Assembly: GCA_948567375.1 (NCBI GenBank)
Contig: OX419761.1
Coordinates: 48,894,243-48,958,242 of the forward strand
DNA from: Lunularia cruciata
Taxonomy: Eukaryota; Streptophyta; Marchantiopsida; Lunulariales; Lunulariaceae
Direction: 5' to 3'
Length of the DNA: 64,000 nucleotides
A program made the translations under genes and the position numbers. Shown here in pieces: positions 1 through 64,000 of this stretch. The notes beneath the pieces were generated by a model that did not search any database, was not told the origin of the DNA, and was given only the letters and a program-made list of their open reading frames with translations. Numbering within the stretch: position 1 is the stretch's first letter; every line of letters begins with the position of its first letter.

Positions 1-1852
1 ATGCCATATGCCATCCTCTCGAACAACTATCACACACTGATATAATAGCAGCTCCACCATAAGAGCCACATAACATACACCTCAAGCTTGCATGTACTAG
101 TGCAAAGCTTGGATCCATAGTACAAGCAATGTTTGGGAGGTGGTATGGTGCACAATTGCATACATGATCCTTTCAAACAACACCATCACATCCTTCTAAC
201 ACAAGGACTCCATATGGCAAAACCTCATGCACTCTCAAGATAGTGCGGCTTGTCAAAACATCAAGTGTTGTCGGTGTTGTCTGCTATAGATATACATAGT
301 CTCTTGGATAAAATCAACAAATCGAGGGTCTATAACCTCCACCTTGAATGGTAGCATAGCTTAAAGTATCTCTATGTTGAGCGATCACCAAGTTCTCAAA
401 GGCCATCAATATCACTCTCCGAAAGATCTGTGCTTGTTGAGAACATGCGCTCATCCATACATCTGGATCATCCAAGTCCAAAACTATAGTAGCATCTTGA
501 CGAATGGCTGCAAGTAAATTTGGATCTCATTCATAGAGTAGAAAGTAAGGAGAGAAGGATGTTATGGAAGCTTGCTGGCTGAACCAATTGCCCTGGCCAA
601 CCAAGGTAATTGGAGATCCCAATCTCCCAAGTGGCCTCTTTGCAAACCATACTTTCACAATGCTCTCTGCACCGTCTAAACTACTCTCTTTGTTAAGCCA
701 TCTGCCTCAAGGTGATCTCAAGATGTAGTATAATGATCAATCAAAGCCTTGTCACACAAGACTTAAAATTCCCCCAAGAACTCTGTACCTTGATCAGTCA
801 AAACCTAAGCTGGGTACCAAAATGACTAAGAACTTGATCTAGGAACGAGTAAGCTGTCCCTTCACTAGACTTGTCAAAAAGTGCCACCAACTTAATCCAC
901 TTGGACAAGTGCTCCACCATCATAAAAACATAGCGATGATGTCTTACAATCAATGGTAAAGGTCTAGCAAAGTCCAAACTCTAGCGGTAACCCAATCCCA
1001 TGATAGGTAATGGGTGCAATTGTGGCATAGGAGCATTAAATGATGCTCTAACTTGGTCACAAACCACACATCTTGCAACAAATTGTTGTACCTTGGTCTG
1101 CATACCGTGCCACCAATAATGACTCTAGAGTAAGCTATATATATGCTTTACTCCAAAATTTCCTAGCTCCTCATGAGCATGACGGAGCAACTGTGCTCTC
1201 TGAGATGGAAGTAGTACTACTCGCACTCTACCATCCTCCCATACACGCAAAAGGTGTTTGCACTCCAATTTGAATTGTCTGGCTCGCTGAAAGACACTAT
1301 CTCTCTCCTTGGCTCCAATTGTGCCACCCACAACACCAATGTGATGATAGTCTATCACTAAGACGTCACCATGAATGTCTTGCTGAATTGTACCAATATC
1401 TTCACTCTCAAGATCTATGACCTTAATAACTCCTCTTGTATGCACTGAGAGAGATACCACCAAAGCCTCAAAAAATATACATAGAAAGACCAATGCATGC
1501 CAACCTAGCACCATCTCTTCATCTATCTCACCATGCCAATGTGCTCCGGTCTGATCCTATTGGTTGGGGATTGGGTTTCTACTCAACCCATTTGCATCAT
1601 AGTTCATCACTCCAGGTCTGTGAACAACTATGAAATCATACTCCTATAAAATTAGAGCCCATCATGCAGGCTTCCTTGAAAGCTTCTTGGACTCCATCAA
1701 CCACTTCAGCGGCTGATGATTAGTGATGAGAGTGAAAGGGTTACCAAATAGGTAATGTTGGAAATGTGCTACTGCCCAAATGGCTGCCAATCACTCTCTC
1801 TCATATGAACTATACTTTGCCTCTGCTCAATTGTTGGAGTGACTAGCATAGG
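1..1852 (-). pseudogene. Old element: RNase H C-terminus, integrase and partial PHD finger
   Basis: Minus-strand remnant of the 3' pol region. The clearest open stretch (1514-1125) reads the end of RNase H and the integrase N-terminus, ending in the conserved HAHEELGNFGVK zinc-binding segment. Sequence from about 1100 to 150 matches the integrase core and C-terminus of the plus copy (11850-12830) but is broken by stops and small indels. Positions 1-100 match the first half of the PHD finger (CDSC and GWHMA in the plus copy), so the window edge cuts the domain. The RNase H part is separated from its own N-terminus by the solo LTR at 1853-2593. Non-functional. Confidence 0.85.
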
Positions 1853-2593
1853 TGTAATACTCCGAGGACAAGAGAAGAGCGAAAACACAGATTGCACACT
1901 CAAACATTCGATGCCCCAAGGGAGCACCTTCTCTTTATTATATAGACAAAGAGGATCTCCTCCAAGGAAGCTCCACCCTAGGATTAGGGACACAGATAGG
2001 TGACATGTCAGCAAGCTCCACCCTTGGATTACTTACTTGGATGGGTGACCTGTCTGGTCTAGGTCCTATCTGGTTGGTCAAATGAGCTTTGACCGGAGGG
2101 AATCTTTTAGGGAATCTTCCTGTAGGAATCTCAGAATCACATGAGTAAGGTACCGTTGGAAAGCTCTCGACGAGACAAAGCAAGGGGGAGGGAAGGCCAG
2201 CCTTTCCTCCGTTGGGGGGGGGGAATCTGCACATTTTCGAGGCCTAATTCATCTGTTTAGGCCTCCAAAATTGCCTTCAAAGATTTCAGGCATATTTCGG
2301 TTCCTACTCTATTAGTAGAAGTCCCCTTTTGGTGATACCTCTTTCTGATCTGTTTAGTCCATCATGTGTAACATCCTTCCAGATGTTACCAAACCAATTC
2401 TCACCTTTAAATCATATGTCTAGCTATTGGTTCTAAGGTTCTCAAGTCTATTTCGGTTTCTGCCCTATTAGTAGAAGTACTCTTTTGGTGATACTTCTAT
2501 CTGATCTATTTTGACCATCATGTATGACATCATTCTAGATGTTACCAAACCAAATTTCACATCTAGATCATATGGCTAACCCTTGGTATTACA
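1853..2593 (-). repeat. Solo LTR of family LTR-X
   Basis: This 741-bp unit begins TGTAATAC and ends GTATTACA, a perfect 8-bp terminal inverted repeat. It is flanked by the 5-bp target duplication ATAGG (1848-1852 and 2594-2598). Removing it with one duplicate restores the RNase H sequence of the old element. The sense strand is minus: read that way, a CTATATAATAAAGAGAAGG TATA region lies near the 3' end. Related LTRs are at 49481, 50730, 52108 and 53502. Confidence 0.92.
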
Positions 2594-2598
2594 ATAGG

Positions 2599-3911
2599 CC
2601 ACCACAAACTCCTTCCCCTTGTCATCATGTTGGGTAAGCACTGCTCCAAGCCCCAACATACTCCAATCAGTATGAACCTGAAATGGTTGTCCTAAGATTG
2701 GTCTCCGCAAAATAGGAGCAGATGTCAACCTTTCCTTGAGCTCTACAAAAGCTCTCTCTTGCTCATCTTCCCAACACCACTCTTGTGTAAGCTTGGTAAG
2801 CTTCATCAAGGCCTTGGCAATGGCACTAAATCCTCTAACATAGCGGCAATAGAAGTTTGCCAACCCAAGGAATGCTCACACTCTACTCACATCTGTAGGT
2901 AGAGGAATATGTGCAATAACCTCCACCTTGGTCTATTGAACACCAAGTCCTCTAGGGTAGATATAGTGAACCAAGTACTCAACCTGCTCATGGAAGAACC
3001 TACACTTCCCAAGATGTAATTTGAGTCCATGAGATCTCAACCTCTCAAACACCTCCAACAAATGTCTCTCATGTTCCTCCATAGTAGTGCTATAGACCAA
3101 AATGTCATCAATAGCACCAAAAAAAATCTAATCCAACTAGGATCCTATTCATGACCCTCTGGAACTTGACAAGAGCGTTCTTTAACCCAAACAATAAGAA
3201 CCTCCAGTAATATAACACATCCTTGCCATGAAGATCAATAGCCCAGAATGTTGTCTTGGACTTGTCCTCCTCTTTGATCAGCAACTGATGATATCTCACT
3301 TGAAGATCCAAAGTACTAAAGACCTTTGCATGCCAAATCACATCAAAAATCTCCTCCGGTGTAGGCATGGCATGCCAATCAGCCCTGGTTTGCCGGTTGA
3401 TAGGATGGTAATCTCCACACATTTGCCTATATGTGTAGTTGCCATGCATATCCTTCTTGGTTGGCATCACTATAGCTGATGCATACTCTCTATGTGAGAT
3501 CTCCATCAAACCAGCTTAAAAAAGTCTCTACTCTTGCTTTGAATCAACGTCCTCTCCATATCACTATAGCAATAAGGATGTCAAAAACTAGTGTATCGCT
3601 AGTCAGCTCAATCCGTATACCAGGTCCTTTCATAAAACCCAAATCCTTCATACTTAAGGCCAAACAACTCATGTAGCTCTTCAAGAACATCCAAACTCCT
3701 TGTCTTTCCTTTCCAGTAAGCTTGGGTCCCAGATCCGGCTCCCAAGTATCCTTTGTAACGATCACAAGAGTGGAAGACGTACTGATTGGTTGCTACATTG
3801 AGCCCTTGGGAGCAGTAGTGTCATGCCCTTGACCACTAGAGGTCCCAACCTTGGTGTGAAAAACTCCCTCCACTCTGGTTGCAAGCTCCATACGTCCTCT
3901 AGTTGCATCCC
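2599..3911 (-). pseudogene. Old element: reverse transcriptase and start of RNase H
   Basis: Minus-strand Ty3/gypsy RT remnant. The open stretch 3509-3108 carries the RT fingers and palm (MCGDYHPINRQ, FSTLDLQ with the first catalytic Asp, LFGLKNA). It ends at the catalytic loop: compared with the plus copy, two bases are missing in the YIDD codons, so the frame runs into TGA. A second open stretch (2863-2576) carries the connection region (ANFYCRYVRGFSAIAKAL) and the RNase H start (QVHTDWSMLGLGAVL). The segment upstream (3765-3544) matches the linker before RT (TWEPDLGPKLTGKERQGVW). The piece ends at 3911, where the plus copy inserted into it. Confidence 0.9.
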
Positions 3912-4360
3912 TGTCACGCCATTTGTAGTTCCGCATCTAGATGCTCGAACACTGGAGTTCCAGTGATGGTAGTTAGAGTTATTCTAGCAGTTTCTCAAGG
4001 ACTACTTTCCGACGGTTAGATTTCGTGTTCGGGGTACTGACTTCACGGTGGGGCCCACCATCACTTTGCACCGTTTGCACCGTCGAGTGTGCCGACAGCG
4101 GGACCGTTAGGGTTTCAGGGCTAGCTCGAGTCCAGGGGGTATAGTTTCGAAGTGAGCTCCAGAGAGCTCACTTCTCTGACGTTGAGCCTTCGAGTTCCTG
4201 GCTATGGTGGACAGAGGCCGGCGAGCGTCACCTGGATTCTCTATGCTTGAGTGGGTGTGGCTTGACTGTGATCAGTGCCCAATTGTTGGCAGTTTATAGA
4301 GTGACAGATCAAGTACTGATCTGAGTTGAGTTGAGTTGAAAGTGTTAAGCAATCTGATTA
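3912..4360 (+). repeat. Terminal repeat A1 (5' LTR-like)
   Basis: 449 bp, repeated at 13295-13743 with the same length. It starts TGTCACGCC and ends CTGATTA. It lacks the 106-bp B segment found on either side of A2. The old minus copy also starts with this repeat (TGTCATGCC at 28803) with no B segment in front, so an A-type left end recurs. Confidence 0.93.
4140..4181 (+). promoter_or_regulatory. Putative core promoter, transcript start and LTR hairpin
   Basis: A TATA-like TATAG at 4140-4144 lies 27 bp before CTCACTTCTCTGACG (4167-4181), the segment complementary to the priming site at 4361. An 11-bp perfect inverted repeat, GAAGTGAGCTC (4149-4159) and GAGCTCACTTC (4164-4174), is separated by the loop CAGA. 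I infer transcription starts near 4167, because a self-primed element needs its primer at the RNA 5' end. No expression evidence is available. Confidence 0.5.
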
Positions 4361-4375
4361 CATCACAGAAGTGAA
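4361..4375 (+). other. Putative self-priming primer-binding site
   Basis: CATCACAGAAGTGAA follows A1 directly. Its reverse complement matches 12 of 15 bases of the A1 segment 4167-4181 and 13 of 15 in A2 (13550-13564). In the old copy the equivalent site (28333-28347, minus) is perfectly complementary to the A2 segment, 15 of 15. No tRNA-type site (TGG...) is seen here. Orientation and position fit Tf1/sushi-type self-priming. Confidence 0.6.
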
Positions 4376-5702
4376 GTCAGGGGGAAATCGGGTGCAGGAA
4401 CGTTGAGTGTTGGTGGTATCTCCAAGCTCGGTGGATCGTGGTAACTCGATTCAAGTTTTGTGTTTCCGTAGTGTGCAGAAGCTCGTTCAAGTGATTCAAA
4501 TTTGGCAGTTAGGCGGACGGTGTGCGGAAGCGCTGGCCAAATTTTGAGCAAAGAAGGAGCAATTTTCGAGCAATGTTGTGATTTTGAGCTCAAGAGGTGA
4601 AGGCAGGACCAATTTGCTGCGAGTTGGGCTCAGAAAGTGAAATTGAAGGTGGAGTTGGAAAGCTCTTCTCATGAAATTGTGATTTGGAAAAACCCGTTTT
4701 GTCAATTTGGCTCGAGTGGAAAGTTAGCGGGGGATTTGGCGGACATCCATGTTTAGGGTTTACGTCAGATTTTACGTCAGATTTTATGTCAAATTTTGGG
4801 CCAGAATTGGAGGAGTTTTGCTATTTGGCCAGATTTGGAGAAGTTTTGCTAGTTTGGAGGAGTTTCGCAGATTTGGAGAAGTTTCACCAATTTTGGAGGA
4901 GGTTCGAAGTGGCAACAAGAAAGGCCTCATTTGGCTGAATTTTGGCATTTCGAGGCATAGGGCTGTGGGCTATGAGAGGCTACGAAGGCCTAGAAGGGCC
5001 AGCAAGCCAGCTTGCTGGCGTGAGGCTAGCTAGTTTAGTGTAGATCTTGGTCATTGGTTGGCAAAATCTGCCTTTCTTGCTAGATTGTGCGCAACAAGGT
5101 TTGACCCCTAGATCTCTTGTTCCTAGACTGGTGCCCTAGCCAACTAGTCCACCCTCACTTGTTGTCATAGTGACTGTACCACTGTTATCTATACACATGT
5201 AGCTTTGGCTAGGAGATGCAGTTTGATCCCATTCTTGGTGATCCTGGTAGCTTAGGTAGATACGAACTACTCTTATGTCAAATGCCAAATGGTGGCAGAG
5301 TCAATCCCGTGTTGTGTTATGAGATGGAGAGTTTTCATTTAGATTTCTTGTGATTGGATCCCCTCCATTCTCCGCTTCCTGTTTGTGCACCACGTTTGTG
5401 TGAGGTGCCCTGACTTTTGAGCGTTGGTGCTCTGGTGTGCTCTCGGTGGTGAGGCTGGAGTGATGACCAGTCAGACTACCTTTGTTTCTCTCCGGTGAGG
5501 CAAGAAGTGATGACCTGCAGACCGTGAGAGTGCGTGTTATGATGGCAGGTTACAGGTTGCCCTTCCCCTAGTGTAGTTATCTCGGTAGAGTTACATTAGT
5601 GGGTGGTGTTGAGTTGGTGTTGGCACTTGGTGGGGTGCTTGCGGTTGCGACTTGCGGTTGCAGTTGGTGGTTCGGGTTTGTTGTTGTAGTTACGTGGTCA
5701 CG
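4376..5702 (+). other. Long non-coding leader between priming site and gag
   Basis: About 1.3 kb without a convincing coding frame. Around 4760-4900 it contains short imperfect repeats (three runs of TTTTAYGTCARA, several of GATTTGGAGAAGTTT). The small open frames here (for example 4684-4938) follow these repeats and show no family resemblance. The same leader is in the old copy (27136-28345), so it belongs to the element. Packaging or translation-control signals would be expected here, but none can be named from sequence. Confidence 0.6.
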
Positions 5703-7499
5703 ATGGAGTTCTTTGGAGATTCCAGAGGAGTTAGCCCTGTAGTACACAGTGGGTTTACTCGGAGTGGTGCTCGGTATCAGCATGTATCTCAGGTCCTAGT
5801 GAGGGAGGAGATTGACTCTGAGTTGGAGTTCGACACAGGAGCTGATTCAGTTGAGAGTGCACTTGGTGTGTCCGCATCGTTGTTGTGGGACATGGACGAG
5901 ATTTATGGGGCCTCCAAAGGCCCTAGGCGTTACTCTAGTACAGTGGGTACCATTGAGTTGGATGACTTCATCCAGGAGTTCGATAGTTGGTGTGATCTGT
6001 AGCAGATGCGGAACCCGACTTTGTTCACACCCTTCATGGCATGGAAGGGGTTGTTTCAGCACTTAGAGGGTCCACCGATGGACGACTACCATGAGTTCAG
6101 GAGAGCTCATTTGGAGGAGATTGAGTTATGGAGACAGTATTGGTCTCCACACTATGTCTCCATAACTTCAGGCTCGATGGCCAGGAGTAGATCGGCTGTA
6201 CCTACGAGTTCTAGCTCGAGTAGTGTGGGTGGAGCTAGTGGAGGTGCACTAGCTGGAGATAGTGCTACTACGAGTGGAGGTACCGCTGCAGGAGGTGGTG
6301 TGGTACCGGGGTTTAACCCCATGGTTGAGTTCTTCCTATGTTTGAGGCAGAACTACCAGGGAGTGCGGACTGATAAGTTGAGGAGCTTGCAGGAGTTCCA
6401 GCGGAAGGCTAGAGAGAGCCTACGCGAGGCATATACTCGCATGAGGCGGCTGATCAGTTTCACTCAGTGAGTTACTGAGGCCCAGGCAGTCCAGTTTTGG
6501 TATGGGATACTGGACAGGGAGTTGCAACGTAGAGTTCGTGATGCTACGTTGTTGCAGGCTACTTTGCCCACTTTGGCAGTAGTCTTTGGTTTGGCTGAGC
6601 GTATTGAGCTCAACATGGTGGAGGAGAGAGTGGTGACAGCTGGATTTGGTAGAGAGACCTCATCTACGATTTTGACTTCTTCTAGAGTGCAGTAGAGTGC
6701 ACCCCGCCCAGTTGGTTTTCGAGGACAGGGTGGACAGCCCAGATCCTATGGAGTGAGTGGAGGGCCTAGTGGAGTTAGACCCTTACCCTCATTTTTGGGT
6801 CAGCAGCAGCCAGTGAGTGGTGGTGTTGCTTGTTGGACTTGTGGTGGACCTCACCATAGGAGAGAGTGTACTCAGGGCAGCGGACTTGATACCTCTGGTG
6901 CATCACAGCCAGCACAAAGGCAGTGTGAGCATTGCCACAGATTTGGTCACACTAGTGACCGGTGTTTTGACCTACACCCGGAGTTACGGAGTGGTAGGGC
7001 TACTATGGCAGGTAGTAGAGGAGCTCCAGTTCATGGAGGACGAGGTGGTAGAGGTGGTGGTAGAGGATCTACACCTAGTAGGGGTGCAGTACCTGCCCTT
7101 ACTTCTGACACAGCTATGGCTACTCGGATTGAGCAGTTGGAGCAGAGATTGGCTAGTATGGCTATTGCTTAGAGGAGATCAGATTCGGGTGCTGAGGCTT
7201 CCACCTCATATGTTGGTGATAGAGATGCTTTGGACTTCATGTGCGGAGCAGCACAGGTGGATGCATCTGCAGCAGTGACTAGGAGTGCAGTACGTGCTCC
7301 AGAGCCTAGAGGAGCATCAGTGGAGTTGGACCCACAGAGAGGAGAGGTTGGGAGACAGGTCAGACTTCCCCAGTCTTTCATGCTATCTGAGGCATTGCAG
7401 ACGACATCCATGGTTCCTAGACGTCCCAGTGCAGGTGTGGTAGGTGGTGATGGAGTACTTGATGGAGTACCTGCTAGTCAGCCACCTACTACTACATAG
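5703..7499 (+). pseudogene. gag (capsid and nucleocapsid), degraded
   Basis: I place the start at the ATG at 5703 (MEFFGDSRG), the first ATG in frame after the leader. The frame continues through stops at 6000 (TAG), 6468 (TGA), 6693 (TAG), 7170 (TAG) and 7497 (TAG) with no frameshift. The middle (6310-6660) has a retrotransposon-gag feel (VEFFLCLRQNYQGVRTDKL, then LREAYTRMRRL). Two zinc knuckles follow: CWTCGGPHHRREC (6831-6869), slightly irregular, and CEHCHRFGHTSDRC (6927-6968), a perfect CX2CX4HX4C. After them come a Gly/Arg-rich tract and a helical EQLEQRLASMA segment. Gag should coat the RNA and build the particle. In the old copy most of this gene is deleted. Confidence 0.85.
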
Positions 7500-8318
7500 A
7501 CTGAGGCTAGCATGATGTTGGAGGCGGCTCAGCTGATTATGCGGCATCCTTTATTTTCAGCCAGTGACATGTTTACATTGGGAGTTGACCCATCCCCAGT
7601 GTTCCGGTTGGCTGCCACGTTGTGTGAGAGTAGGGATGGTGCAATTCCTACTACTAGAGCAGAGGTGGTTGGTAGTGGAGCTGACTTGGTTGAGGAGCAT
7701 GGGATCCGTTCAGCGACCAATGGTTTATGGCAGGCAATAACGGCTAGACTGGAGGAGTTGCCAGCTAGACCGGTCTTTAAGAGAGCGCGGTTTACACCTG
7801 GTGTTGTCCTATTGGATAACCAGAGGGGGATCTTTTGTTTAGTGGGACCTTCAGGGAAGGTCTATACACCACAAAGAGTCTTGTTAGACTCTGGTGCGCA
7901 GCCCCTTATGTTGGGGAAGGCTGCAGTTGTTGGTCTGGAGTTACGGAAGACCGATGTGGAGAGGTGTCTATTTCAGATCCAGACATCTCTAGGTGGTGGT
8001 TCGACACAGTACATCACACGTGGGGAGCTTGTTGTCAAGGTTCAGCCTGGTCATCCGACTGATAGCTCGGTGGTGAGAGCTCAGGTTATTGCAACGATAG
8101 CTGAGTCATATGATGTGCTAGTTGGGGGAGCAGTGTTATACCCTATGGGTTTCAGCATTGACTATTGGGAGGAGACAACCTCTTATAGACTTGGTTGGCA
8201 GTCTGGTGAGGGACGGGTATGTCGCCTACCAGTACGCTTCAGTAGTGGCAGTCTTGGCTCACTACAGTTCAGGACCATGGCAGCATCAGTTTTAGCTTTC
8301 AGCGGTGCAGTTACTTAG
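7500..8318 (+). pseudogene. Retropepsin-type aspartic protease
   Basis: In frame with gag, running from the TAG at 7497 to the TAG at 8316. The active site is VLLDSGAQPLMLG, with DSG at 7887-7895. About 70 residues later the flap-to-C-terminal signature SYDVLVGGAVLYPMGFSID appears, the usual ILG..L element of Ty3/gypsy proteases. Roughly 90 residues precede the active site, an N-terminal extension with no recognised motif. It should cut the polyprotein into gag, MTase and pol parts. The old minus copy has the same DSGA at about 26376-26400 but broken flanks. Where the old copy can be compared, the codon at 7497 reads CAG and that at 8316 reads TGG. Confidence 0.87.
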
Positions 8319-9884
8319 CCTGGTGACTTGTTGGAGGGGAACGCCCATGCAGAGGATACTCCAGTACCAGAGGAGATCACTCGGCTATGGAGTACGAGTG
8401 GGATTGTTCCATCCACCTTGGATGTTCCATTGTGGAGTTCAGAGGAGGCATTGCAGCAGCATGCAGATCAATTGGTGCAGCAGGCTTGGAGTGGAGCCTT
8501 CGTACCATCAAGGGATGAGTGTGAGGATGAGCCTCCAGAGGCGATTGCTTTGACACCTCTGGATACCACACTCATTGCTTGGCAGTATCCAGTAGAGGGG
8601 ATATGTCTATTGGAGTTGTTTGGTGGGATCAGCACCGGACTAGCTGCGGTGTTACAGGTGGGTATCCGAGTACAAAGGTACTTGTATGTAGAGAGAGATG
8701 AGACTGCTAGGCGAGTCTCTCTACATCATGTGGCACACTTGGCCTATCGGTATCCGGAGTTATTACCGATGTCAACAGTCAGAGGTTACCAGAAGGCCTT
8801 ACCAGGAGACATTTCCTTACTGGGGGCGCATGACCTAGAGAGACATGGGCCTATTCACTTGGTGATTTCTGGATGGCCATGTTAGGGACATACACGTGCA
8901 GGCCATGGTTTGGGTCTTCAGGATCCTCATTCTGGTGTGTTTTGGGAGATGTTACGGATACTACGACATCTCTAGGTTCATCAGTCTGTTTCTCCAGCTT
9001 ACCTTTTGGAGAACGTTCCATTGATGGGTGATTCTCGCACTAGAGTGGTGGCGAGTACACATCAGGTCCATTCATGGATGGGACCTGCAATATTGTTAGA
9101 TGCAGCCAGAGTGGGATCACGGGCTCATCGTCTTTGTCTTTGGTGGACGAACCTCTTACCCAAAGAGGTTCTACAGCGTAGTTATGATGGGATTCAGCGA
9201 CTAGACCACATTCTTGTTGATGATATCTTGGATGCTAGACGTCAGTCTCAGACAGTAGTAGTGGCTAATAGGTCACCTATGGCAATGGTGAACCTAGTTG
9301 GACAGCCTAGAGCTGCATTTCCCACACTCACGAGTTTCACAAGCTCTCATGCTTTTCGAGAGGGAGGACCTGGACTTGTTTGGGACTCACAGTTACAGCA
9401 GTTGGTGGAGCCCAATGCTGATGAGAGAGAGCGGGTGATGGGTTTTTGCATCGGTATTACCGCTGTTCCAGCAGTGTCAGAGGCATCCAAGTGTCAGGTG
9501 TTAGGTCAGGCTATGGACCTGAACTATTTGACCTGGATTGTGAGCCTTGGTTTGGCAAAGCAGCGTAGGATGCGCTTGATAGGCATCACCACTCGGACAC
9601 TTGTGAGCCCTGTGCCTATCGAGACGATTCAAGCACATGCTGGGGGTGATGGACCGAGTGGACATGGTATTCTTGGGACACATCCAGTAGCTACTAGGGA
9701 GAGTGGTCTACTTGGAGTCCATCCAGGTGAGCGTGGGCTACTTGGATTACACCCTTGGTCCACATGGGATGCAGCCAGAGGACGTATGGAGCTTGCAGCC
9801 AAAGTGGAGGGAGTTTTTCACACAAAGGTTGGGACCTCTAGTGGTCGGGAGCATGACACCATTGCTCCCAAGGGCCCAGTGTAG
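8319..9884 (+). pseudogene. DNMT3-like C5-cytosine DNA methyltransferase inside the polyprotein
   Basis: In frame with protease. After a 90-residue linker, motif I reads CLLELFGGISTGLAAVL (FGG at 8619-8627). VGIRVQRYLYVERDE follows, then motif IV SGWPC with the catalytic Cys at 8880-8882. A TAG at 8883 replaces the expected Gln of PCQ and a second TAG lies at 8973. Downstream are motif VI ENV (9009-9017), a motif VIII-like SRAHRLCLWWTN, FPTLT in the target-recognition region, ERERVMGF (IX) and LGQAMDLNYLTWIV (X). Motifs run I-IV-VI-VIII-IX-X, the canonical order of DNMT3 rather than the rearranged order of plant DRM. The catalytic region is about 310 residues, a normal size. The tail (9660-9760) repeats GLLGxHP three times. 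SAM-dependent methylation of cytosine is the expected reaction. The frame ends at TAG 9882. Confidence 0.9.
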
Positions 9885-11034
9885 CAGCCAGTCAGTACGT
9901 CTTCCACTCCTACTACAATTACAGAGGATACTTGGGAGCCAGATTTTGGACCCAAGCTTACTGGAGAGGAAAGACGGAGGGTTTGGAGGTTCTTGAGGAG
10001 TCACACGAGTTGTTTTGCCTTCAGTATGAAGGATTTGGGTGCTCTAAAGGATACGGATTGAGCTGACTAGTGGACCTGGTATACGGATTGAGCTGACAAG
10101 TGACACACCAGTTTTCCGACGTCCTTATTGATATAGTGAGATGGAGAGGACATTGATTCAGAGCCGGAGTATTGACCTTTTTGAGGCTGGTTTGGTGGAG
10201 ATTTCACATGGAGAGTATGCATCAGCGACAGTGATGCCAGCCAAGAAGGATATGCATAGCAACTATACAGATAGGCGGATGTGTGGAGATTACCGTCCTT
10301 TCAACCGACAGACCAGGGCTGATCGGTATGCCATGCCTACACCGGAGGAGATTTTTGATGCGATTGGGCATGCAAAGGTCTTCAGTACTTTGGATCTTCA
10401 AGCGAGATATCATCAGTTGCCGATCAGGGAGGAAGATAAGTCCAAGACAACATTTTGGGCTATTGATCCTCACGGCAAGGATGTGTTATATCAGTGGAGG
10501 TTCTTACCATTTGGGTTGAAGAATGCTCCCGCTGAGTTCCAGAGGGTCATGGATAGGATCCTATCTGGATTGGATTTTGCTCGGTGCTATATTGATGACA
10601 TTTTGGTTTATAGCACTACTGTGGAGGAGCATGAGAGACAGTTGTTGGAGGTGTTTGAGAGGTTGAGATCTCATGGACTCAAATTACATCCTGGGAAGTG
10701 TAGGTTCTTCCATGAGCAGGTTGAGTATTTGGGTCACACTATCTACCCCGGAGGACTTGGTGTTCAGCAGACCAAGGTGGAGGCTATTGCATGTATTCCT
10801 TGGCCTACGAATGTGAGCAGAGTGCGAGCATTCCTTGGGTTGGCGAACTTCTATCGCCGCTATGTTAGAGGATTTAGTGCCATTGCCAAGGCCTTGACAA
10901 AGCTGACCAAGCTTACACAGGAGTGGTGTTGGGGAGATGAGCAGGAGAGAGCTTTTGTAGAGCTCAAGGAGAGGTTGACATCTGCTCCTATTTTGAGGAG
11001 ACCGATCAGGACGACCATTTCAGGTTCACACTGA
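9885..11034 (+). pseudogene. Reverse transcriptase (with upstream linker)
   Basis: From 9885 the MTase frame continues as a linker (TWEPDFGPKLTGEERRRVW). At 10051-10073 a 23-bp insertion copies sequence lying 30 bp downstream and shifts the frame; the new frame carries a TGA at 10129 and then reads open to 11034. The RT domain shows CGDYRPFNRQ, FSTLDLQARYHQ (first Asp, residue 85 of the 10141 frame), FLPFGLKNAPAEFQ and the catalytic YIDD (residues 150-153). The connection LANFYRRYVRGFS follows. It should copy element RNA into cDNA. The frame breaks again near 11010-11034, before RNase H. All catalytic aspartates are present. Confidence 0.93.
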
Positions 11035-11575
11035 TTGGAGTATGTTGGGGCTTGGAGCGGTGCTCACCCAACATGATGATGAGGAGAAGGAGTTTGTGGT
11101 GGCCTATGCTAGTCGCTCCAACAATTCAGCAGAGGCAAAGTATAGTTCATATGAGGGAGAGTGCTTGGCAGCAGTTTGGGCAGTAGCACATTTCCGATGT
11201 TACCTGTTTGGTAACCCCTTCACTCTCATCACTGATCATCAGCCACTGAAGTGGTTGATGGAGTCCGACAAGCTTTCAGGGAAGCTTGCACGATGGGCTC
11301 TGATTTTACAGGAGTATGATTTCACGGTTGTTCACAGACCTGGAGTGGTGAACCGTGATGCAGATGGGTTGAGTAGAAACCCATGTACCAGCCAGCAGGA
11401 TCAGACCGGAGCATGTTGGCATGGTGAGACAGATGAGGAGATGGTGCCAGGTTGGCGTGCATCGGCCTTTCTGTGTATATTTGTAGAGACTTTGGTGGTA
11501 TCTCTCTCAGCACATACAGGAGGAGTTATTGAGGTCACAGATCCAGAGAGTGAAGATATTGGTACAGTTCAGTGA
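11035..11575 (+). pseudogene. RNase H domain
   Basis: Reads in the frame that continues into integrase. The segment begins just after HTDWS, whose Asp is the first catalytic residue and sits at the frame break. It continues MLGLGAVLTQHDD, YASRSNNSAEAKYSSYEGECLA (catalytic Glu), LITDHQPLKWL (catalytic Asp) and VVNRDADGLSR (final Asp). This is the normal Ty3/gypsy RNase H of about 120 residues, which removes RNA from the hybrid during reverse transcription. About 50 spacer residues follow, then a TGA at 11573, probably a CGA codon changed by C to T, since the frame carries on into integrase. Confidence 0.9.
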
Positions 11576-13018
11576 GACATTCATGATGATGTCTTAGTGA
11601 TGGACTATCTTTGCATTGGTGTTGTGGGTGGCACAGTTGGGGCCAAGGAGAAAGACCGTGTTCTTCAGCGAGCCAGACGGTTCAGATTGGAGGGTAGACA
11701 CCTTTTGCGTGTATGGGAGGATGGTAGAGTGCGAGTAGTACCACTTCCATCACAGAGACCACAGTTGGTCCGTCATACTCATGAGGAGCTAGGACATTTT
11801 GGAGTAAAGCGTACATATAGCTTACTCCAGAGTCATTATTGGTGGCGCGGTATGCAGACCGAGGTACAGCAGTTTGTTGCCAGATGTGTGGTTTGTGACC
11901 GAGTTAGAGCATCATTCAATGCTCCTACGCCACAGTTACACCCATTACCTATCATGGGATTGGGTTACCGTTGGAGTTTGGACTTTGCCGGACCTTTACC
12001 ACTGACTGTGAGACATCATCGGTATGTTTTGGTGATGGTGAAGCACTTCTCCAAGTGGATTGAGTTGGTGGCACTTCCTGACAAGTCTAGTGAAGGGACA
12101 GCTTACTCGTTCCTGGATCGAGTTCTTAGTCATTTTGGTGCACCAGCTGAGGTTTTGACTGATCAAGGTATAGAGTTCTTGGGAGAGTTTCAGGTCTTGT
12201 GTGACAAGGCTTTGATTGATCATCGTACTACATCCCGAGATCACCCTGAGGCAGATGGCTTAGCAGAGAGAGTGGTTCAGACGGTGAAGAGAGGATTGCA
12301 AAAGTATGGTTTGCAGAGAGGCCACTTGGGAGATTGGGATCTCCAGTTACCTTGGTTGGCCATGGGCTATCGGTTCAGCCGGCAAGCCTCCTTAGCATCC
12401 TTCTCTCCATACTTTCTACTCTATGGACGAGATCCAGATTTACCTGCAGCCATTCGTCGAGATGCCACTGTAGTTTTGGACTTGGATGGCCCCAATGTAT
12501 GGATGAGCGCATGTTCTCAGTGGGTAGAGATCTTTCGGAGAGTGATGCCGTTGGCCTTTGAGAACTTGGCGATTGCTCAGCATAGAGATACTTTATGCTA
12601 TGCTACCATTCGAGGAGGAGGTTATAGACCCTCGATCCGTCGATTTCATCCAGGTGACTATGTATATCTACAGCAGACAGCACCGACGACACTTGATGTT
12701 TCTACAGGCTGCACTATCTTGAGAGTGCGCGAGGTTTTGACATTTGGAGTCCTTGTGTTAGAAGGACGTGATGGTGTTGTTTGGAAGGATCATGTGCGCA
12801 ATTGTGCGCCATGCCACCTTCCAAACATTGATGGTACTATGGACCCAAGCTTGGCACTTGTACGTGCAGGCTTGAGGTGTATGTTATGTGGCTCTTCTGG
12901 TGGAGCTGCTACTATGTTAGTGTGTGATAGCTGTTCGAGAGGATGGCATATGGCATGTATGACTCCTCCCCTCACGGTGGTTCCTCAAGGACAATGGTTA
13001 TGTCCTAGATGTACTTGA
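11576..13018 (+). CDS. Integrase with C-terminal PHD finger (uninterrupted 473-codon part)
   Basis: Longest intact frame of the element (11597-13018). The zinc-binding head is H62-x4-H67-x29-C97-x2-C100. The DDE core has D129 (SLDFAGP), D189 (LTDQGIEF) and E224 (DGLAERVVQT), a spacing of 35 between the last two. A GPY/F-like C-terminal region follows (FHPGDYVYLQQ, CTILRVREV). At residues 423-473 there is a C4HC3 PHD finger: C428, C431, C443, C446, H451, C454, C469, C472, with Trp467 before the last Cys pair. The stop TGA at 13016 follows immediately. Integrase inserts cDNA; a PHD finger usually reads the histone H3 tail, so it may aim integration, in the place a chromodomain holds in chromoviruses. 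The start is a cleavage product of the polyprotein, not a true initiation site. Confidence 0.93.
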   Translation, partial: DIHDDVLVMDYLCIGVVGGTVGAKEKDRVLQRARRFRLEGRHLLRVWEDGRVRVVPLPSQRPQLVRHTHEELGHFGVKRTYSLLQSHYWWRGMQTEVQQFVARCVVCDRVRASFNAPTPQLHPLPIMGLGYRWSLDFAGPLPLTVRHHRYVLVMVKHFSKWIELVALPDKSSEGTAYSFLDRVLSHFGAPAEVLTDQGIEFLGEFQVLCDKALIDHRTTSRDHPEADGLAERVVQTVKRGLQKYGLQRGHLGDWDLQLPWLAMGYRFSRQASLASFSPYFLLYGRDPDLPAAIRRDATVVLDLDGPNVWMSACSQWVEIFRRVMPLAFENLAIAQHRDTLCYATIRGGGYRPSIRRFHPGDYVYLQQTAPTTLDVSTGCTILRVREVLTFGVLVLEGRDGVVWKDHVRNCAPCHLPNIDGTMDPSLALVRAGLRCMLCGSSGGAATMLVCDSCSRGWHMACMTPPLTVVPQGQWLCPRCT

Positions 13019-13186
13019 CCTATAGCTAGTTCATTCTTTATATGGTATAGATTGCAGACATGCGACTAACAATGGGGCTCCATAGCACCCGGCCTCCTGA
13101 TCTTTGCCCATTAGAGGGTATACCATATACTTAGAGTAGATGGCTATCTGGAGTTAGAGGGACCTAACCGCCAACTAGGGGGGCGA
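13019..13186 (+). other. 3' untranslated region with polypurine tract
   Basis: Non-coding stretch after integrase. It ends in a purine-rich run around 13174-13186 (CTAGGGGGGCGA), directly in front of B1. A polypurine tract normally marks where plus-strand DNA synthesis starts and the 3' LTR begins, which suggests that the reverse-transcribed LTR starts at B1. Confidence 0.6.
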
Positions 13187-13292
13187 TTGTGGCACTTTAG
13201 AGTCTATGTATGACTTATGTGTGCGTTGTGCTTTTATAGTGTATGATGTTGACAGCGATGTATGTTGTGTAGCGATGTATATATGCACGACA
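13187..13292 (+). repeat. Repeat B1
   Basis: 106 bp, starts TTGTGGCAC and ends CACGACA. The copy B2 at 13744-13849 differs at one position that I can see. It contains a TATATA (13278-13283 region) close to its 3' end. It is separated from A2 by GC. Confidence 0.92.
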
Positions 13293-13298
13293 GCTGTC
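13289..13298 (+). other. 10-bp palindrome at the B1/A2 junction
   Basis: GACAGCTGTC is a perfect palindrome across B1-GC-A2. It equals the element's right end (GACA), two bases (GC) and its left end (TGTC), so it looks like a circle junction of the integrated termini. Confidence 0.8.
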
Positions 13299-13743
13299 AC
13301 GCCATTTGTAGTTCCGCATCTAGATGCTCGAACACTAGAGTTCCAGTGATGGTAGTTAGAGTTATTCTAGCAGTTTCTCAGGGACTACTTTCTGACGGTT
13401 AGATTTTGTGTTCGGGGTACTGACTTCACGGTGGAACCCACCGTCACTTTGCACCGTTTGCACCGTCGAGTGTGCCGTCAGCGGAACCGTTAGGGTTTTA
13501 GGGCTAGCTTGAGTCCAGGGGGTATAGTTTTGAAGTGAGCTCCAGAGAGCTCACTTCTCTGATGTTGAGCCTTCGAGTTCCTGGCTATGGTGGACAGAGG
13601 CCGGCGAGCGTCACCTGGATTCTCTATGCTTGAGTGGGTGTGGCTTGACTGTAATCAGTGCCCAATTGTTGGCAGTTTATAGAGTGACAGATCAAGTACT
13701 AATCTGAGTTGAGTTGAGTTGAAAGTGTTAAGCAATCTGATTA
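13295..13743 (+). repeat. Repeat A2 (3' LTR-like)
   Basis: 449 bp, matching A1 over its full length with about 15 differences, most of them CpG or CNG transitions. It lies between B1 (via GC) and B2. Confidence 0.93.
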
Positions 13744-13849
13744 TTGTGGCACTTTAGAGTCTATGTATGACTTATGTGTGAGTTGTGCTTTTATAGTGTA
13801 TGATGTTGACAGCGATGTATGTTGTGTAGCGATGTATATATGCACGACA
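13744..13849 (+). repeat. Repeat B2 (right end of the insertion)
   Basis: Second copy of B, directly after A2. Its last base is the element's right end, followed by TCCC and old-element sequence. The A2/B2 boundary (CTGATTA/TTGTGG) resembles an LTR-LTR joint with two or so bases lost. Confidence 0.9.
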
Positions 13850-13980
13850 TCCCAAGTGGACCAAGGGTGTAATCCAAGTAGCCCATGCTCACTTGGATGG
13901 ACTCTAAGTAGACCACTCTCCCTAGTAGCTATTGGTTGTGTCCCAAGAATACCATGTCCACGTGGTCCATCGCCCCACAA
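13850..13980 (-). pseudogene. Old element: fragment of the MTase-RT linker
   Basis: Reverse complement of about 9645-9766 of the plus copy, including the GLLGxHP peptide-repeat region. It continues on one side into 3911 (across the plus insertion) and on the other into 24521 (across the chromovirus insertion). It is the bridge that proves a single old element was cut twice. Confidence 0.9.
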
Positions 13981-14404
13981 CGTAACAATATGGAGTTTAG
14001 CGACAAAGTTAGTTGGGCTTACAAAGTAAGACATAAGACAAATTAGCCTAGAATATTCCGGAAGTATCTAAGAAGCTGCTTGGGAAGCTTCCTGGCTAGT
14101 TTAGCTTACACCTCAAGTAAGTAGCTTCTAGAAGGAAGCTTCTAGAAGCTCTAACTAGCTTAGCATGCACGCCAAGTAGGCGACTTCTAGAAGGAAGCTT
14201 CTTGAGAAGCTTCCTAGTTAACATGGCGTGCACTCTAAGAAAGTGGCTTGAGGAAGCTTCTTGAGAAGCTTCTCAAAGGCCTTGTATGCTACCTATAAAT
14301 ACCAAGCCAAAGCTCATGCTAGGTATTTGGAGTTTTCTCTCATTCAAGTGTCCCAGTGTGAGTTTCTATTCTCCTATTTCTCTCCTTGGATTTGGTCTTT
14401 TACA
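13981..14404 (+). repeat. Chromovirus LTR a
   Basis: About 424 bp, ends CTTTTACA. U3 is dense in GAAGCTTC and CTTCTAGAAG modules (14125-14215). A TATAAAT box is at 14294-14300. Confidence 0.92.
14125..14300 (+). promoter_or_regulatory. Heat-shock-element-like cluster and TATA box in LTR a
   Basis: GGAAGCTTCTAGAAG at 14134-14148 is three contiguous nGAAn/nTTCn modules in alternating orientation, the heat-shock-element consensus. Similar runs continue to 14215. The TATAAAT at 14294 lies downstream, as in a heat-driven promoter. LTR c has a perfect three-module run (24254-24268). Confidence 0.6.
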
Positions 14405-14417
14405 TTGGTATTAGAGT
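14405..14417 (+). other. tRNA-type primer-binding site
   Basis: TTGGTATTAGAG follows LTR a directly. TGGTATTAGAG is one base from the plant initiator-tRNA-Met site TGGTATCAGAG. The second internal region (from 19578) has lost this site. Confidence 0.75.
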
Positions 14418-14423
14418 AGGAAT

Positions 14424-15595
14424 GGGATGGATGGAATTTATGGACCACCAACTCCACTTCCACCAAACCATTGGGATTTTTGCGTCCAAATACTACCCAA
14501 GCATCATTTCATACAATTCATCACCTCGCACTTTGGACAAGATTTTCTACATATGATCACCATATTTGAGGAACCCTTGGTGCTTCCGGTTTTAACTTAT
14601 GTAGAATGGTGGATGTGTTGTTTCTATGTGTTAATAAATAAGATAGATTGGGAGTGATGTGATAGAGTAGCAACCATGGCTGCAATACTCGATATTATCC
14701 TTGCTATGCAGCAACAAATCAAGCACCTTACTCGATTGTTGGATGAACGAGATCTTTGATGACAAGAGCAAGTGGAGAGTGTACCAATTTGAGAAGGAGA
14801 AGATCAGATCAGATTCCCTAAACCCAAGGTATTTGAAGGCAAGAATATTTTGGGTGCAATAGAGAATTTTGTGTTTGATTGTGAATGTTATTTTGAAGCT
14901 ACCAATCTACAAGATGAGTGGACACAGATTCTCTTGGCTTCTAGCTAATTGGATGGAGTAGCAAAGCTATGGTGGAGATTCCGAGTGGAGCAAGGTAAAC
15001 AACAAATGTTTGCACTAATCTTGACATGGGTAGAATTCAAGAGCACAATAATTAGTCAGTTCCAAGCTATAAATGCCACACAAGCTACATGGGATAAGTT
15101 GACAGAGTTGAAACAGATTGGCTCTGTAAGAAGTTACATCATGCAATTCCAAAACACCGTCATGCAAACTCTAGATATATTGGAAGGTGAAGCTCAGGAT
15201 TGATTTTTCTAAGGCTTGAAGGCGAGAACCAAATTAGAGGTAACCATGCAAGAGCCACAACACTTGGAGGAAGCCATGCGGTTGGCCAAACATTTTGATT
15301 CCTTGGTAGCAACAACTTGGTCTCGACCTCGACATAGAGCCTACCAATACACTACACACAAGTGGATGAGCTAGCACCAATGGAGATTGATGCCATTCAA
15401 CAAAGACCACTTGGCATGGCAAATAAAGAGAAATTGCAACAAAATGGTGGTTGTTTTTATTGTTGCCAATTGGAGCATCACATTGTTGAATGTCCACTCA
15501 AGAATGGATGACCTCGACAAGTTGCCCAAGTGGAAGTTGTGGAGCGGAATGATTAGGGAAACAAAGAATCCTAGGAGATTTTGACCCGCCTATGG
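14424..15595 (+). pseudogene. Chromovirus copy 1: gag
   Basis: Degraded gag. The N-terminal part reads MDGIYGPP from 14427. The retrotransposon-gag core appears at 14949-15203 (DGVAKLWWRFRVEQ, SYIMQFQNTVMQTLD). A zinc knuckle CFYCCQLEHHIVEC (CX2CX4HX4C) can be read at about 15450-15495, in a frame different from the longest open one. Several stops and frameshifts separate these parts. Confidence 0.8.
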
Positions 15596-15659
15596 AGCTT
15601 GATTAGTTCCAATGGGATTGAAGTCTCGACCTATGCAAGTTTGCTTCACTTGCAAGGTA

Positions 15660-15991
15660 CGATATCTAATTAGGGTTGTAGGATTTTGGTTGATTCTGGA
15701 AGTTCAAAGAATTGCATGTCTATGCAAGTAGCAAAGGAATTGGGTATTCCTATCAAGCTAGTGATTGGAAGTAGTTTGATGATGGAGGATGGTAGAAAGG
15801 GTTCTGTATTCCGCACCTTGCATTCTATTACCTTCAAGATTGGGAAGGAGTATTTGGAGTGTATGAGGTTTGTAGTAGCATCTCTACACTATGATATCAT
15901 TCTGGGTCTACCTTGGCTTGAATGTCATAAGGATCAATTTGATTGGACCCGACGCCAAATTCAAGTACAACACCAAGGTATGAATTTTTGA
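15660..15991 (+). pseudogene. Chromovirus copy 1: aspartic protease
   Basis: Open domain with active site VDSGSSKNCMS and the C-terminal signature DIILGLPWLECH, about 100 residues, a normal retropepsin size. It is the best-kept domain of this copy. The spacer to RT (16001-16440) contains repeated QDGKxxxKxxxEKAWK-like segments of about 30 residues. Confidence 0.87.
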
Positions 15992-16344
15992 TTAGGTTGT
16001 TTGGCACCTCTAAGTAAGACACCTAAGAATAGTCAATCCCAAGATGGGAAGTTTGTCGAGAAGGTAGCCATAGAGCAAACCTTGAAGGGAGTGGAGTCCC
16101 AAGATGGGAAACTTGACAAGAAGGAAACCATGGAGAAAGCTTGGAAGAGAGATGCGTCCCTGGAAGGGAAGTTTGTTAGTAAAGCAGCCATAGAGCAAGC
16201 TTTGGAGGAAGATCAGTTTGTATTTGGGGTGTAGATCAAGCCGATTGCACAAGAACAATCGAAGGAGGCCAAGAGCCTCATCAAGCAATGGTTGATCGGA
16301 TAGTTCAAGAGTTTGCAGACGTGTTTCTAGATGATCTGCCAAAG

Positions 16345-17381
16345 GGATTACTCTCCAATCAAGGTATGCCCTTCAAAATCAAGTTATTTCCAAGGAGTAC
16401 TCCAGTGAGTAGATTGATCTATCAGCTCTCACCAAAGGAGTTGGAGGAGTTGTGAACAACACTTACAGAGTTGTTGGAGAAGGACAACATAATACATCTC
16501 TTTGGGGAGCACTGGTACTATTTGTTCCAAAGAAGGATGAAGGACTTCATTTTTGTATTGATTATCGTGGGCTCAATAAGCAAATTGTGAAGAATGCATA
16601 TCCCTTGCCTTGGATCAATGAATTGCTTGATCAACTAAGTGGAGCACGTTACTTTTCCAAGTTGGATCTTTGCAGCGGCTATTGGCAAATTCCTATTCAT
16701 AGAGAGGATGTGAAAAAGATTGCCTTTCGTACAAGGTATGGGCATTTTGAGTGGAGAGTTCTATCTTTTGGACTCACTAATGCTCTAGTAGTCTTCATGG
16801 ATAAGATGCATTGGGTATTGGATGGACTATTGGATTGGTTTGTGGTGGTGTTCTTGGATGATATCTTAATTTATAGTAAGATAGAGGCAAAACATGTGAA
16901 TCATGTGCGAGAAGTCCTAAGACAACTACGACAATGGAAATTTTACTCCAAGAAGTTGAAGTGTGCCTTTTGGCAAAAGGAGGTTACCTTCTTGGGTCAT
17001 AAGATCTCATCAGAGGGGATCAAGATGGAAGGAGAGAAAATCAAGGCCATTAACAATTGGTCTACCCCAAAGGATGCTACAAAAGTATAGGCATTCAATG
17101 GATTGGCCAATTTTTATCGACTGTTCATCCATTATTATGCTCATATGGTTGCACCATTGACTGACCTCTTGGAGAAGAACTCAAGCTTCCAATGGACCAC
17201 CAAGCATGAAGAAGCATTCCAAAAGTTAAAGCATATGGTGTCCTCAAGACCCATTCTTCAACCATATGATCCTCAACTACCTTGTGTGGCTTATTTTGAT
17301 GCTTCTAACTTTGCAATTGGAGTCATCTTGCAACAAGACTTCCCAGATGGACTCCATCTTGTTGCCTTTGTGTCTCACTGA
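16345..17381 (+). pseudogene. Chromovirus copy 1: reverse transcriptase and RNase H start
   Basis: RT shows FCIDYRGLNKQ, FSKLDLCSGYWQIPI (first Asp), LSFGLTNA and the catalytic FLDDILIYS (16855-16880), the FLDD form usual in chromoviruses. A TAG at 17088 (expected Gln) and further stops interrupt it. RNase H begins around 17260 (VAYFDASNFAIGVIL, catalytic Asp) and breaks at a TGA (17379) where the second internal region has CGC/CGA arginines. Confidence 0.88.
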
Positions 17382-18902
17382 CTCAACATGGTTGAACAAA
17401 ACTGCTCTACTTGAGATCAAGAACAACTTGCAATGGTATACATCACCAAGGTATGGAGGCATTACCTCTTGGGGAAACAAGTGATCATGCGAACTGATCA
17501 CAAACCATTGTTGCAGACCTTACACTTGGAACACATGAAGAGTCGACATCATCAATGGAAAGAACAACTCCAACTATATGACATCAAACTTGAATACAAA
17601 CCAGGTCGGTTCCATGTCATCCTTGATGCTTTATCACAACTACCTGATTTGAAGTCTCTTCCTCTCATCATAGTGGCAATAACAACGGTGTCAATTGACT
17701 CCAAGGTCCAAAACGAGTTTCAATCAGCTCTACACCAAGATCCCTTCTTCCAAATGATACATGGTTGCCTTACGGCATGCGATAAGGAGTACAACACCTT
17801 CTCCATCAAGGAGGGTCTTTTATTCCATGAGGACCGGATTTATGTTCCAACTAAAGGTGATCTTTGACTTGTGTGCCTTCAAGAAGCCCATGATTTACCC
17901 ATTGCTAGTCACATGGGTGTAGACAAGACCTTGGGCACCCTCCAACGTCAATGGTGGTGGCCCAACATGACACAAGATGTTTGAGAATTTGTCCAATTGT
18001 GTGAGAGTTGCCAAAATAACGAGGCCAGCAACCAGAAGCCGAGTGGACTCCTTCAACTACTCGCCATTCCATCCGCTCGTTGGGAGCATGTGAGTTTGGA
18101 TCTCATCACATCCTTGCCAAAGACAAAACAAGGACACACCGCAATCATGGTGTTTGTGGATAAACTTAGTAAGCAAATCCACTTGGCACCAACCTTTGAT
18201 ATTGTGGATGCTCCAACCTTAGCACAAATCTACTTCAACAATATCTTCAAGCATCATGAGATGCCACGTGTACTCATCTTTGACCGTGATCCTTGATTTA
18301 CCTAAAAATTTTGGCAAGCACTCTTCCAGATACTTGGCACCAAGCTTGCTTTGTCCATGGCCTATCATCCTCAAACTAATGGACAAACCGAATGTGAAAA
18401 TTATACATTGGAGGATATGTTGCATCCCTTTGTCAATGTCCACCATACCAATTGGGATGAATGTCTTGCAACTACAAAATTTGCCTACAACAATTCCAAA
18501 CAGGCAAGCTCCGGATTTTCTCCTTTCTTTCTCAATTTTAGCCAAGATCCGCTTGTTCTAGATTCTCTTCTTGCTCCCCCTCCATCTCAAGTTCCTCATA
18601 CTTCCACATTCTTGACCATTATATCCCAATCTCTCCAACAAGCCAAGTCTCACCTCCTTGTTGCTCAAAATTGCCAAAAACAATATGCGAACCACCATCG
18701 TTGTGATCTCACCTTTGAAGTTGGTGATAAAGTCATGCTTTCCTCTAGTAACCTCCCTCTCCCACTTGATACCCAAGTTTGTAAACTTGCCCCTAATTGG
18801 ATAGGACCCTTTGATTTCACCCAAATTGTCTCTCTTATTGCTTCTCGACTTGCCTTGCCTTGTCACATGTGTATCTATCCTGTCTTTATGTTTTCAAGTT
18901 GA
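17382..18902 (+). pseudogene. Chromovirus copy 1: RNase H end and integrase
   Basis: 17433-17867 holds the RNase H end (RTDHKPLLQTL, catalytic Asp) and the integrase N-terminus. After a TGA at 17865 the zinc-binding head is seen (SHMGVDKTL ... CESCQ). The core has LDLITSLP (first Asp), FDRDP (second Asp, followed by TGA) and NGQTECENYTLE (Glu). The C-terminal part to 18902 includes GPF-type residues (NWIGPFDFTQI). Four or more stops disrupt it, and several are shared with the other copies in the window. Confidence 0.88.
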
Positions 18903-18977
18903 AACCCTTTGTTCCTAACCCCTCTTCTCTTTCCTCTTGAGTCCAACCTCCTCCTCCTCTTGTCCATATCAATGATC

Positions 18978-19150
18978 ATGAGGAGTATGAAGTTGATTGT
19001 ATCCTTGCACGTCGCCATATTCAACAAGGTTGTCGCCAACATACGGAGTACAAGGTTCTTTGGAAAGGGTATCCCCTTCATAATACCACATGGGAACCCT
19101 TTCTCACCTCCAGAATACATAGACGGCCATCCAATAATTTGAAGCTTCAC
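18978..19150 (+). pseudogene. Chromovirus copy 1: chromodomain
   Basis: Reads EEYEVDCILARRHIQQG then EYKVLWKGYPLHNTTWEPF. The three chromodomain aromatic positions (Y, W, W) are recognisable. Such domains bind H3K9-methylated histone and bias insertion to heterochromatin. A frame change near 18905 separates it from integrase. Confidence 0.85.
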
Positions 19151-19188
19151 TGGCAACGAGGACGTCACCAACTAGCAACGGAGGAATA

Positions 19189-19577
19189 TGTAACAATATG
19201 GAGTTTAGCCATGAAGTTAGTTAGGCTTACAAAGTAGCAAATAAGACAAATTAGCCTAGAATATTCCGGAAGTATCTAGGAAGCTTCCCGGCTAGCTTAG
19301 CTTGCACCTCAAGTAAGTAGCTTCTAGAAGGAAGCTCCTAGAAGCTTCCAACTAGCTTAGCTTGCACGCCAAGTAGGCGTATTCTAGAAGAAGCTTCCTA
19401 GTTAACTTGGCTTGCACTCTAAGAAAGCGGCTTGAGGAAGCTTCTCAAGTGCCTTGTATGCTACCTATAAATACCAAAGCCAAAGCTCATGCTAGGCATT
19501 CTAAGTTTTCCCTCATTCAAGTGTCCCAATGTGAGTTTCTATTCTCCTATTTCTCTCCTCGAATTTGGTCTTTTACA
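19189..19577 (+). repeat. Chromovirus LTR b (shared middle LTR)
   Basis: 389 bp, TGTAACAATATGG to TTTTACA. It ends copy 1 and heads copy 2. After it the primer site and about 230 bp of gag leader are missing. Confidence 0.9.
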
Positions 19578-20520
19578 TATTGGGAGTGGTGTGATAAAGT
19601 AGCAACCATGGTGGCAATACCCAATGTTATCCTTGTTATGCAATAACAAATTGAGCATGTTACTCGATTGTTAGATGAACACAATCTTTGACGACAAGAG
19701 CAGGTGGAGAGAGTATCAATTCAAGAAGGAGAAGATTGAATTAGATTCCCTCAACCCAAGGTATTTGAAGGCAAGAATCTTCCGGGTGTAGTGGAGAATT
19801 TTGTGTTTAATTGTGAACGTTATTTTGAAGCTACCAATCTACAAGATGAGCAAAAAAAAATCCTCTTGGCTTTTAGCCAATTGGATGGAATAGCAAAGCT
19901 ATGGTAGAGATTTCAAGTGGAGCGAGTTGAACAACAAATCATTGTACCAATCTTGACATGAGTAGAATTCAAGAGCGCAATAATAAGTTGGTTCCAAGCT
20001 ATAAATACCACACGAGCTGCACGAGATAAGTTGGTAGAGTTGAAACAAATTGGCTCTATAAGAAGTTACATCACGTAGTTCCAAAACATCATCATGCAAA
20101 TTCTAGATATATTGGAAGGTGAAGCTCTGGATTGATTTGTCAGGGGCTTGAATGCAAGAACCAAATCAGAGGTAACCATGCAAGAGCCACAACACTTGGA
20201 GAAAGCCATGCGGTTGGTTGATTCCTTGGTGGTAACAACTTGGTCTCGACCTCGACCTCCATAGAGCCTACCAATACACTACAGACAAGTGGAGGAGCCA
20301 GCACCAATAGAGATTGATGCCATTCAACAAAGACTACTTGGCACGGCAGATAGAGAGAAATTGCGACAAAATGGTGGTTGTTTTTATTGTTGCCAATTGG
20401 AGCATCGCATTGCTGAATGTCCACTCAAGAATGGACAACCTTGACAAGTTGCCCAAGTGGAAGTTGTGGAGCGGAATGATCAGGGAAACAATGAATCCCA
20501 ATAGGAGATTTTGACCCACC
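19578..20520 (+). pseudogene. Chromovirus copy 2: gag
   Basis: Matches copy 1 gag from about 14645 onward. The primer site and gag start are deleted. The knuckle region CFYCCQLEHRIAEC can be read near 20375-20420. Multiple stops are present. Confidence 0.8.
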
Positions 20521-20530
20521 TATAGGGAGC

Positions 20531-20923
20531 TTGATTAGTTTGAATGGGATTGAAGGCTTGACCTATGCAAGTTTGCTTCACTTGCAAGGTACGATATCTA
20601 ATCAAGGTTGTAGGATTTTGGTTGATTCTAGAAGTTTAGAGAATTGTATGTTTATGCAAGTAGCAAAGGAATTGGGTATTCCTATCAAACTAGTCATTAG
20701 AAGTAGTTTGATGATGGTGGATGGTAGAAAGGGTTCTGCATTCCGCACCTCACATCCTATTTCCTTCAAGATTGGGAAGGAGTATTTGGGGTGTATGAGG
20801 TTTGTAGTGGCACCTCTACACTATGATATCATTCTAGGTCTTCCTTGGCTTGAATATCATAAGGTTCAATTTGATTGGACCCAATGCCAAATTCAAGTAC
20901 AACACCAAGGTAGGAATTTTTGA
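20531..20923 (+). pseudogene. Chromovirus copy 2: aspartic protease, active site changed
   Basis: 130-codon open stretch like copy 1, but the active site reads VDSRSLENC: the invariant Gly of DSG is Arg (GGA to AGA). The C-terminal LGLPWLEYH is kept. It should be inactive even if translated. Confidence 0.85.
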
Positions 20924-21289
20924 TTAGGTTGTTTGGCACCTCTGAGTAAGACACCAAAGAAAAGTCAGTCCTAAGATGAGAACTTTGTTGAGAAGGTAGC
21001 CATAGAGCAAACCTGGAAGAGAGATGAGTCCCAAGATGAGAAGTTTGCCAAGAAGACAACTATGGAGTAAGCTTTGAAGAGGGATGAGTCCCTAGAAGGG
21101 AAGTTTGTTAGTAAAGCAGCCATAGAGCAAGCTTTTGAGGAAGATAAGTCTATATTCGCGGTGTGGATCAAGTCGATTGCACAAGAACAATGGGAGGAGG
21201 GCCAGGAGCCTCATCAAGCAATGGTTGATTTGATAGTTTAGGAGTTTGTGGATGTGTTTCTGGATGATCTGCCTAAGGGATTACCCTCT

Positions 21290-22560
21290 GATTGAGGTAT
21301 GCCCTTCAAGATCGAGTTATTGCCAAGGAGTACTCGAGTGAGTAGACCGATCTATTGACTCTCACCAAAGGAGTTGGAGGATTTGCGAACAACACTTATA
21401 GATTAGTTAGAGAATGACTTCATATGACATAGTACCTCTCTTTGGGGAGCACCAATAATATTTGTTCCAAAGAAGGATGGAGGACTGATTACCGTAAGCT
21501 CAATAAGCAAACCGTGAAGAATACATATCCCTTGCCTTGGATCGATGACTTGCTTGATCAACTAAGTGGAGCATGCTACTTTTCCAAGCTAGATCTTTGT
21601 AGTGGCTATTGGCAAATTCCTATTGATGAAGGTGATGTGCAAAAGATTGCCTTTTGTACAAGGTATGGGCATTTTGAGTGGAGAGTTCTACCTTTCGGAC
21701 TCACTAATGCTCCAACAGTCTTCATGGATCAGATGCATTGGGTATTGGATGGACTATTGGATTGGCCCGTGGTGGTGTTCTTGGATGATATTTTAATCTA
21801 TAGCAAGATAGACATGGAACATTTGAATCATGTGCAAGAAGTCCTAAGACACCTAAGACAATGGAAATTGAAGAAGTTGAAGTGTGCATTTTGGCAGAAG
21901 GAGGTTACCTTCTTTGGTCATAAGATCTCATCAGAGGGGATCAAGATGGAAGAAGAGAACATCAAAGCCATTACAGATTGGCATACCCCGAAGGATGCTA
22001 CAAAAGTATGAGCATTCAATGGATTGGCCAGTTTTTACCAACGGTTCATCCATTATTGTGCTCATGTGGCTGCACCATTGACTGACCTCTTGTGGAAGAA
22101 CTTGAGCTTCCAGTGGAACACCAAGCATGAAGAAGCATTCCAAAAGTTAAAGCATATGGTGTCTTCAAGACCCATTCTTTAACCATATGATCCTCAACTA
22201 CACTGTGTGGTTTATTTTGATGTTTCTAACATTGCAATTGGAGCCATGCTGCAACAAGACTTCCTAGATGGACTCTATCCTATTGCCTTTGTATCTCGCC
22301 GACTCAATACGGCTGAACAAAACTACTTAGCTTGAGATCAAGAACAACTTGCAATGGTATATGCCACCAAGGTATGGAGGCATTACCTCTTGGGGAAATA
22401 AGTGATCATGCGAACTGATCACAAGCCATTGTTGCAGACCTTACACTTGGAACATATGAAGAGTCGACATCATTGATGGGAGAAACAACTCCAACTGTAT
22501 GATATCAAACTTGAGTACAAACCAGGTTGGTTCTATGTCATCCATGATGCTTTATCATAA
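21290..22560 (+). pseudogene. Chromovirus copy 2: reverse transcriptase and RNase H
   Basis: RT open stretch 21442-22011 with FSKLDLCSGYWQ, LPFGLTNAPTVFMD and FLDDILIYSKID. A deletion after GGL removed the segment corresponding to HFCID in copy 1. RNase H follows (SRRLNTAEQNY, RTDHKPLLQTL) with several stops. Confidence 0.87.
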
Positions 22561-23860
22561 CAACTTGATTTGAAGTCTCTTCCTCTCATCACAGCAGCAA
22601 TTTCAATGGTGTCAGTTGACTCCAAGGTCCAAAATGAGTTCAATCAGCTCTACACCAAGATCCCTTCTTCCAAATGGTACATGGTTGCCTTACATCATGC
22701 GATAAGGAGTACAACACCTTCTCCATCAAGGAGCACCTTTTATTCCATGAGGACCGGATCTATGTTCCAGCTAAAGGTGATCTTTGACTTGTGCGCCTTC
22801 AAGAAGCCCATGATTTACCCATTGTTGGTCACATGGGTGTGGAAAATACCTTGGGTACCCTCCAACATCAATGGTGGTGGCCCAACATGACACAAGGTGT
22901 TTGAGAATTTGTCCAATTGTGTGAGAGCTGCCAACATAACAAGGCCAGCAACCAAAAGCCGAGTGGACTCCTTCAACCACTCGCCGTTCGATCTACTCGT
23001 TGGGAGCATGTGAGTTTGGATCTCATCACATCCTTGCCAAAGACAAAACAAGGACACACCGCAATCGTGGTGTTTGTGGATAAGCTTAGTAAGCAAATCC
23101 ACTTGGCACCAACCTTTGATACCGTGGATGCTCCAACCTTAGCACAAATCTACTTCAACAATGTCTTCAAGCATCATGAGATGCCACATGTACTCATCTT
23201 TGACCGTGATCCTTGATTTACCTGAAAGTTTTGGCAAGCACTCTTCTAGATACTCGGCACCAAGCTTGCTTTGTCACGGCCTATCATCCTCAAACTGATG
23301 GACAAACTCAACGTGCAAATTATACATTGGAGAATATGTTGCATGCCTTTGTCAAAGTCCACCATACCAATTGGGATGAATGTCTTACAGCTACAAAATT
23401 TTCCTACAACAATTCCAAACAGGCAAGCTCCGGATTTTCTCCTTTCTTTCTCAATTTTAGCCAAGATCCGCTTGTTCTAGATTCTCTTCTTGATCCCCTT
23501 CCATCTCAGGTTCCTCATACTTCCACATTCTTGACCATTATATCCCAATCTCTCCAACAAGCCAAGTCTCACCTCCTTGTTGCTCAAAATCACCAAAAAT
23601 AATATGTGGACCACCATCATCGTGATCTCATCTTTGAAGTTGGTGATAAAGTCATGCTATCCTCTAGTAACCTCCCTCTCCTACTTGATACCCAAGTTTG
23701 TAAACTTGCCCCTAATTGGATAGGAACCTTTGATATCACCAAAATTGTCTCTCCTATTGCTTATCAACTTGCCTTGTCTTGTCACATGCGTATACATCTT
23801 ATCTTTCATGTTTCCAAGTTGAAACCCTTTGTTCTTAACCCCTCTTCCTTTTCCTCTTGA
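22561..23860 (+). pseudogene. Chromovirus copy 2: integrase
   Basis: Open pieces 22570-22890, 22917-23216, 23213-23602 and 23606-23860. Zinc-head CESCQHNKASN, core LDLITSLP, FDRDP followed by TGA, and DGQTQRANYTLE. In the last motif the catalytic Glu is changed (QRAN where copy 1 has ECEN). Confidence 0.87.
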
Positions 23861-23894
23861 GTCCAACCTCTTCCTCCTCCTATCCCTATCAATG

Positions 23895-24075
23895 ATGATG
23901 AGGAGTACAAAGTTGATCGTATCCTTGTGGGTTGCTATATTCAACGGGGTTGTTGTCAACATATGGAGTACAAGGTCCTTTGGAAAGAGTATCCTCTTCA
24001 TGATGTCACATGGGAACCTCTTTCTCACCTCCAGAATGCACAGACGACTATCCAAGAATTCAAAGCTTCCTTGGC
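23895..24075 (+). pseudogene. Chromovirus copy 2: chromodomain
   Basis: EEYKVDRILVGCYIQRG, then EYKVLWKEYPLHDVTWEPLSHLQNA. A standard chromodomain of about 55 residues, the clearest in the window, following a TGA after SFSS (near 23858). Confidence 0.88.
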
Positions 24076-24109
24076 GAGGAGGATGTAACCAACTAGTAGC
24101 AGAGGAATA

Positions 24110-24520
24110 TGTAACAATATGGAGTTTAGCGACAAAGTTAGTCGGGCTTACGAAGTAGCACATAAGACAAATTAGCCTAGAATATTCCGGAAGTATCTAG
24201 GAAGCTTCTTGGGAAGCTTCTTGGCTAGCCTAGCTTGCACCTCAAGTAAGTAGCTTCTAGAAGCTTCCAACTAGCTTAGCTTGCATGCCAAGTAGGCGGC
24301 TTCTAGAAGGAAACTTCTTGAGAAGCTTCCTAGTTAACTTGGCTTGCACTCTAAGAAAGCGGCTTGAGGAAGCTTCTTGAGAAGCTTCTCAAAGGCCTTG
24401 TATGCTACCTATAAATACCAAGCCAAAGCTCATGTTAGGCATTTGGAGTTTTCCCTCATTCAAGTGTCCCAATGTGAGTTTTTATTCTCCTATTTCTCTC
24501 CTTAGATTTTGTCTTTTACA
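24110..24520 (+). repeat. Chromovirus LTR c
   Basis: 411 bp. It contains CTTCTAGAAGCTTCC (24254-24268), three perfect alternating heat-shock modules, and CTATAAATACC near 24410. It ends TTTTACA and is followed by old-element sequence. Confidence 0.92.
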
Positions 24521-25830
24521 CGTAGCATGTGCCTAAATCGTCTTGATATGCACATGGCTCATAAGTGTCTGAGTGGTGATGCCTATCAAGCGTATCCTAC
24601 ACTACTCTGCCAAGCCAAGGATCACAATCCAAGTCAAAGAGTTCAAGTCCATAGCTTGACCTAACACCTAATGCTTGAATGCCTTTGACACTACTTGAAT
24701 GGCGGTAATACCAGTGAAAAAATACATCACTTGCTCTCTCTCATCGGTGTTAGGCTCCACCAATTGCTATAATTGTGAGTCCCAAACAAGTCTAGGTTGT
24801 CCCTCTCAAAAAGCATGAGAGCTTGGGAAACTCATGAGTGTGGGAAATATGGCTCTAGGCTGTCTAGCTAGGTTCACCATTGCCATAGGTGACCTATCAG
24901 CAACTACCACCGTCAGAGACTAATGCCCAACATCCAAGATGTCATCAACAAGGATGTGGTCAAGTTGTTGCATCCCATCATAAGCACACTATAAAACCTC
25001 TCTAGATAAGAGGTTTGTCCACCAAAGATGAAGATGATGAGCTCATGATCCTACTCTGGCTGCATCTAACAAGATAGCAGGTCCTATACAAGAATGGACC
25101 TGATGTGTACTTGCCACCAACTAGGTACAAGAATCACCCATCAAAGGAAAGTTCTCTAAAATGTAAGCGCAAGAAACGGATTGATGAATGTGGAGGTGTC
25201 GTAGTATCCGTAACATCTCCCAAAACACACCAGAATGAGGATCTTGAAGATCTAAACCTCGGCCAACACGTGTATGTCCCTAACATGGCCATCTAGAAAT
25301 CACCAAGTAAATAGGCCTATGTCTCTCTAGATCATGCACCCCCAATAAGGAAATGTTTGCTGGTAGGGACTTTTGGTAACCTTTGACTGCTGACATTGGT
25401 AATAACTCAAGATACCGGTAGGCCAAGTGTGCCACATGATACAGAGAGACTCGCCTAGAGCAGCCTAGCAATAGACTAAAGCGAGGCACTCGACCAAAGG
25501 AAGAGAGCCTAAACATTTTATTTTTGCCAGAGGCGTGAGATAGAGCCTTTTGTTGTGAGTAGTCTGCTTGCTCTCATCTCTCTCCACATACAACTACCTC
25601 TATACTCATATACTCGCTTGTAATACCGTAACTAGTTTGGTGCTAATCCCACCAAACAACTCCAATAGACATACTCCCTCTATTGGATACTCCCAAGAAA
25701 TGAGTGTGGTATCTAGAGGTGTCTAAGTAATCAACTCTAGAGGCTCATCCTTACACTCATCTCTTGATGGTACGAAAGCTCCACTCCAAACCTATTGCAC
25801 CAATTGATCTACATGTTGTTGCAATGCCTC
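24521..25830 (-). pseudogene. Old element: MTase
   Basis: Minus-strand homologue of 8480-9640. From 25700 down it reads LELFGGIST (motif I), LYVERDE, then an extra block of about 110 bp (roughly 25455-25565) not in the plus copy. Next come the open stretch ARRVSLYHVAHLAYRYLELLP and, at its end, ISRWPC with the catalytic Cys. A TAG follows the Cys, at exactly the position where the plus copy also has TAG. Then GHTRVG, an ILENFPLMGD block (motif VI), and the VIII-X region to 24521, where the chromovirus cuts in. Many stops. Confidence 0.85.
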
Positions 25831-26750
25831 CTTTGAACTCCACAATGGAACATCCAAGGTGGATGGAACAATCCCACTTGTACTCCAAATCCAAATGATC
25901 TCCTTTGGTACTAGAGTATCCTTTGCATGGGCATTCCCTTCCAACAAGTCACCAGGCCAAGTAACTACACCGTTGAAAATTGAAATTGATGTTGCCATGG
26001 TCCCGGAGTGTAGTGAGCCAAGACTACCATTACTAAAGCAAGTACTAGTAGGTGACATACTTTTCCCTCACTAGTCTGCCAACTTGGTCTATAGGAGGCT
26101 ATCTCCTCCTAATAGTCAATGCTAAAACCCATGGGGTATAACACTGCTCTCCCAACTAGCACATTGTATGATTGAGCTATTGTTGCAATAGTTTGAGCTC
26201 TCACCACTAAGCTATCAATCAGATAACCAGGCTGAACCTAGACAATAAGCTCCCCATGTGTGATGTACTTTGTTGAACCACCATCTAGAGATGTTTGGAT
26301 CTGAAATGGACACCTCTCTACATTGGTCTTCCGTAACTCTAGACCAACTACTACAGCCTTTCCCAATATAAGGGTTTGCGCACCAGAGTCTAACAAGACT
26401 CTCTATGGTGTATAGACCTTCCCTAAAGGTCCCACCAAACTGAAAATCCCCCTCTGGTTATCTAATATGACAACACCATGTGTGAGTTGTGATCTCTCAA
26501 AGGCCGGTCTAGTTGGCAACTCCTTGAGTCTAGCCGTTATTGCCTACCATAAACCATTGGTTGTTGAACGGATCTCATGCTCCTCAACCAAGTTAGCTCC
26601 ACCATCAACCACCTCTGCTTTAGTAGTAGGAACCACATCATCCCTACTCTCACAAAGTATGGTAGCCAACCAAAACATTGGGGTTGGGTCAACTCCTAAT
26701 GTAAACATGTCACTAGTTGAAAACAAAGGGCGCCGCATAATCAGCTAAGC
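25831..26750 (-). pseudogene. Old element: protease and preceding region
   Basis: Homologous to 7512-8480. The stretch 26738-26544 reads LFSTSDMFTLGVDP. DSGA can be read at about 26376-26400, in the correct order before a broken flap and the SNGSLGSLHSGTMA segment (26058-25792). Stops and indels throughout. Confidence 0.83.
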
Positions 26751-27135
26751 CGCTCCCAACATCATGCTAGACTCAGTCTGTGTATTAGAAGGTGGTTGAC
26801 TAGCAAGTAGTCTATCATGTCTACCACCTACCACACCTGCACTTGGACGTCTAAGAGCCATGGATGTTGTCTGCAATGCCTCAGATAGCATGAAAGACTA
26901 GGGAAGTTTGACCTATTTCCCAACCTCTCTTCTTTGTAGGTCCAACTCCACTGATGCTCCTCTAGGCTTTAGAGCATTTATAGCACTCCTAGTCACTATT
27001 GTAGATGCATTTACCTGTGTTGCTTCACACATGAAGTCCAAAGCATCTTTATCACTAGCATATACGGTGGAAGCCTCAACACCCAAATCTGATCTCCAAT
27101 AAGCAATGGCCATACTAGCCAATCTCTACTCCAAC
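26751..27135 (-). pseudogene. Old element: residual 3' end of gag
   Basis: Matches 7136-7500: SMAIA, ALDFMCEATQVNAS, ELDLQRREVGK. The upstream 1.56 kb of gag, with both zinc knuckles, is missing. The leader joins directly near 27136. Confidence 0.83.
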
Positions 27136-28345
27136 TACACTAGGGGAAAGAGAGACATGTAACTTACCATCACAACATGCACTCTCATGGTCTACAAGTC
27201 ATCACTTCTTGCCTCATTGGAGAGAAACAAAGGTAGTCTGATTGGTCATCACTCCAGCCTCACTACCAAGAGCACACCAGAGCACCAACGCTCAAAAGTC
27301 AAGGCACCTCATACAAACGTGGTGCACAAACAAGAAGTAGAGCATGGAAGGGGTCCAATCACAAAAAATCTAAATAAAAACCCTCTATCTCATAAAGCAA
27401 CATAGGATTGACTCTACCACCATTTGGCATTTGACATAAGAGAAGTTCGTATCTACGTCCTAAGCTACCAGGATCACCAAGAATGGGATCAAATTGCCTC
27501 TCCTAGCTAAAGCTACAAGGGTATAGATAACAATAGGCCAATCACTAGGACAACAAGTGAAAGTGAACCAATTGGCTAGGGCACCGGTCTAGGAACAAGA
27601 GATCTAGGGATCAAACCCTATTGAGCACAATCTAGTAGGATAGGCAGATTTTACCAAAAAATGATCGAGATCTACTCTAAACTACCTAGCCTCACGCTAG
27701 CAAGCTGCCTTCTAGGCCTTTGTAGACTCTCATAGCCCACAGCCCTATGCCTTGAAGCCTCTAAACGCCCAAATGAGGCCTTTCTTCTTTCCACTTTGAG
27801 CCTCCTCCAAATCTGGCAAAACTCCTCAAAATCTAGCAAAAACTCCACCAACTTTGGTCAAAATCTGCAACTTTGAAACTCTTCCAAATCTAGCAAAACT
27901 CTTCCAAATCTGGCCAAAATCTGACATAAACTCCAACAAAATTCTGACATAAACCCTAAATTTGGCTGACCAAAATCCTCCGCTAACTCTCCACTTGAGC
28001 CAAACTAAATTAATGGGTTTTTCCAAATCATAAATTCACAAGAATAGTTTCACAACTCCACCTTCAATTTTACTTTCTGAGCACAACTCGTAATAAATTG
28101 GTCATGTCTTCATCTTGTGAGCTTAAAATCACAACCATTGCTCAAAAATTGCTTCTTTTTTGCTCAAAAATTGGCCAGCACTTCCACACACCATCTGCCT
28201 TACTCCAAATCTACATCAAGCAATAAGCTTTTGCACACTAGGGAAACTTGAACTTCAATCGAGCTACCAAAAATCCATTGCACTTGGAGATATCACCAAC
28301 ACTCGTAGTTTTGTACCCAATTTCCCCTTTACCTCACTTCTCTGA
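27136..28345 (-). other. Old element: leader
   Basis: Reverse complement of 4361-5577 of the plus copy. It ends at the self-priming site (28333-28347). No coding. Confidence 0.85.
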
Positions 28346-28803
28346 TGTAATCAGATTGTTTACAACTCTCAAATCAACTCAACTCAGATCAATACTTGAT
28401 CTATCACTCTATAAGCTGCCAACAATTGGGTATTGATTATAGTCAAGCCACACCCACTCTAGCTAATAGAATCCAAGTGAAGCTTGCTAGCCTCTGTCCA
28501 CCATAGCCAAGAACTCGAAGGCTCAACACCAAAGAAGTGAGCTCTCTAGGGTTGCAGTTCAAAAGTACACCCTTGGACTTGAGCTAGGTCTAAAACCCTA
28601 ACGGTCTCATTCTCATTGATGACACACTCAACAGTGCAAGCGGTGCAAAGTGATGGTGGGCCCCACCTTGAAGTTAGTACCCCAAACACAAGATCTGACC
28701 GTTAGAAAATAGTCTATGGGAAACTGCTAAAATACCTCTAACTACTATCACTGCAACTCCAATGTTTGAGCAATCTAGATGTAACACTACAAATGGCATG
28801 ACA
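28346..28803 (-). repeat. Old element: terminal repeat A
   Basis: About 458 bp. On the minus strand it starts TGTCATGCC (28803) and ends TGATTACA. No B-type sequence lies in front of it (28804 onward). Confidence 0.88.
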
Positions 28804-29860
28804 AGGCAACCTCTACAACTAGACCTATGAGCAACCATGTCTCTCACTTAGGATGAACCTATGATGTCTCTCACTCAATATGAATCTTTGATGGTTATTA
28901 GGGTAATGCACCATGGACTAAGAAGGCAAAGAATCAAAACTCCATCAGACTCCTCCAAGGCTAGAATGACAAGGCACCTCCAAGACTCAAGCTATTGCTT
29001 AGTAGAGAACTCAATGAGAGAGAGATAGTTGCAAATGAAAGAATGATGAATACCTCCTCATCCCTAGTTTATATACATGTGAAAAAGTTACACACCAAAG
29101 TTACTAATTACTAGAGTAACTCAAGTTACTAAGCTAAAAGTCAACTTAATTCTAAAAGTCTAAAGGAATATACAAACACATGTGAATAACCCATGAGTAG
29201 GTGGTCTTATCCTCACCTACCAACTAAGTCAAGGAATCCTTTACATGGGCTATCTTTGGACTATAGAAAAATTTTCACTAACAAGACTTGTATGCACAAC
29301 AGTTCTCAACTCTTTCCTCAAAGTCAAATAACTAAGAATAATATCAAGTTAATACACTAGAAGACAAAATAGTGATGCTCACTCTTTTCCCTTCCTCTAA
29401 AAAATAGGGTCTCCTTTATCTTAGCTAGGACTAACTCTATTTATCATGATTAATGTAGAAGCTTAGCTAAAATTTATATAGATAATATTTCTCCAACTAC
29501 TTACAATTACAAAACTTACTATCCCTATAGAGCATATATGCACCAACGGGCATTACAAACCAAGGAGAATTGGCAAATAGTCCTTGGTCTAGACATATGA
29601 CCACAAGAGCCATGACACTTGGTACAAAGTTTGGGTCAATAAACAAAGTGTTGAGTAGCCAAATTATGGCATCCTTCATAGAAAAGAGGTCTTCTAAAAA
29701 TAGCTAGAGGGTGTGCAATAAAAAAGATCCAACATGAAAGGTTGTTGTCAAAGTAATAATAAAACTATTGTGGCCAAAGAGAACAACATACCTTACCAAT
29801 AGTAAAGCAATCTTCTTCAAATATATGTATCAAAGAGAGCCTATTAATCAGGCTAAGATG
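28804..29860. other. AT-rich stretch, nothing recognised
   Basis: No family-like coding seen. The 60-codon frame at 29679-29497 (minus) shows no motif. Confidence 0.5.
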
Positions 29861-31810
29861 TTCTATTTTCAAGCAAGAAGTTTGCACAAGGGGTTTGAAG
29901 AAGAAGGTACAGCAACTTACCTAGCACTCTTCATTATAAACTCCTAGATGGAGCTGAATTTATTGACAAAGGTGGAGGACATTAAGTTTTCTAGTCACTA
30001 CCATCCGATGGGTATTTTTCCTAACAACTCAAAGGGAAATCACTCATCAAGAATTTATGAGTGGCCAATGCCAAGTATGCAAAATATAGTGAATTCATAT
30101 TGGTGGAAGAAGAAGGAACCACCACAATGAAGAAGAAGAAGAGGATTGACTCCACCAAAGTCTTGAAACCAACAAAGAGACAAAGGATAAATCCTTAGAT
30201 AATAGATGTATCTTTGGATGAAGAGGCATAAGACTTCAAAGAAAAGAAGCATTGCATTGGCACAAAGAACTTCTTAGCCCCACTTGAGAAACATATGTCC
30301 CAAAAGAATAGCAAGTGGAGATTAGAGAAAGACAAGAAGAGACCTCTAGTGTAATAATATGGAGTTAGTTGAAGCTAATATGGAGCTATATATAGCTTAA
30401 ACAAGGTAGAACCATCATATATCTAGGAAATTCTAAGAATATTCTAGAATCATCCATAAAGCTTCTTGAGAAGCTTCTAAGAACCTTCCAAAGATTGAGT
30501 AATGTGTATGGTAATTAAATGGCCAGCTTAGCATGCACACCAAATAAATGACTATCTTAGCTTGCACTCCAAGTAAGGTTTATTCTAGAAGGAAGCTTCT
30601 TGGGAGCCTTGTACCCAAGTTACCTATAAATACCAAAGCCAAAGCTCAAGCTAGGCATTCAAAGTTTCTCTCACTTGAGTGTTCCAATGTGACTTTCTAT
30701 TCTAATCTTCCATTCTCCTATTTCTCTCTTTGGTCTTTTACATTCAGAATGAAGTACATCACAAAGCAAAACTGAAAAATCAAGAAGTTGAGGAATGAGT
30801 AGATGAGGAAGAAGAAAGTAAAGACCTTCTAACTGAAGTGAAATCCAAAGCAAGGGTAGAGAATGCTCCAAAATGAGGAATACTAATGAATGAAGGAGCC
30901 AACTTTGCAATACACTTGGTAGGCCCAACATTGTAGATGATGGAGCACTTCTACTATAGTAGAAGGATACTAAGAAGTCTATCCAATGTGGTTGATTACA
31001 CCACACTCATTTGAAGACTTCATAAGTTCATCTATACAAGGAAGCCAAAAGATGAGAAGTGGAAGGAGGATTTGGAGATGAGAAAGAACTTGTACATGGA
31101 GGAGGTAAAGAAGGTAAATACTCTTGTGAATGAAAACTTGGAAATAAAGAGGCCAAATTGTTCTCTAATAGCATAGCAAAAGAGGCATGATAAAGAACTC
31201 TAAAGGTTACAATTGAATTGAGAACCCTTTAGATCAAGAAGAACAATATGCACTCAAGTACAAAGATCAACATTAAGGCACAAGACAAAGAAGTGATAAG
31301 TATCTAAGGAGAACTAGAGATCACCAAGATCCAAGTAGTTACCTTAAAAGTACATATGTCTAAATACAAAAAGGAGATTGCAAGCCAAATAGCATAGCTA
31401 AAGAATTGAAGAACAAGAAGGAAGATAAGGTAGTTGATCAACCCAAATGCTAGAGGAGGTGAAGAAGGAAATAAAGATCTTGAACCAACACCTAGAGGAA
31501 GAGAAGACAAAGATCCTCAAGCAGCCAAATGAAGCTCAAGATCAGTTTGTAAAGATGTTGGAGGAAGCAGCTCAAGTGAAGGTAATGAAGGTCAAATTAC
31601 ATGAGCTGAATTTGGAGGTCTAGAAGCTGGAGGGAAAGACATACAAAGAAGATCGGATGGACCAACTAATTATTAGACTTAGAGAACATATAAGTTCAAT
31701 GAAATCAATGATACTTATCTATTAGATATTAGATGTTACAAGGAGTGGACTAAGCTCCTTCTTAGGAATTTTACATGTGAAGTTAGTTCTTTGTAATAGA
31801 ACTTTAAGCT
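29861..31810 (+). pseudogene. Coiled-coil repeat-family remnant (interrupted by a solo LTR)
   Basis: Two parts flank the solo LTR at 30350-30742. The first (about 30050-30230) reads an EFILVEEEGTTT...STKVLKPTK segment matching 46862-47089 (RFVLVDEEGITTT). The second (31150-31800) is Lys/Glu-rich with KILKQPNEAQDQFVKMLEE, matching KILKQLEKAQDQFIAMLEE at 53084-53160. Many stops. No reverse transcriptase or integrase is seen, so it may belong to a large non-autonomous LTR element, or be a repeated host-gene fragment. Function unknown. Confidence 0.5.
30350..30742 (+). repeat. Solo chromovirus-family LTR
   Basis: Starts TGTAATAATATGGAG, contains CTATAAATACC near 30622, ends CTTTTACA. Flanks TCTAG and TTCAG are a weak, decayed match for a target duplication. 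No internal region is attached. Confidence 0.8.
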
Positions 31811-33605
31811 GAAGACACTACAATAAAAGAATTTCTTTGCAACTATAGGACCTTTAGAGTAGGAAGTAGTCCAAGGCCTTCAAAGTTGTATACATTTGGA
31901 GTAGAAAGTCTAAAGGCAAAAATCCGTAAGTTGTCTTCAAAGAAGAATTAATACATTCCTTGACATGTATAGGGTGCTTAATTAACCAACATGTGTGTAA
32001 GATACAATAAGATAGGACCCAAATGTAAATTATAGATGAAGGCAAGAAATCTTTGCAATACTTCAATTGTTACATCTTTGCAAGTTAGAGTAGGAAGAGT
32101 ATATAAGGTCTTGATCTAAAAGTAAATATTTATTCATTTCTTTAACCTTAATGTAATGAAAGAAACAAAATCTCTTTGTCATACTTGCCTTAATTTTGAA
32201 TATTGGTGATTGTCTTGTCAAAGTAGGGATAAGGAACCTGTAGTATGAATACAAATGTTTTGAGTGCAGGAAAACATTTTTACTTGAATGGGATGTTTGG
32301 TCCTTGAGGTTATGAAGGAGAAAATCAATAACTTGATGGATAAAATGATCTATGAGTTGAAAGTACCATGGAACATAAAAAGATTAATCTCCAATGTGGA
32401 GAAGCCTTCAGAGTTATGCTTTCTCAAAAGGGTAGTATGCATTCTTTGGAGTTGATGTCTTTGTAGTGAAGTGGCCGGTTTGGTTGAGTGAATCATCACC
32501 CTCCACATTAATTTGGAATTTACTTGTATTGAAAGTGATTATCTTAATTTTCTATTTGCCACTGTATGCCATAGAGAGTGGTACTACACTCTTATGGGAG
32601 TTGCTCATGCCCAAGAGGTTAAATACACAACAATAAATGAATTGCAAGATAGTGATGCATCTTTTCAATTCTAGTCATTTTCAACCTATATCCTCAAGGA
32701 AAAAATCTATTGGTTATTGTTATATCATTTTTTGGTCAATATTAGGTTATCATAGTTATCTTGAGCAATTTAAGTTCATACTATTTAGTTCTTTAGTTGT
32801 CTTTCCTCTTTAAACTACCCCTACTCGTTCTCTTATACTCCAATCATCTGAATTGGTAGTAAAAGAATTGAATAGAGATGTAGTCTATCAAACTTTAGAA
32901 TAGCTACCTCTAAATCATTCCAAATCAGAAGGATATAGAGATTTTTATCCTTGTGGCATTTAAATGCCATTTTCATCATAATCTTTGTTTTTGTAAAACT
33001 TTCTTATATATTATTTTATATTTATGAACCATTAATTCTTTTTTTCTCATGTATGATCAAAGGTGAATATGTGATATAAACATATTGAATTTGATTTTGA
33101 TTTCTCTTTACTTTGATTATATTTGCAATGGCAAATATAATGAATAACTAGACAACATAGCATCAATTCACCACCTCCCTTGAGTGTTGGAGTCCCATAA
33201 TCAACCATAATAAATAAATAGAATGGCATAAAGACAAGAAGACATTGTTTTCTTGTCTTAAGCTACAACCATTTGACAAGAAGCAAATAGTAAAAAGAGA
33301 AGAGTAATTCAATTATGAAAAACCAATGTCTCATAAGACCAATAAGGCAATTTGCTTGGAGCATTATTAGTTCTAATGGGATTGGGAGCTCCACATAAAA
33401 CAATCCATTTCATTCTTATTATATGATCAAATATCATCCTTATATCATTTTGGTGGTCAATAATGGTTCAAATAATTATATATTGATACAATTTGCAAAA
33501 TAAATGAAGTATTTATTTCACCATTAAAAGGAAGATTTCCTTATGATGGTTGATGGAAGCAAATGATTTGTGTAGTGCATACATTTTACAAAGAAATAAA
33601 TTTCA
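31811..33605. other. AT-rich stretch, nothing recognised
   Basis: Very AT-rich. Only short chance frames. No LTR, RNA gene or protein motif seen. Confidence 0.5.
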
Positions 33606-34500
33606 TTGCTTTCTCTCTTCTTCATAAGAGAAAGGGTCCATTTGAGAAAGGGTCCATTCTTGCTTGACTCGTCTATTCCTCAGGCTACTAGAGCACGTCT
33701 ACGCTCTTGCTCCGGCAAGGGTGCAGGCTCGTGGATCCTAGCTCGACCATCCATTAGGGCTTTCCGACTTGCACCGGCTACTTTCTCTACAGCAATGAGG
33801 TTTTGCCTAGGTTTGGTCCACCCATCTGCATCTTCACTACTCACTTGTGAGTGTGGTTCTACACTAGATGCAACGGCGGTCCACATGACACGGTGTCTTT
33901 TTGGAGGACAAAGGATAGCTACCCATGATGCCATTAGAGACATAGTGTTTGCTATGGTGCGAGAGAGTGGATACTTGGCTTGGACGGAGTGTTTGTATGC
34001 GTTGCAGACGACACGTGTCAGGGCAGACTTATACTTGGTCCGAGACGATCAGGTGATAGTATTGGATGTCGTGGTCACGAACCCTATGTGGGATATAGTT
34101 TTGGAGGGAGTGATTACCCATCTCCCTGGATGGGCAGCGAGTGCAGCAGCAGATCGCAAGGTCTCCAAGTATAGGGGCATGTAGCAAGGTCACCTCTTTG
34201 TTCCTCTAGCCTTGGAGTTATATGGAGCGATGGACACGGCATTTGACACATTTGTCAGGGAGTGCGCGAGAGCTTATCATGTTAGGCGTCAGGGGGACCA
34301 CTCTCACTCTCATACTTTGTAGTATATTTTAGACAGCGTGTGTCCATTGCTCTACAAAGGGCAGTGGCTGGTGCAATCCATAGGAGAGAAATCACATTAG
34401 GTGATGTTTCTTTGGATGCTCCAATTGTGTGTAGACCGTATGACTTGCATAGCTTGGATATCTTAGGTGCGGTAGGGCAGATTTCTCATACAGACTCTAT
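33606..34500 (+). pseudogene. Restriction-like-endonuclease-type retroelement fragment
   Basis: A GC-richer island in AT-rich DNA. The 192-codon frame has CECG, then HMTRC (a CCHC-like zinc motif), RIATHDAIRD, TECL, RADL and VIVLDVVVTNP, then AAADRKVSKY. The order CCHC, RHN-like, Glu, R-x-D, D-x-V/T recalls the restriction-like endonuclease (PD-(D/E)XK) that follows RT in R2/CRE-type non-LTR elements. After the TAG at 34182 the frame goes on (QGHLFVPLALELYGAMDTAF) to about 34320. A shifted frame then reads FRQRVSIALQRAVAGAIHRR to about 34500. No RT is seen upstream. The first residues before about 33650 are probably not part of it. Confidence 0.5.
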
Positions 34501-35220
34501 TGGGGCTTAGCCCCATGTTACCTTTTTTGTCTCTCCCTTGTACGGCTTGATGGGGTCTTCCCATCCTTCATTTTTCCTATGCGGTCGCCTTTTATCATAT
34601 CTTCTTCATAAGGATATGGTAGGATAATTGCACATTAGGGGAAGAAAACATCTTAAGTAAGATTCCTGTGGCATTTTGTTTATACATGCAAGGGTACAAA
34701 GAGAACAAGTATGAAGTCAAAGGTACCCTAAAGGAAGAATTTCCAAGGATTCAAGTACAAAGAGTAGTCAAATGCAAAGAACTCAAGTGCAAAGGTCCTT
34801 TGTATCCAACAATTGTATAACAAATTTGAATGCACTACAACTTGGATAAAGCATTGCCACCAAAGATTATTTGCACTCACAAAAAGCTTGCATGTGTGGA
34901 GATTGCTTCTCACCTATTGATCTAAAATCTTTGCCATAAAATCAAGTGCACTTGGAGCAATTTCACTTCTTGTCAACATTCTCAATCTCAAAACCAAAGA
35001 CTGAGTAGCAAGCCAAATCTTCATAGTCTTCATAACTTTTCATCATTCTTTTTTTTAGTTTTATTTTCTTACCTTTGCACCTAATAGGAAACATGTTGTT
35101 TCTTCAGATACCAATGAGAAACATCACTATAGTAATCCCTTGTAACATAATGGTGAACAAGTGGCAGTTTACTATATGACTGATTTGGTCCAAGAGCAAG
35201 CATCTATCCTTCTTGTAGTT
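34501..35220. other. No recognised feature
   Basis: AT-rich, without a usable frame or repeat that I can name. Confidence 0.5.
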
Positions 35221-35605
35221 TGGAAAAGACCGAGTAGAGAAATAGGAGAATGGAAAATCACATTGGAACTCTTGAATGAGGGAATTTCAAATGCTTAGCA
35301 TGAGCTTGGATTTCAAAATATATGGGGAACATACAAGGCTTTTGAGAAGCTGCTTAAGAGTCACCTTTTTAGAGTGCATGCTAAGTTAACCACAAAGCTT
35401 CTCAAGGAACTTCTTTTTAGAATTCATCTATTTAGCATGCAAGCTAAGCTAGTTAGGAAGCTTCCCAAGAATCTTCCTCCTAGAAGTCACCACTTAGCAT
35501 ACACATTATCCAATACTTAGAAGATACCAAGTAGCTTCTTAGATATTTCTAGAATATTCTTATAATTTTTGGTTATTTTGGTGTAATTGCTACTTAGTTA
35601 GTCAA
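35221..35605 (-). repeat. Chromovirus LTR, minus strand, left arm of a head-to-head pair
   Basis: Starts TGGAAAAGACC (TGTAAAAGACC expected). It resembles the minus LTRs at 39324 and 44417 but stops at the centre TTAGTC, before its distal 25 bp or so. Confidence 0.82.
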
Positions 35606-36022
35606 GACTAACTCAATAGCAAATTAGCCAAGAAGTATCTAGAAAATTTATTGGTATCTTCTAAGTATTGGGTACCATGTATGCCAAGTGGTGACTTCTA
35701 GGAGGAAGCATCTTGGGAAGCTTCTTGGCTAGTTTAGTTTGCATGCCAAGTAGGTGGCTTCTAGAAGGAAGCTTCCAAATTAGTTAGCTTGCACGCCAAG
35801 TAGGTGGCTCATAGAAGAGTTTTATGAGAAACTTCCTAGTTAGCTTAGCTTGCATTATAAGAAAGTGGCTTGTAGGAAACTTTTCAAGAGCCTTGCATGT
35901 GCCTTATAAATACCAAAGCCCAAGTTCATGCTAAGCATATAGAGTTTCTCTCATTCAAGAGTCACATTGTGATCTTTCATTCTAATATTCTATTCTCATA
36001 TTTCTCTCCTTGGTCTTTTACA
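35597..36022 (+). repeat. Chromovirus 5' LTR, plus strand, first bases missing
   Basis: Matches the 3' LTR at 46224-46685 from GTTAGTCAAGACTAAC onward. It lacks the first 25 bp or so. It has CTATAAATACC-type sequence near 35907 and ends CTTTTACA. Confidence 0.85.
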
Positions 36023-36039
36023 TTGGTATCAAAGCAAGA

Positions 36040-37250
36040 ATAGGATGGATGGAGTTTATGGACCACTAAATCCATTTCTCCCAAACTATTAGGATTTTCA
36101 TATCCATGCACTACCCAACCATCATTTCACGTAGTTCATCATCTCACGCTATGGGTAAAACATTTTGAATACAATCACATTGTTTGATGAACACTTGATA
36201 CTTCTTATTGTAACAAATAGAGAATAGTGGATATGCTGCATCTATGTTTTAACTTAGATAATTATAGGTATTTTGATAGATTAGTAACCATGGCGGTAAT
36301 ACCCAAAGTTATTGTTGCTATGCATCAAAAAATCAAGTACCTTACTTGATTGTTGGAAGAAAGAGACCATCAATAAAAAGAGTATGTTAGAGAGAGTATC
36401 ATTTTGAGAAAAAGAAGAGAAAATTCAATTTCCAAAACCTAAGGTATTTGAATGCAAGAACCTCTTGGACGTAATGGAGAATTTTGTGTTTGATTGCAAA
36501 TGTTATTTTGAAACTACAATCTTCAAAATGAATGGAGATAGATTTGCTTGGCTTCAAGCCAATCAGATGGAGTGGCAAGATTGTGGTGGCAATTCCAAAT
36601 AGAGCAAGCTGAATGGCAATTTTTTGTGCCAATCTTGCCAAAAGAAGAATTTAATAATGCCCAATAAGTGTGCGATTCCAAGCTATAAATACCGCACAAG
36701 CCATATAAGATGAATTGGTAGAATTGAACCAGATTGGTTCTGTAAGAAGCTATATCACTTAATTCTAGAACACCATAATGCAAATTCCAAATACACTAGA
36801 AAGTGAAGCTCTAAATCAATTTTTGAAGGGCTTGAATTCACGCACAACATAGGAAGTGACCATGTGGGAGCCCAAACACTTGGAGCCATGCACTTGGCTG
36901 AGTGCTTTGATTCTTTGATTGTTATAATTTGGTCTTGACCTTAGCTTTTATAGAACCTACCATACCAATAAACTACAAATAGATGGAGGAGCCAACAGCA
37001 ATGGGGATTGATGCCGTCCAATAGAGACCACTTGACACTACAAATAGGGAAAGATTGTGACAAAATGGTGATTATTTTTTTGTTGCCAAATTAGATATTG
37101 CATTATTGAATGTACACTCAAGAATAAACAACCTCAACAAATTGCCAAAATGGAGTTCAAAGAGCATGAAGATAACAAAAATAAAGAATCCTATTAGGAG
37201 AATTTGGGTAACTTATTGGGAACTTTATTAGTTCCAATAGGATTGAAGGT
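36040..37250 (+). pseudogene. Chromovirus copy 3: gag
   Basis: Homologous to 14424-15595 (WMEFMDH start region, knuckle region near 37075-37120). Heavily stopped; no open frame over 60 codons on this strand. Recognised by colinearity with copies 1 and 2. Confidence 0.75.
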
Positions 37251-37259
37251 TTGACCTTT

Positions 37260-38580
37260 GCAAGTTTCTTCACTTGCAAGGTATGATATCTAAGCATGGA
37301 TGTAGGATTTTGGTTGATTCTAGCAATTTAGATAATTGCATGTGCATGCAATTAACAAAAGAATCAAGTATTCCTATCAAACCAATAATTAGAAGTAGAT
37401 TGATGATGGTGGATGGTCAAAAAAGTTAGGCATTATGTACTTCATCTTAATACATTCAAGATTGAGAAGGAGTATTTAGAGTATGATTTTTTTAGTGACA
37501 CCTTTATACTATAATGTTATTCTAGGTTTTCCTTAGCTTGAACATCATATGTTTCAATTTGATTGGACCCAATAATAAATTCCAATACAACACCAAGGCA
37601 AGAATTACCAATTAGGGTGTCTAGCATTTTTAAGTAAAACAACTAAGAAAAGTCAATCCCAAGATGGAAAGTTATCCATAAAGTAGCCATATAGCAAGCT
37701 TTGGATGAAGATATTCCTACTTTTGTGTTGTAGATCAAGCCAATTTTCACATGGAGAATTTGGCAAGGGCTATAAGCCTCATCAAGCAATGGTTGATCAA
37801 ATAGTTAAAGAGTTTGCAGATGTGTTTCTAGTTGATCTGCCAAAGGGGTTACCTTGCGATTGTGATATGTCCTTCAAGATTGAATTGCCAAGAAGTACTC
37901 TAGTAGACCAATCTAATGGCTCTCACCAAAGCAGTCGGAAGAATTTCAAAAACATTGAAAAAGTTGTTGGAGAAGGATTTCATACAACATATATCTCTTT
38001 GGGAAGCATCGGTACTATTTGTCTCAAAGAAAGATGGATGACTTCACTTTTGTTTTGATAACCGTAGTTTCAATAAAAAAAAATATTGAAGAATGCATAT
38101 CCCTTTCCGTGAATTGATGACTTGCTAGATCAATCGAGTGAAGCATGATACTTCTACAAGTTAGATCTCCAAAGTGGCTATTGGTAGATTCCCATTGATA
38201 GAGAAGATGTGCAAAAGATTACCTTTTGAACAAGGTATGGGCATTTTGAATAGAGAGTTCTATCTTTTGAGCTCACTAATTCTCTGGCAATCATGGATCA
38301 TACGCATTGGGTGTTGGATAGGCTCATATTGGTGCATATTGGTGTTTTTGGATGATATTTTAAACTATAGCAAGAAGGCAGAATATACAAATCATGTGTG
38401 AGAAGTCTTAAGACAACTATGTTAAAGGAAGCTTTATTGCAAAAAGTCAAAGTGCACCTTTTGGTAGAAGGAAGTAATTTCTTGGGTCATAAGGTCTCAT
38501 TAGAGGAGATCAAAATGGAAGAGGAGAAAATCAAGGCAATTATTGATTGGCCTACTCCAAAAGATACCATAGAACTGTAA
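37260..38580 (+). pseudogene. Chromovirus copy 3: protease and reverse transcriptase
   Basis: The protease is reduced to VDSSNLDNCMCMQL (DSG is now DSS) and an ILGFP remnant near 37520. The RT region 37705-38580 keeps EFADVFLVDLPKGLPCD before RT, a broken palm, and VFLDDIL near 38345-38365 in a shifted frame. HKVSLEEIKMEEEKIKAIIDWPTPKD closes the domain. Confidence 0.8.
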
Positions 38581-39323
38581 GCATTTAATGGATTGGGAAG
38601 TTTATATTAATGGTTCATCCACTACTATGCTCATGTAGTTGCATCATTGATTGACCTCTTGACAAAGACTTTAAGCTTTCAATGGACCTCCAAAGCACAA
38701 GAAACATTCTAAAAGTTGAAACATATGGTGTCTTCAAGACCCATTTTTCAACCATATGATCCTCAACTACCTTGTGTAGTTGATTTAAGTGCTTCTAGTT
38801 TTGCTATTGGAGTTGTGTTGCAGGAAGAATTTTCAAATGGGTTACATCCCATTGCCTTTATGTCTAACAAACTAAGAACTATAGAAAGGAATTACTCTAC
38901 TCAAGATTGAGAACAACTAGTAATGGTATATGCCACCAAAGTATGATGACATTATCTCTTAGGGAACAAGTGATCATGCAAACCGATCACAAACCTTTGT
39001 TGTAGACATTACATTTGGAGCACATGAAGAGTCAACATCATTGATAGGAGGAACAACTATAGTTTCTTGATATCAAACTTGAGTACAAACCTAATAGGTT
39101 TTATGTCATCCCTAATGCACTATCACAATGATCTGATCTGAAGACTCTTCCTAAACTTCTCATCACAACAAAAATTATAATTGTAGCAATTACGATAGTG
39201 TCAATCAACTCATTAGTCCAATTTGAGTTTAGGACTGCTTTATATCAAGCCCTTCTTTCAATAGGTACAAGGTCATCTTCTAGCACACAATAAGGAATAC
39301 AACACCTTCTTCTTCAAAGAAGG
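38581..39323 (+). pseudogene. Chromovirus copy 3: RNase H and integrase start
   Basis: FQPYDPQLPCVVDLSASSFA (RNase H), a broken RTDHKPLL region near 38985, and the integrase N-terminal spacer up to 39323, where the minus element inserts. Confidence 0.8.
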
Positions 39324-39759
39324 TGTAAAAGACTAAGACCAAGGAGAGAAAAAAGAGAATGGAATATCACATTGAGACACTTGAATGAGAGAAACTCTAG
39401 ATGCCTAGCATGAGTTTAGGCTTTGTATTTATAGAGAACATACAAGGCTCTTAAGAAGCTTCTCAAGAAGCTTTCTTTTAGAAGTTGTCTACGTGGTATG
39501 CAAGTTAAGCTAGTTGGAAGCTCCCCAGGAAGCTTTCTTCTAGACACAACCAACTTGGTGTGCAAGCTAAGCTAGCCAAAAAACTTCTCAAAAAGCTTCT
39601 TCTTAGAAGTCACCACTTGGTATACACATTACCCAATACTTGGAAGGTACAAAGTAGCTTCTTAGATGCTTTTAGGATATTCTTATAACCCTTGGTTAAT
39701 TTGGCATATTTGCTACTTCCTTAGTCTTGACTAACTTATTTGCAAACTCCATTGTAACA
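39324..39759 (-). repeat. Chromovirus copy 4: 3' LTR
   Basis: 436 bp; on the minus strand it carries GAAGCTTC-type modules and a TATAAATAC box (near 39425). Confidence 0.87.
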
Positions 39760-39829
39760 TATTCTTCCACCGCTAGTTGGTGATATCCTTGTCACCATGG
39801 AAGCTTCAAACTCCTAGATGGCCATTTGT

Positions 39830-41260
39830 GCATTTGGAGATGAGAAAGAGGTTCCTTAGGGGTATCATGAAAGGGATACCCTTTCTAAAGGACCTTGTAC
39901 TCAATATGTTGTTGGAAGCTATGTTGAATGTGATGACGTGCAATGGTTTGATCAACTTTGTACTCCTCATGATCATTGGTAGGCACAAGAGGAGGAGCGA
40001 GTTGGATACAAGAGGGAAAGGAAGATGGGTTAAAAAAAGGGTTTCAACTTGGAAATGTGAAAAATAGGGTGGATTTTCATATGAAAATGTAAGACAAGTC
40101 AATAAGCAAGAAGAAAAATAATTTGGGTGACATTAAATAGACCTATCCAATTTAGGATCAAGTTTAGGGACTTGGGTATCAAGTGGAAGGGGTAGGTTAC
40201 TAGAAGAAAGTATGACCTTATCACCAAGTTGAAAAGTGAGATCATGACCATGTTGGTCCACACATTGTTTTTGACAATTTTGAGCAACAAGGAGATGAGA
40301 TTTTGCTTATTGTAGGGATTGTGATATTATGGTCAAGAAGTATGAGAGACACAAGATAGAAGAGGAGCAAGAAGCGAATCTTAAACAAGTGGGTCTTGGC
40401 CAAAATTAAGGAATAAGAGAAAGAATTTGGTGCTTGCTTGTTTGGATTTATTCTAGGCAAACTCAATAGTTGCAAGACACTCATCCCAATTGGTATGGTG
40501 AACATTAACAAAAGCATGAATCATATCTTCCAAGGTGCGATTTGCATTTTTGATTTGTCCATCAGCTTGAGAATGATAGGTAGTGGATAAAGCAAGCTTA
40601 GTGTTGAGTATTTGGAAGCGTACTTGCCAATTTTTGCTAGTGAAACAAGGATCACGGCCAAAGATGAGTACATAAGGCATCCCATGATACTTGAAGACAT
40701 TGTCAAAATAAATTTGGGCCAATGTTAGAGCATCCACTATATCAAAGGTTGGTGCAAAATGGATTTACACACTAAGCTTATCCACAAATACTAGGATTAT
40801 TTTGTTACCTTGTCTTGTCTTAGGCAAGGATGTGATGAGATCTAAGCTCACATGTTCCCATCAAGTAGATGAGATGGGAGGTGGTTGGAGTCCATTCGGT
40901 TTCTAGTTTCTGGCCTTGTTGCATTGGCAATTCTCACAAGATCAAACAAATTGTTGAACATCTTGTGCCATGTTAGGCCACTACCATTGGCATTGTAGGG
41001 TACCCAAGGTGTTGTCTACATCCATGTGAGAAATCATTGGTAAGTCATGGGCTTCTTGAAGGCACACAAGTCATAGATCATCCTTGGCTAGAACATAGAT
41101 CCAATCTTTCCAGAATAGAAGGCCTTCCTTGAAGTAGAAGGTGTTGTAATCCTTATTTTGTACGGCAAGATGACCTTGTACTATCTATTAGAAGGGGTCT
41201 TGTTGTAGAGCAGTCCTAAACTCAATTTAGACCTTGGAGTGCATTGATACAATCATTATT
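39830..41260 (-). pseudogene. Chromovirus copy 4: chromodomain and integrase
   Basis: The chromodomain is readable at about 39850-39980. The integrase core is best at 40737-40453, with VLIFGRDPCFTSKNW (second Asp) and DGQIKNANRTLEDMIHAFVN. It keeps Cys where copies 1-3 have TGA after RDP. The zinc-head region near 40950 reads DVQQFV. The family-shared TGA near 41070 is present. Confidence 0.83.
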
Positions 41261-42700
41261 GCCACCATGATGAGAGGAGTAGACTTTAAATCATCATAGG
41301 GCATCAAGGATGACATGGGACATGTTGGGTTTAAATTCAAGTTTGAAGTCAAAAAAGTATTGTTAATCCTCCCATTGATGTCAACTCTTCATGTAGTCTA
41401 TATGTAATGTTTGCACAAGGGTTTGTGATGATTTTGCATGATCACTTGTTTTCCTAAGAGATAAAGTCTCCAAACCTTGGTGGTATATCACACTACTAAT
41501 TATTCTCAATCTCAAATAGAGTAATTGTTTTCTTTTCTATGGTGTTTAGTTAATAGGACATAAAGGCAATGGAATGTAACCCATTTGGGAGTTCCTATTA
41601 CAACACAACTCTAATGGCAAAATTAGAAGTATTGAAATCAAAAACACAAGGTAGTTGAGGGTCATATGGTTGAAGAATGGATCTTAAAGACACCATATGT
41701 TTTAGCTTCTTGAATCCTTCTTTGTGCTTGGTGGTCCACTAAAAGCTTGAGTTCTTTTCCAAGAGGTTGGTCCATGGTGCGGTCACTTGAGCATAGTAGT
41801 GGATGGATTGTTGGTAAAAACTTGCCAATCCATTAAATGTTTGTTGTTTTGTAACATTCTTCAAACTAGGCCAATCAATAATGGCTTTGATTTTCTCCTC
41901 TTCCATCTTGATTCCTACGATAAGATCTCTTGTGACCCAAGAAGGTAACTTCCTTATGCCAAAATATACACTTTGACTTCTTATAGTAAAACTTTCATTG
42001 ATGTAATTGTCTTATGATTTCTTGCACATGATTTGCATGTTCTACCTCCATCTTGTTATAGATAGAATATCATCCAAGAACACCACCATGTACCAATCCA
42101 ATAGCCCATCCAACACTTGATGCATCTGATCCATGAAGATTATTGGGGCATTAGTGAGTCCAAAAGGTAGAACTCTCCACTCAATGTGCTCATACCTTGT
42201 ACAAAAGGTGGTCTTCTACACATCCTCTCTATCTATGGGAATTTACCAATAGCCACTTTGAAGATCTAACTTGAAGAAGTATCGTGCTCTACTCAATTGA
42301 TCTAGTAAGTCATCAATTAGAGGAAAAGGATATGCATTCTTCACTGTTTGTTTGTTGAGACCATGATAATCAATATAAAAGCAAAGTACTCCATCCTTCT
42401 TTGGAAAAAATTATATAGGTGCTCTCCAAGGAGATGTACTATGTCATATGAAATCCTTCTCCAATAACTCTATCAATTTTGTTCAAAGCTCATCCAACTC
42501 CTTTGGTGAGGGCCAATAGATTGGTCTACTCATTGGAGTATTTCCTAGCAATAATTCAATCTTGAAGGGCATATCACAATCAAAAGGTAATCTCTATATT
42601 AGATCATCAAAAAACACATCTTCAAATTGTTGAACTATTTGATCAACCATTGCTTGATGAGGTTTTTGGCACTCCTCAAATTCTCCATGCACAATCAGCT
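41261..42700 (-). pseudogene. Chromovirus copy 4: RNase H and reverse transcriptase
   Basis: Colinear with 16345-17640. FLDDIL is readable at about 42060-42110. LPFGLTNAP is near 42150-42180. Stops on every frame. Confidence 0.78.
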
Positions 42701-44416
42701 TGATCCACATTGCAAACATAGATTATCTTCCTCCAAAGCTTACTCTATGGTTGCTTTACCAACAAACTTCCCATCTTAAGATTGACTATTCTTAGGTGTC
42801 TTACTCAAAGATGCAAAACAACCTATTTTATAATCCCTACCTTGGTATTGTGCTTCAATTTGTTATCATGTCCAATCAAATTGAACCTTATGACGTTCAA
42901 GCTAAGGCAAACTTAGAATGAGATCATAATGTAGATGTGCTTCTACAAACCTCATATACTCCAAATACTCCTTCCCAATCTTGAATGTAACAAAATGTGA
43001 GGTATGGTATGGGATGCAGAACCTTTTCTACCATCCGCCATCATCAATCTATTTCCAATTATTAACTTGATAGGAATATTTATTTTCCTTTGCTAATTTC
43101 ATGGACATGCAATTCTCTAAACTTCCAAAATCTACCAAAATTCTACAACCACAATAAGATATCATACCTTGCAAGGAAGCAAAATTGCATAAGTTGAGCC
43201 TTTAATGCCAATGGAACTAATCAAGTTCACAGTAGGTGGATCAAAATCTCGTATTGCAATTCGTCATTTCCCTTATCATTCTATTCCACAACCTCCATTC
43301 AGGCAATTTATCAAGGTCACCCGTTCTTGAGTAGTCATTGAACAATGTGATGTCCAATTTGGCAACAATAAAATTAGCCACCATTTTGTCACAATATTTC
43401 TCTATCTATAGTGCCAAGTGGTCTCTATTGGATGGTATTAGTCTCCATTGGCATTGGCTCCTCCATACGTGTGTAGTGTATTGGTAGGTTCTATGAACAT
43501 CACAATCAATACCAAGTTGTCACAACCAAGGATTCAAAGTGCTCAGCCGGATACATGGCTTCCTCCAAGTGTATTGGCTTCTTCCAAGTGTAACCACCTC
43601 CAATTTGGTTCATGACTTCAAGTTCCTCACAAATCAATCCAAAGCTTCACTTTCCATTATATCTAGAACTTTCATAATGGTGCTTTGGAAGTGCATTATG
43701 TAGCTCCTTATAGAGCTAATCTACTTCAACTTATCGACCTATCACATGTGGCTCATATGGAATTTATAGTTTGTAATTGATTAAGTATTGCACTCTTGAA
43801 TTCTCCTCTATGTCAAGATTGGTGCAACAATTTATCGTTCATCTTGCTCCACTTGGAACTATCACCATATCTTTGTCACTCCATCCAATTGGCTTGAAGC
43901 CAAGAGAATTTGTTTTTGTTCATCTTGAAGATTTTTAGACTCAAAATAACATTCACAATCAAACACAAGATTCTCCACTATGCTCAAGAGATTCTTGCCT
44001 TCAAATACCTTGGGTTTTGGAAATTGGATTCCCTATTCTCCTTCTCAAAATGGTGCTCTTTATACATACTATTGTCAATGATGATCTTGTTCTTCTAACA
44101 ATCAAGTAAAGTGTTTAATTTGTTATTGCATGGCAATGATAACCTTGTGTATTGCCACCATGACTACTACTCTATCAAACTGCCTATAGTTTATCTAAGT
44201 TAACACATCCACCATTCTTCATAAGGTACAATATGAAGTACCAAGGGTTCATAGGATGAGGTGATTGTATTCAAAAAAATTTGCCTAAAGCGTCAAAATG
44301 AAAACTTGTGTGAAATGATGCTTGGGTAGTATATGAACACAAAAATCCCAATGTTTTGGTAGAAATGGATTTGGTGGCCCATAATTCCATCCATCCCATT
44401 CTTGCTCTAATATTAA
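42701..44416 (-). pseudogene. Chromovirus copy 4: protease and gag
   Basis: Protease remnant near 42850-43150 and gag from about 43260 to 44400, recognised by colinearity with copy 1. The primer site TTAATATTAGAGCAAG abuts the 5' LTR. Confidence 0.75.
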
Positions 44417-44863
44417 TGTAAAAGATTGAGATCAAGGAGAGAAATAGGAGAATAAAAACTTGAAGTGGAAGATCACATTGAGACACTTGAATGAGAGAAA
44501 CTCCAAATGCCTCGCATGAGCTTGGGCCTTAGTATTTATAGGGAGCATACAAGGCTCTTGAGAAGCTTCCTAAAATTTTCCTTCTTGGAGTGCAAGCCAA
44601 GCTAACTAGGAAACTTCTTAGGAAACTTCCTCTAGAAGACGTCTACTTGGTGTGCAAGCTAAGCTAGTTGGAAGCTTCCAAAGAAGCTTCCTCCTAGAAG
44701 TCACCACTTGATATGCATATTACCTAATAATGGGAAGGTACCAAGTAGCTTCCTAGATACTTCTAGAAAATCTCTTGGTTAATTTGGCTTATTTGCTAAT
44801 TCTTCAGTCTTGACTAACTACAAACTATTATCTACTATTATCTACAAACTCCATATTGTTACA
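44417..44863 (-). repeat. Chromovirus copy 4: 5' LTR
   Basis: 447 bp; on the minus strand TGTAACAATATGG to CTTTTACA, with CTATAAATAC near 44540. Confidence 0.88.
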
Positions 44864-46223
44864 AAAGGTCTTCTATTTTGTGATTGGATCTATATTCTAA
44901 CCAAGGGTGATCTATGACTTGTGCACCTTCAAGAAATCCATGACTCACCAATTGTTGGTCGCATGCGTGTGAATAAGACCTTAGATACCGTACAACACCA
45001 ATGGTGGTAGCCCAACATAGCATGAGAGGTTTGAGAGTTTGTCCAATCTTGTGAGAGTTTCCAATGAAATAAGGCCAATAACCAGGAGCCAAGTAAGCTC
45101 CCTCAACCACTTCCCATCCCATCTACTCAATGGGAACACATGAGCTTAGATCTCATGACATCCTTTGCCAAAGATAAAGCAAGATCATACAACAATTGTG
45201 ATGTTTGTTGATAAGCTTAATAAGCAAATCCTTTGATATAGTGGATGCTCCAACATTGGCCTTGATTTACTTTGCCAATGTTTTCAAGCATCATGGGATG
45301 CCTCATGTACTCATCTTTGACTATGATCCTTGATACATGAGAAAAACTTGGCAAGCATTCTTCAAGCTACTCGACACAAACTTGCTTTGTCCATGGCCTT
45401 TCATCCTCAAACTGATAGGCAAACCAAATGTGAAAATTGCACCTTGGAGGATATGCTTTGTGCCATTGTCAATGTTCACCATACCAACTAGGATGAATGC
45501 CTTATGGCTATGAGTTTATCTACACTAACTCCAACAAGCAAGCATCAATTTCTCTCTCTTCTTCATTAACTTTGGTCAAGATCCACTTGTTTCATATTCC
45601 TTTCTTGCTCCTCTTCCATCTCATATCCCTTATACTTCTACCTTCTTGACCATAATATCTCAATCCTTATAACAAGCCATTATGATCTCCTTGTTGCTCC
45701 AAATTATCAAAAGCAATATGTGGATCAACATTGTTGTAATCTCACCTTTCAACCCAATAATAAGGGCATGCTTTCTTCTAGTAACATACCCCCCTCACTT
45801 GGTACCCAAGTTCATAAACTTACTCCTAGTTTGATAGGTCCATTTGATGTCACCCAAATCATTTTTCTTGTTACTTATCAACTTGCCTTGCCTTACCATA
45901 TAAAAATCCACCTTGTCTTTCATGTTTCCAAATTAAAACCCTTTGTTTCTTATCCATCTTCTTTTTCTACTCATGCCCAACCTCCTCCTCCTCATGTTCC
46001 TATCAATAATCATGAGGAGTATGAATTTGATTGTATCCTTGCACGTCATCACATTCAACATGGCCGCCAATAACACATTGAGTACAAAGTCCTTTGGAAA
46101 GGGTATCCCCTTCATGATGCTATTTGGGAACCTCTTTCTCATCTCCAAAATGCACAAATGGCTATCCAAGAGTTTGAAGCTTCCATGGTGACGAGGACGT
46201 CATCAACTAGCAATGGGAGAATA
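44864..46223 (+). pseudogene. Chromovirus copy 3: integrase remainder and chromodomain
   Basis: Continues the integrase cut at 39323: zinc-head remnant, core with MPHVLIFDYDP followed by TGA, then 45720-46073 (TQVHKLTPSLIGPFDVTQI, then HEEYEFDCILARHHIQHG). A TAA after GRQ splits the chromodomain. The rest, EYKVLWKGYPLHDAIWEPLSHLQNA, is in the same frame to about 46190. Confidence 0.84.
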
Positions 46224-46685
46224 TGTAACAATATGGAGTTTACATATGAGTTAGTCAAGACTAACAAAATAGCAATAGACCAAATTAGCCAAGAAGTATC
46301 TTAGAAGCTTCTTAGTAACTTCCAAGTATCGAGTAATGTGTATGCTAAGTGGTGACTTCTAAGATGAAGCTCTTGATTACGTTAGCTTACATCCCAAGTA
46401 GGTAGCTTGTAGAAGGAAGCTTCTTGGGAAGCTTCTAGACTATCTTAGCTTACATGCTAAGTAGACAACTTTTAGAAGGATGCTTCTTGAGAAATTTCCC
46501 AATTAGTTTAGCTTACACTCTAAGAAGGCTACTTGTAGGAAGCTTTTGAAGAGCCTTGTATGTTTTTTATAAATAAAAAAAGCCCAAGCTCATGCTAGGT
46601 ATTTAAATTTCTCCTCATTTAAGGGTCCCATTGTGATCTTTCACTGGAACTTCCATTCTCCTATTTCTCTCCTTGGTCTTTTACA
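46224..46685 (+). repeat. Chromovirus copy 3: 3' LTR
   Basis: 462 bp, TGTAACAATATGGAG to CTTTTACA. Confidence 0.88.
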
Positions 46686-47170
46686 CTTGCTTTGGAGCTA
46701 AGTGGTTTTGAGATCATTCATGAGATGGAAGGGATGAGGGATAGAAACACAAGAGATCATAAAGGAAACCCTTTTTCTTGGACATAGGAGGTACTATTGT
46801 GAGATATGTCACCTTGTAGCCCAAAGGTTGTTCCATCATTAAGAAGTATCAAGATGCAAATGTGGAGCACAAGGAGATTGAAAGGTTTGTGTTGGTGGAT
46901 GAAGAAGGGATTACCACCACCATCAAAGAGAACAAAGAAGAAGAAAACTCCATCAAGGTCTTAAAACCCATCAAAGAGGCCAAGAAAGAAGCCTTAGATC
47001 CTAGATGTGTCTTTGGAGGAGTAAGTAGAAAACTCCAAAGGCAAGGCAAGGAGAAGAAGATTTATTTACCTTGCAAGGACAAAAATTAATTTGAAGATGA
47101 AAAATTTGTCCTAAATCTAGAGGAGCAAGAAATAGAGAAGGCTGATCAAGAAGATGTAACAACCTAACAA
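46686..47170 (+). pseudogene. Coiled-coil repeat-family remnant, plus strand
   Basis: Open 46862-47089: EIERFVLVDEEGITTT, Lys/Glu-rich after it, then DPRCVFGG. Same family as 30050-30230. Function unknown. Confidence 0.5.
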
Positions 47171-48200
47171 ACACCAATATGAAGCTTTTTAGTAAGTAAA
47201 AATTTTTCCCACGAGTATATGGGTCTAAAATAGTAAAAAAATGTCACAAAATGTGTAATCCATCATTATATCTACTTTAATCTCTTGGGTAGAAACCACA
47301 CTGAGAAGAAAGCAAGGTTACCAAGAAGGCACAACGTGGAGAAGAAAGAACAAAACAACCACAATCACACCAAATTACTATCCTAAATCTTGAAAGTGAG
47401 GTGATAGTTCAAGTAAGGTGTCTCCTTTCCTTAAGAAGATCCTCCAAAGATTTTGCTTGACCTCCTTCTAGGTGACCAGTCACTGTCAATGATCTATCAC
47501 TCTAAAGACAACAATCACTCTTAAAGAACTTTACCTATTATTTAGAGTGGAACCTCCTTGTGAAGATCTATCCTACCCTTCTTCTTTAATGATGCATTTT
47601 CTTCTTGTCAACTAGCTTTGATGCAAGGATACAAGTTTAGACAAGATGGTAGTAGAGTGGCATGTCAACACTACAAGATTTCCTTGACCCATCAAGGTAT
47701 GGACATTGAGAATCCAAAACCACCCAATGATCAAACATACAAGAGTGCATTTCCATCACTACAAAGAGAAACTATTACTATTCCAAAGATCATATCACTT
47801 TCACAAGAGATGTAAGAAATGACAAAGAGCCTGCTCTTTCATTTATTCACCTTATGAGAACTACATATTTAGCACTTCAAATCTCTTGCTTATATAGCAA
47901 GAAGGATCAAGAGTCATTTGATCTACCATTTGATGTCTAATCTGCCTAATATTCAAATCCAATACTAAGGTTTTAAAAGCCACTACCCCAATATTTTCAC
48001 TATTGAATCAAAGTCCACTACTCCACTACAAAGAGGTGATGATTGCATCATCTTCTTTGCTCAACTCATTTATGAGGTTCATGATTGTCCACTACCTCAT
48101 CAAGATGTTGCCTAATGTCTAATAGTGTGAACTTTATATTGTCTTTAATCTGATTCACCTTGCAATCTAATCTAATGCAAAAATCCATGGTTACTTTTTC
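47171..48200. other. AT-rich stretch, nothing recognised
   Basis: No motif or LTR that I can support. Confidence 0.45.
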
Positions 48201-49400
48201 CAAAGCTTCTATTGACAAAGGTTTATGCAACTTTGTTCAAAGGATTTTTAGGATGACTTCCTACATAATCTATCATTTGGAAAATTTCTTGAAGATATGC
48301 TTCAATGTTTCATAGAGCTATCTCCACTTCCTCTCCTCCTTCTCCTGAGCAGATCCTTTCACTAATAGTTGTACTACAATCTCTCCCTCTTGTTGGCTTG
48401 GGGTGACAACTTTGGTTGGTGGGTTGGTCTTTAGACATAAGGTAGCAAGCTCTACAAAAGAATTGGGTTAATTCCCCCTTCAATCATAGTATCTCCTTGG
48501 CCTCCTCCTCAATTTTGGTCTGATGCTCTTATAACCAAAGATTGGTAGTCCATTGGTACTCCAAGAAAGAAGCTTTTTATGACTCCTTGTGGTCCTACAA
48601 TCATTGACATTCTGCCATTGATTGAAGCTCAAAATGCTTTGCCTCTTCCTCTACCTTCTCTTGGCCAAACAGGTGTAGGAGGGTAAGTGCTTCATCCAAC
48701 TCCATGATCTTTGCCTTAATGGATTCCTCAATCTTGGTCCAAGTAAGGATTTTTCCCATTAGTGGCTAAATTTCCTTCAAGAGCACTAATTCCCTTCCTC
48801 CTTGCAAGTGGTCCTCCTTCTTTGAGATGTGCTATCTTGTTTTTGTAAGTGTTTACAAAGGCAAGTTGATAATAAAGTTGCAAACTTAAACTCCTTACAA
48901 AAAGGCATAGTCATATACTTCTATGGTCTTCTACTTGTACAATAGTAAGTATTCATTGAGGACTAACATGAGAAGTAATAACAAATGTGCCACAAAGTTG
49001 TATCTAGGATTGCCCCTATTTTTCAATTCTATCAAAATGAGGTCTATTAGACTAGAACTTGTAAGTACGGTTGTTGAAGCAAAGAACAAAGTTTGTTCTT
49101 CAACCTCCTTCTCCTTAGGTCTAACTTTCTTGTGCTCCCTTGCTTGTGGTACCTCCTATTGCACTTCAATAGGTGGCAAGTCTTCAAGAGTTAGCTCCAA
49201 GTAAGTATGCTTCTTCAGAACTTCCAATATCTGCACTTCTTTGTCTCTATCCTCTTCTTCTTTTGACAATGCATCCGCTCTATCTGCATCTTGTAACTTA
49301 AATTTGAAGACCTTCTCAAATCCCTCTTCCTCTTCTTTAGATTCAATGTGTCTCCTTTGGTTTCCTCTATTGCTTCTTCTTCTCTTCATAGGATTCTAGG
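48201..49400 (-). pseudogene. Coiled-coil repeat-family remnant, minus strand
   Basis: The minus strand reads Glu/Lys-rich stretches: 49389-49156 (SKEEEDRDKEVQILEVLKK, ELTLEDLPPIEVQ) and, near 48700-48600, LFGQEKVEEEAKHFELQSMA. Broken by stops. Similar in character to 52700-53362. Confidence 0.45.
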
Positions 49401-49480
49401 ATGTTGATCAATTTCTACTTCTTGGATGTCGGCCTTAGAGGCATCTTCTTAGAAGACAAGTAGGATTTCCTTGTTCTCTC

Positions 49481-49936
49481 CTATGATACCAATAACTAGA
49501 TATATTATCTAAAGGTGAAAATTGGTTTGGTAATATCTCAGAGGATGTTATATATGATGGACTAAGTAGATCATATAGAGGTATCACCAAAAGAGTACTT
49601 CTACTAATAGGGTAGGAACCAAGAATAGGCTAAAAACTTCATAGCCAATTTTGGCTGCCTAAATAGATGGATTAAGCCCCAAAAGTGTGTAGATTCTCCT
49701 CTCTTAGTGAAGGAAAGGCTAGCCTTCCCTCCCCACGTTTGTCTCGTTGAGAGCTTTCCAATGGTACCTCACCAATGTGATTTTGAGATTCTTATAGGAA
49801 TATATTTGATCCAAGGGTGGAGATTCGTTTGAGGAGATCTACTTTGCTATATAATAAAGAGAAGGTGCTCTTGTGTGACATCAGATTATTGAGTGTAAAG
49901 CTTGTAGTTTCTCTCTTGTAGAGTTCTCTTACATCT
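49481..49936 (+). repeat. LTR-X copy, truncated
   Basis: Starts near GATACCAATAACTAG and carries GCTATATAATAAAGAGAAGG. Shorter than the other copies; the 3' end has lost the GGAGTATTACA terminus. Confidence 0.75.
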
Positions 49937-50729
49937 TCCTTTTGGACCTATTGGGTGCATTGTATTCAACATTCTTTGCAAATAAAGCACATTGGTCAAT
50001 AAGTTCATACCAATATACAAGTGAATCACAAATGGCATCTTATAATGGGATATTGAGTCCCCTTTCAAAGGTTTTGCACAATTGTGTGAAATGTTGAGTG
50101 AAAATCCTTGCATAATGGATAGGAGTTCATGAAAAAACATGTTTGAGAGGGTCACTTTGGCATTCAAGAGATGAGTCATTTGTAAAATTTTGAAGATCTT
50201 CATCAAAGCTCCGGCAAGAGCTCTATGGTCAAGGTCCTTGTAGTTGTGTGCAATCCATCCATTTGAATAATTCCTCGTGGTAACAAAGGAGGCATCAATC
50301 CCATCCTATAGGGTTGGCTCAACATTCTAAAACTTTTTTCCATTGTGATACCATCCTTGGGTCTAACATCTTCCCCAACACTTGTTTCCAATGGGCCTAT
50401 GTCCATGACCATAAATTTTCCCAAAGTTGACCTAGCAATAGTTGCTTCATCCTTTTGATTTCAATACCTATAGGTCCCAAGATTATTCCTAATTCTAGAA
50501 GAAGAAGGTCAAATTGAATCTTTCTATCACTACTCTATCTACCAAGGGTTGATGGAGGGGTTCTTAAGGTTGAGGAAACCCTTCCTCAATGATTCACCAT
50601 CCTTGCTAAGCCACTTGGTTCTCTACACTTGTTGAGCATACTCAATTCTCAAAGGCATCCCACTCTCTTCTTGAAATGCACTCTCCTTTTGCATCCTAAA
50701 TCCTTCAATGATCACCAATGATAGATCTT
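49937..50729 (-). other. Two short minus-strand frames, not recognised
   Basis: The frames 50424-50203 and 50206-49886 are on the minus strand in different phases. No family motif seen. They may be parts of an old retroelement interrupted by the neighbouring LTRs. Confidence 0.3.
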
Positions 50730-51480
50730 TGTAATACCAATAGCTAGATAGATGATCTAGAGATGAACTTTGGTTTGGTAACATCTGGAAGGATGTTGTA
50801 CATGATTGACTAAGTAGATAAGATAGAAGTATCACCAAAAGAGTACTTCCACTAATAGGCCAAAAATTGAAACATGCTTGGAAATTATAGAATCAATATC
50901 TAGGCATAGGATCTAGAGGTGAAACTTGGGGTGGTGACATCTAGAAGGATGTTACACATGATGGAGAATTTAGATCAGATAGATTTATCACAAAAGAGCA
51001 CTTCTACTTATAGGGAAAAAGCCAAAATAGGCCTAAACTTCCAAGGCAATTTCAAAAGCCTAAATGAATGAATTAGGACTCAAAAATGTATAGCCCCCCC
51101 TCCAATGGAGTAATATTTTGCCTTCCCTCCCCCAAGTTTTTCTCACCAAGAGCTTTCCAACGGTACCTCACCCACATGATTCTGAGATTCCTATAGGAAG
51201 ATTCCCTAAAAGATTCCCTCTAGTCAAAGCCTATTTGACCAACCAGATGGGACCAGGACCCAACATGTCACCCATCCAAGCAAGTAATATAAGGGGGGAG
51301 CTTGTTGATAGGTCACCTATCCATGTACCTAATCCTATGGTGGAGCTTCCTTGGAAGAGATCTTCATTGGCTATATAATAAAGAGAAGGTGCTCCTTTGG
51401 GGCATCGGAAGATTGAGTGTGAAATCTATATTTTATCTCTTGTATCTCTCTTGAAGAGTTCTTGTCCTTGGAGTATTAAA
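50730..51480 (+). repeat. Solo LTR-X with perfect target duplication
   Basis: 751 bp, TGTAATACCAATAGC to GGAGTATTAAA (CA changed). Flanked by ATCTT at 50725-50729 and 51481-51485. TATA region CTATATAATAAAGAGAAGG near 51370. Confidence 0.9.
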
Positions 51481-52107
51481 ATCTTTTGTGAGAGGAAAGA
51501 CTTCACACATAATAGCCTTTGCATTGCCTCATTTAAATGGTCATGATGGCTAGTGCATTTTATCTCCCTACTTGTAGTAGACATTCTTGATTCATGGCTT
51601 GTATCTAGTCATGAAAATTAAACACCCATCTCACTCTCATGTGAGACTTTCATGATTCTCATTTCTTGATGGTGGTACTTGATTCCAATAAACAAGGTAC
51701 ATTTGGTTGAAAATCACAATCTCATTGATTTGGAAGATCTATGGATCAAGTCCTTCCTCACTTAAATTGAATGGTTATGCATTCAAAGTGACCAAGATCT
51801 TTGGAGTGATACTTGCATTAAGAATGACCAATACTCCATTCTCTTGGAGCAAGGCTTCCATGTGTCACTTGTAGTGAAGCTTCTACTTGTTACTTGGAAT
51901 GAGACTTTGCTTGTCCCAAGAGAGGACTCCTTCATGCAAACTTCTCCCATCATAAGGATTTTTCTTGAATGATCTTATTTGCTCCTTGTTCATTGATTCC
52001 AAACCTTTCTACTTACAAAATAAAGGGAAATGGAACCAATAGAAGAAAATTCCAAAAATGAGGATACCACAAAAGAGCAAGCCAAAGACACCCAAAAAGT
52101 AGATGTA
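51481..52107. other. AT-rich spacer
   Basis: Nothing recognised. Confidence 0.45.
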
Positions 52108-52687
52108 TGGAATGTTCCAAGGACAAGAGAACCCCCAAGAGAAACACGTGGCTTCATCCCTCAATACTTTGCTGCCCCAAAGGAGCACCTTGTCTTTATT
52201 ATATAGCAAAGAGGATTCACTCAAAGGGAGTTCTACCCTTGGATCAAATACATGATTGGTGGCATGTAAGCAAACTTCACCCTTAGATTAGTTTTATGAA
52301 TTGGTGGTATGTTTATCCTTGTCCTATTTGGTTGGTAAAACAAGTTTTGCCCAAGGAAATCTTAAAAGAATCATCTTGTAGGAAGCTCAGAATAGCATGG
52401 GTGAAATATTGTTGGAAAGCTCTTGACAAGATGAAAAAAGGAAAGAAGGAAACACCTTCTTTCTAAAGAGAAGGAATCTTTCATTTTTTAGGCTTCATTC
52501 ATTTGTTTAGGCTTCCAAAATTGGCTCTAAAGTTTTCAGAGTGTTTTTGGCCTCTAATCTATTAGTGGAAGTACTATTTTGGTGAAACTTCTATTTAATT
52601 TACTTAGACCATCATATATAACATCCTTCCAAAGATTTCCAAGCCAATTTCCACCTCTAGATAATATGTCTAGCTAATGGTATTACA
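52108..52687 (-). repeat. LTR-X, minus strand, internally shortened
   Basis: Starts TGGAATGTTCCAAGGACAAGAG (decayed TGTAATACTCC) and ends GGTATTACA. Flanks ATGTA and ATATC are a poor match. Confidence 0.78.
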
Positions 52688-53362
52688 ATATCCTCAAAGG
52701 AGAACAAGTGGAGCATGAGGAAACCCTACAATAAAAGAAGCCAAAAAGAAGGTAGAAATTAAGTCCAAAGGCAAGGACCCACTAGGGAGATTTTAGAGCC
52801 CTTTGGCTCAAGCATAAACAAAAGCAAGAAGGGTATAAGGAGCAATTGAAGGCCAAAGATGAAAAGGTGGTAAGTATTCAAGGAGAATTAGAGATTGCCA
52901 AGATAAGGATGGTCACCTTGGAAGTATAGATGTCCAAATATTGGAAGGAGGTGGATGTTAAATTGGATAATTGAGTCAAAGAGTTGAAGGAGGAGAGTGT
53001 AGCCAATCATTTAATGCTAAAAGAATTGAAGAAGGAAGTGGAGCATTGAGAAACTACTCTAATGAAGAGAAGGCAAAGATCCTCAAGCAACTAGAGAAAG
53101 CTCAAGATCAATTCATAGCCATGTTGGAAGAAGAAGCTCAAGGAAAGCTAATAAAGACCAAGTTGGATGGAGGAGAAGACATACAAAGATGACAAGATTG
53201 ACCAACTAGCTTTTAGACTTAAGGAACATACAGAGAGGAAGTCCATTAAGACATATGATACTTATTTGTTAGAACTAGCAAGTTACAAGGAGTGGATTGA
53301 GCTCCTTGTTAAGATTTTTGAAGGTAGTTGTAATGTAACAACCAAGTGTCATTTAAATTTGT
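52688..53362 (+). pseudogene. Coiled-coil repeat-family remnant, plus strand
   Basis: Open parts 52971-53192 and 53167-53364. KILKQLEKAQDQFIAMLEEE, then KTYKDDKIDQLAFRLKEH, ending LASYKEWIELLVKIFEG and a stop (53362). The heptad-like Leu/Lys/Glu pattern suggests a coiled coil. The homologue at 31440-31800 shares the order. No enzyme domain. Confidence 0.5.
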
Positions 53363-53501
53363 AACAATGTGGTAAGAAGAGGTTGGTCTTACAAGGTTGC
53401 AAGTGGGGGTAGTTAAAAATGAGATACACTATCACAAAGATTACATTCTATTATTTCATATTTAACATGTTGGGCAAAGGTATTCCTAGAATATCAACAC
53501 C

Positions 53502-54267
53502 TATAATGTTTTGAAGATAGCAGAGAAACATAGAAGAGAAAATACAAAACAGAAATATAGGTTTCACACTCAAACTTTGGTGCCCCAAGGAAGCACCTTC
53601 TCTTTATTATATAGCCAAAAAGGATCTCCTCCAAGGATGCTCCACCATAGGATTACGTACTTGGATGGGTGACTTGTCAGCGAGCTCCACCCTTAGATTA
53701 CTTGCTTGGATGGGTGACATGTTGATCTTGGTCCCATCTGGTTGGTCAAATAGGCTTTGACTTGAGGGAATCTTTTAGGGAATATTCTTATAGGAATCTC
53801 ATAATCATGTGGGTGAGGTACCATTGGAAAGCTCTCGGTGAGACAAAGGAAGGAGGAGGGAAGGCTAACCTTTCCTTTGTTTGGGGGGAGGGGAATCTGC
53901 ACATTTTCAAGGTCTAATTCATTTGTTTAGGCCTCCAAAATTACCTCTCCTCCAAAGTTTTTAGGCCTATTTTGGTTTTTGCCCTATTACTAGAAGTGCT
54001 CTTTTGGTGATACCTCTACCTGATTTACTTCATCCATTATGTGTACCATACTTTTGGACATCACCAACCCAAATTCTACCTTTAGATCATATATCTATTT
54101 ATTGATTCTAAAGTCTTCAAGCATGTTTGGTTTTTGGCCTATTAGTAGAAGTACTCTTTTGGTGATACCTATGTCTGATCTACTTAGTCTATCATGTCTA
54201 ACATACTCCCAAATGTTACCAAACTAAATTTCATCTCTAAATCATATATCTAGCTATTGGTATTACA
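53502..54267 (-). repeat. Solo LTR-X, minus strand
   Basis: 766 bp, TATAATGTTTTGAAG to GGTATTACA. Flanks ACACC (53497-53501) and CCACC (54268-54272) form a target duplication with one change. Confidence 0.88.
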
Positions 54268-55240
54268 CCACCTGTAGCACACTACAAAAGATAAAATCAC
54301 AAATAATCACACTCACTCTACATCTAATCCAAAGGATTCTTGAATATGATGTTTCATTTCTAAAGAAGGTCACCTTGGAATTTTCTTAGTTTCTTCCTTG
54401 CATGTCTAGATTCATGATCCTAAATCATTGAGATAGTCATATGACTAAGATCTTTGTTTGCATCATCAAGTTCATGGTTGACAAGATCAATAATGTTACA
54501 AAGTCTTACAAATAGTATCTTAGAATCTACATACAAAGATGAAGTAGGGTCCAATCACTCTCATGACTACAATTGTGAAGTAATCATTTTATCCTTCCTA
54601 AAAAGTGCAACATCATAAAGTCACAACAAGATCATGTTGCTTATTCTACAATTTTGTATCATTATATGATACTCAAGGTGTTTGGTAGTATATCACCATA
54701 ATTCCCTTGACCTCTATAGAGCACCTAGAGATGAACACTCTAGTTCCACACAAATGATACTCTTAACTCAAGTGTTTTTGCTCCTCTATCAAGAGTCCTC
54801 ACGTTTACTTAATAAGCACAAATCATTCATACAAGGTGCAAACTAATACATATCCACCAACAAGATTATCTTGATGGTATAAACTTCATTTATTGCAAAA
54901 GAAGGATGCACCAAATGAACTTGGTGAACATCAAGCCTAACCTCTTCTACATTTCCTACTTAGCTGCCAAGGAAATCCAATGGCTACAATGTGATAAAAA
55001 TCTTCTATTTATATCTAAGATGCTCATTACTACTCACATCTTATCTACTTATCTTATCCTAATCTAACCTACATAAGTGCGGCACATATTGAGCAACCAC
55101 TTCATCTTCTTCTCTTGTAGATAATAGGCTGACACAAGATCTTTGTTGTAACCTTACTAGCTATGTACATATAGATATAAAGGACATCAAGCTACAACTA
55201 CAAAGTTTACTCTATCCTAACTATGAGATGAGTTATAGTC
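54268..55240. other. AT-rich stretch, nothing recognised
   Basis: Short chance frames only. Confidence 0.45.
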
Positions 55241-57200
55241 ATTTTTTCTAACTTCTCACTTTTTTGTCATGTAAGAAGTTGCCATAGGTTGTTTTTATGA
55301 AGTTTCTATTCATTTTTGTCATGCTCTGGTGGCACTTGGGACAAATTTCTTTCTCTCTTGCGTAGTTAGATGAGCTATATGAGCTCTTTTTGGTATACTT
55401 TAATGGCTTGTTTGAAACTAGTTGTTGGTTCTTGGAACTTAGTCATGGAGTTGGTCTATAGTTTGACTACTAGAACCTTGAGCTAATCATTTGTATATAC
55501 CTTCCTTTTTAGTACATCAAGTTGCATCCTAAGATATTTCAATCTTGTACATTATGGTTGCTTAGCTATAATTTGTTCCAACTATTTGAGAAGTTGGGTG
55601 ACCGTGTGCTCCACCATTGTAAGTACACCTGCTCATTCATTTCTTGAGTTTGTGTGCTCACTTTGGAGTTCCTTTGTCATCTTGTCACAAATCTTGGTTG
55701 TCAATTTGTCTTCTTTCTCTTTTTGGTGCTTAAGGCTTCTAGTGAGTTCCTATACACAAAGATTGGTAAGCCTCTTGTAATTTCTACAATGTACTTTAGT
55801 TGCAATCATCTTGGTTTTGGCTTCCTTCAATTGCATTTGTAGAGCCATCACTTCTTTATCATGTGCATGTATTTGGTCTTTATGTTGGGCTTGTTATTTG
55901 GAAATGTGTTGTTGAGGGTGGTGATGTCTGCTTGTCAACTTTGTAGGACCACTTTTTGTTTCTCACATCTTACTAATTTTTCCCTCTAAAATATCTCTAG
56001 CATACAATCCTTCTCGTTGCAATCCTCTTCTTTCATTGCAAGTTCTTATTTGACTCAATTGACCTCACTAAAAAGTGGTGCCTTATCTTTCACCATCATT
56101 TAGGCAAGCTTATGCAAGTATTTTTGGGTTGTCAAAAATGAGATTGAGTTCTTGGTTAGAAAATAGCACTCCTCCAAGGTCTCTCTTATAAATATATCAA
56201 TGATGTATTTTATCATCAACTATGAGAGAAAAAAAATTTCACATTTCATACCGCATATGATGTCCTCAATTGTACTAAATTCCTTCACCTATTCTTTGAT
56301 GTTTGGTCATGCATCCAAAGTTTGATCTTGGTGGTCTTTCTTTGTGGGCGGTGGCCATATATCATTGGCTTCCTCTATAGTCTACTCATTGTGCCATCAT
56401 CCTCTCGATGGACTCCTCCTCTTTCATCTTGAGGATATTGGATGCCTTGGTGAGTGGCTTAGTATTTGGATAATTTTTTGCCCTAGCCAATCTTTGATCC
56501 TTTTTAGTGTTTTGCCATCTTGCTTCATTCTTGACAACCCAACTTTGTTGTTGGGCATTCTTAAAATGAGGATGATGAAGGTTAATACCTCTATTGGTGT
56601 CTGCATAGCTTGGAGATAAGGATTTCCTTATCTTCTTCCTCTACCTCCTTTCCTTTTTCCAAGATACTCCCATTTTTGCATCCACATTTGGCATTTGGCA
56701 TGATTGCAGTTCATAGTTACATTTGGTATTTGGAATGATAATGGTTGGAACAATTATGCTTCATAGTTACAATCTTCAATATCCACCTCATCTTTTGTGT
56801 GGGTGAAAAATCTTAGAAAAGGAGTCATCTTCTCAATCATGCATTTTCTAACAAGGTTGCTTTCAGTTGGCCATTTCCCATTTGTGATATATCTTGATAG
56901 AATTTGCAAATCGTATCATCTTTCTCCTAGTTCTACTTGTACTTTTGCTAATCAACACATTGATTATTTGGATAGTTTGTTTTTATTTCTTGGAAGCCTA
57001 AATTGTGGATCTTTCTATGAGTGCCTTCTTGCAAGGATTCATCATAATGAAGGTCTTCTCATTGGTACAAACTTCTTTCTTCTAGCATATTCTTTGTCTA
57101 CTTTGTGGTATTTCATTACTTTCTTGGGTAGGTCTATGTGCCTATTGAAATATGTTGGATGGTAGAAGTGGCTAAGGGATTCTACCTTCTTTACATTCAT
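55241..57200 (-). pseudogene. Coiled-coil repeat-family remnant, minus strand (probable)
   Basis: The minus strand carries Lys/Gln/Glu-rich pieces with stops, such as KEKEDKLTTKICDKMTKELQ near 55720-55660 and, near 56950-56830, VELGERxYDLQILSRYITNG. The plus-strand 122-codon frame (56797-57165) is the complement and hydrophobic by base composition; I do not regard it as a gene. Confidence 0.4.
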
Positions 57201-57918
57201 GTGAAGGCCCACTCCCATGTAAAATGTAACAAAAAGGGGCTACAATCATAGTTCTTCCTTCTATCATGTCTTATGATAGCTCATTCACATGTTCTTGAAA
57301 GTTTTGCACCAACTTGCGGGTTTCTCTTCATGTAGCTAGAAGCTAGAAGAAGATTTCTTGGTTAGGTTTACATAGGTTATTTATTTTGACCTCAAGAGTT
57401 TCATGATGGTTTTGGTGACAAATTGTTTGGTAATATCTTTTAAGTCATATACTTTATATCCATTTGTTGATTTTCCATTAGCAAATAAGTCTTTTATTCT
57501 AGCTTTGAGACTCTTACTCAAATGACCATACAAAGTGTCTATGTATATTTGGCTAAAGGGTAAGCATTCCTATCTCAACACGTGTTGCTAGTGGTGTTTT
57601 TCCACAACATAGTGATTTTTCACTCATGTGAGTATTATCACAAATCTACTTTAGTAGGGATGTGTTTGATATACTCCAATTATAATATATCCCGCAAAAA
57701 GAACTCTAGATTCCTACTTTTTATGTAATCAAATTTGCAATATAAGCCCCACTTGGAAATTTTGGGAGGTATGCTAATGATCTCTTTTAAGCAAGATTCC
57801 CACCATTGAGAAATCAATAGTGCTATGGTTGATACATCTAGGTATCACATACAATCTCAATAAGTCCCAACATAGCAAGATTCCTCAATTGATAAAAGCA
57901 AACTCCAGTCAAGCTATT

Positions 57919-58030
57919 TCAAGAGTCCCCCAGTCACTATCTCAAGAGTCCTATAGTTGATATATCAAGAGTCCTAAAATGCATACCTCAAGAGTCTTAT
58001 AGTCAATATCAAGAGTACTCGACTACATTT
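57919..58030. repeat. 23-bp tandem repeat, five copies
   Basis: TCAAGAGTC recurs at 57919, 57942, 57965, 57988 and 58009 (steps 23, 23, 23, 21) with partly conserved spacers (AGTC, ATAT). Confidence 0.85.
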
Positions 58031-58540
58031 AGTATAAAATTTTTGTAAGAGTAGATGTCTTGATATATTAAACCTCTAGATATATCATTTCTCTTAGTGT
58101 AGTTTGAAGCTTTGAGTCAAGCTTCTCCTTCTTGGTTTAAGTTAAGATACTCCTTTCTTCTTAAAGAAGCTGACTATCAAAAATTAATCTTACAGCTTCA
58201 ATGACAAAGGAAGAAGTTGCTTGTCAAAGAGTGAGAAAAAGGTCTACCTTTCCTATCTAGATTTTCATTGTAATAATATACATTGTACATGGTCTTCTTG
58301 TGGTCATTATAATTGGTAGATGTGAACCAAAGGGTATTTTAGCATGATGTGGGGCTTGGCAATATGATGGAATGCTCCACTTGTCACCTAGATTTGATGC
58401 AAAATTGAATCACATATTCAAGTGGAATCAGCTAGAGATTGTTTATGCTTAAGATTAGCTCCCATGCTTATGCATAGGCTTCATTGCTAAATAGAAAATT
58501 CTAGGCTAAGATGTTCAGTTGAAAGCAAGATTTTTAAGTT

Positions 58541-58585
58541 ACTTTGAAAAATCAAACTTTGAAAAATCAAACTTTGAAAAATCAT
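58541..58585. repeat. 15-bp tandem repeat, three copies
   Basis: ACTTTGAAAAATCAA at 58541, 58556 and 58571; the last copy ends CAT. Confidence 0.9.
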
Positions 58586-59649
58586 ATCTACTAAAGTTCT
58601 AAGCAAAAAACCTTGCTATTAGAGTTGTTAGAAAGCTGTTGAAGTCTACTATTAAACTATGTAGGTTTCAATAGGTTTGTTTCAGGTTTTGAATCCATAT
58701 TTCCCAGAAGGCTTGCTACTCAGATTCCTTCTACATTTCACCATTAGTTGTTAGTTGCTATGAGATCTTGGTATTACTACATTATTGAGTATGTCAAAAG
58801 CACAGCATGTCCTCTGATGAGGGTAGCACTAGCAATGTTTATGAACCAATAAACTATTGGCAATTAAGAAGTGACCCTTGATTATTCACTCCAATCTTGT
58901 TAGACTCAAAATCATTTTGACAACAACCAAATCCATCAATTGCTTCAGTGTCTCTTAGTACCACACCTACCCAAAGTTTAGTTTCAAGTTCAAGACTAGG
59001 ATTCTCAAGCTTGGAAGCACATCAAAGGCCTTGGAAGAGATCAAGAGTGTGATGTATACCTACTTTATCACATAGGGTATTTCCTTTCACCTCATTTTTC
59101 TTTCAAGCTACTCCAACACCCACCAACATATAGTATGGAGGTCAATAGCTCATTTGGAAGGATTGAAAAGATCAGTGGGAGGCCAAGTACTACATCTTTG
59201 AGGTAATTCAAGACTACATTCTCAAAAATGGTTGTTGAATTGAAGTTGAAGTATGGTGCATTCGCAACTTCACTCAAGGATTTGCATTCAAGCAACTTGC
59301 TAGATATGTGCACTATGAAGCCTTGGATATTTATGAGCAACATGCTCCTCAAATTTTGGCACCACATTAGTCCCTAACCCAGCATATGCTCTTGCTATTG
59401 CTACCACCTCTCAAAAAACTTTTCAAACTGCCATTCAAGTACATAGTGTAGTGGCAAATAATCCAACCTTAGCCCCCTACTTCAATAGCTCTTATGCCAC
59501 AAGAACTTGCTACAACTACATCCAACTTACCTCCTACTATGAATGCACATGCTAGTGCTGGTCTAGTGAGTGAATCTTTATGAGCTTTAGAGCTAAAATT
59601 TTCAATTAAGAGTTCTAAAAAAAATTCAACTTGCTATATTTACACACAC

Positions 59650-60420
59650 ACAAATTAGATGTTGAAGATGCTCTACATGCGTCTTCTCAAGCTGAAAGAT
59701 GACACTCAAAGCATCATAAACCTAGGGGTTGCTCACCAATATGTTTGTGCATTGGAGTGTAACCAAGCACTTCATTTGCAAGTTTTGCAATGGGTTTGCA
59801 ATATGTTTGGTGATTCCTATACCTCATTGGATGTCTACAACATTGTAGAGAAGTTGGAGTTAGCTCATGCTCACTATGAAGCTAGTACTTTGAGACTCAC
59901 ATTAAAAACTAGACCTTAGCTCTAACCAACAACATTAACCAAGTTTAGTCACTCATTTTCCAAAGGCAAACAAGCACAATTTGTTGCATCCTTCCTCCCT
60001 TTTTGCTACTATTGTGGTCCCCTAAACACAAGACTAATTAGTGTAGCATCCCTTCCATAAATCTCTTTTGTGACTATTGTGGTAAGGTGGGTCATTTAGA
60101 GGCTGTTTTTTTTGCTAAGCTCCCTACTCTTTGGTGGCTATTTTGGTAAGGAGGGTAATTTAGAGGCTGTTTGTTTTGCTAAGCTCCCTTAAAAGAGCCA
60201 ATTACAAAAACCATACCCACTCCTACCATTGCTCCTTCTTCCAAGGCTAAACCTACTCAAGCTTCAACTCCCAGTACTTCATCCAAGGGTAATTCTAGCA
60301 AGAGTGCAAAGAAGAAGGAGAATCAACATGCAAAGAAGGAAGTACTTTAGGCCCAAGCCACTCAAGTGAAAACTTTGCAAAGTGAGGTAGAGTTCTTGAG
60401 AGCACAACTTTGTAGTTTGA
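59650..60420 (+). pseudogene. gag-like remnant with a duplicated zinc knuckle
   Basis: The frame 59659-59919 (LKLKDDTQSIINLGVAHQYV, VEKLELAHAHYEA) precedes a broken region reading FCDYCGKVGHLEAVFFAKLP at 60063-60125. The last Cys of the CX2CX4HX4C knuckle is Phe. The segment is duplicated at once as GYFGKEGNLEAVCFAKLP (60130-60190), with its first Cys and His lost but the last Cys kept. A Ser/Pro/Lys-rich tail and a coiled coil (KTLQSEVEFLRAQLCSLKCK) follow to 60430. No RT or integrase follows, so the element type is open. Confidence 0.45.
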
Positions 60421-62500
60421 AGTGCAAATCTACCCAATCAATTGGGCATGCTCAACATATCCTTGCCTCAACTTTAGACACAGTTCTTTCAAGGTCATTT
60501 TATGGCCTCCCATGGGACACTATGGTAGCAAAATGAGCTTTATCCAAGAACCACCCTCTGTAGGTATCATTGTTGAATTTCATCTTATTTTTGTCCATCA
60601 TAACAAGACATTAGTGCTTCTCCTAAGGTTCCAATCACTAGGCAAGTAGTCAAGCCAATGGTCTTATATCTTGTTCAGGTAACCCTAAACTTTTGACTAA
60701 AGCTAGAGAGTCTAGAGCTATCAAGCCACAATCATTTTGGCCGCTCACTTTGGAGGAGGAGTGCAACTTGTTGCCAAGGGGAAAAGATTACATCTAATTT
60801 ACATACCCTTATGCACATTTTTCTTCTAATCAGCTTGTGAAATGCCAAATTTCAACCTATAGAATGTTACACAAGGTTCTCACTACAACGGTATTTGGCT
60901 TTCAAGATTTGAAACTAAGCACCAACAAGGTCATTGCAATGCTAAACGACATATTGGATACCAAATCAAGACCTCTTTCAGCTCTTGTTTTACATTTTAT
61001 AGAGCTTATAACTCACATCTTGAAGGGACACTCCATGGGTCCATACATTAGGGGGTTTTAGAAATAGATTTGAAAGATGTCTATGGGATATATAATAAAC
61101 TTTGTAATAATTTTTAGTGAACTCTGTAAGGAGACAAGATTGCAATAAATGAATGCTTTGTAAATTCAGTTATGGGATATTTTATCCAAATTGCATTTAC
61201 TTATAAAAATCAAGCTCTATGTTATGGATGTTTAGAAATGTCATAACTAAATAAATGATTGTCATACAAAGTGATGTGTTTTCTCAAGACAGTGGCCACA
61301 TGGTTAGATGAGTCAAATATGATTTATGATTTGGTTCACATATTCAAAATCCGAAATTCCCTTCCTCAACAATTCTAAATTCTAAACTTGATTTCACCAC
61401 ACTCTTGAGCAAATGTGTGAGTTGTCAGCAAACTAAACAGAGGTTTTGTAGTTTTGCATTGGTGTGAGAAATGATCAGCACCATCATGTGGCAACCAAGA
61501 AATTGATTAGCAGTTGAGGGATTTTATGCCAGGAATGCAACAAAATATTTGCAATGGGAGATCAAGTACCTTGTTTTAGTGCATGAGACTCACTTTTGGA
61601 TGCTTATCCAGGACCTATAAAGTCATCTTTGGATTTGCAACTTCAACAACCATTAGGGAAATTTGGAGACTTGTTGAGGATGACTTCTTCCATGCCAAGC
61701 AAAACAAAGGAGGATGAAAAATTTTTCATAGCAACACACCATTATAGCCAAATATTGGATTAGTTGGAGGACCCCGAGCATTTTGCACATATTCATGGTA
61801 GGAATTGCAAAAGCCCATTCAAAAATCAATCGCATTTAGTTTCATGGCAACCTTTTTGAGTAGGGAGGGACAAGGATTTCCTACTTCTATGACAGGTGAT
61901 AGGCTTTACAAGAAATGGTTGAGGTACATGAAATAGTACAAAGAAACTCAAGAGCTTAAGAACAAGTCTATTGGAGAAGGTCTCATTGAGAATGAATATG
62001 GCAAAGGGTGGAGAACTATAGAAGATAAATTGAATGGAATGTGCTTGCATTTTGCAAGAATGGAAGCCATGTTTGGGACCAAAGCAAACATAAGTCCACC
62101 TACAATGGTAAGTTTAGGGGATTTTAATCTCAATTTGAGCAAGATTTGCAAGGCTAGTGAGGAGGAGGTCCATGAAGGATGCACAAGAGTGCTTGTAATT
62201 CCCATCTCCTCTAGAGGTGGTGCTCCTTGACTTGAGCCCCCAATTTGTCCCAAACACCCAAGGAGTGGAAAGTATACCAAGTGGTATGGACAATGGAATC
62301 CTATCACCCGAGGATGAGTCTCCATTTGTTCCATCAATCAAGGACTCACCTTTCATTACACCACCACCTTTAACTTCTATGGGGATGGATGCAAGTGTGC
62401 TTTCATCGACCAAGAAAAAGAACATGACCCAAAGAGGGGGAAAGGTGGAATATCAGCAAGTAAGGTACCCAGGTTATTACCTAGTATGTCATTGTCTCAT
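60421..62500. other. No recognised feature
   Basis: AT-rich. Overlapping frames on both strands near 61948-62507 (Pro/Ser-rich on plus: LSPEDESPFVPSIKDSPFIT) could be the remains of a gene, but no family is recognised. Confidence 0.35.
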
Positions 62501-62830
62501 GATTTAGCCAAAATTACCATGTTGAAGGCAGATACAATAGAATCCAAGGAGAAGTTATGACTAGCTGAACTAGAAGCCACCAACATGAGGAAAAGACATA
62601 AAATAATGATGAAAATGGAAGCAAAGTGTGTTAGATTAGAGACAAAGAAGATGAAAATTAAAATTGAGAAAAAATTGAGTGTAGATAAAAAGGAAAGTTA
62701 GGGCAGACAAACACAAATTTAAGGAGAAGAGTTTGGAGTCAAAGCACACTCATGAAATCAAAATGAGTCTCATACAAGCAGGGAAAACTCCCAAAGAAAT
62801 GAGTAACTATTTCAAAGTGCTCACTTAGGT
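62501..62830 (+). pseudogene. Lys/Glu-rich coiled-coil remnant
   Basis: Reads IESKEKL, LAELEATNMRKRHKIMMKME and LETKKMKIKIEKKLSVDKKE with stops. Low-complexity; possibly the 3' part of the previous unknown frame. Confidence 0.35.
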
Positions 62831-63109
62831 TCAAAGTCCATCATACTCTATTGATAGCAAATAGTATACCAACATGTAACCTTTATTATGATTATAATAA
62901 AGATGAGTTATGGAAATTTGATAAATGCTACTAGTAACTACCAAATGCTGCTCATTACCACTTAATGTAGTTCATTACAACTAAGTTCCTCCCATGTTTT
63001 TTCTTTGCCGCTCCAAGTCGCCCCTAGATGCCAAGCATTACCACTTAGTGCCACCCATCAACTCTATTCTACCGCCACTTTTTGCCACTCAATGCCGTAC
63101 TTTGATGAA

Positions 63110-63260
63110 CAAAAGCCAATTAGCGCTTGTAGGCACTTGTCAGTGCTCGTAGATACTTGAAAGCACTCATGGGTGCTTGTAAATGCTTGTAAGCGCTCAT
63201 AGGCACTTCTGTTTAATTGGCGGTGCTCGTCAAGGCTTGTAGGCACTCATGAGTAATCAA
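63110..63260. repeat. Degenerate minisatellite
   Basis: Imperfect repeats of GCACTYGTAGGYGCTYGT of about 18-20 bp in several copies (for example GCGCTTGTAGGCACTTGTCA, then GTGCTCGTAGATACTTGAAA). Shorter relatives occur at 63000-63110 (GCCACTTAGTGCC types). Confidence 0.65.
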
Positions 63261-63488
63261 TGATACTACTTGATGCATGTTGATGCATATTGGCATTGAT
63301 TGACACCCATAATTGGTTAAGTGTGGTGACTTGTGATGTGGGTGGTGCACATAGGTGCCAAGTGATGCCCTGTTTGATGCACAAGGCACAATTAAGTATA
63401 TATAGCACATGAAAATATGAGAGTTAGACACAAAAATATAAGAGTTTCACAAGTGTAAACTAAAATATATTTGAGTATAAAAGATAAA

Positions 63489-63656
63489 TGTATACATGAG
63501 GATAAATGAACAAAAGATGCATATAAATGGGGAGCCAATAAAACCTAAACCTATCATTATGGTACAAATAGATGTATACATGAGGATAAATGAACAAAAG
63601 ATGCATATAAATGGGGTGCCAATAAGGCCTAAAGCTATCATTATGGCACAGGAGGA
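63489..63656 (+). repeat. 84-bp tandem duplication, in frame
   Basis: Two units (63489-63572, 63573-63656), both starting TGTATACATGAGGATAAATG. 84 bp is 28 codons, so a 28-residue unit (MRINEQKMHING...) repeats in the frame 63496-63693. No known domain. Confidence 0.88.
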
Positions 63657-64000
63657 GGTGAAGAAGAAGAGTGAGATGCACCATGGTGTCTAAGTGCTAT
63701 GATTGCATCCTCAAGTCTATAATGGTATACATGATGTTGAATCCTAAATGGACTCAATGATCACCATAGGGACCACTCGCTCTCATCCAAGCCTTGGTGC
63801 TTGATACCACTAGCAAGAAGAGAATATGTGTCACTAGTATAAGAACTCAGTCTACTTGATGTCCATTCCTCTTTTGCCCAACTAACAACATGCCTATCGT
63901 CATAGACAAATCTGTCCAGAGCACTTATCAAAGGTCAAATGACCAAGTGAATGATGCTTTCTGTACCCTATAAGGATGGAAGTGGGTAGGGTGGATAGCA

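Follow-up and report, generated by a model that had tools for sequence, protein, structure and literature searches.

A Methyltransferase-Bearing Ty3/gypsy Family in Lunularia cruciata with Split Direct Repeats and a Conserved Stop Codon Behind the Methyltransferase Gene

Does the DNA cytosine methyltransferase (MT) found inside a retrotransposon of Lunularia cruciata belong to the element, and if so, how is it made and on what DNA might it act? The window analyzed here is a stretch of 64,000 nucleotides of contig OX419761.1 (assembly GCA_948567375.1, positions 48,894,243 to 48,958,242), which an earlier note, made from the sequence alone, had described as holding an MT within a Ty3/gypsy polyprotein. 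Split direct repeats, a conserved stop codon with the MT on its gag side and the copy number of the family go beyond that note.

Positions 3912-13849 of the window hold an old, broken Ty3/gypsy copy on the forward strand. Six-frame reading and Pfam matches gave the domain order gag, protease, MT, reverse transcriptase (RT), RNase H, DDE integrase and PHD finger. The gag region (5703..7140, approximate limits set by eye) gave no Pfam match above the cut-off in this copy; by eye, it carries one canonical CCHC knuckle (~6924) and one near-CCHC knuckle (~6834). The aspartic protease, also delimited by eye (7800..8315, LLDSGA at ~7881), matched PF13650 weakly (E 0.18), the match being above the cut-off in relatives P0097 and P0098. 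The MT (8328..9563) is followed by RT (10141..11031; PF00078, 5.4e-31), RNase H (11042..11572; PF17917, 5.2e-33), DDE integrase (11597..12877; PF17921, 1.3e-18, and PF00665, 4.8e-12) and, C-terminal of the integrase, the PHD finger (12878..13012; PF00628, 8.3e-11). Gag, protease and MT have a common frame; RT and integrase lie in other frames, shifted by an indel-rich stretch (~9955-10140) and further frameshifts. The nearest solved relative of the RT was Ty3 (3.6e-48). In the window copy, Pfam found no chromovirus-type chromodomain behind the integrase, the PHD finger standing in its place, and no tyrosine recombinase appeared among the Pfam matches of the ORFs scanned. By sequence, the closest solved PHD fingers were those of CHD4, KMT2D, KMT2C, PHF12, DPF3, KAT6A, KDM5B and PHF21A. 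Unmodified H3K4 is the ligand of several such fingers, and the PHD finger of the element may play a role in target choice.

The presence of a C5-MTase in the polyprotein was borne out. With the TAG codons at 8883 and 8973 masked, positions 8328-9563 matched PF00145 (E 2.6e-5; 24.3 bits against a cut-off of 22), and the best database relative covered the whole query at 65% identity (E 1.2e-171); the two long stop-free MT pieces of this copy, taken alone, gave no Pfam match. Six-frame reading agrees with the described place of the gene between protease and RT, in one frame with gag and protease. Motifs I, IV, VI, VIII, IX and X are all present in the canonical order that had been read, motif VIII (SRAHRLCLWWTN) with a lesion that turns its second Arg into Cys. 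In an alignment of 59 rows (56 element sequences and 3 outgroups), this position is Arg in 56 rows, Cys in 2 and a gap in 1; the catalytic Cys is kept in 57 rows, the ENV Glu in 58 and the first motif VIII Arg in 55.

The motif order is unpermuted, unlike that of the circularly permuted DRM. The sequence-best solved relatives were DNMT3A (6.1e-12) and DNMT3B, followed by a plant 'DNA methyltransferase' (1.2e-8), which we take to be tobacco DRM, by DRM2 (1.6e-4) and by bacterial enzymes. An AlphaFold2 model of relative P0002 (pLDDT 88, pTM 0.88) had DNMT3A as its best structural match (E 9.1e-19), and the best 50 of 197 matches at E up to 0.001 were all DNMT3 entries. As modeled, the element MT has the DNMT3 catalytic fold.

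Between 5700 and 9960, eight of the nine in-frame stops of the window copy are TAG and one is TGA. A code change to TAG = Gln was considered and rejected, since relatives have Gln at 8883 and 8973 but Trp at 8316, and since the stop at 9882 is conserved. C-to-T decay fits these stops of the window copy, that at 9882 excepted.

An older copy of the same family runs on the minus strand from 28803 to 1, with the same genes in the same order and 83-93% identity to the younger copy. Its 5' part (A1, gag, protease and MT) occupies 24524..28803, and the rest lies at 13848-13976 and 1-3914 (minus strand); it is cut by two insertions, the younger MT-bearing copy and a second gypsy array without MT (~13982-24520). 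The claim that the nested old copy has the same gene in the same place proved correct, the BLAST segments that hold the MT being 86-93% identical between the two copies. A stretch of ~113 nt in the old-copy MT (25459-25571) is missing in the younger copy. The second array consists of two head-to-tail gypsy units (14647-19577 and 19579-24520), 88.7% alike and without MT, with RVT_1 matches and a Tf2-1-like SH3 match just below the cut-off. Further features of the window are a tandem pair of 156-nt units, 79% alike, inside the RNase H-integrase region of the old copy (2270-2581), and a 192-aa open frame without a Pfam match (33606-34184). Ka/Ks between the two window copies was 0.41 in the true frame versus 0.37 in a false frame, so that the frames were not separated.

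The host genome (565,766,749 bases) was searched for further copies. With the MT as query, 111 copies were scored, the best of 13,361 first-look candidates that count as unconfirmed copies; their identity to P0002 was 72-74% over nearly the whole length. A PF00145 scan scored 123, the best of 2,161 candidates. The unbroken genes whose search had been proposed are present: by hand count 66 of the 111 scored copies have a stop-free MT, and a 1428-aa open frame recurs. A query made of the 3' repeats (B-A-B, see below) scored 40 full-length loci, the best of 6,846 candidates, at 100% for the window and 97-98% for the others. The family is thus abundant in the host genome, as counted through MT or B-A-B queries, which would miss copies with neither, and the MT is a trait of the family, not confined to the two nested copies. 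Among the first 20 copies with a stop-free MT, the mean difference is 1.28%. Polarized by majority codons, these 20 of the 66 contained 93 variants. Of these, 52 were nonsynonymous, where the same mutation spectrum predicts 65.9, and 41 were synonymous, where it predicts 27.1 (p = 0.0027), in a test somewhat biased by the choice of stop-free copies.

These counts bear on whether a single element copy captured a host DRM or DNMT3 pseudogene, an idea that the best PDB matches, DNMT3A/B, would suit. The host genome holds genes named by motif as DNMT3-like, split over several exons (L083), DRM, with permuted order (L084), and a CMT-like exon (L085); since they are separate and distant, the MT is neither a host pseudogene nor a recent host capture. 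All 56 element MTs fall into a single, long-branched clade (support 98 in a quick tree, for which the program warns of long branches meeting), and in a tree on motifs I-IV with host sequences the 7 element rows again form a clade (98/99). Clade and copy number refute this reading, to which we give almost no credence.

Relatives of the MT numbered 73 at E up to 0.001, 356 in another search (120 listed) and 47 in a third at E up to 0.01. Named ones include Calypogeia fissa, Marchantia polymorpha, M. paleacea, Riccia sorocarpa and four Sphagnum species; most rows are nameless, and no row among those listed (73; 120 of 356; 47) is named Klebsormidium. In the MT tree, the window sequence falls within a 13-row clade with named bryophytes (100). 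The combination of a land-plant distribution with a PHD finger, proposed in the earlier note, is confirmed by these bryophyte names and the PF00628 match. The whole MT core stands in one stretch in 52 of 177 relative proteins.

The relatives have two architectures. Branch A (the window, Marchantia, Sphagnum and unnamed sequences) reads gag-PR-MT, then RT. In Marchantia P0149, Sphagnum P0013, Calypogeia P0001 and unnamed proteins the MT follows the protease region; in Marchantia P0083 and P0108, as in P0161, it precedes RT. Branch B, 15 rows of the MT tree probably of metagenomic source, has RT-RNH-MT-INT in 8 rows, RNH-MT-INT in P0163 and only MT-INT in the rest, with a PHD finger in 10 of the 14 rows scanned with Pfam (P0172 being outside the scan), one of them with a Tudor domain too. 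The branch B polyprotein P0163 shows a PTM/DIR17 Tudor domain behind the PHD finger; between the PHD finger and the integrase lies a region that matches Hint weakly. In the MT tree a single branch (96) separates branch B from all other rows, and in the RT tree branch B has 100/99 support; branch A has 70/44 in the RT tree and is not set apart by any one branch of the MT tree because P0161 stands outside (2 changes). In the RT tree, which includes 3 outgroup rows only and no close MT-free gypsy, branches A and B together stand apart from Ty3 and the second gypsy of the window (99/98). On the simplest reading of these trees, a single MT-bearing lineage would be old and its MT would have changed position once inside the element; separate acquisitions in branches A and B could also account for the trees.

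The description 'DNMT3-like' is apt for fold and sequence; for descent, two origins can be weighed. The best match in a viral library was a phage C5-MTase (2.7e-16). Over motifs I-IV, all 7 element rows have higher local identity to a phage MT (about 35% for two such MTs) than to DNMT3A, the host DNMT3-like exon or host DRM (window MT 35% to phage L001, 28% to DNMT3A), a comparison biased by the fact that the element profile had served to find both phage MTs. Across the entire core, this profile scored 88.2 bits with DNMT3A and 84.3 and 69.2 bits with the two phage MTs. As far as these sequences go, the ancestor may have been either a DNMT3 or a phage-type enzyme. As to a virus origin, the matches retained from IMG/VR scans were distant phage-type MTs only: 2 loci by profile and, by pattern, 80 retained of at least 147 matches, with 23-42% identity in their best segments. 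The pattern scan of prokaryote contigs gave 213 matches, with no relatives among them.

How the MT is made is suggested by the TAG at 9882. It is no lesion, being present in the old copy and in 8 of 8 other copies read (L091-L098), where it lies 105 codons downstream of the MT match and is followed by the RT linker in the same frame. Gag, protease and MT form one ORF that ends at this conserved UAG (UAG-CAG-CCA, 9882..9890), and behind it the other copies read continue into the RT part without a change of frame. The six bases after the UAG fit CARYYA in 9 of 10 copies (CAGCCA in eight, CAACCA in the old copy), and L098 has CAGCCT. UAG-CARYYA is the tobacco-mosaic-type readthrough signal, and from this context we infer that the UAG is leaky. 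ORF1 also stops shortly after the MT in Marchantia P0149 and Calypogeia P0001 and in two unnamed proteins, P0152 and P0154. Two Marchantia models that continue into RT, P0083 and P0150, resemble gene predictions with splicing. A counter-example is the early-branching relative P0161, where a single uninterrupted ORF spans protease, MT and RT. Judged by the reading frames, the MT of the window family shares its ORF with gag and protease rather than with RT and integrase, and its place on the gag side of a conserved in-frame UAG means that it is probably made in particle amounts.

The ends of the window element read TCCC-A1(448)-body-B1(107)-GC-A2(448)-B2(107)-TCCC. Repeat A1 (3912..4359) starts with TGTC, has no B after it and is 96.7% identical to A2 (13295..13742) over a 450-nt BLAST match. 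Repeat B1 (13186..13292) ends with GACA and is identical to B2 (13743..13849) at 106 of 107 positions. Between B1 and A2, the GC spacer (13293..13294) is the center of a 10-bp palindrome, GACAGCTGTC (13289-13298), our proposed integrase site. The target site duplications TCCC lie at 3908..3911 and 13850..13853, and the empty site is the old nested copy.

Since A alone resembles a 450-nt LTR, the window copy might be taken for a rearranged copy of an ordinary LTR element. Ends were fetched for the first 19 copies of the MT-query list (c1-c19). At the 5' end, A without B was found in 16 of the 19 (incomplete in c8 and c13), and no 5' A was found in c1, c16 and c17. At the 3' end, 15 of the 19 have B-A-B, c2 has B alone and c7 has B(AB)x3; no 3' repeats were found in c12 and c13. 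Both ends were readable in 13 copies, 12 of which, including c2 and c7, have 4-bp duplications, c4 being the one without. With a 5' A without B and a 3' B-A-B as the rule in 19 other copies, flanked by duplications, rearrangement of an ordinary LTR element is refuted, and we regard it as extremely improbable.

The spacer is GC in 15 of 15 B-A-B copies. Among 30 loci found with the B-A-B query, the window included, 29 have one internal unit and one has two, in a set biased by the query; their spacers, where readable, are GC in 25, GT in 2 and AC in 1. Copy c2 (L101, L102) ends at B1 without A2-B2 and has an intact 4-bp duplication, ACTT. Copy c7 (L111, L112, L137) has three tandem 3' AB units, all with the spacer AC, and an intact 4-bp duplication. 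A1 and A2 differ at 2 to 7 of ~450 bases in seven aligned copies versus 15 in the window copy, which is therefore older.

Putative priming sites were found at both inner borders of the repeats. Fourteen copies have a complete A1; in 11 of them the 15 nt that follow it are the exact complement of TCACTTCTCTGATGT inside A, and for each of the 11 none of 300 shuffles was as good. In most copies, TCACTTCTCTGATGT lies ~28 nt behind a TATA-like GGTATAGTTT (TACA in c3, none in c4). The complement is 13 nt long in c11; it is damaged in c9, where 216 of 300 shuffles equal its 6 nt, and in c10 (best match elsewhere, 8 of 300 shuffles). The site of the window copy (4360..4374, directly after A1) is damaged as well: A2 matches it at 14 of 15 positions (0 of 2000 shuffles), and the best match of A1 is elsewhere. 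In the old copy, 14 of 16 positions match at the homologous site (15 of 2000 shuffles). At the other end, the polypurine-tract-like CTAGGGGGGCG (13175..13185) adjoins B1 in the window, and in 8 of 10 copies AGGGGGG immediately precedes B1 or comes very close to it (AGAGGGG in c6; the site in c5 was missed by the fixed print position). A self-primer after A1 and a purine tract before B1 are the positions expected for Tf1-like priming of an element whose LTR is B-GC-A. Tf1 is known for self-primed reverse transcription.

The best explanation, which we hold with moderate confidence, is a high-copy land-plant Ty3/gypsy family with a lineage-old, unpermuted DNMT3-like MT, a leaky UAG, circle integration and self-methylated DNA. 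The leaky UAG would yield MT at gag-like levels, packed with the cDNA. The 5' end of the RNA would prime itself, and conventional reverse transcription would give linear cDNA with the LTR B-GC-A (557 nt), whose ends would join into a two-LTR circle. The DDE integrase would cut the internal palindrome at B-GC-A, leaving the inserted form A-body-B-GC-A-B, and the MT would methylate the element's own DNA, as cDNA or circle, before or at integration. The specific combination of a gypsy DDE integrase with a two-LTR circle as its natural substrate, a palindrome inside the LTR and a particle-level MT that methylates DNA before integration is offered tentatively, with rather less than even confidence.

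The circle model would account for where the purine tract and the self-primer lie, for the blunt joint A|B, for the 2-nt spacer that is inherited and for the ladder of internal units; against it stands c4, the 1 of 13 copies without a duplication. The ladder (n = 0 to 3) could also arise by recombination after insertion. If the circle reading is true, the provirus is a circular permutation of the cDNA, which yields split direct repeats without a tyrosine recombinase.

Alternatively, the split repeats could be made during reverse transcription, as in DIRS, PAT and Ngaro elements, with the integrase inserting a linear A...B molecule and no two-LTR circle. In those elements, the internal B1-A2 joint is the template that completes the ends. 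The repeat order agrees with that described for PAT, A1-B1-A2-B2 (PMC4157794), and for SymbioDIRS-Dnmt3, A-coding region-B-A... (PMC5890265). However, purine tract and self-primer occupy the conventional positions for an LTR B-GC-A, the A|B joint is blunt, and the Pfam matches of the scanned ORFs lack a tyrosine recombinase, so we judge this route somewhat unlikely.

As for the action of the enzyme, if the MT methylates cDNA or circle by the time of integration, as we propose, new copies would enter the genome already marked. Its main targets might instead lie outside the element, in host chromatin or in older copies reached in trans, which would damp competitors. Mutation patterns fit such a role: 65 of the 93 MT variants are C-to-T or G-to-A, 14 of the 15 A1/A2 differences in the window are transitions, enriched at CG and CHG, and the stops are mostly TAG, which by this reasoning means that copies are methylated. 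However, host MTases explain the methylation of silent copies, and an MT gene in the particle-protein ORF points to a packaged enzyme; action mainly outside the element is thus, in our view, quite unlikely.

The closest system in print is KnitGypsy-Dnmt3 of Klebsormidium nitens, from the work of de Mendoza et al. (2018; PMC5890265), which describes cytosine-MTase retroelements from one charophyte alga and dinoflagellates. According to that article, KnitGypsy-Dnmt3 is, like the window family, a Gypsy element with an unpermuted Dnmt3-type MT under purifying selection, and the legend of its Fig. 4c likens its repeats to those of a DIRS element; the window family, too, joins a DIRS-like repeat order to gypsy domains. 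Compared by description only, the two differ in that the KnitGypsy MT lies in the Pol polyprotein ORF, whereas that of the window family is on the gag side of a conserved UAG; an MT within the Pol ORF occurs in branch B (RT-RNH-MT-INT, one ORF) and not in the window family. The word PHD is absent from the main text of the KnitGypsy paper, whereas the integrase of the window family, known from bryophytes and unnamed sources, has a PHD finger. In yeast, the KnitGypsy MT showed no activity, a result called inconclusive by its authors, and the SymbioDIRS-Dnmt3 MT methylated CG (PMC5890265). SymbioDIRS-Dnmt3 shares with the window family a Dnmt3-type retroelement MT and the order A-body-B-A (PMC5890265), but has a tyrosine recombinase and a dinoflagellate host, where the window family has a DDE integrase and 4-bp duplications.

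PAT/DIRS and Ngaro elements are described as having split direct repeats like those of the window family, and DIRS elements as also carrying an MT domain (PMC4157794). DIRS/PAT elements use a tyrosine recombinase, whereas the window family combines a DDE integrase, a gypsy RT, 4-bp duplications and a self-primer and purine tract in LTR positions. The DIRS MT domain is of another kind, and to our knowledge DIRS/PAT elements make no target duplication. Self-primed reverse transcription, as proposed for the window family, is described for Tcn1-type gypsy elements (PMC6317226); MT, PHD finger and split repeats set the window family apart from these and from Tf1/sushi. Neumann et al. (2019; PMC6317226) describe Phygy and Selgy as non-chromovirus gypsy clades of Physcomitrella and Selaginella; compared by description only, Phygy prefers NCGN targets, whereas none of 13 duplications (12 copies and the window) is NCGN. 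In the titles and abstract openings surveyed, with mentions in the body of articles possible, land-plant MT-gypsy elements are unreported beyond de Mendoza et al. (2018), and so are a PHD finger in a gypsy integrase, split repeats in gypsy elements and two-LTR circle integration.

An MT-carrying retroelement family is thus abundant in a land-plant genome, and in related elements the MT occupies two positions. Its place before a conserved stop suggests that the enzyme is needed in particle-like amounts, which makes the role of the MT testable. For retroviruses, a circle-integration model was tested and then dropped. The unusual ends of the present elements may reflect insertion from circular DNA, which would be a novelty for elements of this kind, and would give a DDE integrase a concrete way of using such DNA.
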